Below, piece by piece: positions 1 to 64,000 of a DNA stretch of 64,000 nucleotides. The notes beneath the pieces were generated by a model that saw only the letters and a program-made list of their open reading frames with translations, made no database searches and was not told where the DNA came from. The position numbers and the translations under genes are program-made. The stretch's first letter is position 1; each line of letters opens with the position of its first letter. Source of the DNA: Rhizobiales bacterium 64-17 (lineage in GTDB: Bacteria; Pseudomonadota; Alphaproteobacteria; Rhizobiales; Xanthobacteraceae); NCBI GenBank assembly GCA_001899285.1, contig MKWA01000022.1:350507-414506 (forward strand). Direction: 5' to 3'.

Positions 1-1406
1 GTTCCGCCGCCGATCACGGCAGCCGAGAGATTGGTTTTGGCCAACCAGAATGCCTGCTTGGCTTCAATTGCGGCCCGGAGCGCGGCGATCCGTTGTCGCG
101 CTTCCTGCAAGAGGGCGAAAACGTCGATTTGCATTGCACTAAACCGCAACTGGCTTTCGTCGCTGATGATCTTGCGCAACGGCAGGATTTCCCGCTGGTA
201 ATGCGCGGCGATGTCATAGTTTGCGCGATAGGTGCGATATGCATCACGCGCTTCCGAGCGGACATTGATCGCCCGTTCGGTCAAGCGGTTTATCGCCTGG
301 AGGTAAATCGCCTCGGCTTGCCGGACTCGAACCTCGCCGAAATCGAAGATGGGAATTTGAATTTGTGCATCAAGTCCGCGCTCGCGCAGGATGCTTCCGT
401 CTGCATCCTTTGTCCGTTTGGCAATACCGGCAACATCCAGCAAGTTGATAAACCGTGTTGCCTGCGTCAGGCCGTATGCTTTCGCGAGCACCTTGAGTTC
501 CGTACGCGCAATCTGTAGGTCGACGCGCCGCGATACTGCTTCGACTTCAATCGTTGGCCAGGACATTGCTCGTGCGGGTAAAGCAGGGAGCGCGTCTGGC
601 AGGCGGAACATTCGATCGCTGCCCCAAAACCCGAGAAGCCGGGTCAACCGTTCGCGGGCGCTCGCGGCTTCGCGCCGTGCCAAAGCCAAGTCCGCGGTTT
701 GTTCTGCGTAAAACACCTGCTCACGCGCCTGATCGAGCTTATTGAGCGATCCTGTCTCGCCCAGCTTCGTTGCGAGCTGCGCGGTCGACTTGGCAGTCGC
801 CTCCGCTTGAATCAGCAAAGCTGAAAGTTCATTTGCCGCCACCGCGCGGTAGAAATCGCGGCGCACCTCCGTTGCGATACGCAGTGTTTCTTCGATCGCC
901 CGGAGTTGAGCTTGACGAAAGCGGTCTGCGGCGATTTCCGAACGAATCGGAAGAGTGGCGAGGGCAAGAATGTCCATCGCCACTTGTCCCTCAAGTTCGG
1001 AAGCACCTCCGCCGGCAATGCGTGAAATGGAGAATGTGGGGTTCGGCGGGAGGCTCTCGCCGACCGCTTGCGCTTCGGCGACTGCAAGTTCGTTATAAGC
1101 AGCTTGCAGCCCCCGATTGTTAAGCAGTGCGATTTGAACGGCGCCTTCAGCGCTTAATGTTCGACCTCGCAAACGTTCGACGGTGTTGTGGGCTTTCTGC
1201 GCATCATCGGTATTGCGGATGACGGCGATGTCCTTCTTGAGCGTCGCCTCGGCAAACAGTGCAACCGGTGTCACCCCGCCATCCGAAGAGAACGTAACGC
1301 AACCCGATAGAAGGGTAAGGACAGCGAAACTGCTTCCGGAGCGCAACAGTTTGGATTTGAGTTTTTGAAGAGGCTTTAGCGCGGATAGGCTCAACGGCGG
1401 CGTCAT
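1..1406 (-). CDS. TolC-family outer-membrane efflux lipoprotein (3' end beyond window)
   Basis: The frame is open from an ATG at 1406 to the window edge, giving at least 468 residues without the C-terminus. The N-terminus has a lipobox (LLSGC, Cys about residue 36). The rest is long amphipathic helix with the repeated halves of outer-membrane efflux proteins: QIALLNNRGLQAAYNELAVAEAQ early, and RQAEAIYLQAINRLTERAIN with ISDESQLRFSAMQIDVFALLQEAR late. By family it forms the outer-membrane channel of a tripartite efflux pump, and in this copper-rich setting a CusC/CzcC-like metal role is plausible. It starts 11 bases after the stop of a small lipoprotein gene and is probably co-transcribed with it. 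The inner-membrane and periplasmic pump genes are not in the window. Confidence 0.88.
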   Translation of the reverse strand, partial: MTPPLSLSALKPLQKLKSKLLRSGSSFAVLTLLSGCVTFSSDGGVTPVALFAEATLKKDIAVIRNTDDAQKAHNTVERLRGRTLSAEGAVQIALLNNRGLQAAYNELAVAEAQAVGESLPPNPTFSISRIAGGGASELEGQVAMDILALATLPIRSEIAADRFRQAQLRAIEETLRIATEVRRDFYRAVAANELSALLIQAEATAKSTAQLATKLGETGSLNKLDQAREQVFYAEQTADLALARREAASARERLTRLLGFWGSDRMFRLPDALPALPARAMSWPTIEVEAVSRRVDLQIARTELKVLAKAYGLTQATRFINLLDVAGIAKRTKDADGSILRERGLDAQIQIPIFDFGEVRVRQAEAIYLQAINRLTERAINVRSEARDAYRTYRANYDIAAHYQREILPLRKIISDESQLRFSAMQIDVFALLQEARQRIAALRAAIEAKQAFWLAKTNLSAAVIGGG

Positions 1407-1416
1407 GAATGCCCCC

Positions 1417-1710
1417 TTATTGCTGAGATTTGGGCTGCGGCGCAGCGCGCTCGTTCTGCTGGCGCCATGGCGCCGGCATCGACGGACGCAGCCGAATATA
1501 GGATGCGGTTGTCGACCGATAGGTCGCGCCTTGGACTGGCACGGCGGGATCAGCAGGATCGGCCCCAACACGAAGTGAGGCGGGCGCTGTTGCGCAACCC
1601 GACAACAGGAAACCGGTTAGCACCGTCACCGCAACGCTTCGGGGGCGCCAAAATAGCTTTCGCAAAGCTGCCGAAATAGCAGCCGCTGCCTCACGTAAAT
1701 GAGTGGACAT
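1417..1710 (-). CDS. Small lipoprotein of unknown function
   Basis: This is a 97-residue protein with a basic N-terminal region, a hydrophobic stretch (SVAVTVLTGF) and a clear lipobox, LLSGC, with the acylated Cys near residue 39. The mature part is short, Pro/Ala/Gln-rich and probably disordered. It lies between an exported Cys/His-rich protein and the TolC-type gene, all reading left, so it may be a periplasm-facing accessory of that metal operon. I do not recognise a domain. Reality of the gene rests on the signal sequence and operon position. Confidence 0.6.
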   Translation of the reverse strand: MSTHLREAAAAISAALRKLFWRPRSVAVTVLTGFLLSGCATAPASLRVGADPADPAVPVQGATYRSTTASYIRLRPSMPAPWRQQNERAAPQPKSQQ

Positions 1711-1770
1711 AGTAGCCTCGACTGAAGAATTGAAATAGACGCGCGCAGACAGGGCTGCGGCGGCGTCAGC

Positions 1771-2220
1771 TCAATACGACAGCAAGGCGTTCGGTGGCCG
1801 GTAAAGGAGGGCGGGTGTTTGGCCCGTAAAGTCCTCAAGTTTCGTCATGCGAACGAAAGCGTGAGGCAGCGTCGGCATCTCACCTGCTTGAACTGCAGCG
1901 GGGAGCGCGCTGAGACAGGCGAGACCGCAGCATTGCTTATCGGCCTTTTTGCCGTGACCGTCACTTTGGACCGGAGCGGTGTCACTATAATGCGCATGCG
2001 GCGCATCATCGCCGTGGACGTGCAATTTGGCGACTTCGGAAGGGCTGGTCTGCAGCTGAAGCGCTTGGATTCCGTGATTGGTAGCTTCCAGGCAGTGCGC
2101 TGCCCGAGAACCATCGCCTAGCGCGAACGCTGCCGCCGGGGCAAGCACGCAAAGCATGTAGCCGAGAGCGAATACCTTCGCTATCCGCAATCTCATTACT
2201 TTGGTGAGCCGAACAAACAT
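1771..2220 (-). CDS. Exported Cys/His-rich protein, possible metal-binding
   Basis: The 149-residue product has a Sec-type signal sequence (hydrophobic core around residues 14-34, ending AAAFA). It then has His-rich stretches (KLHVHGDDAPHAHY, DGHGKK) and a CCGLACLSALPA segment. The small size, export signal and Cys/His content suggest a periplasmic metal-binding or metal-sensing protein, resembling DUF2946-type small proteins. That family link is a guess. The CCGxAC segment recurs in the gene at 2674-3054 on the opposite side of the shared promoter region. No convincing ribosome binding site decides between Met1 and Met9. Confidence 0.55.
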   Translation of the reverse strand: MFVRLTKVMRLRIAKVFALGYMLCVLAPAAAFALGDGSRAAHCLEATNHGIQALQLQTSPSEVAKLHVHGDDAPHAHYSDTAPVQSDGHGKKADKQCCGLACLSALPAAVQAGEMPTLPHAFVRMTKLEDFTGQTPALLYRPPNALLSY

Positions 2221-2225
2221 ACCGC

Positions 2226-2238
2226 TAGTGTATCACTA
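2226..2238. promoter_or_regulatory. Palindrome TAGTG-TAT-CACTA at the minus-strand gene start
   Basis: A perfect 5-bp inverted repeat with a 3-bp centre lies 6 bases upstream of the start codon of the leftward Cys/His-rich gene. Position and symmetry suit a repressor site, but I cannot assign a regulator. Confidence 0.3.
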
Positions 2239-2456
2239 AACTGGAGCGAATCACGGTGCGTAGCAAACAGAACGTGTGGCGCCGACGGCAAGTTGCCGGC
2301 ATACGAACACAGCCGGCGCCAATGGGCAAGTTCGCCAGCAATCCGACGTTTCCGTCAAGGCCGCCATTCTCGAATTCCCAAATTCAAATCTCGCGCGCTG
2401 ATTACGCACCAATATGCCTATTCTGCTATCGGCGTGTTAGAGCATTTGCGCATATA

Positions 2457-2471
2457 TACCCCCAGAGGGTA
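2457..2471. promoter_or_regulatory. CsoR/RcnR-type operator candidate
   Basis: The sequence TACCC-CCAGA-GGGTA is a perfect 5-bp inverted repeat with a C/G-rich centre, preceded by AT-rich CATATA. Copper- and formaldehyde-sensing members of the CsoR/FrmR family bind short C-tract/G-tract inverted repeats of this kind. It sits about 200 bases upstream of the copper-handling operon. No csoR gene is visible in the window, so the assignment is by motif and context only. Confidence 0.45.
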
Positions 2472-2673
2472 CCCCGCAACAGGCTATCGAAGACCGGACG
2501 TCGCGTTCCCCAGGGTTTCGAAGTAATCGTCCGACATTCGACCAGCCTGTTCTCCATCGCCAGCTATTTATCGACCGATTCCGCGTGTGAAGGACCAAAA
2601 TCGTTGGAACGCCGCTCGATATGGCTGCGTTAAGGGGTTAGGCCGCCCTCTGGTTCCGGAGCGGGAACTGACC

Positions 2674-3054
2674 ATGACAATCGGGAAGCTCCATTTGCTG
2701 GTCTTTGCTCTCATGCTTTGTGTGGCATGCGCAATTGCGCCCCGAGAGGCATCAGCTCATGCCGGTCATGCCGGACCGCAACCAATACCGCACTCTGATT
2801 TGGATTTGCACCGAGACGTTCAAAAACAAAATCCGGTTATGGTCGCTCGAGATCATGGCGCTGCCGGCGGGCTGACATGCCGATGTGGGGCGCATCCCTG
2901 CTGCGGCATCGCTTGTTATTCCGGCGGGCACGCCATTGCCGGCGCCATGATGTTCCGCGATCCTGCGGAGAGTAGTGCGCTCATTCAAGCGCCGTCAGGG
3001 ATGCTTGCACCGGGCAGAGGCTCCGAAGGAATACGACGCCCTCCGCGCGTCTAA
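2674..3054 (+). CDS. Exported Cys/His-rich protein heading the copper-handling operon
   Basis: The ATG at 2674 is chosen because a GGAG-like site lies about 12 bases upstream and a Sec signal peptide follows directly (hydrophobic LHLLVFALMLCVACAIA, cleavage near ASA-HA). The 126-residue product has a His-containing mature start (HAGHAG) and a CRCGAHPCCGIACYSGG cluster likely to bind a soft metal. It shares the CCGxAC pattern with the exported protein at 1771-2220 and is followed by DUF305 and copper storage genes. The function is inferred; I know no characterised homologue. Confidence 0.6.
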   Translation: MTIGKLHLLVFALMLCVACAIAPREASAHAGHAGPQPIPHSDLDLHRDVQKQNPVMVARDHGAAGGLTCRCGAHPCCGIACYSGGHAIAGAMMFRDPAESSALIQAPSGMLAPGRGSEGIRRPPRV

Positions 3055-3142
3055 TCGGCAAATTATTATTTGCTCGCCGCGCGCATACCCTGTGCGCGGG
3101 CATTAATCACGCACGCACTCAAAAAAATCATAGGAGAAAGCC

Positions 3143-3514
3143 ATGAATCTCAAAGCGATTCTCGCCGCTGCTGCGACCGTTATGATCATCAGCATTCCCG
3201 GAGCCGTTGCGCAAATGCAGGGAATGGACATGCAGAAGATGATGCCCCAGGCCGATGATACCGCGTCAACCAAAGATATGAAGCAAGCTCATATGGAAAT
3301 GATGAAGAATATGAACTTGGACTTCACCGGGAATCCCGATGTCGATTTCGCGCGCAGCATGGTGAAACATCACGAGAGCGCGATCGTCATGGCCAAGATC
3401 CAACTCAAGCACGGAAAGGATCCTGAAATTCGCCAAATGGCGGAAAAAATTATCAAGGATCAACAAACGGAAATCGCGGAGTTCAATTCCTGGCTCAGGA
3501 ATCACACGAAATAA
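3143..3514 (+). CDS. DUF305 periplasmic protein (CopM-like)
   Basis: The 123-residue product has a signal peptide (AILAAAATVMIISIPGAVAQ) and a Met-rich linker (MQGMDMQKMMPQ, MEMMKNMNLD). A DUF305 core follows, with the FARSMVKHHESAIVMA motif near residues 69-84. DUF305 proteins include the cyanobacterial copper-binding CopM, and Met/His motifs of this type bind copper in the periplasm. An AGGAGAAAG ribosome binding site precedes the ATG. It lies 25 bases before the copper storage protein gene, in a metal operon. Copper binding is inferred from the family and residues. Confidence 0.82.
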   Translation: MNLKAILAAAATVMIISIPGAVAQMQGMDMQKMMPQADDTASTKDMKQAHMEMMKNMNLDFTGNPDVDFARSMVKHHESAIVMAKIQLKHGKDPEIRQMAEKIIKDQQTEIAEFNSWLRNHTK

Positions 3515-3539
3515 CGATTAGCAAGCAAGGGAGCTGACG

Positions 3540-3872
3540 ATGGATCATATAACCGAGGCGATGCAAGTCTGCATTGATGAATGCTTGCGTTGCTATCAGG
3601 CCTGTCTTGGCATGGCGATGACGCATTGCCTTGAGGTCGGGGGCGAACACACCAAGCCAGACCACTTCCGGATAATGATGGCTTGTGCGGAGGTGTGCCG
3701 GACATCAGCACATGTCATGTTGTTGCAGTTTCCCGGCCATAAAGGGATTTGTCGGGAATGCGCGGACGTCTGCGAAGAATGTGCCAACGACTGCGAGCGC
3801 ATCGGGGGCATGGACGGTTGTGTGAAAACCTGCCGATCCTGCGCGGAAAGCTGCCGGGAAATGGCTGCCTGA
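3540..3872 (+). CDS. Four-helix-bundle copper storage protein (Csp, DUF326-type)
   Basis: The 110-residue product has 16 cysteines in CxxxC/CxxC patterns along predicted helices: CIDECLRCYQAC, MACAEVC, ICRECADVCEECANDC and GCVKTCRSCAESC. There is no signal peptide, so it resembles the cytosolic Csp3 branch, which stores many Cu(I) ions inside a Cys-lined helix bundle. It sits between two DUF305 genes in a tight operon (gaps of 25 and 15 bases). The likely job is buffering cytosolic Cu(I). Confidence 0.88.
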   Translation: MDHITEAMQVCIDECLRCYQACLGMAMTHCLEVGGEHTKPDHFRIMMACAEVCRTSAHVMLLQFPGHKGICRECADVCEECANDCERIGGMDGCVKTCRSCAESCREMAA

Positions 3873-3887
3873 AAGGAGAACGCGATA

Positions 3888-4337
3888 ATGAAGAATGCCT
3901 ACTTCAGTCTCGCTGTGCAGACACTTGTGAGTGGCGTCATCATGTATCTCGTGATGTTCGTGATGATCGACTCGTTGGATAGCTTCTTCAATAACCTGAA
4001 TATGTTTTACATGACTTTGATGATGGTGACGCCAATGGTGGTGCTCATGATCCTGGCCATGATGCACATGTTCAAATCGAGCACGGTGAACATCATCCTG
4101 ATTGTTGCTTCTGTCGTTATCTTTTTTGGCAGCTTTGCGCTAATCCGGACGCAAACGACGATTGGCAACACGGCGTTTATCCGTTCAATGGTACCTCATC
4201 ATTCTGGCGCCATCCTAATGTGTCAGAAGGCGACCATTACAGATGGGGAGCTCAAGTCGCTCTGCCAGGAGATCATCAAAAGTCAGCAACAGGAGATTGA
4301 TCAGATGAAGGCAATCTTAGCCCGACTCAAGACCTAG
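3888..4337 (+). CDS. Membrane-anchored DUF305 protein
   Basis: The 149-residue product has three predicted transmembrane segments, near residues 7-27, 40-61 and 68-87. A C-terminal DUF305-type helical domain follows, with the motif FIRSMVPHHSGAILMCQKA and the tail SQQQEIDQMKAILARL. It is Met-rich (MTLMMVTPMVVLMILAMMHMF), as often seen in copper-handling membrane proteins. An AAGGAG site precedes the ATG. It is the last gene of the rightward metal operon. Confidence 0.8.
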   Translation: MKNAYFSLAVQTLVSGVIMYLVMFVMIDSLDSFFNNLNMFYMTLMMVTPMVVLMILAMMHMFKSSTVNIILIVASVVIFFGSFALIRTQTTIGNTAFIRSMVPHHSGAILMCQKATITDGELKSLCQEIIKSQQQEIDQMKAILARLKT

Positions 4338-4528
4338 CCGGACAAGCGGGGGATTGGCGCTGGGCCTCCCGTTTAGGAGGTTCGGACTCTCGCCCGTTAC
4401 CGCGGGCAGGCGCGATGACGCTTTCATCCGTCAGCGTGGTCGCTAAACCGCCCCGCTTACGGAGCATAGAAGCTTAGACCAAGGAGCGTCTCGGAACATT
4501 GGCGGTCAATCAGCAAGGGCATGCGAAT

Positions 4529-5479
4529 TCATTCTTTGCAGTGCTGTACTTCTACAGTGATGTGGGCGATCCTATCCATGCCGGCAAGTCGCTGCTTGTA
4601 ATGGCTAGGCGGCTTTGGCTGATCGCTGACTACCGAGATAATTGCCGCGGAATGCCCGGGACCAAGCTGCCAGATATGCAGGTCGCTAATCCGGTCGCCA
4701 TCGCTCTCAAGTTCTTTCCGGATTTTCCCTGCGATTTCAGCATCGGTGACATCTAACAATACGGCTCCGGCGTCACGGAGCAGTCCATAAGACCAGCTGG
4801 CGATGACGCCAGCTCCGATGATCCCGACTGCGGGATCAATCCATGTCCAGCCATATGTCCAGGCCGTGGCCAAGCCGAGTATCGCCAGCACAGAGGTCGC
4901 TGCGTCGGCCAAGACATGAACGTAAGCAGAGCGAAGGTTGTTGTCGGCGTGCGCACCAGAGACAGGATGCTTCCCGTGATGGTCTTGATGATGAGTGTGA
5001 TCATGCGAGTGCCCATGATCGTGGCTTGCCGCAAGCAACCAAGCGCAGGCGAGGTTCACAAATAACCCGAGACCGGCGATTGCAATCGCTTCCTTGTAGG
5101 CGATCGGTACCGGTGACGACAGCCGGACAACGCTCTCATATCCGATGAATGCTGCGATCATGGCGAGAACAACTGCACTCGTAAATGCCGCAAGATCGCC
5201 GAACTTTCCTGTGCCAAAGCTAAAGCGTGCACTTCGTAAATGGCGTCGCGCATAAACATAAGCTGCGCCGGAAATGCCGAGGGCGGCCGCATGCGTCGAC
5301 ATATGCCAGCCATCGGCGACGAGGGCCATGGATCCGTAGTAATACCCGCCGATGATCTCCGCGATCATCATCAATGTCGTAATGATCACGACCGCCCAGA
5401 TCCGGCGCTCGTTGCGACTATGATGCTCGCCAAGGAAGTCGTGCAGATGTGTCCATTGATCTATGGATTGTGAATGCAT
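4529..5479 (-). CDS. dmeF: CDF-family cation efflux protein, DmeF type (Co/Ni)
   Basis: The 316-residue product has six predicted membrane helices. It carries the DmeF-type first signature (MALVADGWHMSTHAAALGI), an HxxxD pair in the fifth helix (HVLADAATS) and a His-rich cytoplasmic loop (HDHGHSHDHTHHQDHHGKH). The C-terminal domain ends in HITVEVQHCKE. DmeF proteins export Co(II)/Ni(II) by proton antiport, whereas CzcD-type CDFs prefer Zn and lack the GWHM signature. The gene starts 20 bases after the multicopper oxidase stop, so the two are probably one transcript. No dmeR regulator gene is seen nearby. Confidence 0.85.
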   Translation of the reverse strand: MHSQSIDQWTHLHDFLGEHHSRNERRIWAVVIITTLMMIAEIIGGYYYGSMALVADGWHMSTHAAALGISGAAYVYARRHLRSARFSFGTGKFGDLAAFTSAVVLAMIAAFIGYESVVRLSSPVPIAYKEAIAIAGLGLFVNLACAWLLAASHDHGHSHDHTHHQDHHGKHPVSGAHADNNLRSAYVHVLADAATSVLAILGLATAWTYGWTWIDPAVGIIGAGVIASWSYGLLRDAGAVLLDVTDAEIAGKIRKELESDGDRISDLHIWQLGPGHSAAIISVVSDQPKPPSHYKQRLAGMDRIAHITVEVQHCKE

Positions 5480-5498
5480 GAGATTCTCGATCGTATTC

Positions 5499-7376
5499 CT
5501 ATTGTACGTTTAACATCAAAGTCAGGCCGCCAGCGCCTTTCTGTTCGACATTGTTATTCGTCGTATGGTGTGGAATATGGCAATGCACAAGCCACCGGCC
5601 CGTTTTTCGTGCAGTCCAGATTACGTCATAACGCTGGCCGGGACCAACATTGATTGTATCGGCCAAATAACGCGCCGTCTCTTTGAGTGTTTCTCCGTCG
5701 CGCGCCACGATTTCGAACGGACCACCATGAACATGCATCGGATGAACGAAATTATTGTTTGTTCCGATGAAACGTAGCTTGATCGTCTGTCCCACTTTCA
5801 TGGGCACTATATCGGTTTCGGGATATGCTTTGCCATTGATGGTAAAATAATTTGGCATGCCGCCCTCCATCAGCATCGCGGGATAGGTACGCCATTCGCG
5901 CTTGAGCCATTCCTGCAGTTGAATGGTGTACTCGAGATCAGCGATTGGTTCTTTAGCCGGGTCCCTTGGCGCGATGAGGAGTGCTCCGTAAAGTCCGAGC
6001 GCTTGTTGCCGGTCGGGGTGATCGTGGCTGTGGTAAAAATAGGTGCCCGACTGTCCGACATCAAACTCGTATGTATAGGAACCGCCAGGAGCGATCGGTG
6101 CCTGAGTGATTTTGGCGGGGCCATCCATTTCGTTAGGCACGATCAGCCCGTGCCAATGAACAGTCGTGGTTTCCTTTAGATTATTGCGGAAATTGATCCG
6201 GACATGATCGCCCTCGGTCAGTTGAAGACGCGGTCCGGGAACTTGGTGGTTGTAAGCGTAAGCTTCGACCGCGACGTCCGGCAGGATATTCCATCGGATC
6301 ACCGATGCTTCGATATCGAATACCTTTGTACCGTTTTCCAGACGGGGTACGAGCGTCTGATCGCCTTTCGCATCGGGTGGCGCCACATAGCCGACTTGTC
6401 GGGGTGGAACAGCGGCCATATCGCGCATAGCTTCGGCCGGTGTTTCAAATGGCATGATCATGCCGGGGGGCATGATGGCGCCGCCGACATCCTTCGCGCT
6501 CAACGTTAGATTGACGAAGAAGCCGGGGAAAACTATGCCCGCGGCCAGCAAAAGGAATGTCGTTCCAGCCATTGTTGCAAGTTGCGTGCGCGTAGTACGG
6601 CCTTTCATGCCGTGCATCTGATGGCTAGGCTTCTCCTCGCCTCTGGCCTCATGGGATGAGGCCTTCCGAGCGTGGTGGATATGCGAATCAGGTGAATGTC
6701 CACCGGATGGACGGCGCTCGGTCATCAAGCCGTGCTTGAGGTTTTGCTGAACCATCCAGATGTTGAACGGATAAGCGAGAATAAAGCCGGCGATGACGCC
6801 GAGTGACATAACGCCCCAAAAGATGAGCTCTGTCGGCTCCATCGCGCGCATGTCGCGTCCCATCATCAACAAACTCATCACCGGCGCCATACCGGCCATC
6901 ATCGCATTCATGCTGACGAATTCTGGGAGGAAGGACCTCTTGACGTTTTCCCAGTAAGTACCGCCCTTCATCTTCCGCATGAAGAGCGACTGGAAAATAA
7001 ACAGACCGAAAGAAAACCCGACAACATATTCAACAAGGAGATCAAGCCACATCGGCAAACCGAGTCCGGCGGTGATGACAGCCGCTAGGATGATCCCGGT
7101 GGCATCTCCCGCCACGCAATGGATTGTGCTGCTGACTCCTTGCTTCCAGAGTGGCTTAACGAATTTCTCATGTTCCCCCGGATGTGGCTCCTTGTCGGCC
7201 ATTACATAGAGCCACAACCCAAATGGACCCATGTAAAGCGTAACAAGAATAAACCCCCATTTCATCACCGCTGGTTCGGGGTTGTTCTTGTATTGGTCGT
7301 ATCCGACATAGACGGTGGAAACCGCCGCCAGCACAAACCAGACGATCAGGAAATAATCATAGGGCATTGCGATCAT
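5499..7376 (-). CDS. DUF4396 membrane domain fused to a multicopper oxidase
   Basis: The 625-residue product has two parts. Residues 1-215 form a membrane domain with about six helices that matches DUF4396. A His/Met-rich linker (HSPDSHIHHARK, HQMHGMKGR) and one more helix (about 268-291) follow. Residues 345-625 are a cupredoxin-type multicopper oxidase with all four copper motifs: HWHG (407-410), HSHDH (449-453), HPMHVH (545-550) and HCHIPHH (598-604). The type 1 axial position, usually Met or Leu, is Asn609. The catalytic half should face the periplasm and may oxidise Cu(I). It is followed by dmeF on the same strand. Confidence 0.88.
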   Translation of the reverse strand: MIAMPYDYFLIVWFVLAAVSTVYVGYDQYKNNPEPAVMKWGFILVTLYMGPFGLWLYVMADKEPHPGEHEKFVKPLWKQGVSSTIHCVAGDATGIILAAVITAGLGLPMWLDLLVEYVVGFSFGLFIFQSLFMRKMKGGTYWENVKRSFLPEFVSMNAMMAGMAPVMSLLMMGRDMRAMEPTELIFWGVMSLGVIAGFILAYPFNIWMVQQNLKHGLMTERRPSGGHSPDSHIHHARKASSHEARGEEKPSHQMHGMKGRTTRTQLATMAGTTFLLLAAGIVFPGFFVNLTLSAKDVGGAIMPPGMIMPFETPAEAMRDMAAVPPRQVGYVAPPDAKGDQTLVPRLENGTKVFDIEASVIRWNILPDVAVEAYAYNHQVPGPRLQLTEGDHVRINFRNNLKETTTVHWHGLIVPNEMDGPAKITQAPIAPGGSYTYEFDVGQSGTYFYHSHDHPDRQQALGLYGALLIAPRDPAKEPIADLEYTIQLQEWLKREWRTYPAMLMEGGMPNYFTINGKAYPETDIVPMKVGQTIKLRFIGTNNNFVHPMHVHGGPFEIVARDGETLKETARYLADTINVGPGQRYDVIWTARKTGRWLVHCHIPHHTTNNNVEQKGAGGLTLMLNVQ

Positions 7377-7989
7377 GACGATTCTCAGTCTGGGTGGATG
7401 CTTGAATTCGAGAGGTGATGCCTCGAATGCACCTCGGGTACGCCGACAGAAATCTAAGCAAACCCGGCGAGAAAGTATCCTTTTAAATTGATGCCTGGTG
7501 CGCGAATTGCGGGCTGAAAACGTTCACGTCCTTTGCCAGAGGATTGAGAACTGAGTCCGGAGGCAATTTGCTGAACTACGTCGCGAGTTGAGGCTAGGTA
7601 GGCCTGTTGTCCTTGCCACTTGGCGGCATTGAAGAAGCCGCTGGTTTTGAGAGAGTAGCTCGGGCGAGTGCACACCACCGATCGAGGTGCGGTTCAATGA
7701 ACTGTGGGAGGCGCGCGGTGCCCCCATTAAGATGTTCGCCGGCATCTTCGAGCGATGATCTACGCAGTATACTAGGTCAGCGGCCTTTTGCGTGGGTGTA
7801 GAAGGTATAGCAGGCAAGTGGTCCGCTGACGCGGGAAATCGATGTCGATCGTCGCGAGTTCGGTTGGCATGGCTTAAGTATCGTCGTCGCGCAGGAGAAT
7901 GTTGGGGCTGCAATCGACGGCTAGGAAGCAGGCGCGGTATTCAAAGAGATCGCCGATTTCGAGGTATTACGAATCTACCGGCGCGGCGC
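7377..7989. other. Gene-poor spacer between the metal block and the element cargo
   Basis: About 610 bases have no recognisable gene. Short minus-strand frames (for example 7454-7678) have no domain, no good ribosome binding site and compete with other frames. The region may be degraded sequence at an old junction. I found no tRNA or attachment-site copy in it. Confidence 0.4.
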
Positions 7990-8640
7990 CTAGGTCTGGA
8001 GGAATTCCACCGGCATCCGCTCGCTGTCAGTGAACACCGCGGCGGTGAGCTTCCGGCCAAAGACCGCGCCGGTATCGATGTTGACCCGGTTGGGATGAAT
8101 GTCGGGTTTGCCGTTCCGCTGTGGCGTGTGTCCGTGCACGATGAGGCGGCCGTGGTCCGCATCGGCGGATAGGAACGGCTCACGAATCCAGAGCATGTCC
8201 TCGCGGGTTTGTTGGTCTAGCGGGATGCCCGGTCGGATGCCGGCATGGACGAAGAACCGTTGCCCGTCATCGTAATGGGTCGGCAAGTTGCGGATCCAGG
8301 TGAGATGGTCCTGCGGAAATTCTGTCATTGAACTGATCCCGTAGGATCGTAGAGTGGAGTCTCCGCCGCTGTCGAGCCATCTCGCCTCATCGATAAAGTT
8401 GTCGGCACGAAGGAGAAGATCTTCGTGATTACCGGCGAGGGCGATGACCCGTTCGGGATCGGCGGTCTGCATGTCCATGATGGTCTGGGTGACGCCGCGG
8501 CTGTCCGCGCCGCGGTCGATGTAGTCGCCAAGGAAGACGAAGGTGGCTGGCTGAATCTTCGCAAATCGGCGGCAGTCATCGAGCAGCCGCGTGAGGTGAT
8601 CGAGGCAGCCGTGCGTGTCGCCGATCGCGAACGTAAGCAT
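7990..8640 (-). CDS. PPP-type metallophosphatase (serine/threonine phosphatase-like)
   Basis: The 216-residue product has the full calcineurin-like motif set: GDTHG (residues 7-11), GDYIDRG (38-44), GNHED, FFVHAG and VHGHTP. This matches small bacterial PPP-family phosphatases (PrpA/lambda-phosphatase type), which bind two metal ions and remove phosphate from Ser/Thr or small phosphoesters. It lies 3 bases downstream of a small conserved gene and is probably in one operon with the leftward genes from 10118. The substrate is unknown. Confidence 0.88.
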   Translation of the reverse strand: MLTFAIGDTHGCLDHLTRLLDDCRRFAKIQPATFVFLGDYIDRGADSRGVTQTIMDMQTADPERVIALAGNHEDLLLRADNFIDEARWLDSGGDSTLRSYGISSMTEFPQDHLTWIRNLPTHYDDGQRFFVHAGIRPGIPLDQQTREDMLWIREPFLSADADHGRLIVHGHTPQRNGKPDIHPNRVNIDTGAVFGRKLTAAVFTDSERMPVEFLQT

Positions 8641-8643
8641 GGG

Positions 8644-8859
8644 TCAGGCTCGGTCGGTGAGAGTGGAGGGTTCTTTTCGGCCCTCGTTGATGAACGGCCG
8701 CAGAATGATCTTACCGTCGAGCGGGTGAGCCTGGAGCAGGACATTCATACCGGCTCCATCCTGATGAAGGAAGGCGGCGCCGAGGTCAATCCAGACGGGT
8801 TTCTGGCCGTCGCGCTCGACGACGGTATAAGCCCGGAAGTCGGGAAGTTTGGTAGCCAT
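8644..8859 (-). CDS. Small conserved element-borne protein
   Basis: The 71-residue product begins MATKLPDFRAYTVVERDGQKP and contains WIDLGAAFLHQDGAGMNVLLQAHPLDGKIILRP. Small proteins of this kind are common on rhizobial plasmids and integrated elements, but I know no function. The start at 8859 is preferred over longer upstream readings because the conserved pattern begins there. It is 3 bases from the phosphatase gene, which suggests co-translation. Confidence 0.65.
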   Translation of the reverse strand: MATKLPDFRAYTVVERDGQKPVWIDLGAAFLHQDGAGMNVLLQAHPLDGKIILRPFINEGRKEPSTLTDRA

Positions 8860-8908
8860 ATGGTGTCTCCGATGGACGGTGGTGGATTCAACTGACGACG
8901 CTGGTTGT

Positions 8909-9112
8909 TTACGGAGCGTCGTCCATTGTTTCTTCGAGAGTGCAGTCTCGTTCGCAGTCCTCGCAGTAGGCGTGGTCGAAGGCCTGCCCCAATTCCCATT
9001 GCTGCCGTTCGTAAGACCAGCACGCCCAGGCGTCGCGCATGACGCGCTCGCCACGGCAGGTCGCGCAGCGAACGACGGTCTTGGGATGAATGGGGGATGT
9101 TGTGGTGATCAT
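8909..9112 (-). CDS. Small zinc-ribbon-like protein
   Basis: The 67-residue product has two CxxC knuckles (CATCRGE near residue 16 and YCEDCERDC near 49), suggesting one structural zinc. It lies between two leftward genes in the element cargo. No function is known to me. The ribosome binding site is weak, so the start is uncertain. Confidence 0.5.
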   Translation of the reverse strand: MITTTSPIHPKTVVRCATCRGERVMRDAWACWSYERQQWELGQAFDHAYCEDCERDCTLEETMDDAP

Positions 9113-9158
9113 GTCTGTGAATTGTCGCCGACCTTGCGGCCGGCGACTGTCCTAAGGG

Positions 9159-10118
9159 TTATCCGGTGACGAGTTGGTCGACGGGGCTGAAATCGAGGTA
9201 GCGCTCGTGAAGGAGCGACGCGATTTCCGGAGCTCCGGAGCGTTTGATAGCTCCAATGAGTTGCTCGTACGAAATGACGTCGAACGGGATGCCGCCGCCG
9301 GGGAGCAAATGGGTTCGGTAAAGGGCGAGAGCCTCTTGCGCCGAACGGTTCAGGGTCGGGGCGATGACGAGGAGGCGGCCGGCGCTATAGAGGCCGTTCT
9401 TGACCATACTGAAAGCGAGGAGGTGCTGCCGCCAGATTTGCTGCAGTGGCGCCATGCGTAGGGCCGGGTGGTCAGCGTCGATGAAGAGTTCGGATTCTCG
9501 CGAAAGCTCTCCATATTCCGACCTTAGCCTTGCCGGCTGCTCCCAAAGCCCTTCGGTGTATTTTACCTCGCAGGCCACGAAGCCGTGCTCGCCAGAGGTG
9601 GTATTGACCTTGAAGAAGGCATCGAAGGCCGTGCGGTCGTTGGTGAAGGCCGGGTGGCGGCGCGCGGGGCTATGCTCGAACAGAGTCGCGGTGACTTTCT
9701 TGACGAAGTCCGGGCAGATGCGCCGCATCACGGCGGTGGCGAGACGTTGATCGAGAGCTAACGGTCCGATGAGATTGAATGTCGCGGGCATCGACGAGAC
9801 CATGTTGCGATACAGGCGGTCGACCTCGATCAGGGCATCGTCCTCGCGCCAGGCGATTTCCTTGCGGACCAGCTTCGCAATGTCGGGGGTGATAAGATTG
9901 GCATCGCCGTGATCTTCGGCTAGGTAAGAGCCCATTTCGCGGGCCTTGTCGGTATCCGGTGCCCAGCAACCGATCGGCCAGCCTTTGGCTTCACGAAGAA
10001 GGGCCTGGCGTGCGCGCGCGGCGGCGCGGAAGCGGTCGTCGGCAGGTTCGTAGACGTGATGGGCGCGAAGCGCGGCCTCGGGAATGAATGGCACCCGGCC
10101 GGTCAATGCAGTCGACAT
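9159..10118 (-). CDS. PD-(D/E)XK nuclease-like protein (PGN_0703-type)
   Basis: The start at 10118 (319 residues) is chosen because a GAGGG site lies 8 bases upstream. A longer reading from 10154 is possible. The middle of the protein has a restriction-endonuclease-like pattern: an acidic residue in DRTAFDAFFKV followed by ACEVKYTE, matching the D...E-x-K core of PD-(D/E)XK enzymes, then a long helical C-terminus. The architecture resembles PGN_0703 family proteins. A nuclease role is inferred from this motif. It heads a leftward group with the zinc-ribbon, small and phosphatase genes. Confidence 0.55.
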   Translation of the reverse strand: MSTALTGRVPFIPEAALRAHHVYEPADDRFRAAARARQALLREAKGWPIGCWAPDTDKAREMGSYLAEDHGDANLITPDIAKLVRKEIAWREDDALIEVDRLYRNMVSSMPATFNLIGPLALDQRLATAVMRRICPDFVKKVTATLFEHSPARRHPAFTNDRTAFDAFFKVNTTSGEHGFVACEVKYTEGLWEQPARLRSEYGELSRESELFIDADHPALRMAPLQQIWRQHLLAFSMVKNGLYSAGRLLVIAPTLNRSAQEALALYRTHLLPGGGIPFDVISYEQLIGAIKRSGAPEIASLLHERYLDFSPVDQLVTG

Positions 10119-10349
10119 CTGGAAACCCTCGTTGGTGTGGTGCGAGGTATTCAAATGAGGGGCGCAGCAATTTACCGAAAATTTCGCGACATGCTGACGC
10201 AGCTAGCGGGCGAAATGTTGCAGCCAAGACACAGCGCGATTGCGAAGTGAGCGCTCAAGTTAATTCGGGAGGGGGGTAAACTGAATATACTACTTGGAGC
10301 TCCGATCTCATCCACGGTGGATCGCAGCGGCAGCTCCAGGAGCGGAAAT

Positions 10350-10877
10350 ATGAATATCGGTTATGGTCCTGATCTCAACCAGCTGTTTCGCAACACCAAT
10401 CGTCTGAGACCCCTCAAGAGGAATGATATCGCGAGCGCTAAGAAAATTAATGCCTGCCTTAAGGCGGCGATCAGAGAGATTCAGGCCGCAGGCGTCCATG
10501 CCGGGAACCGCGAACAGGCGGTCGCGCAACGCTTGCAGGTCGTCGAAAATTCGCTGGCAGATTTGATCAATATCACGATGGTCGCACCGTTTGAGCGTGC
10601 TCCGTGGAACCCTTTGCATCAGGTCCTCAGCAATGTCCTCTTGCTGATTGAACTGGAAGACGAATGGGGAACTCTGCACGTCGTGGATGTCAAAAAAATG
10701 CCCTTGATGGCCTGGCGCTATCCCGAGGGCGCCATGGGTAAGGACATTCGGTACACACCCCTTTTGAATCTCCGCCGCCTGTTGGAGTTGGCGCTCGAAC
10801 CTGAACGTGCGCGGGCAACTAGCCACAAAAATAAAGTTGCCTCGGCGGTGTCAGTCGCCGGCCCAATCCGTTCTTAG
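10350..10877 (+). CDS. Hypothetical protein in the element
   Basis: The 175-residue product starts at an ATG with AGGAG about 8 bases upstream. It is mostly helical at the N-terminus (RNDIASAKKINACLKAAIREI, split by loops) with a mixed C-terminal half (LLIELEDEWGTLHVVDVKKMP). I do not recognise a domain. It reads right, diverging from the PD-(D/E)XK-like gene, and its 3' end overlaps a possible small gene on the other strand. Confidence 0.6.
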   Translation: MNIGYGPDLNQLFRNTNRLRPLKRNDIASAKKINACLKAAIREIQAAGVHAGNREQAVAQRLQVVENSLADLINITMVAPFERAPWNPLHQVLSNVLLLIELEDEWGTLHVVDVKKMPLMAWRYPEGAMGKDIRYTPLLNLRRLLELALEPERARATSHKNKVASAVSVAGPIRS

Positions 10878-11067
10878 TCGCGTGGGGCATTTCGCGTCGT
10901 CTCGCTTGTGTCGAAGGTGCGGGGAAGAGGTCAAGGTCCCTGTCCCCGCACTCTTCACACGTCAGGCCCGGGGGCTCGATCCCGGTTGGGGCGATGCCTT
11001 TTGGCAAGAGTAAACATTCGCCGCACGTGCGACACGAATAAGCATAGCGAGGTACCTGATGGATCAT
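10819..11067 (-). CDS. Possible small zinc-ribbon protein
   Basis: The 82-residue reading contains two spaced CxxC pairs (SCRTCGEC and TCEECGDRDLDLF), like a rubredoxin or zinc-ribbon fold. It overlaps the 3' end of the gene at 10350-10877 by 59 bases. The paired CxxC motifs favour a real gene, and the overlap and lack of a clear ribosome binding site argue against it. Confidence 0.35.
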   Translation of the reverse strand: MIHQVPRYAYSCRTCGECLLLPKGIAPTGIEPPGLTCEECGDRDLDLFPAPSTQARRREMPHATKNGLGRRLTPPRQLYFCG

Positions 11068-11147
11068 GATGGTGATTCAGGCAGGGCCTCGTCGAATTGC
11101 TGCGCTCGCGACTCCTTTTTCAGAACTTGTATCTGAAGGTTACTCTC

Positions 11148-11630
11148 ATGAATGATACGATCGTTATAGCTCTCAAGAAAGACTGGCGTTCGCCTGGTCG
11201 TTGTATTCCGGACAAAGAAAAGGAGGTGTTGCTGACATCGGCAGCTGAGCGGTTGATGAAAGCAGTTACTCTGGCCAAGGTTACGGATGTCGATCGGCGT
11301 GCAGACGTGCTTCATGCAGCGCTTCACGAAATCGCGGATTTCTTGGACGATGTGGAGTTCGAGGTGCCGAAGCTCGGCGCCGATCCGATGAAGCTCTTTG
11401 TCTCTGATTTTGGCCAGCTGTGCGAGGCGCTTCACCTGGCGACGTCACGAACCATCCGTAAGAGGCTTGCGAAGATGGATTTTCCTCTTCCGTTTGGCAT
11501 GGACGAATCCGATGCCAAAGTCCGTTTGCTGTCGGCGTTGCACCGACTGATCGGCATGATGCTGGCTACGTATGAGGAGTTGGCGGTTAGGGCGGGTCTG
11601 CCACCGCTGAGGCGGGCTCTGGTTCACTAG
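11148..11630 (+). CDS. Hypothetical helical protein
   Basis: The 160-residue product starts at the ATG at 11148, after an AAGG sequence. It is predicted to be largely helical (LLTSAAERLMKAVTLAKV; ALHEIADFLDDVEFEV; LLSALHRLIGMMLATYEEL) and has no signal peptide or known motif. A strong terminator hairpin follows at 11647. I cannot assign a function. Confidence 0.62.
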   Translation: MNDTIVIALKKDWRSPGRCIPDKEKEVLLTSAAERLMKAVTLAKVTDVDRRADVLHAALHEIADFLDDVEFEVPKLGADPMKLFVSDFGQLCEALHLATSRTIRKRLAKMDFPLPFGMDESDAKVRLLSALHRLIGMMLATYEELAVRAGLPPLRRALVH

Positions 11631-11646
11631 GTCCAAGAATGACGAA

Positions 11647-11673
11647 GGGGAGGCGCAGTGCCTCCCCTTTTTT
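11647..11673 (+). terminator. Rho-independent terminator
   Basis: A perfect 8-bp stem GGGGAGGC / GCCTCCCC with a 5-base loop is followed by six T residues. It starts 17 bases after the stop of the gene at 11148-11630. Confidence 0.9.
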
Positions 11674-11717
11674 AAGAATAGCGACCCGGTCCGTCGGGTT
11701 TTGCGTGGTGCCGCTTC

Positions 11718-12032
11718 TTAGAGTTTCAGTCGGGACTGGAATGCGGACATGGTCTCTTCACTGTGGGCAGTGTCTTTTAGGCAGACGGTAATGAAAGCCG
11801 AAAGGCCGCGTTCAGGCAGGATGTCGTTGCTGCCGTCTCGGCAAATGATCCCGCGCTTTGGATAATAATTTAAAGCACCATATTTGATGTGGTGGGGTGA
11901 ACACACCTGGACGGCGATGCCGGCGTTCGCGAGCGCAGTCAGGGTCTGTGTAAGAAGTTGTTCGCGGGCTAATGCCTTAGGCGAAACGGAGTTTGTCGAA
12001 ACGTTAGTATCGTACATATCGGGGATCTCCAT
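11718..12032 (-). CDS. Hypothetical protein in the element
   Basis: The 104-residue product starts at an ATG at 12032 with GAGGATC just upstream. A longer upstream reading lacks a ribosome binding site. It contains a helical stretch (ALAREQLLTQTLTALANAGI) followed by beta-like segments. No domain is recognised. It ends about 45 bases from the terminator of the convergent gene to its left. Confidence 0.5.
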   Translation of the reverse strand: MEIPDMYDTNVSTNSVSPKALAREQLLTQTLTALANAGIAVQVCSPHHIKYGALNYYPKRGIICRDGSNDILPERGLSAFITVCLKDTAHSEETMSAFQSRLKL

Positions 12033-12109
12033 GATTGATCCTCGATATAGAAAGCCGCAGCCTGGCCACCACAGATCGCATGTAGGCATAAAAAATAGGG
12101 GAAGTTCAG

Positions 12110-12136
12110 TCAGGCCGCTTATTAACAGCGGCCTGA
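12110..12136. other. Perfect inverted repeat in an intergenic region
   Basis: TCAGGCCGCT and AGCGGCCTGA form a perfect 10-bp stem with a 7-base loop, lying upstream of the leftward gene that starts at 12032. On the minus strand a T-run (TATTTTTTAT) follows about 13 bases later, so an imperfect terminator for the gene at 12318-12860 is possible. Confidence 0.4.
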
Positions 12137-12275
12137 TTAGGAGGGATTGTTCGATGGATAAGGTTTCTGCGGGGCCGCGGGGCAGGGGCAGGGGATATAG
12201 TGTTCCGCTTTGCGCGGAATCAGAACAGTCCAAACTGGCACAAGTTCGAGATGATCAATGCAGGAGACGAGTTGA

Positions 12276-12305
12276 AGAGGCGGCGGAAACACTTCAGCCG
12301 CCTCT
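12276..12305 (-). terminator. Candidate terminator hairpin
   Basis: AGAGGCGGC and GCCGCCTCT form a perfect 9-bp stem with a 12-base loop. It lies 12 bases beyond the stop codon of the leftward gene at 12318-12860. Only a short T pair follows, so it is a weak terminator or an mRNA-stabilising hairpin. Confidence 0.4.
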
Positions 12306-12317
12306 CCTCATATTGTC

Positions 12318-12860
12318 CTACGTCGAACGCGTGCGTCTCCCTGACCGCTTAGGCGCGACCTTCATAGATTCGAGTGTGCCACGCATGAATTCGAGCCACC
12401 GCAAAAGAGCGACTAATGGTTCGCAACGATAATCGCAAAGCTCGGCCTCTTGATCGCATCGATCGATCGCTTCAGTTACGCGACGCAACAGCTTTTTCCG
12501 CGACGAGGATACGCCAGGCTCGGTCAGATACGCGACGGCCCAGCAAAACCATAGAACTGCGTCTTGCCGGTGCGCACAGGGAATCTCCCGGGTGAAATGG
12601 GCCGCGAACTCAAGACTTACCTGCAAGAACTGTTTGAATTCAGCCAACCGATCTGCTGGTACAAGCGACGCAGTGTATTCGCGGTAGGAGTCGATATAAG
12701 CGGCAACAGCCAAGAGCTTCAGTTTACGCACTTCCTCGAGAGTAGTGAGATCTGAACCTTCGGGGGCGCTTGTTATTGAGAGGTCCTGCTTCGAGGCTGG
12801 ATTCACTACAGCGAGTCGCAGGTGTGAATGCTTCCGCTTGTCCCTTTGAGTTTCAAACAT
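12318..12860 (-). CDS. Hypothetical protein in the element
   Basis: The 180-residue product is preceded by AGGAAG six bases before the ATG. After a disordered N-terminus it is helical, with LEEVRKLKLLAVAAYIDSY and LAEFKQFLQVSLEFAAHF, several Cys residues (CAHR, CWAV, CDQEAELCDYRC) and a basic tail. No family is recognised. It diverges from the AlpA-VapE-clamp-loader gene string. Confidence 0.55.
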   Translation of the reverse strand: MFETQRDKRKHSHLRLAVVNPASKQDLSITSAPEGSDLTTLEEVRKLKLLAVAAYIDSYREYTASLVPADRLAEFKQFLQVSLEFAAHFTREIPCAHRQDAVLWFCWAVAYLTEPGVSSSRKKLLRRVTEAIDRCDQEAELCDYRCEPLVALLRWLEFMRGTLESMKVAPKRSGRRTRST

Positions 12861-13400
12861 TTAGTCTTCCTGAGCATGCATGGATGGCGCTGCTGGCAAC
12901 GCCAAGCAGCGATGAAGGCGCCTTTCGGCGTTGCCACGGGTTCGAGATGAAGCCGGGGCTGACGCTGTAGCGCCTCATGCTGATCAGGATGGACGCCCTC
13001 AACGGGCACCGCAGGAGAGGTAGCCAGTTTTCTGTTTGGTCGATTGGTGGCTGGAATGCAGTTCGGCTCGCTGGATGTTTTTTCTTCCGGCAGAATTGCG
13101 GAAGCGAACATCTAGAGGCCTTCGTCTCCGTCGCTGCCACCTTAGCGGAATGCCCGAGCCCGGCGTCCTAGGGGTAGGGACACGATGTCTGCTTTGTGCG
13201 GAAGGGGGGCGAAAGCCGAACGGGCTGCGTTGTGGATCCCGGTGCCGCTGTGCATGCAAAATGTTTTCGCGGTCGCGGCGACAATAAACATAGCAAATTC
13301 AATAGCTTACCAATATTGTTCGTGGATTTGAGCGATATACCCCAGCGAAATTGGCTACCCCCTTATTCGCGCGGCAAAAAGCCTGACAATTACACGCCCC
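12861..13400. other. Non-coding region upstream of the replication-like module
   Basis: About 540 bases contain no supportable gene. The last 130 bases are AT-rich for this window (ACAATAAACATAGC ... CCAATATTG) and probably hold the promoter of the alpA-like gene. A 9-mer GCTTACCAA at 13305-13313 also occurs next to the attachment site at 21837-21845. Confidence 0.4.
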
Positions 13401-13628
13401 ATGAATGTCGATCGACCATGGGCCATTGACCGCCTCCCGGAAGAACTTGCTCTGCAGTGCGTTCTTCGCACCAGCGAAGCCGCGTGCTTCTGCGGCGTTT
13501 CAGTTTCCCATTTTCGTCGCCTTCATTCCCACGGGGTGCTGCCCGCGCCAATTCGGCTCGGAGAGCGAAGGCTTGGATGGCGCCTTGGGGATCTCATCGC
13601 ATGGCTGCGCAGCCGCCAATGCAATTAA
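13401..13628 (+). CDS. AlpA-family helix-turn-helix regulator (excisionase-like)
   Basis: The 75-residue product is a single winged helix-turn-helix of the AlpA/MerR-like type: LRTSEAACFCGVSVSHFRRL (recognition helix), then a wing and GWRLGDLIAWLRSR. AlpA proteins activate integrase or excision genes on prophage-like elements. The gene is 25 bases upstream of the VapE-like gene. A Cys-rich variant (CFCGVS) of the usual helix is present. Confidence 0.75.
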   Translation: MNVDRPWAIDRLPEELALQCVLRTSEAACFCGVSVSHFRRLHSHGVLPAPIRLGERRLGWRLGDLIAWLRSRQCN

Positions 13629-13653
13629 ATACCTCACGAAAGAACCCACCAAC

Positions 13654-15084
13654 ATGACTGACGAATCTATTCTGCCGATGGACGAGCAACCGCAAGATCC
13701 ACTCGCGGTGGCAACCGCTGATGAACTTGTCGTGTCCTTGATCGAAGACGAATTCGATCTGGAGCTCCTGTTCGATGGCGGGCTCCGCCCGAAGTCGAGC
13801 CCGATTTTTGCCGACTCGCCGCAAACACTACAAAAGTACCTGAGCGTAGCTGAACGCTCCCACCGTGAGGTGTTCGACGATATCCTCGGCATCGTCCATA
13901 CGCGCGGCTACGAACACAAGGCGAGCGAGCTGGCTCCGGCCTTGCGTCGGTATTGCCGTCGTAAAGAGCACGAGCGTTTCAATACGGTGATGACGCCTCT
14001 GCTGATGCCGGAAGCTCAAATCGACCAGCTGCGGTGTGAAGCTGAGTGGGAAAAGCTCGGTACACTGTTCGATGCGCCCGCCCATCTTAGCGTGCATATC
14101 TTTAAGCATTTCATTTGGCTGGTTAAGCAGAAGGCGACCGGCAGAACCGGGAAGGATCACCTCATGCCTATCCTGTTCAGCTCCGTTCAAGGCTCTGGCA
14201 AGACAACGTTCGTGCGCAAATTCTTGGGTCCGCTACGCGAGCTTGCAAGTGCCGATACGCTACTGTCTGATTTCGCTGACCGGCGGAGTGGGACGATCTA
14301 TCGCTATCCAGTCGTCGTCATCGATGATATGGAACAGTTGCCGAAGGCAGCGTTGCCGGCCTTGAAATCACTGATCACGGCTGAACGTATCAATCGTCGA
14401 CAAATTATGACCTCGCAAAATTCGACGGTGCGACAGCGTGCGACCCTGATTGGTACAGCCAACGCTCCGGTGCAGGAACTTATCGACGATCATAGCGGCT
14501 ATCGCCGGTTCGTCACCTTGCCGTTCCGCAATGGCGACGAAGATAAGGGCGGCGACCGGGCCATTTGGCACACGGTGTCTTCGCTCGACTACGAACTTCT
14601 CTGGCTGTCGGTCGAAACCTTCAAACCGAGTCCTATCATCACGGTGCGCCAAGAACTGCTGGCCTTCCAGAACAGCGCGAGACCGATTTCGGCGCTCCTG
14701 CGTTGGCTCCGCGAGTTGGATCTTGGATGTCGAGAGGTGCGTGCCATCACGACGCGCTGGGGCGTGCGCGCTGACGGTTTGCACGAGCTCTATCTGCAGA
14801 CTGGTGTAAGTATCTCGCGTCAGAAGTTTGCGGAAGAAATGCTTTGGCATTTCTCGGACCCTTCTACTCCCTTCGGGGCCAAGCGGAAGGTAGAGATTGG
14901 CGCGGTGTACTGTGTCAAGGAAGGCTGGTCTCAACCGATAGCGGAAGCCCCGAATGTCCCGCCAATCGTGCCGCTTTCAGACCCGTCAGCATCGTCAGCT
15001 CCGTCAGGTCCGTCAGGTTCGTCAGCCAGCCAGCACCATATTGTTGCTTCGCAAGCGGCGGGTGAACTCGCCGGGTTGAGCTAA
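13654..15084 (+). CDS. VapE-like P-loop ATPase (element replication helicase-like)
   Basis: The 476-residue product has an N-terminal acidic region and a P-loop domain. The Walker A is SVQGSGKTT (residues 177-185), the Walker B is VVIDDME (221-227) and a sensor-like GTAN is at 267-270. This fits the virulence-associated E / superfamily 3-like ATPases found in satellite and integrative elements, usually with a primase domain or partner. The reading frame is open upstream to 13405, but the ATG at 13654 follows the alpA-like stop. The C-terminus has a Ser/Pro/Gly-rich repeat coded by tandem CCGTCAG-like units (14990-15040). Element replication is inferred. Confidence 0.72.
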   Translation: MTDESILPMDEQPQDPLAVATADELVVSLIEDEFDLELLFDGGLRPKSSPIFADSPQTLQKYLSVAERSHREVFDDILGIVHTRGYEHKASELAPALRRYCRRKEHERFNTVMTPLLMPEAQIDQLRCEAEWEKLGTLFDAPAHLSVHIFKHFIWLVKQKATGRTGKDHLMPILFSSVQGSGKTTFVRKFLGPLRELASADTLLSDFADRRSGTIYRYPVVVIDDMEQLPKAALPALKSLITAERINRRQIMTSQNSTVRQRATLIGTANAPVQELIDDHSGYRRFVTLPFRNGDEDKGGDRAIWHTVSSLDYELLWLSVETFKPSPIITVRQELLAFQNSARPISALLRWLRELDLGCREVRAITTRWGVRADGLHELYLQTGVSISRQKFAEEMLWHFSDPSTPFGAKRKVEIGAVYCVKEGWSQPIAEAPNVPPIVPLSDPSASSAPSGPSGSSASQHHIVASQAAGELAGLS

Positions 15085-15125
15085 ACACCCGCGCTGGCAA
15101 GCAAGCCGCAGTCGATCAAGTCGTA

Positions 15126-15151
15126 GCGCTCGGGTGATTTAGCCCGAGCGC
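15126..15151. other. Hairpin between the VapE-like and clamp-loader-like genes
   Basis: GCGCTCGGG and CCCGAGCGC form a perfect 9-bp stem with an 8-base loop. No T-run follows. It lies in the 112-base gap before the DnaX-like gene and may be an attenuating or mRNA-stabilising hairpin. Confidence 0.5.
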
Positions 15152-15196
15152 GGCAAGGATTAGCGCCCCCCAGCGGGCGACCTAGGGAAACCTTTC

Positions 15197-17209
15197 ATGA
15201 ACTGGGAAGAAGAGTACCGCCCTCACTCCTTCGAGGACGTGCGCGGCCAAGACGTGGCCGTGCGATTGTTGTCTGGTCTTGCACGAAGGCGAGCCGGTCG
15301 ATCGCTCTTGCTGGCAGGAGCTATCGGCAGCGGCAAGACATCGTTTGCCCGCATCCATGCGCGCGCCCTCAACTGTGACGACCCAAATCAAGCGGGTTCA
15401 CCATGCGGAGCCTGTCGGCCCTGCCAAATGCCCGCAGCTGAAGTGATGATCGAGATCAATGCCGCCAGCGCTGAAGCGCGAGAAAAGTATGTCGCCGCCA
15501 TGTTGCAGGGGTGGAACCGAAAGCCGGTTGACTGTCGGTTTAGGGTCATCTTCTTTGACGAGGCGCACAATCTCCCTGCAGGTACCCAGCAACTGTTGCT
15601 AAAGCCAGTCGAGGAGCCCGCGCCCGGAATCGTATTCATTTTTGCAACGACTGAACCACATGGCCTTACTGCGGCCCTGCGGTCTCGTTTGCAGCTGATT
15701 CGAATTGAGCCATTTTCCTCCGCAGTTGCTCTCGATTTACTAGAGTATGTAGGGCGCCGTAAAAACCTGTCGTTCGATCGAGAGGCGCTCAGCCTTGTCG
15801 CGGCGGCCAAGCCGTATCCCCGCGACATGATTATCGGGCTGCAGCAGCTTAGCGAATATGGACGCCATATTGATGTCCAGCTGGTGAAAGACGTTCTTGA
15901 TCTGAGCATCTGCGACCATCTCGAGAATTACATGCTGGCACTCGCCAGCGGCGATCGTTGGGCGCAGGTTAGGGCTATGCACGATTGGTCCGACGAGGAG
16001 ACCATTAAGGCACGGTGGGTCCGACTGTTTCTCCTTACGGTTTATTATAACGAGGTGCTGGGGCAGCGTGTTGTCGCCGATGCGCTTTGTTATGGCATGC
16101 ATCGGACGAGGGCGAGCTTTGTGCAGAGTCTCGCCAAGCGGCACCAAATCGCTGACAAAGCGGCATTGGCGACATTCGTCGAGAGCATGTTGGTCTTTTG
16201 GAGTGAGCGCGGCTCTGAGGAACCGGCAAAGCTCAAATTAACTTTTGCGCTCTTTGAGGCGGTGTGCAGTGCCGGAGCTGGTTCCAATGGCGTACTGAGC
16301 CGGACAGAATATAAAGCGGTTCCTTCTATTTCCGTGCCTCCCGCAACTATCGCTGCAGCTACCACGGTCGCGGATATCTTTCCTCCCACCGAAGACGACG
16401 GTTTCATCACGCCCGAGGAGGTTCGAGAGATTGTCAACCGGGCGAGCTTTCTAATCCAGCACCACGGTTCATATTTCACTGTTGCGGCACGTGTCGAGGC
16501 GCCGGCCTCGCGCGACATGACGGAAACTGACGCCATTGCCGTCGCCAGCTCACGTTGCCAAGTGCTGTTGACAGCCTTGGCCGCGGATAAGCCAGTAGCG
16601 AGTATCCTGCAGCTGGAAAATGATAGCGGAGCGATTGTTGCGCGTTTGGTCGCATGTCATGCGGTGGATGATACGGATCGGGCGTCATCTTGCATTAGGA
16701 AATGGTGCGAGGAGACAGAAGCTATGGGGCTGATCGTCCACGTCAGAGAAGCACCCGAACGCGATAGTGGCGAGTTCCATTGGAGTGCGGTTCGAGAGCT
16801 CTGTGCGGGATTTTGTGAGGATGCTGCTGTTCCAGTTCAACAGACCCTTCGCGCTGTCTTGGGTATTTCTCGGAATGATCGGCGATCACCTTCGCCGATT
16901 AAAGGGGCGAGACTGATATTCAGCGGCCAAGTAAGCGGAACTGAGATTGCTATAGCTTGCGCAAACGAGATGAAGCCACTGTCTGCTTTCGATGCGAAAG
17001 CCTGGAAACAACTCTATTCGGGGTGGGAGGAGTTTGAGCATGTCGACCGGATGGCAGAAGTCGCCGTTCGCAGCGAGATGCTCATCAGTCTAGCTGGTCG
17101 GTATGGCGATGGTTCCGAAACCTATTTGGCCGAGGTTACCAAGCTGCTGAGTTGGTGGCGCTCGCTTGGAGCCCAAGGGCGTGCGCGAAGCTGGCAGGTG
17201 TGGTGGTGA
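15197..17209 (+). CDS. DnaX-like clamp-loader ATPase with a long unique C-terminus
   Basis: The 670-residue product starts like DNA polymerase III gamma/tau (EEYRPHSFEDVRGQ). It has Walker A GAIGSGKT (41-48), a complete DnaX zinc module (Cys 60, 70, 73 and 76) and Walker B FFDEAH (119-124). It also has the EEPAPGIVFIFATTEP sensor segment and an SRL in place of the usual SRC at 163-165. About 400 residues beyond the AAA core are unlike tau and unknown. It is not the chromosomal dnaX, judging by the divergent C-terminus and the element context. Its stop overlaps the start of the next gene, a second clamp-loader-like protein. Confidence 0.82.
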   Translation: MNWEEEYRPHSFEDVRGQDVAVRLLSGLARRRAGRSLLLAGAIGSGKTSFARIHARALNCDDPNQAGSPCGACRPCQMPAAEVMIEINAASAEAREKYVAAMLQGWNRKPVDCRFRVIFFDEAHNLPAGTQQLLLKPVEEPAPGIVFIFATTEPHGLTAALRSRLQLIRIEPFSSAVALDLLEYVGRRKNLSFDREALSLVAAAKPYPRDMIIGLQQLSEYGRHIDVQLVKDVLDLSICDHLENYMLALASGDRWAQVRAMHDWSDEETIKARWVRLFLLTVYYNEVLGQRVVADALCYGMHRTRASFVQSLAKRHQIADKAALATFVESMLVFWSERGSEEPAKLKLTFALFEAVCSAGAGSNGVLSRTEYKAVPSISVPPATIAAATTVADIFPPTEDDGFITPEEVREIVNRASFLIQHHGSYFTVAARVEAPASRDMTETDAIAVASSRCQVLLTALAADKPVASILQLENDSGAIVARLVACHAVDDTDRASSCIRKWCEETEAMGLIVHVREAPERDSGEFHWSAVRELCAGFCEDAAVPVQQTLRAVLGISRNDRRSPSPIKGARLIFSGQVSGTEIAIACANEMKPLSAFDAKAWKQLYSGWEEFEHVDRMAEVAVRSEMLISLAGRYGDGSETYLAEVTKLLSWWRSLGAQGRARSWQVWW

Positions 17210-19470
17210 TGCTTGACATCGACTTCATCTGCAATCCGCCGAAAGCTCTGACCGGTCTTATCGTGTATCGATATCGGACCGGTGTGTTGCGCGGACAGTT
17301 CTTGACCGCCTTAGAAAAGCTCGCCACACGGCTCGGTGGTGTGCTCATTGGGTGCGAGCCTGGCACGTTGGAATCCGAGTGGGGCGCGGCGGGCCTGTTT
17401 GATGGGATTCGTGTCATCGATCTCGCGAGTGCTGACTTAAAAGAGAAGACTGGTTTCGGACCGGGAATACTCACGCTGACTCGTGCTGAGCCTCTCATGC
17501 CGACCGTCCTTTGCGTACGTGGATCGGCGCTTGATCGTGCTGGGACTAATGAGCACCGGCCGCTCTTTATCGACGAAACCGTGGTGAAGAAAGAGAATCT
17601 ATGTGAAGTGTTGCAGTTTCTCGCACGATGTCATGATTTACCCATTGAAAGTGCGGAGCGGCCGTCGGAGCCAGCCATCGCGTATTTTGATGGCTATCTC
17701 CAAGCTGAGGGCGGGTCACTTGATCTTGGCTCCTTCATCGCCGAATACGATCGTGCAGCTTTGCTTTATACCGACGGTCCGACTGGAAAGTTCATAGCTC
17801 CCAGTTGTGCCGCGCGAGTCCGAGAGGCGCGCTCTTATGTGGTGCAGTCGCTAGACCGATTTGTGGAAGGCAAAGCAGAGTGTGCTGCGGCCGATCTTGT
17901 TCGTGCGTTTGCCATAAAGGCACGACGAGGCTGGACAGCCTACGAGCTCGCGGAGGAGCTCTGTCGCGCGAGCCGCGTACTCGTCGATCGAGGTGTGGAT
18001 AACGGTACTCGCTCGAGCAGTCGCAAGCAGAGGCGGAAGAGCATCCGTTCTGCGGTCGGTTGGGCTCTGCAGGTGGTGCCTTTTGCTGGGCCATTTGTTG
18101 AGAAAAGGAGCGAGCTTCTCGTCAAAACATCTGAAGAGTTTCTTATCTCGCTTGAGGGCCTCGCGCGCGCATACAAAGCACATGCTCGGGCTGCCTTCTA
18201 TGGACAAAGGGTGGGCCACAGGGCGGACATAGTAAAAGTCTTGCGCACGGCTTCCGAAGAATTCACGGCTCCGGAGGAGCTCGACGAGCACGTGCGACTG
18301 TCTCAGGCACTACTCCGCGCCATTGAAGATGGAAGTGATGAATGGTTACAGCGCATGAAACGCGATGTGGTGGATCGAGTTTGCCCAATTCACGAGCTGA
18401 GGCGCGATAGCCAAACGTCCGTTCCGTCGCCGAGGTCATTCGCGGGACTCATTGGGCGACAAAAGGTGAAGAGCACGATTCGTCAACGATTTATCGACGG
18501 AAAGCATGACGGGCCTCTTGTTATCGTGGGGCCTGCTGGCATGGGTAAGAGGTCGATGGCACGGCTTTATGCGAAAGCCTTGCTTTGCCTCGAGCGCGCG
18601 CCCGGCGATTACGAGCCGTGTTGTCGATGCTCCTCATGTCTCGAATTCGAAACATCTGGAAATTTCGGTTATATCTCAATTGATCTCAGGCACATCAAGG
18701 CACATGAGCATGTTCTGCGTCACGTGGACGGCTTGAATCAGGTCTCTTTCGCTGATCATCGGATTATTGTTCTGGCCAATTCTGAGCAAGCGTCAACGTC
18801 GTTGGACGCGTTCTTGAAGCCATTTGAGGATAGAGCGCACAAAACGACATTTATCGTATTGGCGACAAACGAAGCGTCGTTACAGTCTGCCATATTGTCT
18901 AGAAGCCGCGTCGTGCGCGCCGACCGTCTCGGCACGCAAGATGCAACGTCTTTGATACTGGAACGATTGCCGCGCTCCAGTTACTCTTCTGACGTTATTT
19001 CTTTGATCGTGCTGATGGGAAATGGCGTCCCCGGAGAATTGCTCCGTTTAGCTGACCTCGTCGACAGGGCAGTCGCGCGGACCCTTACGCAAGCACGCAG
19101 CGTCCTAGCATTGGACTGGGGTGCTGATACGCTCGCGTTCTGGAGGATGATTTTCTGCTGCGAATTCGATGGCGTGCGTGTTGACGCCCTAATTAGGCAG
19201 TGCTCACCGAAGGAAGCGGTCTCGCGTGCTGGGGCAGTACTCGTGTGCCTTTGTCGGGGTGAGTTGTCGCGTGAGCCGGCTTTACTTGGATTGGATTCGG
19301 AGTTTGGTGCGTGTGTCGAGCAGCTATCACTGCGATGCAAATTGCTTGGGTTGACCGAGGGGAAGCTGGTAGTGGCCCTGTTGGGCCTATGGTTGGCGGG
19401 GGATGTTTTCGATCGGGTGAGTTTCTTGCTTCTAGCAGAGAAGGCGGTTCGGCTTGTAAAACATAGCTAG
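17209..19470 (+). CDS. Delta-prime-like clamp-loader paralogue with an unknown N-terminal half
   Basis: The start is the ATG at 17209, which overlaps the previous TGA (TGATG) and implies translational coupling. The 753-residue product has about 400 unknown residues. A clamp-loader AAA domain follows, from GLIGRQKVKSTIRQRF onward. It has P-loop GPAGMGKRS (about 441-449, with Arg after the Lys), a Cys zinc module (LLCLERAPGDYEPCCRCSSC, split across the motif) and no DExx box (RIIVLANSEQAS). A FIVLATNEASLQSAILSRSRV segment completes it. The lost Walker residues make it resemble the catalytically inert delta-prime (HolB) subunit paired with an active DnaX-like partner. Confidence 0.78.
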   Translation: MLDIDFICNPPKALTGLIVYRYRTGVLRGQFLTALEKLATRLGGVLIGCEPGTLESEWGAAGLFDGIRVIDLASADLKEKTGFGPGILTLTRAEPLMPTVLCVRGSALDRAGTNEHRPLFIDETVVKKENLCEVLQFLARCHDLPIESAERPSEPAIAYFDGYLQAEGGSLDLGSFIAEYDRAALLYTDGPTGKFIAPSCAARVREARSYVVQSLDRFVEGKAECAAADLVRAFAIKARRGWTAYELAEELCRASRVLVDRGVDNGTRSSSRKQRRKSIRSAVGWALQVVPFAGPFVEKRSELLVKTSEEFLISLEGLARAYKAHARAAFYGQRVGHRADIVKVLRTASEEFTAPEELDEHVRLSQALLRAIEDGSDEWLQRMKRDVVDRVCPIHELRRDSQTSVPSPRSFAGLIGRQKVKSTIRQRFIDGKHDGPLVIVGPAGMGKRSMARLYAKALLCLERAPGDYEPCCRCSSCLEFETSGNFGYISIDLRHIKAHEHVLRHVDGLNQVSFADHRIIVLANSEQASTSLDAFLKPFEDRAHKTTFIVLATNEASLQSAILSRSRVVRADRLGTQDATSLILERLPRSSYSSDVISLIVLMGNGVPGELLRLADLVDRAVARTLTQARSVLALDWGADTLAFWRMIFCCEFDGVRVDALIRQCSPKEAVSRAGAVLVCLCRGELSREPALLGLDSEFGACVEQLSLRCKLLGLTEGKLVVALLGLWLAGDVFDRVSFLLLAEKAVRLVKHS

Positions 19471-19490
19471 CGGGCAGAACACCACGAGGA

Positions 19491-20579
19491 TCACTTGTTT
19501 TCCCAAGCGTCTCCGATGCGATTTTTCATGATCTCCCAGCTATTGCCTGGGATGCGGGGTCTCATTCCATTCGCGTCCTTCGGTACTTCCCACGGAAAAG
19601 GATGGGATAAATCGACACTGTTATCCGTGCGGCCGCTTTCGTCGTAGGACCGATGCTTCGGGAACTCGGCAGGCCTCCAGTTTGGTTGTGTTTTGGCGCG
19701 CTTCTTGTCGAAAGGCCCCATAAATTGATGGAGTTCTAGCTCCCTAATCACAGAGCAAGCAAAGCGCATCGGTGGCCCGTCGTGATAACGTCGGCTTTTA
19801 TCCTTACGAAAATCGACGTTTGTGTCGCTCACCGAGAATTTTACGCCGAAGCATTCTTGGTAAGCTTCGGCGATATAGTGCACGATTGTTTTGTCGGGTA
19901 ACCGGTCGCTGCGCGGACGGAAAAATTTATAATACATCCGATTGATATCCTGCTTCAGTTTGTCCGTCGTGAAGCAGAGAGCCAAAGCGAAAACAGTTGG
20001 TGGCGCCAGCCCAAAGGCAGCTTTGGTCTTGCTAAGGTGTTCGGCTAATCCCTTCAAAACGCGAAGCGAGGAGGGACCAGGTTCCTCGATTCTTAGGCGG
20101 AAGTCTCGATAGTCGATTTGGCGGTTGCTATTTTTCCAGATGTCGACAGCAGCAGCTTGGAAAAGATCCATGAACGGATCGAATGTCGCGGCATTTGTCC
20201 ATTTTTCGATCGATTCGACATCGCTCCGCAGCATGCCTTTCAGCAATTTATCAAGATCCGTTGAGAGTTCGCGAGGTCCTAGCGAATGCTCGATGTATGC
20301 GATGTTGTAAATCGCACGTAAACGCTGGGCAATTTCGGCAACTTTTGCGTCTGTCAACACGCGGTCGGGAAAGTTCGGCAGGTTGCCATCTTCATCGTAC
20401 ATCCCATCGATGACGCGAATTGCGGTTTCATCTGGTATCGTGAGATCAAAAAGGGTCGGCATTCGCTGGTGATCAACCGGAGACACTGGCGACGCACTGG
20501 ATGTCGGGGATGGCGGCGTTTTTTCGCTGGGGGACTGATCCGACGCGGAGTTAGAGGGTGGTGACGATTCTTGAGACAT
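19491..20579 (-). CDS. Hypothetical protein adjoining the integrase
   Basis: The 362-residue product has a Ser/Pro-rich disordered N-terminus (about 40 residues). A mainly helical body follows with LFDLTIPDETAIRVIDGMYDEDGNLPNF, split by loops, and a C-terminal region rich in Arg, Pro and aromatic residues. No family is recognised. Its start lies 29 bases inside the integrase gene's 3' end in another frame, so the two are probably co-expressed, and its 3' end converges on the clamp-loader operon. Confidence 0.62.
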   Translation of the reverse strand: MSQESSPPSNSASDQSPSEKTPPSPTSSASPVSPVDHQRMPTLFDLTIPDETAIRVIDGMYDEDGNLPNFPDRVLTDAKVAEIAQRLRAIYNIAYIEHSLGPRELSTDLDKLLKGMLRSDVESIEKWTNAATFDPFMDLFQAAAVDIWKNSNRQIDYRDFRLRIEEPGPSSLRVLKGLAEHLSKTKAAFGLAPPTVFALALCFTTDKLKQDINRMYYKFFRPRSDRLPDKTIVHYIAEAYQECFGVKFSVSDTNVDFRKDKSRRYHDGPPMRFACSVIRELELHQFMGPFDKKRAKTQPNWRPAEFPKHRSYDESGRTDNSVDLSHPFPWEVPKDANGMRPRIPGNSWEIMKNRIGDAWENK

Positions 20580-21720
20580 AGTTTGACCACAGTGTTAGAG
20601 CCGCCGCTTTTTCCTCGCGATAAGTAGCGCGGTTGTAAATTCCTGCAACGCCGGCGCGTGTACCAGACACATGATTCAGGACGGCTTCCACGACGTGAGG
20701 GGAGACGCCGTTGTTCGCCATCCCGGTGGCCGCGGTGCGTCGGAGGTCATGTATCCGCCATGGCTTTATCGGGGGACGAAGAGGCTGCAACTCCAGATCT
20801 AGTTCTCGTTTGGCTTTTGACCAGCCAGAGAAGCCACCTTTTCCCGATCCAAAGACGATATCCCGGCCGATAAAGCGAGGCGTACTATCCAAGATCGACA
20901 CCGCCAGCTTGGACAGAGGGATTTCATGCACTCGGTGGTTTTTGGTTCTCTCTGCCGGCAGCGTCCAGATTGCTTTTTCCAGATCGATCTCTGGCCACCG
21001 CATGCTGCCAACTTCGTCCCGACGCTGGCCGGTTAACATCAGAAGACGGATGATGCGCCCATAGTCATAGTCTCCGCTGGCTTTCCATACAGCGGCAATT
21101 TCGTGATCGGACAGGACGTGGTCGCGCTTAATCTCTTCCCCTAATTTGAGAGTGCCGACGACCGGATTGTGATCCGCGAGGCCCATCCCGAGGGCATAAG
21201 AATAAAGTGCTGATAGAGCAGCCCGGGCACGGTTGGCGGCAATCGGGCCGTTTTGCTGGGCAATGTCGTCGAGCTTCGCTGCAATAAGCGCTCGATTAAT
21301 GGAGAGTAGTGGCAGTTCCTTGAGGGAAGCCCAGTGCTTTGTGAGATGGCGGTTCACCTCTTCAAATGACCGGGGCTTGAGCCGACCTTGGGCGTTTTGA
21401 AGATATCGGGTAGAGACCCTATCGAAGGTGACAGCGCGCCGAGCAGCAGCTTCTGCTTTTTCGGCATGGGGATCTGCCCCGAGTTGGACCCGAGCCAAGG
21501 TCTTTCTGGCATTGTCGCGCGCCATCTCCGGAGCAATCGCGTCGACGCGGCCGATAGTTTCGCGGCGTGATTTTCCGCCCGCCCGGTACTGCACCACCCA
21601 GACTTTGCCGGTGGGGTTAAGCCGCACGCCGAAGCCGGGCAACTCGTCGTCCCAGACGATGAGATACGGCTTGTCTTTGGGCAATGTGAGGGTGGCGATC
21701 GCCTTGCGGGTAAGGCGCAT
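20551..21720 (-). CDS. Tyrosine-type site-specific integrase (P4-like)
   Basis: The 389-residue product has an N-terminal DUF4102-type arm-binding domain (WDDELPGFGVRLNPTGK). The C-terminal catalytic domain carries Arg233 (TGQRRDE), His324 and Arg327 (HDLRR), His350 (LNH) and nucleophile Tyr362 (IYNR). This is the layout of P4-like integrases that insert into tRNA 3' ends, and a tRNA-Arg fragment lies 147 bases from its start. All catalytic residues are present, so it is likely active. Confidence 0.93.
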   Translation of the reverse strand: MRLTRKAIATLTLPKDKPYLIVWDDELPGFGVRLNPTGKVWVVQYRAGGKSRRETIGRVDAIAPEMARDNARKTLARVQLGADPHAEKAEAAARRAVTFDRVSTRYLQNAQGRLKPRSFEEVNRHLTKHWASLKELPLLSINRALIAAKLDDIAQQNGPIAANRARAALSALYSYALGMGLADHNPVVGTLKLGEEIKRDHVLSDHEIAAVWKASGDYDYGRIIRLLMLTGQRRDEVGSMRWPEIDLEKAIWTLPAERTKNHRVHEIPLSKLAVSILDSTPRFIGRDIVFGSGKGGFSGWSKAKRELDLELQPLRPPIKPWRIHDLRRTAATGMANNGVSPHVVEAVLNHVSGTRAGVAGIYNRATYREEKAAALTLWSNYVSRIVTTL

Positions 21721-21731
21721 TCTAAAATTTG

Positions 21732-21844
21732 CTGGTAAGCATCTGGTAAGCAGGAGCTCGGTGAATTGTGATATTTCTTGACCACAAAAGACTGAGGGTC
21801 AAGTGAATTCATTCAATGAAAACAACAAGTGTGATTGCTTACCA
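21732..21844. repeat. Integrase arm-like repeats: two direct and one inverted TGGTAAGCA
   Basis: CTGGTAAGCA occurs at 21732-21741 and 21743-21752 (11-bp period). The inverted copy TGCTTACCA is at 21836-21844, between the integrase start and the tRNA-Arg core. Spacing and position match arm-type sites that an integrase N-terminal domain binds. Confidence 0.55.
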
Positions 21845-21866
21845 ACTCTTGTGAGCACATAGTCTG

Positions 21867-21916
21867 CCAGACTACGAATCTGGGGGTCAGGAGTTCGAAT
21901 CTCTTCGGGCGCGCCA
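21867..21916 (+). other. tRNA-Arg(ACG) 3' fragment, element attachment site
   Basis: The fragment holds a full anticodon arm: stem CCAGA/TCTGG around loop CTACGAA, with anticodon ACG. It continues with the T arm (loop TTCGAAT), the 3' acceptor strand CGGGCGC, discriminator G and an encoded CCA. The expected 5' half (GCGCCCG start and D arm) is absent upstream. It is therefore a truncated copy left by integration. The intact tRNA should sit at the element's other end, outside the window or undetected. Confidence 0.8.
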
Positions 21917-22015
21917 TTCTTCCGGATTGGATCAGCCACCTGAATCGACGGCCGGCCTATCTCCGGACGAGCCTGTCGTCGCATGCGCGATGATGCGTGC
22001 CGGCCGATGCAGACC

Positions 22016-22834
22016 TCAGCCGTGCTGGAGGAATTCCTCGAGCGTTTGCGCCGACGGTAAAGCGAACCCGGATTGCGCGATCCTGCTTGTGCCGATGCCG
22101 CCGAGCTTTCGCAGCTTGACCGCCATCTCCGCGGCTTTCACGAGGATGGTCACGCCATTGACGATCGGCGCGCCGTCGATGTTGGCGCCGGCTTCGCCGG
22201 CAAACAGCATCATCGGGATGCCGCCGGTCGGAACGATCACATCGGCGCCGGCATCGAGAAGACGATGGCATTCGCGCTGGAAAACCTCGGCGAGGGCCGC
22301 TTTCTTGTCGGGCGATGCGAACGCCTCCATGTAGTCGCGGATATTCGCGTCGATGGCGCGAATCCCGGCGACGCGCTGCTGCAACCCGTAGCGTGTCACC
22401 TGGTCGAGATGACCGGCGATGAAACCGGGATTGATCGCCAGCAACCCCAGTTTCCGCCCGATGGTGCAACTGTGCAGCAGCGTCGTTTCCCCGAGGCCGA
22501 GCACCGGGATCGCGACGGACGCGCGTGCTTCATAGAGGCCGACATCCTGAAAATGATTCATGAAGAAGACGTCGCAGCCGGTTTTTTCCGCCTCGATCGC
22601 GCCGCGGATGACCTCGCGCGAAAAGCGGAATTCCGACAGCGCGTGCACAGTCGTCACCGGCGGTGTGATCGTGTGAAAGGTCAGCTCGAAGTCCGGATCC
22701 AGGCAAGACTGCATATGCGGCAGCAGCGACGCCAGATAACTCTGATGATGTGTCGGGTGGGTGGCGCCTTGCGCCCAGATGCGAAGCTTGTGCTTGCTGC
22801 CGTTGGTGTTGTTGCCGTGCGTATTGCCGTTCAT
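22016..22834 (-). CDS. Asp/Glu/hydantoin-racemase-superfamily protein lacking catalytic Cys
   Basis: The 272-residue product (start at 22834; an earlier ATG at 22876 is possible) has the duplicated fold of hydantoin racemases, with VLGLGETTLLHS and DAGADVIVPTGG. In HyuE-type racemases the first catalytic Cys lies in a CFDDPG-like motif and the second in GCxG. Here these are NHFQDVG (His94) and VPTGG (Pro202), so both cysteines are missing. It is 31 bases downstream of an alpha/beta hydrolase gene, in one leftward operon. A racemase role is doubtful. Confidence 0.75.
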   Translation of the reverse strand: MNGNTHGNNTNGSKHKLRIWAQGATHPTHHQSYLASLLPHMQSCLDPDFELTFHTITPPVTTVHALSEFRFSREVIRGAIEAEKTGCDVFFMNHFQDVGLYEARASVAIPVLGLGETTLLHSCTIGRKLGLLAINPGFIAGHLDQVTRYGLQQRVAGIRAIDANIRDYMEAFASPDKKAALAEVFQRECHRLLDAGADVIVPTGGIPMMLFAGEAGANIDGAPIVNGVTILVKAAEMAVKLRKLGGIGTSRIAQSGFALPSAQTLEEFLQHG

Positions 22835-22865
22835 AGCGTGTCTCGCGTGTGATGGACGTCGTGAT

Positions 22866-23690
22866 TTACCGGGCAACCAGCGGCCGGACGAAATCGATGA
22901 TAGGGGCCGCGAATTCGCCGGGGAGTTGCTCGGGGAGCGGCACCATGCCCTCCGCGACCGGGCGGATGCTGCTGTTGGCGATGGCGCGCGCGAGTTTCGC
23001 TGCGGCCGGATGAACGTGCGGGTCTTTCACCGGATCGATGATCAAGGTGGGGCTTTGGATCGCGGGAAGCCGATCCTCCATCCGGTAGTGACCGACAACA
23101 TGATGGCCTGCCGCAGCCATCGGGCCGGCATGCAAGGCATCCATTACGAACCGTTGCAGGAGAAGCGTGTCGCCTTCCGGATAGAACGGCTGACGGCGGG
23201 TCCAGAGATCGACCAGATGCCCTCCGTCGGGCCGCGGGTCGACATCGTCGATGCCGCCTTTCACATGCGGTCTGGCGCGCCGTACCGCATCCACCATCGG
23301 GCAGCCCGAGAGAACCAGCGCGCGAACCTGGCGCGGCGACAGGGCGGCGATCTCGACCGCGATCACCGCGCCGGTATGATGCCCGGCCACCGCGAAGTCG
23401 CGAATGCCGAGCGCATTGAGACAGGCGAGAGACGCTTGCGCCCACACCTCGATCGACGCCTTGTCGCGATCGATCGGGTCGGATTCCCCGAAACCGAGCG
23501 TATCGATGGAGATCGTCCGGAAGTGGCCGGCCAGCAGGGGGATGACATATTCGAATTCCCGCCAGGACCGCGGCGTCTGATGCAACAGCAGCAACGGAAA
23601 CCCTTGCCCGCAGATCGCGGCGTGGATCCGGCCGAACGGCGTTTCGACAAAAGCGTGTTCGATCTTTGGAGGTTCGGTCGTGGTTGGCAC
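22866..23690 (-). CDS. Alpha/beta hydrolase with GHHTG nucleophile elbow
   Basis: The 274-residue product has the alpha/beta hydrolase order: an oxyanion-region LLLLHQTPRSW, IDTLGFGESD and a nucleophile elbow GHHTG (103-107). A late Asp (IIDPVKDPH) follows. The residue at the nucleophile position is His105 rather than Ser, Asp or Cys. It is followed by a racemase-like gene and diverges from a second racemase-like gene at 24018. An amide, ester or C-C bond hydrolase would be the usual call, but the elbow makes the chemistry uncertain. Confidence 0.8.
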   Translation of the reverse strand: MPTTTEPPKIEHAFVETPFGRIHAAICGQGFPLLLLHQTPRSWREFEYVIPLLAGHFRTISIDTLGFGESDPIDRDKASIEVWAQASLACLNALGIRDFAVAGHHTGAVIAVEIAALSPRQVRALVLSGCPMVDAVRRARPHVKGGIDDVDPRPDGGHLVDLWTRRQPFYPEGDTLLLQRFVMDALHAGPMAAAGHHVVGHYRMEDRLPAIQSPTLIIDPVKDPHVHPAAAKLARAIANSSIRPVAEGMVPLPEQLPGEFAAPIIDFVRPLVAR

Positions 23691-24017
23691 GGTGGCTGGT
23701 CCGCATGCTGAAAGGTGACGCCAGTGAAGCGCATCCGGCAGGCTGCTGCAAAGCCCGCATCCGTTGAGCCGGTCGAAAGCGACGACCGATGCGCCTCACC
23801 GGGCCAAAGTAGCGCCGTGCCGCGCAGTCAACACAATACCATCCGTCTGCAAAGACATTGCAACGGTCTTGCGAAGCGGACAGAGTTGTGACGTTCGACC
23901 TTGCGTTCTCGCCTGTTGCGTGCAGCGCAAAGAACCAATCGCATCTGAGCATCGACAGCCCGCCGGAAGTATGCCCAGAATTGCAGTTAAAAACGGGGCG
24001 CGAGGGATAAAGCCAAC
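23691..24017. other. Divergent promoter region
   Basis: About 330 bases lie between the leftward hydrolase operon and the rightward racemase-like gene. I see no clear operator palindrome or gene in it. It presumably holds promoters for both directions. Confidence 0.4.
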
Positions 24018-24800
24018 ATGCGCATCTTTTGGCAAAGCTTTGTCGATGTTGTTGCCAATGCTCCTTATCTCCAGTCCCTCAGCAAATATCTGAACGATAT
24101 CGCCGCGCCCGGCACGTCCGTTCACGTCAACGGGTTGTCGCCCCATGATCGCGATTTCGGCCGGCTCGCGGAATTTCGCTGTTCGGTTCAAGCCGTCGAT
24201 TACGGTCTGCAGGCCGAGGACGACGGTTACGATGCCTTCGTGATGGGGCACTTCCAGGATCCGGGTGTGTATGAGCTGAGGTCCGCGCTTCGGATTCCGG
24301 TGATTGGGACCGGCGAGGCGACGCTGCTCGCGGCGTCGCAACTGGGCCGGCGTCTCGGTCTGGTGACGCTCGATTCCGCTTTTGAAGTTTGGCACTACGA
24401 GCAGGCGGACCGATACGGCATCGGCTCGCGCATCGTGAAGGTTGTCTGCATCGGCTGTCAGCCGGAGGATTTCGGCGCGGCGTTTGCCGGCGATCAGGCG
24501 GCAAAGGAGCGAATGCTGCGGGATTTCAAGACCTGCGCGCAGCCGCTCGTCGATGCGGGCGCGGACGTGATCGTTCCCGCCGGCGTTCTTCCCGGTTTGC
24601 TGGTATGCGGCGAACGTGGCTTCAAGATCGGCCATGCGCCGGTGATCAACTGTGCGGCGGTCGCTTTGAAATCTGCGGAGATGTGGGTGCAGTTGCATCG
24701 ACTGAACGGCACGGAGCCGAGTCGCGGTCCGAGCTTTGCTTTGGCACCGGAGCGCGCGAAAGCGGATTTTCGGGCTTTGCTCGCACGTCATCGCAAATAG
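24018..24800 (+). CDS. Second Asp/Glu/hydantoin-racemase-superfamily protein lacking catalytic Cys
   Basis: The 260-residue product is a divergent paralogue of the gene at 22016-22834. It shares VMGHFQDPGVYELRSALRIPVIGTGEATLLAA (in segments) and DAGADVIVPAG. As in the paralogue, His78 replaces the first racemase Cys and Pro187 the second. A GAGGG site lies about 13 bases before the ATG. It is followed after 23 bases by the ohr gene and may act on the same substrate as the leftward hydrolase operon. Confidence 0.75.
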   Translation: MRIFWQSFVDVVANAPYLQSLSKYLNDIAAPGTSVHVNGLSPHDRDFGRLAEFRCSVQAVDYGLQAEDDGYDAFVMGHFQDPGVYELRSALRIPVIGTGEATLLAASQLGRRLGLVTLDSAFEVWHYEQADRYGIGSRIVKVVCIGCQPEDFGAAFAGDQAAKERMLRDFKTCAQPLVDAGADVIVPAGVLPGLLVCGERGFKIGHAPVINCAAVALKSAEMWVQLHRLNGTEPSRGPSFALAPERAKADFRALLARHRK

Positions 24801-24823
24801 CCGCTGAGAGATGGAGCGATCGG

Positions 24824-25252
24824 ATGACGCCAGACAAGGTTCTCTACGAGACCGAGGCCACCGCCACGGGCGGCCGGGAGGGACGGGCCGCCACCAGCGA
24901 TGGCACGCTCGACGTCATGCTTTCGGTCCCGAAAGCTCTGGGCGGCGGAGGCGGCAGCGGGACAAATCCCGAGCAACTGTTCGCAGCCGGCTACGCGGCC
25001 TGCTTTCTGGGCGCGGTCAAGCTTGTCGCGCGTACCAGCAAAATTGCCCTGCCGGACAACGCGAGTGTCACCGCCAAGGTCGGGATCGGCCCGGTCGCCG
25101 TCGGCTATGCGCTGACAGTCGAACTGCGGGTCAACCTCCCCGGTATCGACCGCGCGGTCGGCGAGGAGATCGTGAACGGCGCACATGCGCGGTGTCCGTA
25201 CTCCAACGCCACGCGCGGAAATGTCGATGTCAAGTTGTCCGTGGTGTCATAA
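24824..25252 (+). CDS. ohr: Organic hydroperoxide resistance protein (Ohr/OsmC family)
   Basis: The 142-residue product starts at the ATG at 24824 with GGAG upstream. It has the Ohr signatures GTNPEQLFAAGYAACF (Cys60) and ARCPYSNATRGN (Cys124), the two redox-active cysteines that reduce organic hydroperoxides. The length matches the family. No ohrR gene adjoins it, and the neighbouring genes are catabolic, so control may differ from standard ohr loci. Confidence 0.9.
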   Translation: MTPDKVLYETEATATGGREGRAATSDGTLDVMLSVPKALGGGGGSGTNPEQLFAAGYAACFLGAVKLVARTSKIALPDNASVTAKVGIGPVAVGYALTVELRVNLPGIDRAVGEEIVNGAHARCPYSNATRGNVDVKLSVVS

Positions 25253-25378
25253 TTTGCTGGCGCCGTGCGTCCGTTGGTTCAAGATGAGGTGATTCAGTAC
25301 AGGCGCACGGGAGCGTCGTTGCGTCGAGACCGCAAGCACATCGCAAGAGCACATCGCAATCCAGGGTGGGACTGAGCC

Positions 25379-26956
25379 ATGCGTTTGAAAGATCCTCGGA
25401 ACATCACTGTCCCATGCGCGGATGGTGTCGATCACGACCGGCGGCTGATCATGACAGGACTCGCCGCGCTCTGCGCGGGCGGCCCGCTCATTTCGTTGAA
25501 CTCGCCGGCCCTTGCTCAGGGCCAGGATTCGGCGGTGATCGGCTGGCCGAGCGACGTGCCTTCGTGGGATCCGAACCAGCGGTTCAGTCCGGATTCGCAA
25601 CCGCTGTTCAAGCTGGTGTTCGACCAGCCGCTCGACCAGGATCCGGCGCTGCATCTGATCCCGAAGCTGATCACCAAGTGGGACATGGCGCCGGACGGCC
25701 TCAGCCTATCCGTCGAATTGCGCGACGACGTCTCTTTCCACAACGGCGACCGGATGACGGCGGACGACTTCCGCTACACGTTCTTCGAACGGATCAAGGC
25801 GGGTCATGCCGTCGATACCAAATCGTCATTCGGCAAGGTCAGCGACATCGAGGTTCAATCGCCGACCAAGGCGGTGATGAAGTTCTCGTCTCCCGCGCCG
25901 ACGGCGCCGACATGGCTCGGCTTTCTCGGCAGCTACATCGTTCCCAAGAAATACATGGAATCCGTCGGGGTCGAGAAATTCCGTGAAAAGCCGGTCGGCA
26001 CCGGCCCGTATCAATTGGTCGAATATCAGTTGAATTCGCGGATCGTGCTGGAGCGGAATGAGAAGTATTGGGGGCCGAAGCCGGCGGTCCGGCGGGTGAT
26101 CTTCGAGATCCTCAAGGATCCTTCGGCGCGGGTCGCCGCGATCCAGTCGGGCCAGATCGATTTGACCATCAACGTGCCGGTGCGGGATATCGCGCGCCTG
26201 CAGCGCGAGCAAAGCCTCGCCGCCGAGATCAACCCGATCACCCGTGTCGTGCTGTTGCAGGTTCGTAACGACGAAGGCTTCTCGGACCGCAATGTTCGCC
26301 TCGCCGCGCACCATGCGATCGACAAGGCCGCGCTCTCGAAAGCATTCTATGCGGGCAGCGCCGTGCCGCTGTCGATTCCGGTCAGCCCCGGCTCTGCCGG
26401 CTACCTCGACAGTTACAAGTTCGCCTACGATCCGGAACTGTCGAAGAAGTTGCTGGCGCAATCCGGCTTCAGCACAGCAAAGCCTGCGCGGATCAAGTTC
26501 GCCTCGACCAACGGGCATTTCCCGAGCGACTACGACATGGCGCGCGCGATCCAGCAAATGTGGAAGAAGGTTGGCATCGAAGCCGAGCTGGAAACGATCG
26601 AATACGCGAAATATTTCGAGCTTAATCGTGCCGGCAAGCTTCCCGAGGCGACGCTTTATTCCTGGGACAATGCCTCGGGCGATCCGGAAATCTATTGCGG
26701 GTATCTCCTCAATCCGAAGCTGCCGATGTCGGCGTGGAAAGACCCGGCCATCGGCGGCGAGATCACGCGCCTGATGGCGGCGACGGACAACAAGGCGCGC
26801 ATCGAGGGCTGGAAGGCTCTGGCGAAGGACGCGGTGGAGCAGGGCGCCACCATTCCGTTGCTGCAGTCGGTCCAGACGCTGGTCCGGAAAAAGAAACTCG
26901 CCTACCTCAAATATGGGAACGGGTGGGTGCTGGCGAACTCGATGCGCTGGTCCTGA
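25379..26956 (+). CDS. ABC transporter substrate-binding protein, family 5 (DppA/OppA type)
   Basis: The 525-residue product has a signal-like N-terminus (MTGLAALCAGGPLISLNSPALAQ, in two parts) and a full SBP_bac_5 domain, including LIPKLITKWDMAPDGLSLSVELRDDVSFHNGD in segments and GTGPYQLVEY. Such proteins bind peptides, nickel chelates, opines or other amphipathic solutes in the periplasm. It heads an operon with two permeases and a fused ATPase. Confidence 0.9.
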   Translation: MRLKDPRNITVPCADGVDHDRRLIMTGLAALCAGGPLISLNSPALAQGQDSAVIGWPSDVPSWDPNQRFSPDSQPLFKLVFDQPLDQDPALHLIPKLITKWDMAPDGLSLSVELRDDVSFHNGDRMTADDFRYTFFERIKAGHAVDTKSSFGKVSDIEVQSPTKAVMKFSSPAPTAPTWLGFLGSYIVPKKYMESVGVEKFREKPVGTGPYQLVEYQLNSRIVLERNEKYWGPKPAVRRVIFEILKDPSARVAAIQSGQIDLTINVPVRDIARLQREQSLAAEINPITRVVLLQVRNDEGFSDRNVRLAAHHAIDKAALSKAFYAGSAVPLSIPVSPGSAGYLDSYKFAYDPELSKKLLAQSGFSTAKPARIKFASTNGHFPSDYDMARAIQQMWKKVGIEAELETIEYAKYFELNRAGKLPEATLYSWDNASGDPEIYCGYLLNPKLPMSAWKDPAIGGEITRLMAATDNKARIEGWKALAKDAVEQGATIPLLQSVQTLVRKKKLAYLKYGNGWVLANSMRWS

Positions 26957-27051
26957 ACGCCGGTGCCGGAGCGGGATCGGCATCGTTCGCGCTCCGGAAT
27001 ACGGCAGGGTGAGGAGGAGGCGGCGCGGCCGGTCCGCGCGCGTTGGCACTC

Positions 27052-28068
27052 ATGTTGACAACGATCGTGCCACTGATCGGCCGGCGCCTCATCGCCTCGA
27101 TCTTCATCCTGCTGGTCGTGTCGGTGCTGCTGTTTCTCGTGCTGCATGTGCTGCCGGTCGACCCCGCGGCGATGTCGATGCCGCCCACGGCGACGATCGC
27201 GGAGATCGAGGCGCATCGTCGCGAGATGGGCATGGATCAGCCGTTGTGGGATCAATACGCAATCTGGCTGGTGAAGCTGCTGCAGGGCGATCTCGGCACG
27301 TCGATTCATTTCAAGCGAAGCGTGTGGGGCCTGATTGCCGACGCCCTGCCGGCGACCATCGAACTCGCATTCCTCTCGATGCTGATCGCCACCGTGTTCG
27401 GCATCGGCGGCGGGTTGCTGCTGTTCGCGTCGCGCGGCTCCTATGCCGAGCCGGCCATCGATCTTGTCACCATCGTTCTGTTGTCCATTCCCGAATTCCT
27501 GTGGGCGTTGTTTTTCATTCTGATCTTCGGCGTCGCATTGAACGTGTTGCCGTTCACCGGACGGCTTGATGCCGATCTGCGGCTGCCCGAAGGTAGCAAC
27601 TTTCTGCTGCTGAATGCCCTGTTCTCGGGGCAGTTCGCGATTTTCTGGAATGCGTTGAAACACATGGTTCTGCCCTGCTTCGCGCTGGGCATCGCATTCT
27701 CGCCGGCGATCATGCGCGTTTTGCGATCCAGCCTGATCGACGTCTATCAGGATGACTATATCCATCTGGCGCGTTTGCGCGGCGTGACCGAGACGCGCAT
27801 TCTTCTGGGGCACGCGCTCAAGAACGCCATCCTTCCGACCTTGAGCCTGATGGGCGTGCAATTCGGTTTCCTGTTCGGCGGGACGCTGCTGGTGGAGGTG
27901 ATCTTCTCGTATCCGGGCCTCGGCAGCGTGATGGTCGACGCGGTCCGCAACGCCGATCTGCCCATCATCCAGGCCGTCGGTCTCGCCTATTGCGTGGTGG
28001 TTCTCGTGATCAACACGGTTGTCGATACGCTTTATCTCGTGCTCAATCCGAAGCTGAGGGCACAGTAG
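27052..28068 (+). CDS. ABC transporter permease, DppB type
   Basis: The 338-residue product has six predicted membrane helices, the long periplasmic loop typical of DppB/OppB, and an EAA-like loop (LRGVTETRILLGHALKNAILPT in parts). The ATG at 27052 is preferred to a TTG at 27043, and neither has a strong ribosome binding site. Its stop overlaps the GTG start of the next permease. Confidence 0.9.
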   Translation: MLTTIVPLIGRRLIASIFILLVVSVLLFLVLHVLPVDPAAMSMPPTATIAEIEAHRREMGMDQPLWDQYAIWLVKLLQGDLGTSIHFKRSVWGLIADALPATIELAFLSMLIATVFGIGGGLLLFASRGSYAEPAIDLVTIVLLSIPEFLWALFFILIFGVALNVLPFTGRLDADLRLPEGSNFLLLNALFSGQFAIFWNALKHMVLPCFALGIAFSPAIMRVLRSSLIDVYQDDYIHLARLRGVTETRILLGHALKNAILPTLSLMGVQFGFLFGGTLLVEVIFSYPGLGSVMVDAVRNADLPIIQAVGLAYCVVVLVINTVVDTLYLVLNPKLRAQ

Positions 28069-28919
28069 TGTTGCGCTCCGTCTTCCGCTCGAGCCGCGTG
28101 CTGATTGGCCTGACGATTGTCGGCATTCTGGTTGTCTGCGCCATTTTCGCGCCGCTGATCGCGCCGCACGACCCCAACGAGCAGAATCTCGTGTCGATCC
28201 TGCTGCCGCCGGCCTGGTCCGAAGGCGGTGACCCGTCGTTTCTGCTCGGGACCGATAGTCTTGGCCGGGACGTGCTGTCGCGTCTGATTTTCGGCGCCCG
28301 CGTGGCGATGACCGTGGCGGTTCTGGCCTCGCTCGGCGCGATGATCGTCGGCGCGGTGCTTGCCTATATCGCCGGCTATTTCGGCGGACGGATCGATGCG
28401 CTGATCGGGCGGGCGGTCGATGTCTGGATGTCGTTTCCGCCGGTTATCCTCTCGCTGATCCTGATGGTCGGACTCGGCGTCGGTCTGCGCAATGTCATTT
28501 TTGCGATCGTTGCCGTCGACTGGACGCGGTTCTGCCGCGTGATCCGCAGCGAGGTGCTGGTGGTCCGCCGCAAGGATTATATCGCCGCCGCGCAACTGAT
28601 GGGGTTTTCGCACCCCCGCGTGATCGTCAAGGAAATCGTACCGGCCACGCTCCCGCTGCTCATCACACTGCTGAGTATGGAGATGGGCATCGCGGTGATC
28701 GTCGAGGCGATCCTGTCCTTCGTCGGCATGAGCGTCAGCGCCAACACGCCGGCCTGGGGACAGATGGTGGCCGATGCGCGGCAGACGATCTATGAGGCGC
28801 CGTGGAATCTGTTTCTGCCGATCTTCGCGATCTTCCTGGCCGTTCTCGGCTTCAACATCCTTGGCGACGGTTTGCGCCGCACGCTGGATGTACGTTTGAT
28901 CGCGCGCGGGCGGACATAG
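28068..28919 (+). CDS. ABC transporter permease, DppC type
   Basis: The 283-residue product begins at a GTG that overlaps the previous stop (TAGTG), indicating translational coupling. It has the DppC/OppC N-terminal helix, then FLLGTDSLGRDVLSRLIFGAR and an EAA loop (AAAQLMGFSHPRVIVKEIVP in parts). It pairs with the DppB-type permease to form the membrane channel. Confidence 0.9.
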   Translation: MLRSVFRSSRVLIGLTIVGILVVCAIFAPLIAPHDPNEQNLVSILLPPAWSEGGDPSFLLGTDSLGRDVLSRLIFGARVAMTVAVLASLGAMIVGAVLAYIAGYFGGRIDALIGRAVDVWMSFPPVILSLILMVGLGVGLRNVIFAIVAVDWTRFCRVIRSEVLVVRRKDYIAAAQLMGFSHPRVIVKEIVPATLPLLITLLSMEMGIAVIVEAILSFVGMSVSANTPAWGQMVADARQTIYEAPWNLFLPIFAIFLAVLGFNILGDGLRRTLDVRLIARGRT

Positions 28920-28923
28920 CGCC

Positions 28924-30780
28924 ATGAGCATTCTCGCGGTCGACAATCTCGAGGTCAGCGCGCGGATCGGGACGGCGCGCATTCCCGTGGTGAGCGGGCT
29001 TGGCTTTACCCTGCAACGGGGCTCCGTTCTCGGCGTGGTCGGCGAGTCCGGCGCTGGAAAATCGATGATCGGACGGGCGATCGCGCAAATTCTGCCGCAA
29101 GGGTTCTCGGTGACTGGCGGCCTGTCCTTTCTGGGACAGGATCTGATCGGGATGCCCGCGGAGCAGCGGCGCATGCTGCTTGGGCGCGATATCGCGTTCG
29201 TGCCGCAGGAGCCGCTGTCGGGGCTCAACCCCGTTCTCACCATCGGCGCCCAGATCGACGAGCATCTCGCGCGTTTGGGGATCGGCGCGAAACGCGCGCG
29301 CCGGGATTACGCACTGGATATGCTCAATGCGGTGCGGCTGCCGCGTCCCGCGGACATCCTCGGCAAATATGCGCACCAGTTGTCCGGCGGCATGTGTCAA
29401 CGCGTGTTGATTGCCATGGCCTTCGCGAGCCGGCCGAAGCTCCTGATCGCGGATGAGCCGACCACCGCGCTCGATGTCACGACGCAATCGCGGATCGTCG
29501 AACTGATCCGCGATCTGCAACGGAGTGAAGGCACCAGCGTAATCTTCATCACGCACGACTTGCGGCTGGCCGCGGACATCTCGGATCAGGTCCTGGTTCT
29601 GTATGCCGGCCGTCTCGCGGAATACGGGCCGGCGAAAGAGATTTTTGCCGATGCGGCGCACCCCTATACGCGATGCTTGCAACTGTCCAATCCCTCCGTT
29701 CACGCCTCGCGGATCGGGCTGTATTCGCTTCCGGATCGCATGCCGGGGATCAGTGCGCTCGGCAGCATCGCCGGATGCTTGTTCGGCCCGCGCTGTCCGA
29801 ATGTGATCGATGCGTGTCGCGAAAAGACGCCGCGGGCGGTCAGCGTCGGCGAGGGGCATGACGTCGCCTGCATTCGCAGCGATCTGACGGCGCGGATCGA
29901 TCCGCCACTGCGGCAGGCGATCGACAAGAAACCCTATGGCGCCTCGCTGCTGACGGTCGAATCAGTATCAAAGACGTTTTCCATGACGTCCGGAATCTTC
30001 CGGCGCACGAATTTTCAAGCCGTCAGGAACATCAACTTCACGCTCCAGCAGAACGAGTTTGTCGGCATTGTCGGTGAAAGCGGCTCGGGCAAAAGCACCG
30101 TCGCGCGTCTTCTGTGCGGGCTGGAAACGGCAACCGAAGGCAAGCTCGTTCTCGCCGGCCGCGATGTCACCGGCGGTGACAAGGTGTCGCGCCAGCATCA
30201 GCGCGCGCATATCCAAATGGTGTTTCAAGATCCACAATCGGCGCTCAATCCGCGCCGGTCCGTCGCCAGCATCATCACGCAAGCCATGGAGGCAGCGGGA
30301 CAGGCGACGTGGCGCGACCGCCTGGCGAAAGCCGAGGCGTTGCTGCACGAGGTCGGGTTGCCGTCGGATGCGGCGTTGCGCTTTCCCAGCGAACTGTCCG
30401 GCGGGCAAAAGCAACGGGTGAACATCGCGCGGGCCTTGTGCCGGGCGCCGGAAATTCTGGTCGCGGACGAGATCGTGTCGGGCCTCGACGTGTCGGTGCA
30501 GGCGCAGCTTCTGAACCTGCTGCTGCGCTTGCGCAGCGAGCGCAGCTTTTCGATGGTTCTGATCTCCCACGACCTCGCCGTGGTCCGCTATCTCTGCGAC
30601 CGCGTGTTCGTGATGCACAAGGGCGAGTTTGTGGAAGCGGGGCCGACGGCCGACGTTTTCGACCATCCGCAACATCCCTACACCGAGAGCCTGTTGGCGG
30701 CAGTGCCGCGGGACTTCGTCGCGGACGCCGCGCGCCGGGATCGCCGGAACGGGATTTCGCCGGCGGACGAAATCGTCTGA
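28924..30780 (+). CDS. Fused ABC transporter ATPase (DppD-DppF in one chain)
   Basis: The 618-residue product has two complete ATPase domains. The first has Walker A GESGAGKS (40-47), LSGGM and a DEPTTALD box. The second has GESGSGKS near residue 384, LSGGQ and VADEIVSGLDVS. Each half ends with the oligopeptide-type C-terminal extension; the first has a CLFGPRCPNVIDAC cluster. The fusion replaces the usual separate DppD and DppF genes. It closes the operon starting at 25379. Confidence 0.92.
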   Translation: MSILAVDNLEVSARIGTARIPVVSGLGFTLQRGSVLGVVGESGAGKSMIGRAIAQILPQGFSVTGGLSFLGQDLIGMPAEQRRMLLGRDIAFVPQEPLSGLNPVLTIGAQIDEHLARLGIGAKRARRDYALDMLNAVRLPRPADILGKYAHQLSGGMCQRVLIAMAFASRPKLLIADEPTTALDVTTQSRIVELIRDLQRSEGTSVIFITHDLRLAADISDQVLVLYAGRLAEYGPAKEIFADAAHPYTRCLQLSNPSVHASRIGLYSLPDRMPGISALGSIAGCLFGPRCPNVIDACREKTPRAVSVGEGHDVACIRSDLTARIDPPLRQAIDKKPYGASLLTVESVSKTFSMTSGIFRRTNFQAVRNINFTLQQNEFVGIVGESGSGKSTVARLLCGLETATEGKLVLAGRDVTGGDKVSRQHQRAHIQMVFQDPQSALNPRRSVASIITQAMEAAGQATWRDRLAKAEALLHEVGLPSDAALRFPSELSGGQKQRVNIARALCRAPEILVADEIVSGLDVSVQAQLLNLLLRLRSERSFSMVLISHDLAVVRYLCDRVFVMHKGEFVEAGPTADVFDHPQHPYTESLLAAVPRDFVADAARRDRRNGISPADEIV

Positions 30781-30825
30781 ATCGGCGGCGGGCAAAGCGC
30801 GTCGCCGGTGCCAATGCGACCACTC

Positions 30826-30850
30826 ACTTGTTGCGAAAATCGCAACAAGT
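30826..30850. promoter_or_regulatory. Perfect 11-bp palindrome upstream of the sugar-type ABC operon
   Basis: Arms ACTTGTTGCGA and TCGCAACAAGT flank a 3-base AAA centre. The site lies 87 bases before the permease start and 46 bases after the previous operon. A 3-base loop and TTTCCC tail make a terminator less likely than a dimeric-regulator site. Confidence 0.55.
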
Positions 30851-30936
30851 TTCCCGAAATAGCCTCATTCTAACATCTTTGGAATCGCTATGATTTTCGT
30901 ACCGCACGATGATCACGCTGACGCCAAAGAGAGTTC

Positions 30937-31878
30937 ATGCGCCTTCCGACGACGCTCGCCTCGAATATTGGTCCGTTGATTGTCCCCGCCGTCTTCGCGG
31001 TGATGGTCCTGACGTTCTGGTCGATTGATTCCCGCTATCTGTCGTCGGCCAATCTGCTCAACATCATGAATCAGGTCTCCATCATGATGGTGGTGACCGT
31101 TGCGGCCAGTCTGGTGATCTTCACCGGCGGCTTCGACCTGTCGGCTGGCGCGGTGGTGGCGTTGAGCGGCGTGGCTGCGTCCCTGGCCATCGAGTACACC
31201 GACAGCGTCGCGATCGCGTTGCTCGCGGGCGTCGCGATGGGGATGCTGGTGGGTGCCGCCAACGGCTTCTTCGTCGGTTATTGCGGCGTGTCGCCTTTGA
31301 TCGTCACGCTCGGCGCGCTGAATATCGCGCGCGGCCTTGCGCTGATTCTCGCGGGCGGCAGCGCGATGTACAATTTCCCCACCTGGTTCACCGATCTCGG
31401 GACATCGCGTGTCCTCGGCGTGCCGCTCCTGTTCGTGATCGCGCTCACCGTCTTCGCCGTGTTCGCTGTCGTTCTGCGGTTCACGACGTTCGGCGTGTCG
31501 CTCTACGCCGCCGGCGGAAACGCGCAGGCCGCCGAACTCTCCGGCATCAATGTCAAATTCATCCGCTTCGTCACCTACGCGTTGGCGGGCGCGGTGACGG
31601 CTATTGCCGGCCTGATGCTTTGCGCGCGGACCGGCGGTGGCGAGCCGACCGCCGGCTTTCTTTATGAACTCGAGGCCATCGCCGCCGTGGTTCTCGGTGG
31701 CGCGTCGCTCGCGGGCGGCGAGGGCCGTCTCTGGCGGTCGATGGTCGGCATCCTGCTTCTGACGGCGCTCGGGAACGGCCTGAACATCGTCGGCGTCCAT
31801 CCGCATTGGAAAGGCGTGGCGATCGGCGGAATCCTCGTTCTGGCCGCCTCGCTCGAAGCTCTTCGCAGACGAAAATAG
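30937..31878 (+). CDS. ABC transporter permease, ribose/RbsC type
   Basis: The 313-residue product has eight to ten predicted membrane helices. It carries the RbsC-like motifs GGFDLSAGAVVALSGVAA, GLNPLIVTLG-like VSPLIVTLGALNIARG and GGNAQAAELSGINV. BPD_transp_2 permeases move sugars, nucleosides, autoinducer-2 or related polar solutes. Its operon partners are flavin and molybdenum oxidoreductases, so the solute may be an N-heterocycle. Confidence 0.9.
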   Translation: MRLPTTLASNIGPLIVPAVFAVMVLTFWSIDSRYLSSANLLNIMNQVSIMMVVTVAASLVIFTGGFDLSAGAVVALSGVAASLAIEYTDSVAIALLAGVAMGMLVGAANGFFVGYCGVSPLIVTLGALNIARGLALILAGGSAMYNFPTWFTDLGTSRVLGVPLLFVIALTVFAVFAVVLRFTTFGVSLYAAGGNAQAAELSGINVKFIRFVTYALAGAVTAIAGLMLCARTGGGEPTAGFLYELEAIAAVVLGGASLAGGEGRLWRSMVGILLLTALGNGLNIVGVHPHWKGVAIGGILVLAASLEALRRRK

Positions 31879-31916
31879 ACGATCATCATCACGATCCGAA
31901 GGCAGGGGAGAATTTC

Positions 31917-32876
31917 ATGTCGAAAAAGCTGGCGTTCCTTTTCTCGGCGGCGCTTCTCGCGCTGATGTCCGGCAACGCTGTTGCCCAGACCAAGACCTAC
32001 ACCGTCGGCATCTCGCTGCCGGAGGCGCAGAATCCGTTCTATGTGCTGCTCGGCAAGTCCGCCGTGGAGACATTCAAGCAGCGTGGCATCGAGGCGACGC
32101 TGCTGTCGGCCAATGCGGACGTCAACGAGCAGATCAACAACATCAACGATCTCGCGGCCAAGAAGGTCGATGCGATCCTGATGTCGCCGCTCGACACCGA
32201 AGGCCCGGCCTCGGCGGTCAAGCGCGCGCATGACGCCGGCATTCCGATCTTCATGGTCGCCCGCACGCTGGACAAGCGTTTCGGCAACATCTGGAAGACG
32301 TTCGTCGGCATTCACTTCGACGAGATCGGCAAGTCCAAGGGCGAGTGGGTGGTGAAGAACACCAAGCCGGGCAAGGTCGCGATGCTGCTCGGACCGGCCG
32401 GCGCGCTGGTGATGGTCGAGCAGGACAAGGCGTTCCGCAGCGTCATCGAGCCGGCCGGATACAAGGTGACGTTCGCTCAGAACTCGACGCAGACCCGCGA
32501 GAACGGTTTGAAACTGAGCGAAGACGCCTTGATCGCGAATCCCGATCTCGTGGCGATCTACGCCTCGAACGATGATCTGGCGCTCGGCGCGGCGCAAGCG
32601 GTGAAAGCGGCTGGCAAGACAGGGCAGGTGGCAGTGATCGGCCTCAACGGTTCGCCGCCGGCGCTGGCGGCCGTCCACAAAGGCGAGATGGCGGCGACCG
32701 TGCTGCTCGATCCCATCGGCTGGGGCCGCACGGCGGCGCTGACCGTTGCCGACTATCTGCAGAACAAGAAAGAGCCGGAGCCGTTCGTCACCTTCCAGTA
32801 TCGCATGGTCGGGCAGGCCGATGCGTTCGATTTGATCCCGCCGCCGCTGCGCGAACGGCTCGGTGTGAAGAAGTAA
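31917..32876 (+). CDS. ABC transporter periplasmic sugar-type binding protein
   Basis: The 319-residue product begins at an ATG preceded by AGGGGAG. It has a signal peptide (LAFLFSAALLALMSGNAVAQ) and a Peripla_BP_4 fold: VGISLPEAQNPFYVLLGKSA, DAILMSPLDTEGPASAV and IYASNDDLALGAAQAVK. It lies between the permease and ATPase genes of the same importer. Confidence 0.92.
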   Translation: MSKKLAFLFSAALLALMSGNAVAQTKTYTVGISLPEAQNPFYVLLGKSAVETFKQRGIEATLLSANADVNEQINNINDLAAKKVDAILMSPLDTEGPASAVKRAHDAGIPIFMVARTLDKRFGNIWKTFVGIHFDEIGKSKGEWVVKNTKPGKVAMLLGPAGALVMVEQDKAFRSVIEPAGYKVTFAQNSTQTRENGLKLSEDALIANPDLVAIYASNDDLALGAAQAVKAAGKTGQVAVIGLNGSPPALAAVHKGEMAATVLLDPIGWGRTAALTVADYLQNKKEPEPFVTFQYRMVGQADAFDLIPPPLRERLGVKK

Positions 32877-32882
32877 GCGCCG

Positions 32883-34439
32883 ATGACCTCTCCGCAGACC
32901 ATGACATCGTCGGGGCAGGATGTGTTCCTGTCGGCGCACGGATTGAGCCGAAGTTACGGGCCGATCCAGGCGCTGTCCGATGTCTCGGTGGAGATTCGGC
33001 GCGGAGAGGTACATGCCATCGTCGGCGAGAACGGCGCCGGCAAATCGACCCTGATGCGGCTGCTGGCGGGCGAAGAACGACCCGACAGCGGCCGCATCCT
33101 GATCGACGGCAAGCCGGTCGAACTCGGCAGCCCGCATCAAGCGAAGGCGCAGGGTATCGCCATCGTCCATCAGCAGTTCCAGCTCGTGGACACGCTGACG
33201 GTCGCGGAGAACATCTTTCTCGGTCGGCCCAAGCGGTGGTTCGGTCTCGTCGACCGGCGCAGCATGCAGCGGGCGGCCGCGGAACGGCTGCGGTCATTCG
33301 GAATGCAGGGCAAGGCCGGCGTCTGGGTCCGCGATCTGACGGTGGCGGAACGGCAGCTTGTCGAGATCGCCCGCGCGCTCGACGGTGATGCCAAGCTTCT
33401 GATTCTGGACGAGCCGACCGCGTCGCTCGGTGCCGAGGAGCGCGATGAGCTGTTCCGTCACGTCCGGCGGATGAAAGCGCAGGGCGCGGCAATTGTTCTG
33501 ATCGCGCACAATCTGGATGAAGTTCTGGCGATCTCCGATCGGGTGACGGTGCTGCGCAACGGGCGCAAGATCGATTCCTTGCCGCGGGCCGCTGTCGATT
33601 ATGCGGGCGTGGTCGCGATGATCGTCGGTCGCGAACTGGCCCACGGTTATCAGAAAGCGGATGTGCCGCGCGGCGCGCCGGTGCTGACGGCACAAAAGAT
33701 GATCCGATCGGCTGACGGCGCCGGCTTCGATGACATAAGCCTGCGTCGCGGCGAGATCGTCGGCATCCCGACCTATGTGGGGGCGATGGTCGATCGCACG
33801 CTGGCCGAATTGACCGGTCTGCGGCGGTTTTCCGGAACGGCGCTGTCGGTCGATGGGCGCGATCTGTCGCGCGCGTCGATCCGCGCCTTCATTGATGCCG
33901 GTGTCTGTCTGATCCCCGGTGATGCGATGGCGGAAGGTCTCATTCCGAATTTTTCCATCGCCGATAATATCCTGCTGCCGAATCTCAAACGGTTCAGGTC
34001 GGCTGGCGTCGTGCGGCGCCGTGCGCTGCGCGCTGCCGTGATGGACCTTATCAAGGAACTGGATATCCGCCCGGCCAACCCGGATGCGCCGGTGCGTTCG
34101 CTGTCCGGAGGCAATCGCCAGAAGGTGGTCATCGCCAAATGGCTGGCGCGCGGTGCGACTGTTTACGTGATGAACGATCCAACCAAGGCGGTCGATGTTG
34201 GCGCCAAGGCGGAAATCTATCGTCTGCTCGGCAATGTGGTGCGCGACAACAGGGCGATCCTGCTGGTGTCGTCGGATACGGATGAACTGATTGGTTTGTC
34301 GGACCGGATCATCGTGTTGCGCGACCAGCAGGCGGTTGCGGAATTTCCGGAGCATCCGGCGGACAAGCAGAGCCTGTTGGCGGCGATCGTTGGGCGATCC
34401 GCCGAGAGCCGGTCAGCGTTACAGGAGGCGCCGCGATGA
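32883..34439 (+). CDS. ABC transporter ATPase, RbsA type with two domains
   Basis: The 518-residue product has an intact N-terminal ATPase: GENGAGKST, LTVAERQLVEIARAL and LLILDEPTASL. The C-terminal domain has a degenerate P-loop (GIPTYVGAMVDRT, no GK[ST]) but keeps LSGGNRQKVVIAKWL and NDPTKAVDVG. An inactive second site is usual for RbsA-type ATPases, here more eroded than normal. The stop overlaps the next ATG (ATGA). Confidence 0.92.
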   Translation: MTSPQTMTSSGQDVFLSAHGLSRSYGPIQALSDVSVEIRRGEVHAIVGENGAGKSTLMRLLAGEERPDSGRILIDGKPVELGSPHQAKAQGIAIVHQQFQLVDTLTVAENIFLGRPKRWFGLVDRRSMQRAAAERLRSFGMQGKAGVWVRDLTVAERQLVEIARALDGDAKLLILDEPTASLGAEERDELFRHVRRMKAQGAAIVLIAHNLDEVLAISDRVTVLRNGRKIDSLPRAAVDYAGVVAMIVGRELAHGYQKADVPRGAPVLTAQKMIRSADGAGFDDISLRRGEIVGIPTYVGAMVDRTLAELTGLRRFSGTALSVDGRDLSRASIRAFIDAGVCLIPGDAMAEGLIPNFSIADNILLPNLKRFRSAGVVRRRALRAAVMDLIKELDIRPANPDAPVRSLSGGNRQKVVIAKWLARGATVYVMNDPTKAVDVGAKAEIYRLLGNVVRDNRAILLVSSDTDELIGLSDRIIVLRDQQAVAEFPEHPADKQSLLAAIVGRSAESRSALQEAPR

Positions 34440-35890
34440 CGGCATCCGATCTCGTCGCGCTGGAGCAGCGCATCGTCCGCGAGCGGCAGTTCCTGTCGTT
34501 TCCGTCGCGGGCGTGGATGCGGCCGGCAGCGGCGGCCGGAGAGCACGTTTATGACGTGATCATCGTCGGCGGCGGACAGAGCGGTCTTGCGGCGGCTTAT
34601 GGCCTGATCCGCGAGAACGTCAGCAACATCCTCGTGCTGGACCGTAACGCGCCGGGCCGCGAAGGGCCGTGGAAGACCTTCGCGCGGATGATCACGCTAC
34701 GTACGCCGAAAATGGTCAGCGGCCTCGATTTCGGTAATCCCTCGCTGACGCCGCAAGCCTGGTACGAGGCGCAATGGGGCGCGGACGCCTGGCAGCGGCT
34801 GGTGCGGATGCCGCGCGAGCAATGGCAGGATTACCTCGACTGGTATCGCCGGGTGCTCGAGCTGCCGGTTCGCAACGGCGTGAGCGTCACCGGCTTTGCC
34901 GGCGATGGTGACCGGGTGCGCGTACAGACGGCGGATGGCGCGCATCTGCTGGCCCGTAAGGTGATCCTGTGCACCGGGCTCGATGGCTCCGGCGAATGGA
35001 CCGTCCCGAAAATCATTTCCGAGGCGCTTCCCAAGAATCGCTACGCCCATTCGGGGGAAGAGATCGATTTTGCCGCTCTGGCCGGACAGCGCATCGGCGT
35101 GCTCGGCAATGGCGCATCCGCTTTCGATAATGCGGCGACGGCGCTGGAGCACGGCGCAGCGAAGGTGACGCTCTGCCTGCGCAAGCCCGTATTCCCGCGC
35201 ATCAACGTCCATAAGTGGATGGAGACCTCGGGGTTTCTGGGCCACTACTGGACGTTGCCCAACGAAGCACGCTGGCGCTTCATGCGTTACATCACCGGCA
35301 TGAGTCAGCCGCCGCCGCAGGATACGTTGTGGCGCTGTGTCAACTTTCCGCAATTCAGCATCGAAACCGGAGCCGGCTGGCTCAGCGCGCGGCTCGACGG
35401 CGATGATGTGGTTGTCGAGACCGCGAAGGGGCCGATGCGGTTCGATTTCCTGATTTGCGGCACGGGGATTTCGAGCAATCCGGCAACGCGGCCGGAGCTG
35501 GCCGCGCTGGCGCCCTCCATCGCGCTCTGGAACGATGTGTTCACGCCGGCGCCGGGCGAGGAAGACCCTTATCTCGGCGCTGCGCCTTATCTCGGGCCGG
35601 GATACCAGTTCACGGAGAAGACGCCGGGCGAAGCGCCGGTTCTCGCGCGCATCCATAACTTCACTTACGGCGCGACGTTGAGCATGGGCCTGTCGGCGTC
35701 GTCGATCAGCGGCATGAAGTTCGGTTTGCCGCGCTTGATCCAGGGCGTCGTCGGCGACCTGTTCCGTGAGGATCTCGCCTATCAGGTCGAGTCACTGCAC
35801 GCCTATCGCGATCCCGATATCGACACGCTCGCCCTTCCGGAAGATCGAAGCCTCGTTCCGGTCGTCGATGTCCGGCGTGCGGCCGTTTGA
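34436..35890 (+). CDS. FMO-like NAD(P)/FAD oxidoreductase
   Basis: The 484-residue product has an FAD Rossmann motif GGGQSG (45-50), a second nucleotide-binding motif GNGASA near residue 222 and an ATG-like GTGIS late. The overall order fits flavin-containing monooxygenases. The FMO/BVMO fingerprint (FxGxxxH) is replaced by YAHSGEEIDFAAL. It is translationally coupled to the transporter ATPase and precedes molybdenum hydroxylase genes, so it probably hydroxylates the imported compound or an intermediate. Confidence 0.82.
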   Translation: MTASDLVALEQRIVRERQFLSFPSRAWMRPAAAAGEHVYDVIIVGGGQSGLAAAYGLIRENVSNILVLDRNAPGREGPWKTFARMITLRTPKMVSGLDFGNPSLTPQAWYEAQWGADAWQRLVRMPREQWQDYLDWYRRVLELPVRNGVSVTGFAGDGDRVRVQTADGAHLLARKVILCTGLDGSGEWTVPKIISEALPKNRYAHSGEEIDFAALAGQRIGVLGNGASAFDNAATALEHGAAKVTLCLRKPVFPRINVHKWMETSGFLGHYWTLPNEARWRFMRYITGMSQPPPQDTLWRCVNFPQFSIETGAGWLSARLDGDDVVVETAKGPMRFDFLICGTGISSNPATRPELAALAPSIALWNDVFTPAPGEEDPYLGAAPYLGPGYQFTEKTPGEAPVLARIHNFTYGATLSMGLSASSISGMKFGLPRLIQGVVGDLFREDLAYQVESLHAYRDPDIDTLALPEDRSLVPVVDVRRAAV

Positions 35891-35909
35891 TCAATACGAA
35901 GCATGAATC

Positions 35910-36809
35910 ATGTATCCCTCCCGATTTGACTATGTGAAAGCCGCCAGCTTCGCGGAAGCGTCCGCCGCGCTGTTGCAGGGCGGCGACGGAGCGAAGGTGC
36001 TGGCCGGCGGCCAGACCCTGATCCCGATGATGAAGCTGCGGCTCCTGCGGCCGGAACTGATCGTCGATCTCGGCGGCATTGATGATGCGCGCGATATCGT
36101 CGTCGATGACGATGTGATCGAGATTGGCGCGCTCGCGCGTCATGCCGATATCGGCAACGAATTCCGCGCGCAAAACCTGTGTCCCATCATCTCCGATTGT
36201 GCGCTGGGGATCGCCGACGCGCAGGTGCGCAATATGGGGACGATTGGCGGGTCTCTGGCGGAAGCCGACCCGTGCAGTTGCTGGCCCGCATTGCTGGTGG
36301 CGCTCGATGCCGCCGTTCTGATCGAAGGTCCGGGCGGAACGCGCGCGCTGCGCGTGCGGGATTTGCTGCGCGACGCCTACACACCCGACCTCGCAGCCGG
36401 TGAGTTGATCACACGCATCGCGGTGGAGCGCGCCGCGCTCGACGGGATCGGCGCCTTCGTCGCGTTCAAGCGCGCCGCGCCGGCCTATCCGACCGCCAGC
36501 GTCGCACTGCAAATCAACTATGACGGTGACCGTATCGCCGCGCTACGGCTCGGCTTCGGCTGCCTCGGTTTGACCCCGCTGGCGTTCGATGCCGCAAGCG
36601 ACATGGCTTGCGGGAAAACCGTGACGCCGGCCTTGATCGCTGACATCGCCGCCGCGGCTTCCGCTTTCGTCGAGCCGATCGACGATGCGAAAGGCAGCGA
36701 AACCTACAAGCGCTCGCTCGCCGCCGGCCTCGTGACAAGGGCCTTCAATGTCGTCGAGGCGCGCCGTACGGGAGCGCCTGCTGGGGAGACGCATCAATAC
36801 TATGGCTGA
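35910..36809 (+). CDS. Molybdenum hydroxylase FAD-binding medium subunit
   Basis: The 299-residue product has the FAD motifs AGGQTLIPMMKLR and GTIGGSLAEADP of xanthine dehydrogenase family medium subunits, with FKRAAPAYPTASVA in the C-terminal domain. Two Cys follow the second motif (ADPCSCW), which is unusual. Its last 8 bases overlap the small subunit gene. It carries electrons from the iron-sulfur subunit to NAD or another acceptor. Confidence 0.9.
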   Translation: MYPSRFDYVKAASFAEASAALLQGGDGAKVLAGGQTLIPMMKLRLLRPELIVDLGGIDDARDIVVDDDVIEIGALARHADIGNEFRAQNLCPIISDCALGIADAQVRNMGTIGGSLAEADPCSCWPALLVALDAAVLIEGPGGTRALRVRDLLRDAYTPDLAAGELITRIAVERAALDGIGAFVAFKRAAPAYPTASVALQINYDGDRIAALRLGFGCLGLTPLAFDAASDMACGKTVTPALIADIAAAASAFVEPIDDAKGSETYKRSLAAGLVTRAFNVVEARRTGAPAGETHQYYG

Positions 36810-37293
36810 GACCATGAAAATCCCGGTGTCGATCACGCTCAATGGCAGCATCGTGCGTGCCGATGTCGAGCCGCGCATGCTGCTGGTTGAATTCATCCGT
36901 GAGGTTGCCGGTCAGACCGGCACGCATATTGGTTGCGACACCAGCTATTGCGGCGCCTGCACCGTTCTGGTGAACGGCCGTCCGGCGAAATCGTGCACGC
37001 TGCTGGCGGTTCAGGCCGACGGCTGGTCGGTGAACACGGTGGAATCCCTGGAAAGCGGCGACACGCTCAATGTTCTGCAGCAGTGCTTTGCCGACAAGCA
37101 CGCCTTGCAGTGCGGCTTTTGCACGCCGGGCTTTCTGATGGCGGCCACCGGTCTGCTCGAACAGAATCCGGATCCCGACGACAAGGCAATCCGCAAGGGT
37201 CTGGGCGGGAATGTGTGTCGCTGCACCGGCTATCTGCCGATCATCGAGGCCGTCCGCTCGGCCGCCGTCGTCATCAAGGAGCGCAGGTCATGA
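36802..37293 (+). CDS. Molybdenum hydroxylase 2Fe-2S small subunit
   Basis: The 163-residue product has the plant-type cluster CDTSYCGACTVLVNG...C and the second 2Fe-2S cluster (CGFCTPGF and CRCTGY) of the family. The ATG at 36802 is chosen over a reading from 36748 because the ferredoxin fold begins right after it and it overlaps the upstream stop. Its own stop overlaps the CoxG-like start (ATGA). Confidence 0.93.
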   Translation: MAETMKIPVSITLNGSIVRADVEPRMLLVEFIREVAGQTGTHIGCDTSYCGACTVLVNGRPAKSCTLLAVQADGWSVNTVESLESGDTLNVLQQCFADKHALQCGFCTPGFLMAATGLLEQNPDPDDKAIRKGLGGNVCRCTGYLPIIEAVRSAAVVIKERRS

Positions 37294-37820
37294 ACGTCGA
37301 TCTCGACGGTGAATTCGATACCGCGGCGTCGGCGGATGAGACCTTTGCCTTCATCACGACGCCGGAAAAATTCGCGCCCGTGCTCCCGTATTTCAAGGGA
37401 CTCGATGTCAAGGACCAGCGTCATTTCACCGTGACATTGGAGGTTGGCGTTCCGCAAATTCGCGGCCGCGCCGATGTGGACGCCGAACTGGTCGAGAGCG
37501 AGGCGCCGTCGCGGGCCGTCTATGTGATCAAGGGGCGTCATGCGCTAGGCATGATGGATTCCCGCATGACGTTCACTGTCGCGCCGAAAGAAGCGGGCGC
37601 GCGCGTCGTCTGGGTGACGCAGAGCGTGGTGAGCGGAACGCTGGCGTCGCTGGCACAAGGCATCCTTCTGCCGCTGGCGAAGCGACAGATCAAATCGTTG
37701 GTGCAGGCGGTGCGCATGGAACTTGGCGGTGAAGCCGAGCCGGCGGCGCCCTCGCTGGTCTCGCGCGGCACATCCTCGTTGCGCGGCCTGTTCGGCAAAT
37801 CGACAGGATCGGCCCGATGA
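37290..37820 (+). CDS. CoxG-family SRPBCC protein
   Basis: The 176-residue product has an SRPBCC/CoxG fold: FDTAASADETFAFITTPEKFAPVLP, a Gly/Val beta region and a C-terminal helix KRQIKSLVQAVRMEL. A short basic tail (RGTSSLRGLFGKS) follows. CoxG proteins help mature or anchor CO dehydrogenase-type enzymes to the membrane. It lies between the small and large subunits, overlapping both by 4 bases. Confidence 0.85.
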   Translation: MNVDLDGEFDTAASADETFAFITTPEKFAPVLPYFKGLDVKDQRHFTVTLEVGVPQIRGRADVDAELVESEAPSRAVYVIKGRHALGMMDSRMTFTVAPKEAGARVVWVTQSVVSGTLASLAQGILLPLAKRQIKSLVQAVRMELGGEAEPAAPSLVSRGTSSLRGLFGKSTGSAR

Positions 37821-40237
37821 ACGCTCCATTTCGCCGAAAGGAAGACAATCGGCTGGTTCGCGGCCGGGGCCGTTTCGTCGATGATGAAGGCGGACGTGCG
37901 CTGCATGTGCGGCTGGTCCGCTCGCCTTATGCTCACGCGCGCATTCGTTCGGTCGATGTCAGCGCGGCCGAGGCCAGCGAGGGGGTTATCTGCACCCTGA
38001 CCGGTGCCGAAGTCGCGACGCTGACCAACCGTTTCATGCAGATCGCACCGCCGCCGGCGGATCAGGTGATCGACTATTGCATGGCGCCGGATCGCGTGCG
38101 GTTTCAGGGCGAACCGGTCGCGGCGGTGGTCGCCACATCCGTGGCGCTCGCCGTCGATGCGGCGGAAAAGGTGCGCGTCGACTACGAACCGCTTCCGGTG
38201 GTGGTCGATGCTGTCGAATCCCTGCGCAACGAGACGCTGCTGCACGAGCAGGTCGGCACCAACGAAAGCTGGGGTTCGCTGTTTGAATGGGGCGAGGTCG
38301 ATAAAGCCTTCGCGGACGCCGATACGGTGGTGACGATCGACCGCCTCAAATTCCACCGGTTCTCCAGCACGCCGCTGGAAACCTATGGCGGCGTGGTGAC
38401 CTGGGAAGCCAGCGGCCGCATCGACATGCTGTGCAATCTGATCCAGCCCGGCGTCGCCATGAAGTTCATGGCTCCTGCGCTCAGCGTGTCGCCGGAGCAG
38501 TTGCGCGTGCGGACGCAGGACATCGGCGGCGGATTCGGCATCAAGCAGAATCTCTATCCCTATCTGATGATCGCGGCGCTGTGCTCGCGCAAGGCCGGCC
38601 ATCGGCCGATCAAATGGATCGAAGACCGGCGCGAACATTTGCAAGGTAGCGCGCACGGCAACGAGCGCACCTTCCTCGATATCAAGGTGGCGCTGAAGGC
38701 CGATGGCGAAATCACGGCGGTGTCCGCGACGCATATCGACGATTGCGGTGCCTATCCACGCTATGAGCCGCTCGGCGGCGTGATCTGGAGTCAGGTGGCG
38801 CCGGCGTCCTATCGCTTGCGCAATCTGCGGATCAATTTCCGTCAGGCGATGACCAACAAATGTCCGGTGGGGCCGAACCGCGGCTTCTCGCGCATGCAGA
38901 ACGTCTGGTTCCTGGAGCGGGTGGTCGATATCTGCGCGCACGAGATGGGGATCGCGCCGGACGTGATGCGGCAGAGGAATTACATTCCGGAGATGCCGTG
39001 GACGACGCCGAATGGCTGCGTCTACGATTCCGGCGATTATGCCGCCATGTTGGCCATGGCCAAGGAGATGATCGGCTGGGACGACTGGATCGCGAAGCGC
39101 GATGCCATGCGCGCGGAAGGCAGACTTGTCGGCATCGGCATCGGCACCGCGCTCGATTCCGGCACCAACAATTTCGGCCAGTCAACGATCGTCAATCCGA
39201 AGTCCGGTCTGTCGGGCAATTCCGAGGCGGCCAATGTCCGCGTTGGCGTGGACGGCAGCCTGACAGTGATCGTCGGCTCGGTTCCGCAGGGGCAGAGCCA
39301 CGAAACGGTGGCGGCGCAGATCGTTGCGAAAGAGCTTGGCGTTCCGGAGGATATTGTCCGCGTTGCATCCGGCTTCGATTCCGAGCGTGCCACGCACACC
39401 AGCCACTCCGGCACCTATGCCAGCCAGTTCGCTGTCACCAGCGTCGGCGCGATCCATGGCGCGGTCGAAAAGGTGCGCGCCGAACTGCTGACCGTCGCGG
39501 CGATGCTGCTGCAGAAGCAGCGCAGCGAGTTACGCACGGGCGTGTTCGGCGGCGTTGCCGGCGTCGGTACGGCTGACGGCGGGAGCCACGTTTCGTTTGC
39601 CGACATTTCCAATCTCATCAATACCAAGACGGCCGGGCTGCCTGCCGAGCTTGAGGACATCACGCTGAACTGCCGCTATGTCTATCGCGCGCCGTTCCAG
39701 CTTCCCGATCCGGTCCGGAAATACGGCAACCTGACGCTGACCTATGCCGCGCAGGTGCATGTCGGCGTGATCGAGATCGATCCTCTGACCCACAATATCC
39801 ATGTGCTGGATTATGCCGCGGTCGATGATTGCGGCCGGGTGATGAACCACACGATCGTCAAGGGACAGGTGATCGGTGCGGCCGCGCATGGTTTCGGCGC
39901 GGCGCTGATGGAAAACCTGCGCTACGACGCCAACGGCAATCTGCTGACGGCGACGTTCAGCGACTATTGTCCGATCACCATGCTGAACATGCCGAATATC
40001 CGCTATGGCAACCGGGAATCGCCGTCACCCTTCACCTATAACGGCGCCAAGGGTATGGGCGAGGGTGGCGGCGGGCCGATCTTCGCCCTGTCATCGGCGC
40101 TGCAGGATGCGCTGGCGGCCTCCGGCGCGCGCCTCAATCAGTCCCACTATTCGCCGAGCGATCTCCATGCGGTCATGACGGGAGCGCCGGCGCGCGGCGT
40201 CGCGCAAGTAAGCGCGACCCGGCAAAGGCCGATCTAG
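37817..40237 (+). CDS. Molybdenum hydroxylase large (molybdopterin) subunit
   Basis: The 806-residue product carries Moco-binding motifs: GGGFGIKQ, VGPNRGFSR, PQGQSHE and the catalytic-Glu segment GMGEGGGGP near residue 750. It is of the xanthine dehydrogenase superfamily. The CODH signature AYxCSFR is absent, its place taken by KCPVGPNRGFSR, so it is a hydroxylase of unknown substrate and not CO dehydrogenase. It closes the operon before a LysR gene. Confidence 0.9.
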   Translation: MNAPFRRKEDNRLVRGRGRFVDDEGGRALHVRLVRSPYAHARIRSVDVSAAEASEGVICTLTGAEVATLTNRFMQIAPPPADQVIDYCMAPDRVRFQGEPVAAVVATSVALAVDAAEKVRVDYEPLPVVVDAVESLRNETLLHEQVGTNESWGSLFEWGEVDKAFADADTVVTIDRLKFHRFSSTPLETYGGVVTWEASGRIDMLCNLIQPGVAMKFMAPALSVSPEQLRVRTQDIGGGFGIKQNLYPYLMIAALCSRKAGHRPIKWIEDRREHLQGSAHGNERTFLDIKVALKADGEITAVSATHIDDCGAYPRYEPLGGVIWSQVAPASYRLRNLRINFRQAMTNKCPVGPNRGFSRMQNVWFLERVVDICAHEMGIAPDVMRQRNYIPEMPWTTPNGCVYDSGDYAAMLAMAKEMIGWDDWIAKRDAMRAEGRLVGIGIGTALDSGTNNFGQSTIVNPKSGLSGNSEAANVRVGVDGSLTVIVGSVPQGQSHETVAAQIVAKELGVPEDIVRVASGFDSERATHTSHSGTYASQFAVTSVGAIHGAVEKVRAELLTVAAMLLQKQRSELRTGVFGGVAGVGTADGGSHVSFADISNLINTKTAGLPAELEDITLNCRYVYRAPFQLPDPVRKYGNLTLTYAAQVHVGVIEIDPLTHNIHVLDYAAVDDCGRVMNHTIVKGQVIGAAAHGFGAALMENLRYDANGNLLTATFSDYCPITMLNMPNIRYGNRESPSPFTYNGAKGMGEGGGGPIFALSSALQDALAASGARLNQSHYSPSDLHAVMTGAPARGVAQVSATRQRPI

Positions 40238-40306
40238 GCATCGGACCTATATGGACTTCGCCATTCCGCTTTTGCACCATGGTCTGGAGCTGGCAGGAAA
40301 GATGGC

Positions 40307-41227
40307 GTGAGCAAGTCAAAGGACCCGATCCGGACGCTGGCCGAGGATGGCCTGCTGTATCTCAGCCACGCCGCGCGGCTCGGCACGATGCGTGCCGCCA
40401 GCGACCTGTTCGATGTCGCGCCCTCGACCATCAGCCGTCAGATCGCGATGCTGGAGAAAGAACTGGGGATCGAGCTTGTCGAGAAGAACCGTCATGTCGT
40501 CAAGCTGACGGAAGCAGGCCGGCGTGTGCTGGCCTATTACCGCGACCAGCAAGCGCAACGGGAGACATTGCTCTCCGAGATCGACGATTTGAAAGGATTG
40601 CGGACGGGCCATGTTGTTGTCGCGATCGGGCAGGGACTGATCCGGATTCCACTGGTCGCCGCGATCCAGGAGTTCAACCGCCGCTTCCCCCGCATGACCT
40701 TGACGGTTCGCAACATCGCGTCACGCGATGTCGTCCAGCTCGTCTACGAAGACGTCGTACATTTCGGCGCTATTCTCGACGCGTCGCCGGACCCGCGCGT
40801 GCGCACCCGCAGCACGTCGAACCAGCCGCTGCTGTTCATCACCCGGCCGGACCATCCCTACGCCAACCGCCGTTCGCTGGCTGTCGCGAGGTTGGTCGGG
40901 CAGAAGCTGGTTCTGCCGCAGGAGGGATTCCGCGTCCGGGAGATTTTGAGCGCCATCCAGCAGCGCGAAGGGATCATTCTCGATATCGGCGTGACGGCGT
41001 CGTCGATCCAGACGCTGACGGATTGCGTTTTGTCGGGCGTCGGCTCGACCATCATCCCGGCCGACTGCGTCTCCGATCATATCAAGGCGGGCCGGCTTGT
41101 TGCGATCCCGATCCAGGATCCCGATCTCTCGGCCGCGCGACTGCATATCATCGTCCGGATCGGCCGGAGATTGCCGTCCAACGCCCTGGCGTTTCTGGAA
41201 ATTCTGGAGCGGCAGCTGATTTCGTGA
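40307..41227 (+). CDS. LysR-family transcriptional regulator
   Basis: The 306-residue product starts at a GTG with AGGAAAG upstream. It has an N-terminal helix-turn-helix (GTMRAASDLFDVAPSTISRQIAMLEKELG in parts) and a LysR substrate-binding domain (VAIGQGLIRIPLVAAIQEFN). It follows the hydroxylase operon on the same strand by 69 bases, not divergently as is usual for LysR, and probably regulates it. Confidence 0.9.
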   Translation: MSKSKDPIRTLAEDGLLYLSHAARLGTMRAASDLFDVAPSTISRQIAMLEKELGIELVEKNRHVVKLTEAGRRVLAYYRDQQAQRETLLSEIDDLKGLRTGHVVVAIGQGLIRIPLVAAIQEFNRRFPRMTLTVRNIASRDVVQLVYEDVVHFGAILDASPDPRVRTRSTSNQPLLFITRPDHPYANRRSLAVARLVGQKLVLPQEGFRVREILSAIQQREGIILDIGVTASSIQTLTDCVLSGVGSTIIPADCVSDHIKAGRLVAIPIQDPDLSAARLHIIVRIGRRLPSNALAFLEILERQLIS

Positions 41228-41278
41228 GGCCCTGAAGAATTCGATCTTCGGCTTTGAGCGATGCTGCTGCCGCAAAAT

Positions 41279-41303
41279 CCGGTCGCGGTGTTGCCGCGAC
41301 CGG
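41279..41303 (-). terminator. Terminator after the cupin gene
   Basis: CCGGTCGCGG and CCGCGACCGG form a perfect 10-bp stem with a 5-base loop between convergent genes. On the minus strand it is followed by ATTTTG, so it suits the cupin gene best, and it may act in both directions. Confidence 0.7.
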
Positions 41304-41319
41304 CCGCCTGGCCCTGCGA

Positions 41320-41850
41320 TCAGGCCGATTTCAGATGTGCGTCACGGCGCTTGTAGAGATCCTCGTCGGCATAGCCCATCGTCTCAGGCTGCCCGCGGCC
41401 GAGCATGACCTGGAAGTAGACCGGCTCGAGGCTATCGTTCTGGTACCCGTGGATCACGCCGGCCGGGCAGGAGATGCACTCCCACGGACCGAGCCGCTTG
41501 GTGAGACGCTTGCCGGTCTCGTCTTCGATGAAGACATCGAGATGGCCTTGCAGCACGAAGAACACTTCCTCGACTTCATGGGTGTGCGCCGCATTGCCCT
41601 GGCCCGGCGGCACGAACATGATCGACAGGGTGAAGTTCTTGGCGGGGATGAAGCCGCTTTCGCCATGCTTGCCCGAGCCGCCGGCGCCGATGAAACGATG
41701 CTGGGCGCGGCGATAGCCTTCGATCTTGGCATCCTCGAACGCCGCCCAGTCCGCCTTGCGGTCGGCATAGCGGGCCGTATAGCGGGCCATGACGTCTTCC
41801 AGCGAAACGCCCACAAGCTCGGCGGGTAGCGGATGTCTTGCGACGCCCAT
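41320..41850 (-). CDS. Cupin-domain protein
   Basis: The 176-residue product has both cupin motifs: GQGNAAHTHEVEEVFFVLQG (metal-binding His, His and Glu) and PAGVIHGYQN (third His). An N-terminal helical extension precedes the barrel. It is a likely metal-dependent dioxygenase, isomerase or decarboxylase of small molecules. A TetR-type operator candidate lies 48 bases upstream. Confidence 0.82.
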   Translation of the reverse strand: MGVARHPLPAELVGVSLEDVMARYTARYADRKADWAAFEDAKIEGYRRAQHRFIGAGGSGKHGESGFIPAKNFTLSIMFVPPGQGNAAHTHEVEEVFFVLQGHLDVFIEDETGKRLTKRLGPWECISCPAGVIHGYQNDSLEPVYFQVMLGRGQPETMGYADEDLYKRRDAHLKSA

Positions 41851-41897
41851 AGAACAACTCCATCCTTTGGCTTCCGATTGCCGCGATCATAGTCGTC

Positions 41898-41913
41898 TTG
41901 ACTAGTTAGTCAA
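41898..41913. promoter_or_regulatory. TetR-type operator candidate, site 1
   Basis: TTGACTA-GT-TAGTCAA is a perfect 7-bp inverted repeat upstream of the cupin gene. It resembles RutR-type sites (TTGACCA-NN-TGGTCAA), and a TetR-family gene lies to the right. Confidence 0.55.
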
Positions 41914-41954
41914 TAAACGGGCTCGGCCGCGGATGAAAGCCAGATCTGCGCTCC

Positions 41955-42000
41955 ATGCAATTCTCGTTGACTGCATGCAATTTGATGAACCTGAATGCAA
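41955..42000. repeat. Three ATGCAA direct repeats at 20-bp spacing
   Basis: ATGCAA occurs at 41955-41960, 41975-41980 and 41995-42000, exactly 20 bases apart (near two helical turns), between the cupin gene and the TetR gene. The even phase suggests a regulator-binding array on one face of the DNA. Confidence 0.4.
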
Positions 42001-42077
42001 AATAGATGCGGCATCGGTGCCGTTTGCCGCGCATTGATCCACATCTGTTTGTACGAAGGGTCTTGCCGGTAGCCGTG

Positions 42078-42728
42078 TCAGGCGATTTTCCGCAGGCTCG
42101 GTGAACCGGCCAGACAGTGAAGCGACATGACTTCGACGATCTGATCGACCCAACGCTGCTGCGCACTCTCCGACGACATGTCGCGACCGAGCGCGATCTC
42201 CAGCGTGAACTGGTTCGACAGGTAGTGATAGCAGAGCGCGCAGAACATCAGATAGATGGTGACCGGATCGAGATTAGGCCGGAACACGCCGTCCTTGCAG
42301 CCGCGCTCGATCACGAAGGTGAGCGTCTCCAGCAACGGACCGTAAAGGTCGCGAACGCGCTGCGATTTCTTCAGGTATTTGCCCTTGTGCTTGTTCTCCT
42401 CGTTCATCAGCCGGATGATCGTCGGATCGTCACGAAAGGCGTTAAATGTATAGCGGATCAGCTGTTCCAGCGCGACGGCGGGATCGCTGGTGCGCACCGC
42501 GAGATCGCGCTGCTGGTCGCGCATGCGCTCATACATGCGCTCCAGCACGGCGACGAACAATTTTTCCTTCGAGTGGAAATAGTAATACAGCATGTTCTTG
42601 CTGAGATTGCAGCGCGCGGCGATGCGGTCGACCCGGCCGCCCTCGAATCCGAGCCGCGCGAACTCGTCGGTCGCCTTGGCGAGGATCTGCTCACGGGTTC
42701 GAGCGGGATCGTTGTGTCGACGTGCCAC
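42078..42728 (-). CDS. TetR-family transcriptional regulator
   Basis: A GTG at 42728, with GGGAG eight bases upstream, gives 216 residues beginning ARRHNDPARTREQIL after the initiator. A TTG reading from 42791 is less likely. The helix-turn-helix is VDRIAARCNLSKNMLYYYFHSKE (in parts), followed by a mainly helical ligand domain. It diverges from the FAD oxidoreductase gene and reads toward the cupin gene. Three similar 16-bp sites near 41898, 42931 and 44845 are its likely targets. Confidence 0.88.
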   Translation of the reverse strand: MARRHNDPARTREQILAKATDEFARLGFEGGRVDRIAARCNLSKNMLYYYFHSKEKLFVAVLERMYERMRDQQRDLAVRTSDPAVALEQLIRYTFNAFRDDPTIIRLMNEENKHKGKYLKKSQRVRDLYGPLLETLTFVIERGCKDGVFRPNLDPVTIYLMFCALCYHYLSNQFTLEIALGRDMSSESAQQRWVDQIVEVMSLHCLAGSPSLRKIA

Positions 42729-42930
42729 GACGGCATCTCCCAGCGGAAGCGGCGCAAAAGCCGCTCCATGACTCACGCCCTGATTTATCAATCTTCGACG
42801 GTGCTAGGCAATCGCCCAAACGGCCAGCCGTCGATCCGCGAACGCCGCGCCGCGCCGCGATCAAGCCCCGCGATCCCGGAACCAGGCGGTTTCGGCTCCG
42901 AAGCCGATTGAATTCATTTTCGCTTCCGTG

Positions 42931-42946
42931 TTGAATATCCATTCAA
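42931..42946. promoter_or_regulatory. TetR-type operator candidate, site 2
   Basis: TTGAAT-ATCC-ATTCAA is a perfect 6-bp inverted repeat between the divergent TetR and FAD oxidoreductase genes. It shares TTGAnT-N4-AnTCAA with site 1. Confidence 0.45.
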
Positions 42947-42982
42947 CATAATGGGTTGCGACGGCCCAGTTCGGAGCGCGCG

Positions 42983-44701
42983 ATGATCCCGGCGACATTG
43001 TCCGACTTTCCCGACCGGCAGGATTTCGACGTGGTGGTCGCAGGCGCCGGCGTCGCCGGACTGTCGGCGGCGTTGTTCGCGGCTATCGCCGGATTGCGGC
43101 CGCTGCTGGTGGAACGTACCGATCGCCTGGGCGGCACCAGCGCCTGGTCGGCGGGCAGCGCCTGGATTCCCAATACGCATCACGCGGCGGCGGTCGGTGC
43201 CGACGACAGCATCGAGAAGGCGGCGCTTTATCTGCGCCATTCCGTCGGCAACGAGTCGCCGGAATCGTTGCGGATGGCGTTCTTGCGCAACGGTGCGGCG
43301 GCGGTGGCGCAGCTCGAGCAGCAGTCGCATGTCCGCTTCCGGGCGCGCACGCTGCACCCCGATTACAACAGCGATCTGCCCGGCGCGACCTTGAAAGGCC
43401 GCGTGCTGGAAGCGGTGCCGTTCGATGGCCGCCGGCTCAAGACCCTGCTCGGGCTCGTGCGCGAACCGATCCCGGAATTCACCATTCTCGGCGGCATGAT
43501 GGTCAACCAGGAGGATGTGCTCAATCTGCTTGCCGCGACGCGCTCGCCCAAGGCGCTGCTGCATTCGCTGAAAATTCTCGGGCGTCACGCGCGCGACCGG
43601 CTGACGCATGATCGCGGAACGCGGCTGATGATGGGCAATGCGCTGATCGCGCGGCTGCTGCTGTCGCTGCAAGAGCGCGCTGTGCCGATCCTGATGCAGA
43701 CTCAGATCGATTCCATTGCAGTCGAAGGCGTGCGCGTGACCGGCGTGTCATTGACACAGAGCGGCCGCACGCAATCCATCGCCGTGCGTGGCGGTTTGAT
43801 CGCGGCGACCGGCGGATTCAATCGTCACCCTGTCCGTCGTCAGGAGATGCTGCGCAAGCCGGTGCCGGACTATTGCCCCGGCGCGCCGGGGCATACGGGC
43901 CAGTTGCATGACCTGCTGCTCGATCTCGGCGCCTATTACGGCGCCGACGGCCGCGATACGGCGTTCTGGACGCCGGTGTCGGTCCGCGCGCGCTCTGACG
44001 GAACCACGGCTGTGTTTCCACATTTCATTTTCGACCGCGGCCGGCCCGGAACCGTCACCGTCAATCAGGCCGGGCAGCGGTTCGTCAATGAGGCGCTATC
44101 GTATCATCCGTTCGGGCAGGGGCTTTACAACGCCAATGCGCGAGCGCCATCGATCCCGGCGTTTCTCATCGCCGATGAAACCGCGTTACGAAAATATGGG
44201 CTTGGCATGGTGCGGCCCGGCCGTTTCGGCCGCGGCGCGTTCCTGCGGGACGGCTATTTGACGCAGGCCGGCAGTATCGACGAATTGGCCGGCAAGCTGT
44301 CGATTGATCCGGCGGCGCTGCGCGCGACGATAGGCCGCTTCAACGATCTCGCGCGGCGCGGCGTCGATGAGGATTTCGGCCGCGGCGGCACCGATTATCA
44401 GCGCATCACCGCCGGCGATCCGACCCACAAGCCCAATCCCTGCCTGGCACCGCTGGAAACGCCGCCGTTTTCTGCCGTGCGGCTCTATCCTGGCGACATG
44501 GGCGCCGCGACCGGCTTCGTCACTGATGAAAATGCAGGCGTGCTGCATCGCGATGGAGCACGGATTGGCGGATTGTATGCCGGCGGCAACGACATGCATT
44601 CCGTCATGGGCGGTAACTATCCCGGTCCCGGTATCACCATCGGGCCGGCGATCGTGTTCGCTTATGCCGCTGCGCAGGATATCGCGCGGCATCTTGGCTG
44701 A
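42983..44701 (+). CDS. FAD-dependent oxidoreductase, FAD_binding_2 type (3-ketosteroid dehydrogenase / flavocytochrome c-like)
   Basis: The ATG at 42983 (GGAG 9 bases upstream) gives 572 residues. The FAD motif is GAGVAGLSAA near residue 21, with RLGGTSAWSAGSAWIPN next. The late LYAGGNDMHSVMGGNYPGPGITIGPA binding segment is typical of fumarate reductase/KstD-like flavoproteins. Substrates of the family include steroids, fumarate-like enones and aromatic acids. It is the only gene of its transcript, with a terminator just after its stop. Confidence 0.85.
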   Translation: MIPATLSDFPDRQDFDVVVAGAGVAGLSAALFAAIAGLRPLLVERTDRLGGTSAWSAGSAWIPNTHHAAAVGADDSIEKAALYLRHSVGNESPESLRMAFLRNGAAAVAQLEQQSHVRFRARTLHPDYNSDLPGATLKGRVLEAVPFDGRRLKTLLGLVREPIPEFTILGGMMVNQEDVLNLLAATRSPKALLHSLKILGRHARDRLTHDRGTRLMMGNALIARLLLSLQERAVPILMQTQIDSIAVEGVRVTGVSLTQSGRTQSIAVRGGLIAATGGFNRHPVRRQEMLRKPVPDYCPGAPGHTGQLHDLLLDLGAYYGADGRDTAFWTPVSVRARSDGTTAVFPHFIFDRGRPGTVTVNQAGQRFVNEALSYHPFGQGLYNANARAPSIPAFLIADETALRKYGLGMVRPGRFGRGAFLRDGYLTQAGSIDELAGKLSIDPAALRATIGRFNDLARRGVDEDFGRGGTDYQRITAGDPTHKPNPCLAPLETPPFSAVRLYPGDMGAATGFVTDENAGVLHRDGARIGGLYAGGNDMHSVMGGNYPGPGITIGPAIVFAYAAAQDIARHLG

Positions 44702-44702
44702 T

Positions 44703-44725
44703 CCCGCGCGATAACGCGGGTTTTT
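44703..44725 (+). terminator. Rho-independent terminator
   Basis: CCCGCG and CGCGGG form a 6-bp stem with a 6-base loop, followed by five T residues. It starts immediately after the FAD oxidoreductase stop. Confidence 0.88.
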
Positions 44726-44844
44726 GCTGGCTGGCGTCCGCAAACCACGGCAATATCGCGCCTGGGCCAGCGCCGGGGCTCTCCCGGCACGATATACAAC
44801 GACCCCGGCGCGCATCCGCCTTCAGGGCACGATGCGCCTTTCAG

Positions 44845-44860
44845 TTGACTGACTAGACAG
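44845..44860. promoter_or_regulatory. TetR-type operator candidate, site 3
   Basis: TTGACTGACTAGACAG keeps TGACT-N4-AGNCA, with one mismatch to site 1 inside the 14-base core. It lies 74 bases upstream of the transporter/hydroxylase operon. Confidence 0.4.
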
Positions 44861-44933
44861 TTTTGCAGGGGCGAATTATAGTCGCTCAAAAGTCCGGGAA
44901 GATTATCAGTCACCCATTGAAAGGGAAGGCGTC

Positions 44934-45905
44934 ATGAGGAACGGCAAGGCTCTTGTGGCATTGGTGGCCGGCGCGTTGACGGTTTTGTCCATCGGCGGCG
45001 CTTCGGCGCAGGACAAGGCGACCTTGCGTCTGGACTGGACGACGCTCGGTTATCACGTTCCGTTCTATTACGGCGTCGCCAAAGGTTACTACAAGGACGC
45101 CGGCATCGATCTGAAGGTCGAGGAAGGCAAGGGGTCGAGCACCGGCGTCAATCTCGTCGCCAATCAGGCCGACGATTTCGCTTTCGCTGACGCCACCACG
45201 GCCGCGCGCCTGATCGGCGAAGGATTGCCGGTGAAGGTGGCGATGGGCGTGTTCCAGCGCTCGACGCTGTCGATCTTCTTCCCCAAGGGCAAACTGTCGA
45301 CGCCGAAGGACCTCGTCGGCAAAAAAATCTCGTCCTGCGCCGGTGACGGCATCGCTGTCTATCTGCCGGCTTATTATCGTGCGATCGGCATCAAGCCGAC
45401 CGATGCGCAAAGCGTGATCATGGATTGCTCGGTGAAATACACTGCCGTTGCGCAGGGTCAGGCCGATGCGGTGGCGACCTACGGCACCGCCGGCAAGCCG
45501 CTGATGCTCGCGGTCGGCATCAAGGAGGTCGGCAAGTTCGACTTCGCCGATTCCGGCATCGTGCTGCCGTCGCACGGCATCATCGTCTCGCGCGAGAAGC
45601 TCAAGGCCAATCCGGACTTGATCAAGCGCTTCGTCGCGGCTACCGCCAAGTCCTGGGAAGAGGCGATCAAGCAGCCGGATGCGGCGGTGGAGAGCGTGAT
45701 TGCGGCGCGGCCGCTGCTCAAGGGCAAGGAAGCCCCGCTCAAGGACGCGTTCTTGGACTCGCAGCAATATATCGGCGGCACCTCCGGCAAGCCGTTCGGC
45801 TGGCAGTCGCCCGACGACTGGAAAAAGGCGGTCGATACGATGGTGGAATTCGCCGGCATGAAGCGGGTCGATCCGGCCGACGTCTTCACCAACGATTTCC
45901 GCTAA
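44934..45905 (+). CDS. NMT1/THI5-type ABC substrate-binding protein
   Basis: The 323-residue product has a signal peptide (ALVALVAGALTVLSIGGASAQ in parts). Its NMT1 domain is marked by FYYGVAKGYYKDAGIDLKVEEGKGS in parts, QADDFAFADATTAARLI and SHGIIVSREKLKANPDLIKRF. The family binds thiamine precursors, taurine, nitrate or aromatic and heterocyclic acids. An AGGGAAGG site precedes it. It opens a six-gene operon with ATPase, permease and a molybdenum hydroxylase. Confidence 0.9.
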   Translation: MRNGKALVALVAGALTVLSIGGASAQDKATLRLDWTTLGYHVPFYYGVAKGYYKDAGIDLKVEEGKGSSTGVNLVANQADDFAFADATTAARLIGEGLPVKVAMGVFQRSTLSIFFPKGKLSTPKDLVGKKISSCAGDGIAVYLPAYYRAIGIKPTDAQSVIMDCSVKYTAVAQGQADAVATYGTAGKPLMLAVGIKEVGKFDFADSGIVLPSHGIIVSREKLKANPDLIKRFVAATAKSWEEAIKQPDAAVESVIAARPLLKGKEAPLKDAFLDSQQYIGGTSGKPFGWQSPDDWKKAVDTMVEFAGMKRVDPADVFTNDFR

Positions 45906-45989
45906 ATTGAACGGCGCGCGATGCGGTGGCATCGGGCGCCGTTCGACCGACACTTGCGACGTTACATCCTGCAGAACGAGAGGGGGCGC

Positions 45990-46781
45990 ATGACCGTCCA
46001 ACGTGAAAGTGCCCCCACGCCGGCGGGAACGGACAACCAGATCGAGGTCAAGGGGCTCAACAAACGCTTCGGCGCCGGTGACGGCGTTGTCGCGCTGGAG
46101 AACGTCGATCTGACAGTGCGGCGCGGCGAGTTCGTCGCGATCCTCGGTCCGAGCGGTTGCGGCAAGAGCACGTTGCTGATGATCACCGCCGGCCTGACGC
46201 CACCCTCGTCCGGCAGCGTCGTCGTCGACGGCAAGAAGGTGACGCGACCGCTGACCGAGGTCGGCATCGTATTCCAGCGCGATCTGCTGTTCGACTGGCG
46301 GACTGTTCTCGGCAACGTGATGCTGCAGGCGGACATTCGCGGTCTCGACCGCAACGCCAGCCGCGAAAAGGCGCTGCAACTGCTCGAGACGGTCGGGCTG
46401 CGCGGCTTTGCCGATCGCCGGCCGTGGGAATTGTCCGGTGGCATGCGCCAGCGCGTGGCGCTGTGCCGCGCGCTGCTGCACGATGCTTCATTGCTGCTGC
46501 TCGACGAGCCGTTCGGCGCGCTCGATGCCATCACCCGTGACCAGATCAATCTCGATCTGCAGAAAATCTGGCTCGCCACCGGCTGCACGGCGGTGATGGT
46601 GACCCACAGCATTTCTGAGGCCATCTTTCTGGCCGACCGCGTCGTGGTGATGTCGCCACGTCCGGGCCGCATCGCGCAGGACGTGACCATCGATCTGCCG
46701 CGCCCGCGCACCGTCGAGATGCGCGACACGCCGCGGTTTGCCGCCTATCAGGCGACGCTGCGCGACGCGATCATGCATTGA
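45990..46781 (+). CDS. ABC transporter ATPase, SsuB/TauB type
   Basis: The ATG at 45990, after GAGAGGGGG, gives 263 residues. Motifs are GPSGCGKST, VFQRDLLFDWRTVLGNV (Q-loop), LSGGMRQRVALCRAL and LLLLDEPFGALD. It belongs to the NMT1-type importer of this operon and shows 13 bases to the permease start. Confidence 0.94.
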   Translation: MTVQRESAPTPAGTDNQIEVKGLNKRFGAGDGVVALENVDLTVRRGEFVAILGPSGCGKSTLLMITAGLTPPSSGSVVVDGKKVTRPLTEVGIVFQRDLLFDWRTVLGNVMLQADIRGLDRNASREKALQLLETVGLRGFADRRPWELSGGMRQRVALCRALLHDASLLLLDEPFGALDAITRDQINLDLQKIWLATGCTAVMVTHSISEAIFLADRVVVMSPRPGRIAQDVTIDLPRPRTVEMRDTPRFAAYQATLRDAIMH

Positions 46782-46794
46782 GGAGGCCGGTTCC

Positions 46795-47592
46795 ATGACG
46801 ACACGTTCGGCGATGCGGCAGCTGACCGATATAGCTTATCCGGCACTCGTGTTCATCGTCAGTATCGTGGTGTGGGAATTCGGCGCGCGCGCCGGCTGGT
46901 TTCCGCCCTATGTGTTGCCGGCGCCGTCATCGATCGTCGCGCGGATCGGCGATACCGCCGACCTGATGCTGCACCACGCCGTCGTCACCAGTTTCGAGAT
47001 CATCCTCGGTTTCGTACTCGCCGTGATCATCGGTGTCGCGCTCGCGGCGATGATCGTGTTCGTGCGCACCATCGACAAGGCTTTCTATCCCTGGCTGGTC
47101 GTCGTTCAGGTGATCCCCAAGGTCGCGCTCGGCCCGTTGCTGGTGGTCTGGCTCGGTTTCGGCTTCCTGCCGAAAGTCCTGCTGGCGTTCCTGCTGTCGT
47201 TCTTCCCGGTGATGATCAGCGCCATGGTCGGCCTGCGCTCGATCGACAACGATTCGATGTTCCTGCTGCGCTCGATGGGCGCGGACCCGATCAAGATCTT
47301 CCGCCATCTGCAGCTACCCTCGGCGTTGCCGGGCATTTTCGGCTCGATGAAGGTGGCAATCACGCTCGCGACGGTGGGCGCCATCGTCGGCGAGTTCATC
47401 GGCGCCAACGAAGGTCTCGGCTATGTGCTGGTCACCGCCAACGGCGTGCTCGACACCACGCTGATCTTCGTGGCGTTGACATGGATCTCCGTGCTCGCTC
47501 TCGTATTCTACGGTGCGATTGCCATGCTGGAAAACATGTCCGTGCACTGGCACGTCTCTCACCGGAGTCGAGCCGCCCAGGCGCTGGCATAG
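46795..47592 (+). CDS. ABC transporter permease, SsuC/TauC type
   Basis: The 265-residue product starts at an ATG after GAGGAGG. It has six predicted helices and an EAA loop (LRSMGADPIKIFRHLQLPSALP in parts). It forms the channel for the NMT1-type importer. Confidence 0.93.
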   Translation: MTTRSAMRQLTDIAYPALVFIVSIVVWEFGARAGWFPPYVLPAPSSIVARIGDTADLMLHHAVVTSFEIILGFVLAVIIGVALAAMIVFVRTIDKAFYPWLVVVQVIPKVALGPLLVVWLGFGFLPKVLLAFLLSFFPVMISAMVGLRSIDNDSMFLLRSMGADPIKIFRHLQLPSALPGIFGSMKVAITLATVGAIVGEFIGANEGLGYVLVTANGVLDTTLIFVALTWISVLALVFYGAIAMLENMSVHWHVSHRSRAAQALA

Positions 47593-47643
47593 AGTATCCG
47601 TTGCTCGCGCTGCGCGCCGGCAATGTCGTGAGGAAAGCGTTCG

Positions 47644-48498
47644 ATGAAGCCCGCAGCTTTCGACTATCAAGCGCCCACCACGGTCGAGGAGGTGGTGGCG
47701 CTGCTCGGGCGTCATGGCGGCGAGGCCCGTCTGCTGGCGGGCGGGCAGACTTTGGTGCCGATGATGAATTTCCGGCTGGCGACGCCGGCCATTGTCGTCG
47801 ATCTCAATCGCATCCCCGAACTGGCCTATATCAAGAACGATAACGATGTCGTCCGCATCGGCGCGATGACGCGGCAACGGGCGGTCGAATTCTCCGACAT
47901 CGTCGCGCGCGATCTGCCGGTGCTGCAGGCGGCGATCCGCATGGTCGGGCATTTGCCGACGCGCTCGCGCGGCACCATCGGCGGCTCGATCGCCAATGCC
48001 GATGCGGCGGCGGAAATCCCGATGGTGCTGCAGGCCCTGGGCGGCGAGGTCAGCGTGCGCGGGCCAAGCGGCGAGCGGCGGATCGCGGCGGCCGATCTGA
48101 TCGAAGACGCGATGATTACCAGCCTCGCGGAAGACGAGGTGCTGACCGAGGTCCGCTTTCCCAAAATGGCGCCCGGCGCGCGCTTCGCGGTGGAAGAATT
48201 CTCGCGGCGGCATGGCGATTTTGCCATTGCCGCTGTCACCGTCGTTCTGGAGATGGACAAGGGCGTGTGCGCATCCGCGCGGATCGCCGCCGCCGGCGTC
48301 TCGGCGTGCTCGCGCCGCATCGCCGCCGCGGAGGATGTGCTCCGGGGACGTGCCGTCGATCCTGACAGTATCGCCGCGGCAGCGGCGGCGGCCGCCGATG
48401 CCATCGAGCCGCTCGATGATCGCAATGCCAGTGCCGATTATCGGCGGCATCTGACCAGGATTCTCACCGGCCGGGCGCTGCAACGCGCCGCGGCGTAA
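47644..48498 (+). CDS. Molybdenum hydroxylase FAD-binding medium subunit (second system)
   Basis: The 284-residue product has LLAGGQTLVPMMNFR and GTIGGSIANADAAAE, the FAD-binding motifs of the family, and a C-terminal CO dehydrogenase flavoprotein-type domain (VEEFSRRHGDFAIAAVTVVLE in parts). It forms a complete enzyme with the next two genes. Unlike the first system, no CoxG gene is present. Confidence 0.92.
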   Translation: MKPAAFDYQAPTTVEEVVALLGRHGGEARLLAGGQTLVPMMNFRLATPAIVVDLNRIPELAYIKNDNDVVRIGAMTRQRAVEFSDIVARDLPVLQAAIRMVGHLPTRSRGTIGGSIANADAAAEIPMVLQALGGEVSVRGPSGERRIAAADLIEDAMITSLAEDEVLTEVRFPKMAPGARFAVEEFSRRHGDFAIAAVTVVLEMDKGVCASARIAAAGVSACSRRIAAAEDVLRGRAVDPDSIAAAAAAAADAIEPLDDRNASADYRRHLTRILTGRALQRAAA

Positions 48499-48548
48499 TT
48501 CAGCCATCCGCGACGATCGTGTTTGTCCCGTCACGGGAAGGAAGTGCA

Positions 48549-49055
48549 ATGACGAAGCTGGTCGATATCCGTCTGACCGTGAATGGGCGGGAGTATCAGG
48601 GACAATGCGAGCCGCGTACGCTGCTCGCGGATTTCCTGCGCGATCATCTCGATCTCACCGGCACCCATGTCGGTTGCGAGCACGGCGTCTGCGGTGCTTG
48701 CACGGTGCTGTTCAACGGTGAGGCGGCGCGCTCCTGCCTGATGCTGGCGGTGCAGGCAGAGGGCGCCAAGATCACCACGATCGAAGGTCTGGCGCAGGGC
48801 GGACAATTCCACCCGGTGCAGAAGGCGTTTCACGAGAACCACGCGCTGCAATGCGGCTTCTGTACGCCCGGCATGCTGGCGGCGACCATCGACTTTCTGA
48901 ATACCAACGCCTCGCCGAACGAGGAGGAGGTGCGCGAAGCTCTGTCCGCAGTGCTGTGCCGTTGCACCGGCTATCAGAACATCGTCAAGGCGGTGCTCGC
49001 CGCTGCCGCCGAGATGCGCGCGGCGGGCAATGCGGGAGCGCAGGCTCATGTCTGA
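48549..49055 (+). CDS. Molybdenum hydroxylase 2Fe-2S small subunit (second system)
   Basis: The ATG at 48549, after GGAAGGAAG, gives 168 residues with CEHGVCGACTVLFNG...C and the second cluster CGFCTPGM/CRCTGY. It overlaps the large subunit gene by 8 bases. Confidence 0.94.
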   Translation: MTKLVDIRLTVNGREYQGQCEPRTLLADFLRDHLDLTGTHVGCEHGVCGACTVLFNGEAARSCLMLAVQAEGAKITTIEGLAQGGQFHPVQKAFHENHALQCGFCTPGMLAATIDFLNTNASPNEEEVREALSAVLCRCTGYQNIVKAVLAAAAEMRAAGNAGAQAHV

Positions 49056-51414
49056 GGTCAAAAATGATGGCTTCGTCGGCCGTTCGATCCCGCGCAAGGA
49101 AGACCAGCGCCTGCTGACCGGCAAGGGGCAGTTCGTCGCCGACCTGAAACTGCCGGGCATGCTGCATGCGGCGTTCGTGCGCAGCCAGGTGGCGCATGCG
49201 CGCATCAAGTCGATCGATCTGTCGCGTGCGCTGAAGGCGCCCGGCGTGGTGTATGCGATTGCCGGCCCGGAACTGGCGCAGATGCTGCCGCCGGTGCCGG
49301 ACACGCAGCTCTCCCTGCCGCGCAAATGGACCACCCGGGTCCAGCATAAATTCCAGAATCCGCAGCAGCCGCTGTTGTCGCATGACAAGGTGCGTCATGT
49401 CGGCGAAGCGGTCGCGGTGATCCTCGCCGAGACGCGCTATCAGGCCGAGGACGCGGCGGAGCTGGTCGAGGTCGATCTCGAGCCGCTCCCCGCCGTTGTC
49501 GATCCCATCGCCGGGCTGACGCCCGAGAGTGCGGTGTTGCACGAGCAATACGGTACGAACCTGATCGGCGATTTCGTTGTCGAGAAGGGCGACGTGAAAA
49601 AGGCGCTGGCCGCAGCGCCGCGCCGGATCAAGCGGCGCTTCCATCATCACCGTTACGCCGGCATCCCGATGGAATGCCGTGGCGTGGTCGGCAGCCACGA
49701 TCCTCGCACCGACACCATGACGATCTGGTCGGCGTGCCAGGTGGTGCATTGGCTCAAGCGCGAAGCATCGACGGTGCTGAACATGCCGGAAGCGCGCATC
49801 CGCTGCGTCGCGCTCGATGTCGGTGGCGGCTTCGGCACCAAGGGTCACGTTTATCCGGAAGATCTGGTGATTCCGTTTCTGGCCCGCGCGGTCGGCCGGC
49901 CGGTGAAGTGGATCGAGGACCGGTTCGAGCATTTCATCAGCGCCTGCCATTCGCGCGACCAGATCCATGACGTGGAAGCTGGGTTCGACGACGACGGGCG
50001 GCTGATCGCCTTCAGCGACAACTTCTATGTCGATTGCGGCGCGTGGAATCCGATCGGTTCCGGCATCGCCTACAACACGGCGGTGCATCTGCCGGGGCCG
50101 TACAAGTTCGATCATTTCTTCGTCCGCTCGCGCATCGTCTCGACCAACAAGGTTGCCAACGCGCCGTATCGCGGCGCCGGTCGCCCGGAAGCGACCTTCG
50201 CGATGGAGCGGATCATGGACATGATCGCGGCGGAACTCGGCCTCGATCCGGCCGAAGTGCGCCTGCGTAACATGATCCCGGCCGCGGAGATGCCGTATCA
50301 TCTCGGCATTCCGTATCGCGACGGCGAGATGATCGTCTACGACAGCGGCGATTATCCGGAATCGCTGCGTCTCGCGCTCGAAGCCATCGGTGGGCTCGAC
50401 GCGTTTCGCAAGAAGCAGCGCGCGGCGCGGGCGAAGGGCCGCTATCTCGGCCTCGGTCTCGGCTGTTACACGGAAGGGACTGGCGTCGGCCCGTTCGAGA
50501 GCGCGACGGTGCGCATCGACCCGACCGGCAAGATCTATGTGGCCGGCGGCTCATGCCCGCAGGGGCAGGGCATGGAGACGATCTTCTCGCAGATCGTCGC
50601 CGACGTCTGGAAGGTCGAGCCGAAAGACGTGGTGATGTCGCTGGCGGACACGTCAGGCGTCGCCATGGGCTTCGGTACCATCGCCAGCCGCAGCACCGTG
50701 ACGTTATCTGGCGCGATCCATCAGGCCAGCGAGCCGCTGCGGCAAAAGGTGTTCTCGATCGCCGCCAACATGCTGGAATGCTCGGCCGGCGATCTGGAGT
50801 TGCGCAACGGCGCGGTCGGCGTGGTCGGCGTGCCGGGCAACGAGGTGACGCTATCGACCATCGCCAAGGCGGCGCGTCCCGGCTGGGATAGCGCGCGGCC
50901 GCAGGGCATGGCCGCGGGTCTCGAAGAGACGGCCTATTACGAGCCGCCGACCGTGACATGGGCTTATGCCGCGCATGCGGCGCTGGTCGAGGTCGATCCC
51001 GATCTCGGCCGTGTCTCGATCGACAAATACGTCATCGTTCACGACTGCGGCACGGTCATCAATCCGATGCTGGTCGATGGGCAAATTCACGGCGGTGCGG
51101 TGCAGGGACTTGGCGGCGCGTTGCTCGAGGAGATGAGCTACGACGCCGACGGCCAGATCCTGGTCGGCTCGTTCATGGATTATCTGGTGCCGGGCGCGAG
51201 CGACATGCCGCATCTCGATCTGGTGCATATGCACCATCCGTCGCCGCTCAATCCGTTCGGCGTGAAGGGCGTCGGCGAGGGTAGCGCGATCGCCCCGCCG
51301 GTCGCTATCGCCAATGCGGTGTGCGACGCGCTCTCGCATCTCAAGCTGGAATTCAACGAGACGCCGATCAAGCCGGAAAAGGTCGTCCGCGCCATCTGGA
51401 ATGCTCGGCGATAA
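49048..51414 (+). CDS. Molybdenum hydroxylase large (molybdopterin) subunit (second system)
   Basis: The 788-residue product has GGGFGTKG, NAPYRGAGRPEATF (the AYRGAGR form of the active-site loop), PQGQGME and GVGEGSAIAPP with the catalytic Glu near residue 744. The loop is that of non-CO-oxidising family members. The start overlaps the small subunit stop. A strong hairpin follows its stop by 6 bases. Confidence 0.93.
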   Translation: MSEVKNDGFVGRSIPRKEDQRLLTGKGQFVADLKLPGMLHAAFVRSQVAHARIKSIDLSRALKAPGVVYAIAGPELAQMLPPVPDTQLSLPRKWTTRVQHKFQNPQQPLLSHDKVRHVGEAVAVILAETRYQAEDAAELVEVDLEPLPAVVDPIAGLTPESAVLHEQYGTNLIGDFVVEKGDVKKALAAAPRRIKRRFHHHRYAGIPMECRGVVGSHDPRTDTMTIWSACQVVHWLKREASTVLNMPEARIRCVALDVGGGFGTKGHVYPEDLVIPFLARAVGRPVKWIEDRFEHFISACHSRDQIHDVEAGFDDDGRLIAFSDNFYVDCGAWNPIGSGIAYNTAVHLPGPYKFDHFFVRSRIVSTNKVANAPYRGAGRPEATFAMERIMDMIAAELGLDPAEVRLRNMIPAAEMPYHLGIPYRDGEMIVYDSGDYPESLRLALEAIGGLDAFRKKQRAARAKGRYLGLGLGCYTEGTGVGPFESATVRIDPTGKIYVAGGSCPQGQGMETIFSQIVADVWKVEPKDVVMSLADTSGVAMGFGTIASRSTVTLSGAIHQASEPLRQKVFSIAANMLECSAGDLELRNGAVGVVGVPGNEVTLSTIAKAARPGWDSARPQGMAAGLEETAYYEPPTVTWAYAAHAALVEVDPDLGRVSIDKYVIVHDCGTVINPMLVDGQIHGGAVQGLGGALLEEMSYDADGQILVGSFMDYLVPGASDMPHLDLVHMHHPSPLNPFGVKGVGEGSAIAPPVAIANAVCDALSHLKLEFNETPIKPEKVVRAIWNARR

Positions 51415-51420
51415 ACAGTT

Positions 51421-51449
51421 GCGCCGCCCCTGTCGAACAGGGGCGGCGC
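51421..51449. terminator. Terminator hairpin between convergent operons
   Basis: GCGCCGCCCCTG and CAGGGGCGGCGC form a perfect 12-bp stem with a 5-base loop between the stops at 51414 (plus) and 51483 (minus). There is no T-run on either side, so it may act as a bidirectional or processing hairpin. Confidence 0.7.
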
Positions 51450-51482
51450 ATTCGCCTGTACCGGATTGTAATCGGTCGGATC

Positions 51483-52472
51483 TTAAGCTTTGGCGCCGAC
51501 CTCGTACAGCTCGACCTTGAGACCATCCGGATCGGCCACATAGACCGTTAGGCCATAAGGGCCGTCGTGCAGGTCCTGGAAGAACTTGATGCCGTTCTTC
51601 TGCAGCTTGTCGCGCAGCTTACGCACGTCGTTGACCTCGAACGCCATGTGGTCGATCTGCCGGTGATCGGACTTGCGTCCCTCGACCAGCGCGATGCCCT
51701 GATGGAACGCGGTGAAGGCGCGTCCATCCTGCAGCGGCTTCGCCGGGCGGATCTTGAAGCCGAGCTGATCCACATAGAATGTAATCGACGTCTGCATGTT
51801 CTCGACCATCATCAGCATGTGGCCGTATTGCAGCGTGCGCGGCGCCGACTGGTCGGCGATCCAGCCTTCGATCTCCTTGGTGTCGGAGAGTTCGCAGAAA
51901 TACTGCTTCCAGACCTTCTGCGCGGTTTGCTCCCAGTCGGAGTTGACACCGGAAATGCAGTCGGTGACCGCGACCACGTCGAAGTCGCGCAAATAGGCTT
52001 CGCGGATGCTGGTCTCGACGCAGGCATTGGTGGTGGTGCCGGTCACGAACAGCGTGCGGGTGCCGAGCATGCGCAGCAGCATGTCGAGTCGCGTCTCGTA
52101 GAACGCGCCGAAGCGATGCTTGCGCAGCACCAGCGACGGGTCTTTCGCCGCCAGAGTCTTCAACTCGTCGACGATCTCCTCGTCCCAGGTGCCCGCCAGC
52201 GCCGACACCTGCTTGCGCCGCGAGGTGTGACCGGCGAGCTTCTTGCGGGCGCGGCTCGCATCGACGGCGAAATGTTCCTGGATGGTCCAGATCACCGGGA
52301 TGTTGGCCTTGTGGCAGTTCTCCACCAGGCGCTTCACGTTCGGCGTGATCGCCGACAGGCGCTTGGTATCCACGCCGGAAATGCCGAGGGTGCCCTTGTC
52401 GTGGACAAAGGCGTTCTGCATGTCGATGACCAGCAGCGCGGACGTCTTCAGATCGACGGCTTCGAGCGACAT
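51483..52472 (-). CDS. Isochorismatase-like amidase fused to a VOC domain
   Basis: The 329-residue product has an isochorismatase-fold cysteine hydrolase (1-205) with the triad Asp17 (VIDMQN), Lys118 and Cys151 (TTTNACVET). A VOC/glyoxalase domain follows (about 217-325; GHMLMMVENMQTSITFYVDQLGF in parts, late DPDGLKVELYE). Isochorismatase-fold enzymes cleave amides such as N-carbamoylsarcosine or maleamate, and VOC domains bind metal and small organic acids. It is the last gene of the nine-gene leftward operon and starts one base after the tautomerase stop. Confidence 0.88.
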   Translation of the reverse strand: MSLEAVDLKTSALLVIDMQNAFVHDKGTLGISGVDTKRLSAITPNVKRLVENCHKANIPVIWTIQEHFAVDASRARKKLAGHTSRRKQVSALAGTWDEEIVDELKTLAAKDPSLVLRKHRFGAFYETRLDMLLRMLGTRTLFVTGTTTNACVETSIREAYLRDFDVVAVTDCISGVNSDWEQTAQKVWKQYFCELSDTKEIEGWIADQSAPRTLQYGHMLMMVENMQTSITFYVDQLGFKIRPAKPLQDGRAFTAFHQGIALVEGRKSDHRQIDHMAFEVNDVRKLRDKLQKNGIKFFQDLHDGPYGLTVYVADPDGLKVELYEVGAKA

Positions 52473-52667
52473 TTAGTGTCCTTCCTTATCAATGCCCAGA
52501 ACGCCCGCGCGTCCCCAGCTATCCTTCGGCACGTCATGGATCACCACATGCAGATGATCCGGCTTGGCGTCGGCGTGCTCCACCATGGCGTCGGTGATGG
52601 CGCGCACGAGCTTGCGCTTCTGCTCGACCGTCCGGCCTTCCCACATTTCGACGATGACGAATGGCAT
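52473..52667 (-). CDS. 4-Oxalocrotonate tautomerase-family protein
   Basis: The 64-residue product begins Met-Pro, exposing the catalytic Pro after Met removal, and has the family pattern EGRTVEQKRKLVRAITDAMV and HVVIHDVPKDSWG. The length is standard for 4-OT subunits. It likely isomerises an enol intermediate. Confidence 0.88.
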   Translation of the reverse strand: MPFVIVEMWEGRTVEQKRKLVRAITDAMVEHADAKPDHLHVVIHDVPKDSWGRAGVLGIDKEGH

Positions 52668-52679
52668 GGTTCTCTCCTG

Positions 52680-53336
52680 TTAACGGGACGCCCAGCGCGG
52701 AGGATCGCTGGCGAACCCGGTGACGAAATCATTGCCCGCGCGGTCCTCGCCGCGCAGCAGCCAGAGCGGCCGTGTGGTGTAATTGATCAGCAACTGTTCC
52801 TGCATCGCGACGCGATTGGCGGGCATCTTCGCATCGCGGCTGAACCTGCTGGCGGCCGGTATCGCGCGGATCACATAAAGCGGCTCGGCGTCGGCGATAT
52901 CGGCCGGAAGCGCGGCGGGCTCCCGGACATCGAAAACATGCAGGGCCGGGGAGACGCCGAGCGTGATCAGCGCCACCACGCCGGCCAGCGGCTCGGCGGG
53001 CCAATAGCGGCCCTCGCGTCCGTCCGCGACAAAGGCGCGATAATCACGCGCACACAGATACAGTTCGCTGTCCCACAACACGATATCGGAGCCGATCACG
53101 CGCTCGATCGCATCGACCGTCAGATCGCTTTCGCACAGATCGAGGAAGCTCCACGGATCGGTCAGCCCGGCCGCGAAGCCCCACGGATTGTGGATGCCAG
53201 ACAGCCGTTCGCGGCGCGGCGCCGGCTGCACCGCCAGCAGCCGCGCGACGGCGTCCTGTGCCCGCCGCACCAGCGTATCCGGAAGGACGGCGCCGAAACG
53301 GCCGGTCCCTGTGTCTCCGGTGGCGAGCGGCGGCAT
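52680..53336 (-). CDS. PhyH-like protein lacking the iron-binding HxD
   Basis: The ATG at 53336 (218 residues) lies 10 bases after the hydantoinase stop; an upstream reading to 53405 would overlap it. The sequence recalls phytanoyl-CoA dioxygenases: HNPWGF, IGSDIVLWDSELYL and YWPAEPLAGVVALITLG. The HxD motif expected just before YWP is GRE here, so the Fe(II) site seems incomplete. The family assignment is tentative. Confidence 0.55.
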   Translation of the reverse strand: MPPLATGDTGTGRFGAVLPDTLVRRAQDAVARLLAVQPAPRRERLSGIHNPWGFAAGLTDPWSFLDLCESDLTVDAIERVIGSDIVLWDSELYLCARDYRAFVADGREGRYWPAEPLAGVVALITLGVSPALHVFDVREPAALPADIADAEPLYVIRAIPAASRFSRDAKMPANRVAMQEQLLINYTTRPLWLLRGEDRAGNDFVTGFASDPPRWASR

Positions 53337-53346
53337 CGACGTCTCT

Positions 53347-54693
53347 CTACGCAGGCACGGTGACGCAACGGCCACGGCCGAAGCCGCTTTCGTCGACATG
53401 CCCATCTTCCATCAGCACGGTGCCGCGCGACACGGTGAGCACCGGCCAGCCCTTGAGCTTCCACCCGGTGTAGATGCAGGTGCCCTTGCCGGTGTGCTCG
53501 ACGGTCTTTTCCATGTCGAGATCGACCAGGATGAAGTCGGCGTCGGCACCGGTGCGCAGCGTTCCCTTCTTCGGCGCGAGACCGAAGCGCCGCGCCGGAT
53601 TGTAGGAGTTCAGCTCGACGAGACGGCTCAGCGACATGCCGCGTTGATGCACGCCGAAATGCAGCAGCAGCGACAGCTCCCACGGGAAGCTGACGACGCC
53701 GGGCAGCTCGTTCCACAGGTCTTCGCCCTTCTTCGGGAAGAACGGGACATGGTCGGTGCCGAGGCTGTAAACCGAGCCGTTGAGGATGCCCTGCCACAGG
53801 CCGTCCTGGTCTTCCTTCGGCCGCAGCGGCGGCGAGATTTTCGCCGTCATGTCGAGATCGGAATCGTAGCAGGTGCGGGTGAGATAGTGCGGGCAGGTCT
53901 CGACGGTGACGTTGAGGCCGCGGCCCTGCGCCTCGGCGGCGAGCACCGGACCCATGCCGACGGAGGTGTGCACGAGATGCAGCGGGCAGCCGGTGCGCTC
54001 GGCGAGGAAAATCATGCGCCGGATCGTCTCGACCTCGCAGAACGAGGGCCGCGATTCCGTATAGGCGCCGAGGTCCTGCCGGCCGGTTGCCTTCATCTCG
54101 GTCTTGAGCCAGGTGGCGATCTGCGTGTTCTCGCAGTGGACGTTGATCACCGCATTGGGGATCTTGCTGAGGATGCGCATCGCCGCATAGACCCAGCCGT
54201 CGGTCGCCGGAACGATGCCGATCGGATTGTCCGGCTCGTAGCCGAAATAGCACTTGAAGGAGCGCACGCCGGTCTTGGCGACGATCTCCGGAATTTCCGC
54301 GATGTGTTCCTCGCGCTGGATTCCGAAGTGGAAGCCGAAATCGATCAGCGAATTCTGCTCGCCCAATTCTTTCCGTTCCGCATAGAACGGAAGATAGGAC
54401 GGCTTGAGATTGCGGATATAGAGGAGCGCGGTGGTGACGCCACCGGACGCGGCGGCGGCGGTTTCCGTCCGCATATCCTCGGGAAACGGATATTTCACGC
54501 CAAGATGACAATGCGGGTCGATCACGCCCGGCATCAGCACCTTGCCCTTGGCGTCGATCTCGCGGGTGCCCTGCGGCAGCGCGCTGTCGGCGCCGATCGC
54601 GACGACCACGCCGTCCTTGACCGCGAGTCCGCCATGGAATTCGCCGTCATGGAGAACGACGCGCGCGTTACGAACGACCAGATCCGCTTTCAT
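53347..54693 (-). CDS. Hydantoinase/dihydropyrimidinase-type amidohydrolase
   Basis: The 448-residue product has the full metal set of cyclic amidases: HCH (61 and 63), Lys147 for carboxylation (SFKCYFGY), His186 (NVHCEN), His242 (VHTS) and Asp314 (GTDHVPF). It opens cyclic amides such as hydantoins, dihydropyrimidines, allantoin or similar rings. Its start overlaps the DpaA-like stop by 4 bases. The substrate is not predictable from sequence. Confidence 0.92.
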   Translation of the reverse strand: MKADLVVRNARVVLHDGEFHGGLAVKDGVVVAIGADSALPQGTREIDAKGKVLMPGVIDPHCHLGVKYPFPEDMRTETAAAASGGVTTALLYIRNLKPSYLPFYAERKELGEQNSLIDFGFHFGIQREEHIAEIPEIVAKTGVRSFKCYFGYEPDNPIGIVPATDGWVYAAMRILSKIPNAVINVHCENTQIATWLKTEMKATGRQDLGAYTESRPSFCEVETIRRMIFLAERTGCPLHLVHTSVGMGPVLAAEAQGRGLNVTVETCPHYLTRTCYDSDLDMTAKISPPLRPKEDQDGLWQGILNGSVYSLGTDHVPFFPKKGEDLWNELPGVVSFPWELSLLLHFGVHQRGMSLSRLVELNSYNPARRFGLAPKKGTLRTGADADFILVDLDMEKTVEHTGKGTCIYTGWKLKGWPVLTVSRGTVLMEDGHVDESGFGRGRCVTVPA

Positions 54694-55580
54694 TTCCGTT
54701 TCTCCATCAACTCTTCGATCCGGCGGCTGATGCCAACCCACTGGCTGCGGCCGACGGTGATCGGCGCGCGGCTGCCGAGGCCCCGCGCCCAGACGAATTT
54801 CAAGCCGAGGTCGGCTGCCGCGTCGCGGTCGATGCCGCCGGGCGGCGCCGCCAGATCGACCAGCAGCGCATGCTTCGGCAGTTTCTCCAGATGCGCGCGG
54901 GTGACGATCTGCGCCGGCACGCTGGAAATGACGATATCGGCGCCGGGCAGGGCCTCGCCAAGCGCGGTCAGTTCGTGAGTCTCGGCACCGGCAGCATAGG
55001 CCATGGCGCGCTGCACTGGATTGCGCGCGACGGCATGCAGGCGCGCGCCGAGCGCATAGAGCGTCCGCGTCACCAGCGAACCGATCGTACCCTGGCCGAC
55101 CAGCACGATCTTGGCGCGGTGGATGGTGATGTCGGTGTTCTCGATGATGATCTTGAGCATGCCTTCGACGATGGCCTGCCCGCGCAGGAACATCAGATCG
55201 TCGTCCCACTCATATTCATGGATCGAGATGCCGAGCGCATCGCAATGGCTTTTCAGGTTCTTGTCGGCCCAACCGAGGATGATGTGCCCCGGCTTGCGCA
55301 TGCCTTCGAGCATCGCGCGGTCCGGAATGATCCGTTCCTGCACCGCCGGCGCGAACAGCGCGCCGTCGGCGGCGATGCCCGGAATCGGGAAGAGGGCGAA
55401 ATCCGCATCGCGCAAGGCGGCCGCCGCGCTGGCCGCGTGCTCGACGCCGGGAATGCCGCCCTCGGGCCACGGAAAGCCGTAAGCGCGGACGGTAGCACCG
55501 GCCGCAACCGCGCAGCGGGCGATTTCCTGCTCGCGCCGGTCGCCGCCGACAATCGCGATATTGAGACCCTGCCAGCTCAT
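54690..55580 (-). CDS. Dipicolinate synthase subunit A-like NAD(P)-binding protein
   Basis: The 296-residue product matches DpaA/SpoVFA in order. An N-terminal IVGGDRREQEIARCAVAAGA segment comes first, a spacer follows, and a central Rossmann motif VLVGQGTIGSLVTRTLYALGA comes last. DpaA acts in dipicolinate synthesis in Bacillus spores, but here it lies in a catabolic operon of a non-sporulating bacterium, with no DpaB partner. It may reduce or dehydrogenate a cyclic imine. It overlaps both neighbours by 4 bases. Confidence 0.7.
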   Translation of the reverse strand: MSWQGLNIAIVGGDRREQEIARCAVAAGATVRAYGFPWPEGGIPGVEHAASAAAALRDADFALFPIPGIAADGALFAPAVQERIIPDRAMLEGMRKPGHIILGWADKNLKSHCDALGISIHEYEWDDDLMFLRGQAIVEGMLKIIIENTDITIHRAKIVLVGQGTIGSLVTRTLYALGARLHAVARNPVQRAMAYAAGAETHELTALGEALPGADIVISSVPAQIVTRAHLEKLPKHALLVDLAAPPGGIDRDAAADLGLKFVWARGLGSRAPITVGRSQWVGISRRIEELMEKRK

Positions 55581-56665
55581 TGACCCGTGACCTTCTTCAG
55601 AAGCTGCGATTTGGTGAGGCCGGCGATGCCCATGGACTCCGCGGTCCGGCCGCTCGGCCGGAAATCGACGCCGCAGAGTGAGCCGGCCAGATCAAACAGC
55701 GCGGCGGCGATCGGCACCTTGACCTCGGCGATCCGCGCGAGATCGAGGAACGGCAGCAGGCCGTGGCCGAAATCCTCGCGGTAATAGCGATGCTGCAGGG
55801 AGTTCGGGCCCTTGATGCGCTTGTTGGCTTCGCCACCGGCGATTGCCGCGACCAGATCGTTGCTGTCCTTGATGCCGGCCTCGACGGTGCCGATCAGCTT
55901 CATCTCGTCGACGATGTTCGGCAGGGTGAAGCCGAAGGCCTCGGCAACGGCGCGTCGTTCGTCGTCGAGCTGGCGCATCACGCGGGCGACGCCCGGCGTC
56001 ATGGCATCGACATAGAAGGTGAAATCGCCTTCGCGGGCCTCGACCCAGGCAGCCGCGAGGATCGCGCCCGGTGGGTGCAGCACCATGTTGGCATTGGCGA
56101 GGCTGCTCATGAGCACATTGCCGACCGGCGTGGCGCCGGGGAACAGCCTGGCCGCAAGCTCCAGCGCGTGCTCCGCGCCCGGCAGCGCCGCCGCGCGAAC
56201 CTGCTTCGCACGTCCGGTGACCGTCACCTTGTCGTCGCTGTATTTGCGCGCGACATAAGTCAGCGTCGAGAACTCGACGATCGGCGGCACTGCGGGATTC
56301 ACGCTGGCGAAGGCGTGGGCGAATTCGAGCGCACCGCCGGTGTGGCCCGGATTGAGCAGCACCGGCTTGTCCTTCGGCCAGCCGGCTTTCGCCAGCTCGC
56401 GCGCGACGGAGGCGTGCGATAATGTCGGCAACACGACCGCCGCCACATCGACGCCGGCGATGGCTGCCGCGAGATCGGATGTCATCAGCCGGGGACGCGC
56501 GACGCCTTCGCCGAGCACACCGTCATAAGCAATACCGCCCAGTGCCTGAAACGGCGCGAGCGTATCGGCTGAGCGACTCCAGAATGAAACGTCGTGGCCG
56601 GCTTTCGACAGCTCGGCAACCGCAGCGGCGCCGCCGGCGCCACCGCCGATAACTGCAATTTTCAT
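55577..56665 (-). CDS. Opine (octopine/nopaline) dehydrogenase-family protein
   Basis: The 362-residue product has an N-terminal Rossmann motif (IAVIGGGAGGAAAVAELSKAGHDVSFW in parts), LNPGHTGGALEF and NANMVLHPPGAIL. The family includes octopine and nopaline dehydrogenases, which reductively join or oxidatively split amino and keto acids. Between an ABC ATPase and a DpaA-like gene it probably oxidises an N-substituted amino acid. Confidence 0.82.
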   Translation of the reverse strand: MKIAVIGGGAGGAAAVAELSKAGHDVSFWSRSADTLAPFQALGGIAYDGVLGEGVARPRLMTSDLAAAIAGVDVAAVVLPTLSHASVARELAKAGWPKDKPVLLNPGHTGGALEFAHAFASVNPAVPPIVEFSTLTYVARKYSDDKVTVTGRAKQVRAAALPGAEHALELAARLFPGATPVGNVLMSSLANANMVLHPPGAILAAAWVEAREGDFTFYVDAMTPGVARVMRQLDDERRAVAEAFGFTLPNIVDEMKLIGTVEAGIKDSNDLVAAIAGGEANKRIKGPNSLQHRYYREDFGHGLLPFLDLARIAEVKVPIAAALFDLAGSLCGVDFRPSGRTAESMGIAGLTKSQLLKKVTGQ

Positions 56666-56672
56666 GCGTTAC

Positions 56673-57488
56673 TCAGTGCTCGACGAGCACGCCCTTTGCC
56701 TCGAAGGTTTCGCGGATCTGCCGCACATAGTGCTGGAAACCCTTGTTCTCGTGGATGCCGGTCCATTGCCGCGGACGCGGCAGATCGATCGTCAGATCGA
56801 GATCAATGCGACCCGGCCGCGGCGACATCACCAGCACGCGGTCGGCGAGAAACACCGCTTCGTCGATGCCGTGGGTGATGAACAGCACGGTGTTGCGAAC
56901 GCGGCCCCACATCGCCTGCAGATCCATGATCATCTGTTCGCGGGTGAGGGCGTCGAGCGCGCCGAACGGTTCGTCCATCAGCAGCAGGCCCGGCTCCTGG
57001 ATGAGCGCGCGGCAAATCGCGACGCGCTGGCGCATGCCACCGGACAGTTCGGACGGCATCTTGTTCTCGAAGCCCTTGAGGCCGACCTGCTCCAGCAGCG
57101 CCGCCGCGGTTTCCTTGTAGCGCGCACGGTCCTGATGCTTGATCTCAACGGGCAACAGAACGTTGTCGATAACGTTTCGCCAGTACAGCATCAGATCGGT
57201 CTGGAATACGACGCCGACCTTCGGGTGCGGCTTGCGGATCGCCTGACCGTCGATGAGGATTTCGCCGGTGCTCAATGGAATAAGACCGGCCATCAGTGAC
57301 AGCAGCGTGCTCTTGCCGCAGCCTGACGGGCCGACCACCGCGACGAAGCTGCCGGGCGCGATGTCGATGTCCACCTTGTCCAGCGCGTGGACGTCGTCCT
57401 TGCCGCGCGTTTCGTAGGTTTTCGACACGTTGTTGATTTTGACGGCCGCGCCCGCCTGGGTACGCAGGTCCGAAGAAATCGCATTCAT
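56673..57488 (-). CDS. ABC transporter ATPase, SsuB/TauB type (second importer)
   Basis: The 271-residue product has GPSGCGKST, VFQTDLMLYWRNVIDNV, LSGGMRQRVAICRAL and LLMDEPFGALD. It serves the NMT1-type transporter of this operon; a strong hairpin separates it from the permease. Confidence 0.94.
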   Translation of the reverse strand: MNAISSDLRTQAGAAVKINNVSKTYETRGKDDVHALDKVDIDIAPGSFVAVVGPSGCGKSTLLSLMAGLIPLSTGEILIDGQAIRKPHPKVGVVFQTDLMLYWRNVIDNVLLPVEIKHQDRARYKETAAALLEQVGLKGFENKMPSELSGGMRQRVAICRALIQEPGLLLMDEPFGALDALTREQMIMDLQAMWGRVRNTVLFITHGIDEAVFLADRVLVMSPRPGRIDLDLTIDLPRPRQWTGIHENKGFQHYVRQIRETFEAKGVLVEH

Positions 57489-57527
57489 ACGATGGTGCCT
57501 CTGTCAGCGAGCCGTCAGGTGATGCCG

Positions 57528-57564
57528 TGCGCGCGAGCCGATCGGTGTTCCGGGCTCGCGCGCA
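57528..57564. other. Intercistronic hairpin in the leftward operon
   Basis: TGCGCGCGAGCC and GGCTCGCGCGCA form a perfect 12-bp stem with a 13-base loop, between the permease stop (57571) and the ATPase start (57488). It could protect the upstream message or reduce expression of the downstream catabolic genes relative to the transporter. Confidence 0.6.
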
Positions 57565-57570
57565 GAGAGC

Positions 57571-58347
57571 CTATTTCGCAAGCTCGCGCTGGAACACGAA
57601 CCGGCTTTCAATCAGACTCAGGATGAAATAGAGCGCGACGCCGAGTACCGAGATCACGACCACCGTCGCGAAGTTCAGCGCGGTGTCGAACCGGGCGTTG
57701 GCCTGCAGTTGCAGATAGCCGAGACCTTTTTCCGCGGCGACGTATTCGCCGATGATCGCGCCGATGACGGCGAGGCTGATCGCGACCTTGAAGCCGCCGA
57801 ATACGCTGGGCAGCGCCGCCGGCAGGCGGATTTTGAAGAAGGTCTGCCACTCGTTGGAGCCCATCGAGCGCACCAGATTGACCAGACCCTTGTCGAGCGA
57901 CTGGAGGCCCACGACGGTGGAGATGACGATCGGGAAGAACGAGATCAGGAATGCCAGCGCGATCTTCGGGCCCCAGCCGTAGCCGAGATAAAGAACGAGC
58001 AGCGGCGCGAGCGCGATCTTCGGAATGGTCTGGAGCGCGACCAGCATCGGATACATCGCGCGCTCGAACGGGCGCCAGTAGAAGATGGCGAGCGCAAGCG
58101 GAATGCCGATGAATACGCCGAGGCCGAAGCCGGCGACCACTTCAAAGGCGGTGTAGACGGAATTGGTCGCCAGCAGGTGGAAGTCGGTCACCAGGCGCTT
58201 GGCGATCAGCGACGGTGTCGGCAACACGAACTCGGACAGGCCGAGCAGCGGTACCGACACCTGCCAGATGACGATAATGGCGATCGCCATGACTGGCGCC
58301 GCAAGTGTTTCAACCAGGGATTCCCGCCATGCGCTCCGTTTGGCCAT
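57571..58347 (-). CDS. ABC transporter permease, SsuC/TauC type (second importer)
   Basis: The 258-residue product starts at an ATG after GGGAGG. It has six predicted helices and the EAA loop (VRSMGSNEWQTFFKIRLPAALP in parts). It partners with the ATPase and binding protein of the same operon. Confidence 0.93.
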   Translation of the reverse strand: MAKRSAWRESLVETLAAPVMAIAIIVIWQVSVPLLGLSEFVLPTPSLIAKRLVTDFHLLATNSVYTAFEVVAGFGLGVFIGIPLALAIFYWRPFERAMYPMLVALQTIPKIALAPLLVLYLGYGWGPKIALAFLISFFPIVISTVVGLQSLDKGLVNLVRSMGSNEWQTFFKIRLPAALPSVFGGFKVAISLAVIGAIIGEYVAAEKGLGYLQLQANARFDTALNFATVVVISVLGVALYFILSLIESRFVFQRELAK

Positions 58348-58389
58348 GTGTGCTGTCCTCCCTGGTTGAAGCCGGTTTGTGGGTTGTTG

Positions 58390-59382
58390 TTATTTCGGCA
58401 GCAGATCGTTGGTGAAGAAGTTCTTGGTCGGCTTCGGCGTGCCGATATCTTCATCGCTCTTGAGCAAAGCGAGCGTGGAAGTGATCAGCTTCTCATCCGT
58501 CCAGCCGGCCGGGTGATTGGGCTCTTTCACGATGGCGTCGATCGTCGCCTTCACCTGGCCTTCGACGACCTTCAGCGAAGGACCGGCCGGCCAGGACTTC
58601 AGCAGGATCTGCGACGCACCCTTGATGTCGCCGCGGGTCGTGGTGATGCCCTTGTCGATGGCGGAGAGGAAGCGCTTCAGCACGTCGCCCTTCTTGGCGA
58701 TGATCGCGTCACTGCTGACGATAGCCATGCCGGGAATCGCCAGGCCGTATTGCGCCATGTCGATCATCGGAAAGTTGGTGCCGACCTTCTCTTCCAGCGC
58801 GGGAAGATCGTTGCTGCGGTAGACCGTGACCAGATCGACCTGCTTCTGCAGGAAGTAGGCGACGCGCGACTGGGCATCGACCTGCACGCGCTTGATCTTG
58901 CTGAAATCGACGCCGTTCTGTGCCGCGAAAGTGGACAGATAGGTCGTTCCGGTTTCACCGACGGAGACGGCAATCGACTTTCCTTCGATGTCCTTCGGCG
59001 TCTTGATCGGCTTGTCGGGATGCGAAATGATCACCACCGGAGTCTTGGGGTGATAGACCGCGATCAGCTTGATCGGCATTCCCTTCTGGATCGCCGACAC
59101 GGCGAAAATGCCGGGGAGCACGACCACATCTTCCTGGCCCTGGAGCAGCGCGCCCAGCGCCGCCGGAGCGCCGGCGCCTTCGCCGAGCCGCACCGACAAC
59201 TTGTTTTGTGCGAAATAGCCCTTGTCCTGCGCGACATAGAGCGGGGCGTACTCGCCCTTGAGCTTCCAGCTAAAGCGGACATTGACCTGATCATCGGCAT
59301 GGGCACTCATGCCCCCGGCGATCACCATGGTCATGGCTCCGCACAACAATCCTAGCTTCTTTGTGATATCACCGAGCAGCAT
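58390..59382 (-). CDS. NMT1-type ABC substrate-binding protein (second importer)
   Basis: The ATG at 59382 is set by a strong AGGAGG site and by the signal peptide that follows (LGLLCGAMTMVIAGGMSAHA). The 330-residue product has the NMT1 domain (YAPLYVAQDKGYFAQNKLSV, EGAGAPAALGALLQGQEDVVVLP in parts). It opens a nine-gene leftward operon ending at 51483. Confidence 0.92.
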   Translation of the reverse strand: MLLGDITKKLGLLCGAMTMVIAGGMSAHADDQVNVRFSWKLKGEYAPLYVAQDKGYFAQNKLSVRLGEGAGAPAALGALLQGQEDVVVLPGIFAVSAIQKGMPIKLIAVYHPKTPVVIISHPDKPIKTPKDIEGKSIAVSVGETGTTYLSTFAAQNGVDFSKIKRVQVDAQSRVAYFLQKQVDLVTVYRSNDLPALEEKVGTNFPMIDMAQYGLAIPGMAIVSSDAIIAKKGDVLKRFLSAIDKGITTTRGDIKGASQILLKSWPAGPSLKVVEGQVKATIDAIVKEPNHPAGWTDEKLITSTLALLKSDEDIGTPKPTKNFFTNDLLPK

Positions 59383-59472
59383 TCCGTCCTCCTGTGAACC
59401 CTGAAACACCATGGTCTCAAGACACCATGCACCAGAACCCGGCACGTCTTGCGCGTATTGCATCGAGTAGAA

Positions 59473-59493
59473 TGATCACATAGTGTGATCACA
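59473..59493. promoter_or_regulatory. GntR-type operator candidate
   Basis: TGATCACA-TAG-TGTGATCA is a perfect 8-bp inverted repeat, and the sequence continues CA so that TGTGATCACA is itself palindromic. It lies between the divergent binding-protein and GntR genes and probably controls both. Confidence 0.6.
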
Positions 59494-59558
59494 ATTTCGG
59501 GCTGTCAAGTATGCCCCCGATGCGGGGCGAAGAATGTCGCACCCCACGGATACGATCC

Positions 59559-60323
59559 ATGCCGACACCAGCAGTGCCACGTCGCGCGACACCCACCGGC
59601 CCCAACCGGGCTAGCACAAATCGGGCCAAATCACGCCGCGGCGGGGTCCAGGATCAGGTTTTGCGCCGGTTGCGGACGGGCCTGATGGTCGGGGCCTTCG
59701 TTCCCGGCCAGGTGATGAGCCTGCGCAAGGTCGCGGCCAGTCTCGGCACCAGCCCGATGCCGGTGCGCGAAGCCCTGACCTATCTTGTTACCGCCAATGC
59801 GCTGGAAGAAATGCCGAACCGCTCGGTGCGTGTCCCGCGGCTCTCCGACAGCCGCCTCGCCGAGCTGTTTCAGATCCGCGAGATGCTCGAGGGGCTTGCC
59901 GCCAAGATGGCCTGCGAGCGGGTGACGCCGGATCTGATCGCGCGGCTCGAGGCCACCAATCGCGAGTTGATCAACGCGATCGCCAAGCGCGATATTCTCG
60001 GCTGCCTCACCACCAATCAGAAGTTTCACTTCGCGCTGTATCAGGCGTCGGAATCCGAAACCCTGATGCCGCTGATCGAGTCGCTCTGGCTGCAATGCGG
60101 CCCGACCATGTATTTCTCGCTGTTGTCGCCGTCGATGCCGTGGGATGCGTCGGCGCATACCGAAATTCTCGCCGGCCTGCGGGCCGGCAAACCCAGCGTC
60201 GTGCAGCGCGCGCTGGCGCGCGACGTCCGCACCACCGCCAAGAATCTGCTGGGCGGCGCCGTCGAGCGTGGTCTCAACGGACCGCTGATGCGCTCCATCG
60301 CCGAGATGGATGCGTTTTTCTGA
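59559..60323 (+). CDS. GntR-family (FadR/FCD) transcriptional regulator
   Basis: The 254-residue product (start at 59559; 59511 is possible) has a winged helix (MSLRKVAASLGTSPMPVREALTYL in parts) and an FCD effector domain (LAELFQIREMLEGLAAKMA, NQKFHFALYQAS, with His for metal). The short basic N-terminal stretch before the helix is probably disordered. It diverges from the nine-gene operon and likely represses it through the palindrome at 59473. Confidence 0.88.
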   Translation: MPTPAVPRRATPTGPNRASTNRAKSRRGGVQDQVLRRLRTGLMVGAFVPGQVMSLRKVAASLGTSPMPVREALTYLVTANALEEMPNRSVRVPRLSDSRLAELFQIREMLEGLAAKMACERVTPDLIARLEATNRELINAIAKRDILGCLTTNQKFHFALYQASESETLMPLIESLWLQCGPTMYFSLLSPSMPWDASAHTEILAGLRAGKPSVVQRALARDVRTTAKNLLGGAVERGLNGPLMRSIAEMDAFF

Positions 60324-60362
60324 TTTCCACACTGTCGATCACAGCATAACCGGGAGAGCACG

Positions 60363-60830
60363 ATGAGCGGCCGCATTGACGCGCGTTTGAAGGAATTGAA
60401 CATCGATCTGCCGACGCCATCGACGCCGGCGGCGAACTATGTGCCGTTCAAGCGCGCCGGCTCGCTGATTTTCATCGCCGGTCAGGTGCCGAACGCCAAC
60501 GGCAAGGATCAGTTCACCGGTCAAGTCGGCAAGGAAATCTCGCTGGAGGACGCGCAAAAGGCGGCCCGTCTGTGCGCGGTCAATATCCTTGCGCAACTCA
60601 AAGCCGCGGTTGGCGGCGATCTCGACAAGGTCGTGAGCTGCGTCCGGCTCGGCGGCTTCGTCAATGCCGTGCCCGGCTACGGCCAGCAGCCGCAGGTGAT
60701 CAACGGCGCCTCCGACCTGATGGTCGAGGTGTTCGGCGATGCCGGGCGTCACGCGCGTGCTGCGGTGGGCTGCGGATCGCTGCCGCGCAACGTTCCCGTG
60801 GAAGTGGACGCGATCTTCGAGGTCGCCTGA
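60363..60830 (+). CDS. RidA-family protein (long type)
   Basis: The 155-residue product has the long-type YjgF/RidA pattern: LIFIAGQVPN, LGGFVNAVPGYGQQPQVINGAS (in parts) and the Arg-containing GRHARAAVGCGSLPRNVPVEVDAIFEV (in parts). RidA proteins hydrolyse reactive enamine/imine intermediates, which fits imine-producing dehydrogenases in the neighbouring operon. It follows the GntR gene by 39 bases. Confidence 0.9.
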   Translation: MSGRIDARLKELNIDLPTPSTPAANYVPFKRAGSLIFIAGQVPNANGKDQFTGQVGKEISLEDAQKAARLCAVNILAQLKAAVGGDLDKVVSCVRLGGFVNAVPGYGQQPQVINGASDLMVEVFGDAGRHARAAVGCGSLPRNVPVEVDAIFEVA

Positions 60831-60833
60831 CGG

Positions 60834-61841
60834 ATGCAGCCGCGGCGCACGCCAGTCCATGTGCTGACGGGTTTTCTCGGTAGCGGGAAAACCACGCTGC
60901 TGCGGCATCTGCTCGGGGATCCGTCGCTGCGCGACACCGCGGTGGTCATCAACGAGTTCGGCGAGGTTGGCCTTGATCACCTGCTGGTGCGCGAGGTCAA
61001 CGAGGACGTTGTGCTGCTGCCGTCCGGCTGCCTGTGCTGCGTGCTGCGCGATGACCTGATCTCGACGCTGTCCGATCTGCATCGGGCGCAGGCGGTCGGG
61101 GAAATCCCGCCGTTCTCGCGCATCGTCGTCGAGACCACGGGCCTCGCCGATCCCATGCCGATCCTGCAGGCGATCCTCAGCGATAAGCAGTTGGCGCGGC
61201 TCGCCCGGCTCGGCGAGGTCGTCACCACCGTCGATGCGGTCAGCGGACATGCCACCATCGACCGCTATCAGGAGGCGGTGCGGCAGATCGCAGCCGCCAA
61301 CTGTCTGGTGCTGACCAAGACCGATGCGGTCGATGACGCACAGGCCGACGCTGCGGCCGCACAGTTGCAGGCAATGAATCCGACGGCACGGCTGCTGCGC
61401 TCGCGTCAGGGCGCATTCCCGGCTGCCGCCGATTTGTTCCGCGATGATGGCGATGAGCGCGTGCTGCCCGCCGCCGCGGCTTTTGTCGCGCAGGGCGTCG
61501 ATCCGCACGGCGCGCACGACACCATCGGCACCTTTGCAGTGACGTTGGAAAAGCCTGTCGATCTCGATGCTGTTATCGACTGGCTCGAACTGCTGCTGGC
61601 GAGCCGCGGCGACAATGTGCTGCGCGTGAAGGGCTATGTCGCCGCGACTGGTCATGACCGGCCGCTGGTGATCCAGGGCGTGCAGCGCGTGCTGTACCGG
61701 CCGGAGCCGCTGGTGGTGCCGGTCGACGACCCGCATGTCTCACGGCTCGTCTTCATCACGCAAGGATTGACGCAAGACGCGGTCGAACGCTCGCTGCGAT
61801 CTTTTGTCGATCTCGATGTGCGGGCTCCGACGGCGGGTTAA
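60834..61841 (+). CDS. CobW/P47K-type GTPase (G3E family)
   Basis: The 335-residue product has GFLGSGKTT (Walker A), the CobW metal motif GCLCCVLRDDL, an ETTGLADP switch and a TKTD specificity box, then a CobW C-terminal domain. Such GTPases deliver metal to partner enzymes. Here the amidohydrolases or cyclic amidase are plausible clients. It starts 3 bases after ridA. Confidence 0.9.
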   Translation: MQPRRTPVHVLTGFLGSGKTTLLRHLLGDPSLRDTAVVINEFGEVGLDHLLVREVNEDVVLLPSGCLCCVLRDDLISTLSDLHRAQAVGEIPPFSRIVVETTGLADPMPILQAILSDKQLARLARLGEVVTTVDAVSGHATIDRYQEAVRQIAAANCLVLTKTDAVDDAQADAAAAQLQAMNPTARLLRSRQGAFPAAADLFRDDGDERVLPAAAAFVAQGVDPHGAHDTIGTFAVTLEKPVDLDAVIDWLELLLASRGDNVLRVKGYVAATGHDRPLVIQGVQRVLYRPEPLVVPVDDPHVSRLVFITQGLTQDAVERSLRSFVDLDVRAPTAG

Positions 61842-63277
61842 TTGCCGCCGTCGTAGAGCGTCGTGCTGGTCGGAACGCCTTCCTCGTGCAGACCGGCGCG
61901 CCGCACCGCATCTGCCGCCAGCTCGCGCGCCTTGCGCCGCAGCGCCGGCTCGTCGACGCCGACCACTTTGCCGTTCTGGTAGCACGGCTTGCCGTCGACC
62001 CAGGTTTCCGCGACCGACGATGAGGAAGCCGAGAACACCAGCGCCTGCAGCGGATCGTAGAACGGCGTCCACTCGACGTGATCGAGATCGAACAGGATGA
62101 AGTCCGCCTTCTTGCCGACTTCGAGCGAACCGATCTCGTCATCCCACATCAGCGCCTTGGCGCCGTTGATGGTAGCGGCGCGCAGCGCGTCGCGGGCGAG
62201 GAAGATATCGGGTTTCAGCCGCGCATCCTTGAACATGCCGGCGACCACCAGGATCTGCCGCATCAGGTTCATGTTGCCGGCAGCGGCGACGCCGTCGGTG
62301 CCGAGACCGACCGGCACGCCGGCCTTGACCATCTCCGGATATTTGCCGATCGCGGTCGCGCCCTTGCCGAGCTTGAACGACGAGCACGGGCAGAACGCCA
62401 CCTTGGTGCCGCGCTTCGCCAGCAATTGAACCTCTTCGTCGGTGACGGCGGCGCAATGGGCGATGACAAGATTGCTGCCAAGGCCGTCGGCCTTGTCGAT
62501 GCGCGTCACCGGCCACATGCCGTATTTGCCTTCGCACACCTTGGCTTCCTCGATCGAGGTGGCGAGGTGGTAGGTGGTGCCGACGCCGAGCTTCTGGGCA
62601 AGCTTCACCGCGCCCACATGCAGTTCGAGCGTGCAGGGCTCCTTGCCTTCGATATTGACCCAGCAGCGGGCGCGGCCGCCGAGCGCGCCGTTATATTTGC
62701 GAACACATTTTTCCAGTTCCTCCAGCGCCGCCGCCGCGTTCGGGAAGAAATGGTGATGCATCATCTCGTCGGTCCAGCCGCGCGGCCGCTCCGCCGGCGG
62801 GTTGTCCGCCGCGTGGCGGCCGGTGATGCCGCGCATGCCGGTCTTTTCCATCGCACGAACGACGATGCCGGGGTCGTATTGCGAGCCCATGTCGAGGAAG
62901 CAGGTGGTGCCGCCGCGCAGCATCTCGGTCATGCCGAGCATTGCGCCCCAGTATTCATCTTCTTCCGTGACGTGCGCGTAGAACGGCTTCGCCCAATGAA
63001 AAACCCAGGCGCGGGTGTTGAGGTTGTCGGGGAATACCGCGCGCGACAGGGTTTCGGAGAGATGGACGTGGCTGTCGACGAAGCCGGGGCAAATCGCCTT
63101 CATGCGGCCGTCGATGGTCTCGTCGAACTTGGAGCCCTTATGACGCTTGGCGATGTCGGCGGCCGAGCCGATGTCGGCGATCCGGTCGTTCTCGATCACC
63201 ACGCTCGCGTCGCGCAGGATGGTATCGTTCTTGTCGACCGTGAAGGCGACATCGAGATGTTCAATCAGCCTGCGCAT
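61838..63277 (-). CDS. ATZ/TRZ-type metal amidohydrolase (deaminase-like)
   Basis: The 479-residue product starts after AGGAGAGAG. It has HVHL in the first metal motif, TTYHLATS, NLVIAHCAAV, the CPCSSFKLGKG segment and GLGTDGVA with the catalytic Asp. This fits deaminases of N-heterocycles, such as 8-oxoguanine or adenosine-type and triazine hydrolases. It lies 38 bases downstream of the M24 gene on the same strand, and its 3' end overlaps the CobW gene by 4 bases. Confidence 0.9.
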   Translation of the reverse strand: MRRLIEHLDVAFTVDKNDTILRDASVVIENDRIADIGSAADIAKRHKGSKFDETIDGRMKAICPGFVDSHVHLSETLSRAVFPDNLNTRAWVFHWAKPFYAHVTEEDEYWGAMLGMTEMLRGGTTCFLDMGSQYDPGIVVRAMEKTGMRGITGRHAADNPPAERPRGWTDEMMHHHFFPNAAAALEELEKCVRKYNGALGGRARCWVNIEGKEPCTLELHVGAVKLAQKLGVGTTYHLATSIEEAKVCEGKYGMWPVTRIDKADGLGSNLVIAHCAAVTDEEVQLLAKRGTKVAFCPCSSFKLGKGATAIGKYPEMVKAGVPVGLGTDGVAAAGNMNLMRQILVVAGMFKDARLKPDIFLARDALRAATINGAKALMWDDEIGSLEVGKKADFILFDLDHVEWTPFYDPLQALVFSASSSSVAETWVDGKPCYQNGKVVGVDEPALRRKARELAADAVRRAGLHEEGVPTSTTLYDGGN

Positions 63278-63315
63278 CGCACTCTCTCCTGAGACTTGAT
63301 CGCCGCGCGTTGGGT

Positions 63316-64000
63316 CTAGTTCACGACGAGAAGCTTGTCGGTGTTCGCGTAGTCGGAGATCAATTCCGACCCCGACTTGGTGACCAGCAGCATGTCCTTG
63401 TTCTGCATGCCGTAGCCGTAACCGGTCTGGTAGCAGAGCGGTTCGAAGCCGAGCACCATGCCTTCCTCAACCACGGCGTCCTTGCCCGGCTGGCCGAGGA
63501 TCGGTGTCTTGCCGAGATACGGGTTCTCGTGGAGGTGCAGGCCGATGCCGTGGCCGACGAACGAGATCGGCGGGAGATTCATCTCCGACAGCTTGGCGAT
63601 GAACGCCTCGTAGATGGCGCGGCAGCTTGCGCCGGGCTTCACCATCTCCATGATCTGGTATTTGCAATCGACCAGATGCTGCCAGATCTTTTCCGCCATC
63701 TCCGGCGGCTTCTGGACGACGGCGGTGCGGCAGACGCCGGCCTGATAGCCGCCGATCACGGAGAAGATTTCGACGCGGCAGACGTCGCCGGTCTGCAACC
63801 GGCGCGCGGAGGGGCCGACATTGGGAAGCTGGCTGCGCTCGCCGGTAGCGACGATCAACAGTTTGAAGTGTTCGGCGCCGAGCTCGTAGATGCGTCGCGT
63901 CAGTTCGCCGGCGATATCCATCTCGCTGGAGCCGACACGGACGGCGGCGAGGCTGTCGGTGATCGCCTGATCGGCGATGCGGGAGAGCTTGCGCAGCAGC
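63316..64000 (-). CDS. M24 creatinase-like protein (N-terminus beyond window)
   Basis: The frame is open to the window edge, so the N-terminal domain is outside. The C-terminal pita-bread domain is present (VGHGIGLHLHENPYL with its His; GMVLGFEPLCY with its Glu). The Asp pair of metal-dependent M24 peptidases is absent (EIFSVIGGYQAGVCRT), and the last Glu is replaced (NKDMLLVT). Creatinases have a similarly metal-free site. A metal-free C-N hydrolase, or an inactive homologue, is therefore more likely than an Xaa-Pro aminopeptidase. Confidence 0.75.
   Translation of the reverse strand, partial: LLRKLSRIADQAITDSLAAVRVGSSEMDIAGELTRRIYELGAEHFKLLIVATGERSQLPNVGPSARRLQTGDVCRVEIFSVIGGYQAGVCRTAVVQKPPEMAEKIWQHLVDCKYQIMEMVKPGASCRAIYEAFIAKLSEMNLPPISFVGHGIGLHLHENPYLGKTPILGQPGKDAVVEEGMVLGFEPLCYQTGYGYGMQNKDMLLVTKSGSELISDYANTDKLLVVN

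Follow-up and report, generated by a model that had tools for sequence, protein, structure and literature searches.

Clamp loaders belong to the most highly conserved cellular machines; where they act is normally determined by primers and SSB. The E. coli DnaX complex is composed of gamma/tau, delta and delta', and clamp loaders are also encoded by phages and plasmids, T4 gp44/62 being a phage example. A clamp loader is not a known part of the PICI- or P4-like satellites and islands that carry AlpA and VapE. HUH Rep proteins of the ORF2/G2P type (PF23343) are inovirus-like.

The window, i.e. the whole stretch of 64,000 nucleotides that was analysed, contains two adjoining genes, here P1 and P2, and we suggest with a probability of roughly 0.56 that they encode a complete minimal gamma-delta-delta' clamp loader of an integrative element, in which a nuclease-dead Rep domain is carried on gamma and which works with a VapE-type ATPase and the host clamp. 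The genes were compared across 12 non-redundant loci, the window's own included. L040 was excluded because its P2 N-terminal part as printed is that of L039, L034 duplicates the contig region of L022, and two loci with a shortened P2 were kept, L035 (truncated, apparently by an insertion) and L043 (short). The motif table for the C-terminal module of P2 (P2-C) and the later models were built from correct-frame proteins. The features of the locus are the following:

7990-8640, minus strand: metallophosphatase in the left arm of the element (PF00149, 64.4 bits; similarity cluster in 6 of 12 loci)
9159-10154, minus strand: PDDEXK_13 nuclease (PF20796, 306.2 bits), divergent and upstream of the loader genes
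11718-12233, minus strand: small conserved gene with no Pfam match (one similarity cluster in 8 of 12 loci)
13401-13628, plus strand: AlpA-like regulator/excisionase (PF05930, 20.2 bits, cut-off 21)
13654-15084, plus strand: VapE-like P-loop ATPase (PF05272, 38.8 bits, cut-off 25; DUF5906, 38.4 bits, cut-off 27.6)
15197-17209, plus strand: P1 open reading frame, 670 aa
15197-16306, plus strand: P1 residues 1-370, DnaX/gamma-like AAA+ module with zinc cysteines and a probable collar domain
16307-17206, plus strand: P1 residues 371-670 (C-terminal 300 aa, P1-C), HUH/Rep-derived domain, nuclease-dead by sequence
17209-19470, plus strand: P2 open reading frame, 753 aa
17209-18408, plus strand: P2 residues 1-400 (P2-N), probable HolA (delta)-like part, whose Leu-Phe (residues 63-64) aligns with the Leu-Phe of HolA
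18421-19470, plus strand: P2 residues about 405-753, delta'-like AAA module, a dead ATPase with arginine finger and zinc cysteines kept
19491-20579, minus strand: protein of 362 aa adjoining the integrase, with no Pfam match
20551-21720, minus strand: tyrosine integrase with an Arm-DNA-bind_3 domain (PF00589, 62.6 bits; PF13356, 52 bits)
21867-21917, plus strand: 3' part of a tRNA-Arg(ACG) gene, right of the integrase (53 bp, 91% identity to the intact gene)

The two large open reading frames lie within 15197-19470 where the first-pass annotation had placed them and share its TGATG overlap, one A being common to the P1 stop and the P2 start; the most likely start of P2 is the ATG at 17209 rather than the TTG upstream at 17152. 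Across the loci the spacing between the genes is -16 to +57 nt, with starts as assigned in the analysis. The same annotation had set the pair on an integrative element, behind genes resembling AlpA and VapE. VapE, the integrase and the partial tRNA-Arg copy bear this out, and the AlpA match stays 0.8 bits under its cut-off. The intact tRNA-Arg(ACG) gene is found at G000:C22:289725-289801, and the 3' fragment is probably the attachment site. The VapE-like protein is probably the helicase of the element, and a VapE gene stands beside the loader genes in 8 of 12 loci. Integrases similar to that of the window, as grouped in a blastp cluster, lie near the loader genes in L021 and L022. In L006/L021 a gene that looks AlpA-like by eye occupies the position matching that in the window, and at the place of the 362-aa gene there is a weak possible counterpart (27% identity in a gappy alignment). 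Model matches for AlpA, the 362-aa gene and the integrase are counted as no evidence because the models were built from the rows that they matched.

Both proteins have the clamp-loader AAA fold and the zinc module that had been ascribed to them: P1 and P2 score 68.1 and 50.8 bits with the Pfam DNA_pol3_delta2 model (cut-off 27), each contains four zinc-type cysteines, and P1 matches a gamma chain in the PDB by phmmer (7.9e-25). Neither reaches the curated equivalog cut-offs for chromosomal DnaX and HolB, with 165.6 bits (P1) and 64.6 bits (P2) for dnaX_nterm against a cut-off of 250 and 56.8 bits (P2) for holB against a cut-off of 180.6, and DnaX models cover only residues 1 to 270-370 of P1 rather than its full length. 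The host DnaX, a separate gene, is 33% identical to P1 over residues 6-262. Because host DnaX, HolA and DnaN are all encoded by separate genes elsewhere, we reject the possibility that P1 and P2 are ordinary host clamp-loader genes.

Alignment to E. coli DnaX and HolB confirms that P1 keeps all ATPase motifs, i.e. the Walker motifs A (GSGKTS) and B (FFDEA), sensor 1, the sensor-2 Arg and the SR finger, and that P2, as noted earlier, resembles delta' in having lost Walker B (VLANS) and the P-loop Ser/Thr, which is replaced by Arg (GMGKR), while SR is kept. The gamma-type set (Walker A/B, sensors, SR finger) is present in P1 of all 12 loci; in P2-C of the same loci the P-loop Ser/Thr is lost, the DE pair of Walker B is not intact (its first Asp is kept in L022 and L038) and SR is kept. 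This division of catalytic motifs in 12/12 loci is much like that between DnaX and HolB and is therefore not chance. The loader genes are under purifying selection in relatives, with dN/dS of roughly 0.055-0.33 where dS could be estimated, every pair coming from loci other than the window; the pair L038/L039 was saturated.

The N-terminal 400 residues of P2 had been described as sequence matching nothing known. They are probably a delta-like subunit, and it is to HolA rather than to a HolB domain that they point. In hhalign, P2-N and HolA are co-linear across 243 columns with the Leu-Phe element in register, and the scores in the two directions (29.8 and 35.9) exceed the maximum of 150 shuffles (22.6 and 21.1). 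The Leu of this element is found in 12/12 loci and Leu-Phe in eight. Moreover, six loci encode P2-N as a gene of its own, placed between the gamma-like gene and the delta'-like gene, and the delta-like and delta'-like parts are fused in the other six, in which respect the system differs from the E. coli complex. We therefore hold the assignment to delta with moderate confidence. In a rival explanation, P2-N is an unrelated adaptor and the loader borrows the host delta (HolA), P2 being a delta' with an extra arm. In favor of the adaptor, the hhalign P values of 0.0055 and 0.0008 come with probabilities of only 7-24% (0.8-24% over all comparisons with HolA), the alphaproteobacterial HolA set alone gives P 0.072 in the reverse direction, and P2-N is null (13.4) when set against E. 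coli HolA by itself, compared with 67.6 for alphaproteobacterial HolA. With the wide HolA set, the sure relatives P1-A and P2-C reach 71.7 and 60.9 against 29.8 for P2-N, and the two parts of P2-N scored separately (19.7-27.6) fall partly inside the shuffled range. Useful matches are also missing in Pfam (12 members), NCBIfam (3 members) and a PDB profile search, although the blank Pfam result says little because PF06144 itself fails to match in 18 of 40 genomes. Conversely, whole P2-N beats all 150 shuffles as well as the reversed alignment with HolA, seven of seven other families score below HolA, and in half of the loci the corresponding gene stands by itself between its gamma-like and delta'-like neighbours; in total, we consider the adaptor unlikely, though it is the strongest of the competing explanations, and favor delta.

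The C-terminal half of P1 had likewise been listed as lacking a known match, and this did not hold up: in place of the tau domains of the E. coli complex it points to a Rep fold. The 15 fused domains match three Rep-like proteins that stand alone in related elements in hhalign with a probability of 98.3 and P 1.2e-14 (1e-15 in the opposite direction), P1-C of the 12 loader loci alone gives P 2.7e-11, and six of six other families score under 19 with the same Rep set. Among the stand-alone proteins, L128 passes the PF23343 (REP_ORF2-G2P) cut-off of 27.8, L120 is 0.3 short of it with 27.5 bits and L123 is weak (14.1 bits); the PHROG family 'replication initiation protein' matches L120 (3.3e-4) and L128 (7.8e-5). 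A PDB search with the stand-alone proteins gave nothing useful, and L128 had no match in plasmids or viral contigs. The full HxH, Tyr and Lys set is present in 3/3 stand-alone proteins and in 0/15 fused domains; each of the two His is retained singly in one fused domain (L038 and L035), and Tyr and Lys in none. Thus, nicking is not expected. As judged from these alignments, P1-C is homologous to the stand-alone Rep-like proteins and has lost the Rep active site. The domain is under purifying selection in all three estimable pairs, suggesting that it serves as an address for DNA or an initiator.

Combining these data, we suggest that the element steers the host copying machinery to its own DNA. 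In this model, (i) P1 would be the ATP-burning gamma-type subunit, (ii) P2 would join in one chain a delta-like subunit that grips and opens the clamp to a delta'-like stator, a dead ATPase giving its arginine finger to a P1 site, (iii) the ORF2/G2P-like HUH Rep domain, devoid of nicking residues and placed where tau has its C-terminal domains, would direct the loader to the putative origin or initiation complex of the element, where DNA would be opened by the VapE-type ATPase, and (iv) a delta-gamma3-delta' ring would load the host beta clamp at element DNA, giving the element priority in access to host Pol III once excised. The host clamp is proposed as substrate because there is no recognisable clamp gene nearby: as the first-pass annotation had observed for the window, dnaN does not accompany the pair, being on a different contig or no closer than 148 kb in 12/12 genomes, as detected with the Pfam DnaN N-domain, which could miss a very divergent clamp. 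From this arrangement we further infer that the loader forms a pentamer, acts on host beta, is targeted to an origin and serves replication. Against the model count the four loci without VapE and the fact that no polymerase gene or origin was noticed. A further step is more tentative, and we would sooner doubt than defend it: clamp loading, rather than nicking or primase recruitment, would commit the host replisome to the element, by means of a loader joined to a retired rolling-circle initiator and thereby addressed to an origin.

Of the two functions first proposed, an element-specific replisome and a defence or interference system, the former is better supported, given the gamma-like, delta'-like and probable delta parts and the Rep-derived domain beside a VapE-type ATPase and an integrase. 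In the defence model, the loader would sense foreign replication at primer-template junctions and direct the upstream PDDEXK_13 nuclease against it. This nuclease gene is divergent and upstream in 10 of 12 loader loci, its open reading frame as called overlaps the start of that of P1 in L022, DUF4917 and HATPase genes lie beyond the integrase in that locus, and VapE is missing from four loci. However, among 14 other fetched loci with a PDDEXK_13 gene of the same family, eight have no P1-related gene in the fetched stretch and three have a stand-alone Rep-like gene, and for this reason the nuclease looks like element backbone. PADLOC gives nothing for P2 and the nuclease, only SspC for P1 (10.8 bits, E 0.019) and only weak matches for neighbour genes (E 0.004 and 0.0023), and the domain fused to P1 derives from a replication-initiator-like protein; defence is accordingly improbable. 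Even less probable is a device for host takeover, in which the loader would compete for, sequester or unload host beta clamps and slow host replication with no copying of the element from a particular origin. It would fit the intact motor motifs of P1 and the lack of a recognisable clamp gene close by, but the address suggested by selection on the Rep-derived domain and the VapE-type ATPase linked to the loader in eight of the 12 loci argue against it. We therefore favor the element-borne replicative loader.

The locus resembles the E. coli DnaX complex in the gamma motor motifs, the dead delta' with arginine finger, the zinc cysteines and probably a delta with Leu-Phe, and differs from it also in lying near integrase and VapE genes. 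It shares with phage and plasmid clamp loaders its location on a mobile element and a PHROG 5846 match of 149.4 bits for P1, but has a Rep fusion, a delta-delta' fusion and no recognised clamp. It shares with PICI- or P4-like elements the integrase, the VapE-type ATPase and, by a match just below the cut-off, an AlpA-like gene, but adds a clamp loader. A known phage or plasmid gene pair was rejected as an identity, as there were no records at 80% coverage for P2 in plasmids and phages or for P1 in plasmids, and in viral contigs no relative was found by the peptide patterns used. Our literature searches, PMC12153180 included, turned up no description of such a Rep-fused element clamp loader. 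If our reading is correct, a dead initiator on the motor subunit together with a delta-delta' fusion would reveal a replisome being directed in a new manner, and the coexistence of fused and split forms would offer a natural experiment on loader architecture. The question of how an integrated element lacking a recognised clamp is copied also becomes testable.

The wider family includes single P1-like proteins in L125, L127 and L130. The proteins adjoining them were considered as sliding clamps and rejected: hhalign with DnaN was not significant, Pfam gave no match and the PDB nothing useful, and the clamp-like protein of L130 had no match in the plasmid search. One PHROG processivity-factor match among these neighbours (E 0.0069) is only a hint. 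The P1-like proteins themselves have no SR finger, and additional ATPase residues are gone from each, suggesting that clamp loading may not be a constant function of the wider family.

The first-pass annotation described two large proteins, and an ORF check located both as described, as P1 (15197-17209, 670 aa) and P2 (17209-19470, 753 aa), with a one-base overlap between them. P1 is AAA+ and DnaX/gamma-like, extended at its C-terminus by 300 residues (P1-C), and P2 consists of a delta'-like AAA module (P2-C) preceded by 400 extra N-terminal residues (P2-N). Host DnaX is encoded by a separate gene and shares 33% identity with P1 across residues 6-262; the genes at G000:C24:68326 and G000:C24:251453 are host HolA and DnaN, respectively. 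Because a motif alignment finds the zinc cysteines in P1 and not in host DnaX, P1 is unlikely to be a fresh copy of host DnaX.

In known clamp loaders work is divided between gamma and delta'. Across the 12 non-redundant loader loci, window included, P1 invariably has an intact P-loop GKT, Walker B DE, SR finger and sensor-2 Arg, while P2-C invariably lacks the P-loop Ser/Thr and an intact Walker B DE pair (the first Asp persists in L022 and L038) and retains SR (12/12), as does E. coli HolB. Judged by these motifs, P1 and P2-C would share work in the manner of gamma and delta'. The subunit make-up of clamp loaders is covered in PMC12153180.

Within the genomes covered, the system is rare and was seen in this order alone. 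With P2-N alone as query, 2 of 397 genomes of the order matched, namely the own genome and Methylobacterium sp. Leaf465, in whose family 2 of 149 genomes matched; at class level the own genome was the single match to P2-N among 385 genomes and to a P1-C profile among 337. In the own family a four-row profile matched 11 of 391 genomes, the own genome among them, and a search of genome contigs gave three loci (two Methylobacterium and Bradyrhizobium sp. RP6) out of 110 pattern-matching stretches, a search resting on two short peptide patterns, so that further loci may exist.

P1 is closely followed by P2 in all 12 loci, with gaps between loader genes of -16 to +57 nt for gene starts as assigned in this analysis. 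P2 is fused in six loci (window, L020, L021, L035, L036, L043) and split into separate P2-N and P2-C genes in the other six (L022, L037, L038, L039, L041, L042). The fused state needs two changes on the P1 tree, on which the fork of the window row is poorly supported, implying either one fusion and one later split or two fusions. VapE lies 5' of P1 in 8/12 loci, among them that of Methylobacterium sp. Leaf465 but not that of Bradyrhizobium sp. RP6, and a PDDEXK_13 nuclease gene lies upstream and divergent in 10/12; the two loci without it are the Methylobacterium loci, on contigs of 13.6 and 15.6 kb. In Leaf465 (L021) the genes run integrase, unknown, AlpA-like (judged by eye), VapE, P1, P2, and the VapE-like protein (4554-6065) has a DnaJ domain at its N-terminus (47.9 bits). 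In L035 the end of P2 is truncated at ~7982-8055 and adjoins two ORFs resembling IS21-type istA/istB, past which a 92-aa ORF groups with loader proteins in a similarity cluster. A small gene in the window (11718-12233, minus strand), without a Pfam match, clusters with genes of 7 other loci of the 12. Past the loader and integrase of L022, DUF4917 and HATPase_c_3 genes (16074-21245) form a possible defence cassette.

P2-N was recognised by no family library in Pfam, NCBIfam and PDB searches, a blank tempered by the detection of HolA by PF06144 in just 25/30 and 22/40 genomes. In profile comparisons P2-N scored 26.3 against alphaproteobacterial HolA (21.4 in reverse; seven other families 11-17) and 29.8 and 35.9 in the two directions when the HolA set was widened, with column shuffles (n=150) reaching at most 22.6 and 21.1 and the reversed alignment 20.4 and 15.7. 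The wider-set alignment starts at the first P2-N residues, spans 243 columns and places Leu-Phe over the Leu-Phe of HolA, which in E. coli delta has a clamp-binding role; the Leu is present in 12/12 loci and Leu-Phe in 8/12. Parts of P2-N taken singly keep the same register at scores of 19.7-27.6, partly inside the shuffled range. For scale, P1-A and P2-C, whose kinship is certain, reach 71.7 and 60.9 against the wider HolA set, and P2-N gave a null result against E. coli HolA alone. Combining the HolA comparison with the gene order gamma-X-delta', we suggest, at a probability of roughly 0.7, that P2-N is delta. That the loader instead borrows host delta is less likely.

The best-supported use of the loader would be to replicate the element, once excised, by means of the clamp of the host. 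Possible sliding clamps of the elements themselves are proteins of 407-468 aa encoded divergently beside single P1-like genes in three further loci:

L125 9370-10710, minus strand, clamp-like candidate; the one PHROG match (processivity factor, E 0.0069)
L127 3355-4761 and 4758-6080, plus strand, clamp-like candidates beside the P1-like gene
L130 9600-10823, plus strand, clamp-like candidate adjoining the P1-like gene

By hhalign the L127 and L130 candidates had no significant match to DnaN. Clamp-like genes beside these P1-like genes, of which the PHROG match is a hint, would fit replication. In the three P1-like proteins the SR finger is gone and P-loop or Walker B residues are missing as well, in a different pattern for each; a search next to their genes gave no P2 relative. 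A defence function of the loader seems unlikely, and host takeover by it more improbable still. Literature searches, judged from titles and abstract openings, found no description of such a system. By eye, two overlapping frames at L125 8219-9369 (minus strand) resemble one broken gene akin to one of the L127 clamp-like proteins. Bradyrhizobium sp. RP6 has a second, divergent DnaN-like gene (G1131:C11:324014-324367, E 1.2e-15) on a contig without the loader.

Of 238 genomes searched in the family, 18 carry PDDEXK_13, with 21 copies in all; seven copies sit at known loader loci, and the regions around the remaining 14 were fetched (L117-L130). Eight of the fetched stretches show no P1-related gene, three carry the single divergent P1-like protein, and three encode stand-alone P1-C relatives of ~300 aa, L120 (E 2.3e-7), L123 (3.1e-5) and L128 (1.1e-8). 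PDDEXK_13 looks like the backbone of the element family. A DUF2958-like gene adjoins it in 10/14, with or without replication-type genes.

For Pfam REP_ORF2-G2P (cut-off 27.8 bits) L128 scores above (32.1) and L120 and L123 below (27.5 and 14.1), and L120 and L128 match PHROG replication initiation families. When P1-C was compared by profile with the stand-alone trio, P was 1.2e-14 and 1e-15 for 15 fused rows and 2.7e-11 for the 12 loader loci alone; all six other families compared scored <19. Each of the three stand-alone proteins has an intact HxH, Tyr and Lys, whereas none of the 15 fused domains keeps the full set: Arg replaces the second His in 11/15, LC-A/G comes next in 13/15, and single His residues are left in L038 and L035. 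Given the Rep homology and the loss of this set, P1-C is a retired Rep domain. Since dN/dS is 0.095-0.26 for the three estimable pairs of other loci, values that are rough at high dS, the domain seems to serve some purpose besides nicking, which it is not expected to perform.

Right of the integrase lies ~50 bp of the 3' end of tRNA-Arg(ACG), an imperfect repeat (91% identity over 53 bp) of the intact gene at C22:289725-289801, ~82 kb leftward. G+C is 0.53-0.61 left of ~22 kb and 0.60-0.66 right of it. Because of the partial repeat and the G+C step, we read the element as a probably old or composite island; no empty site was seen. At ~3100-7400 its cargo reads like copper/metal handling, with multicopper-oxidase-like and cation-efflux-like proteins recognised by eye.
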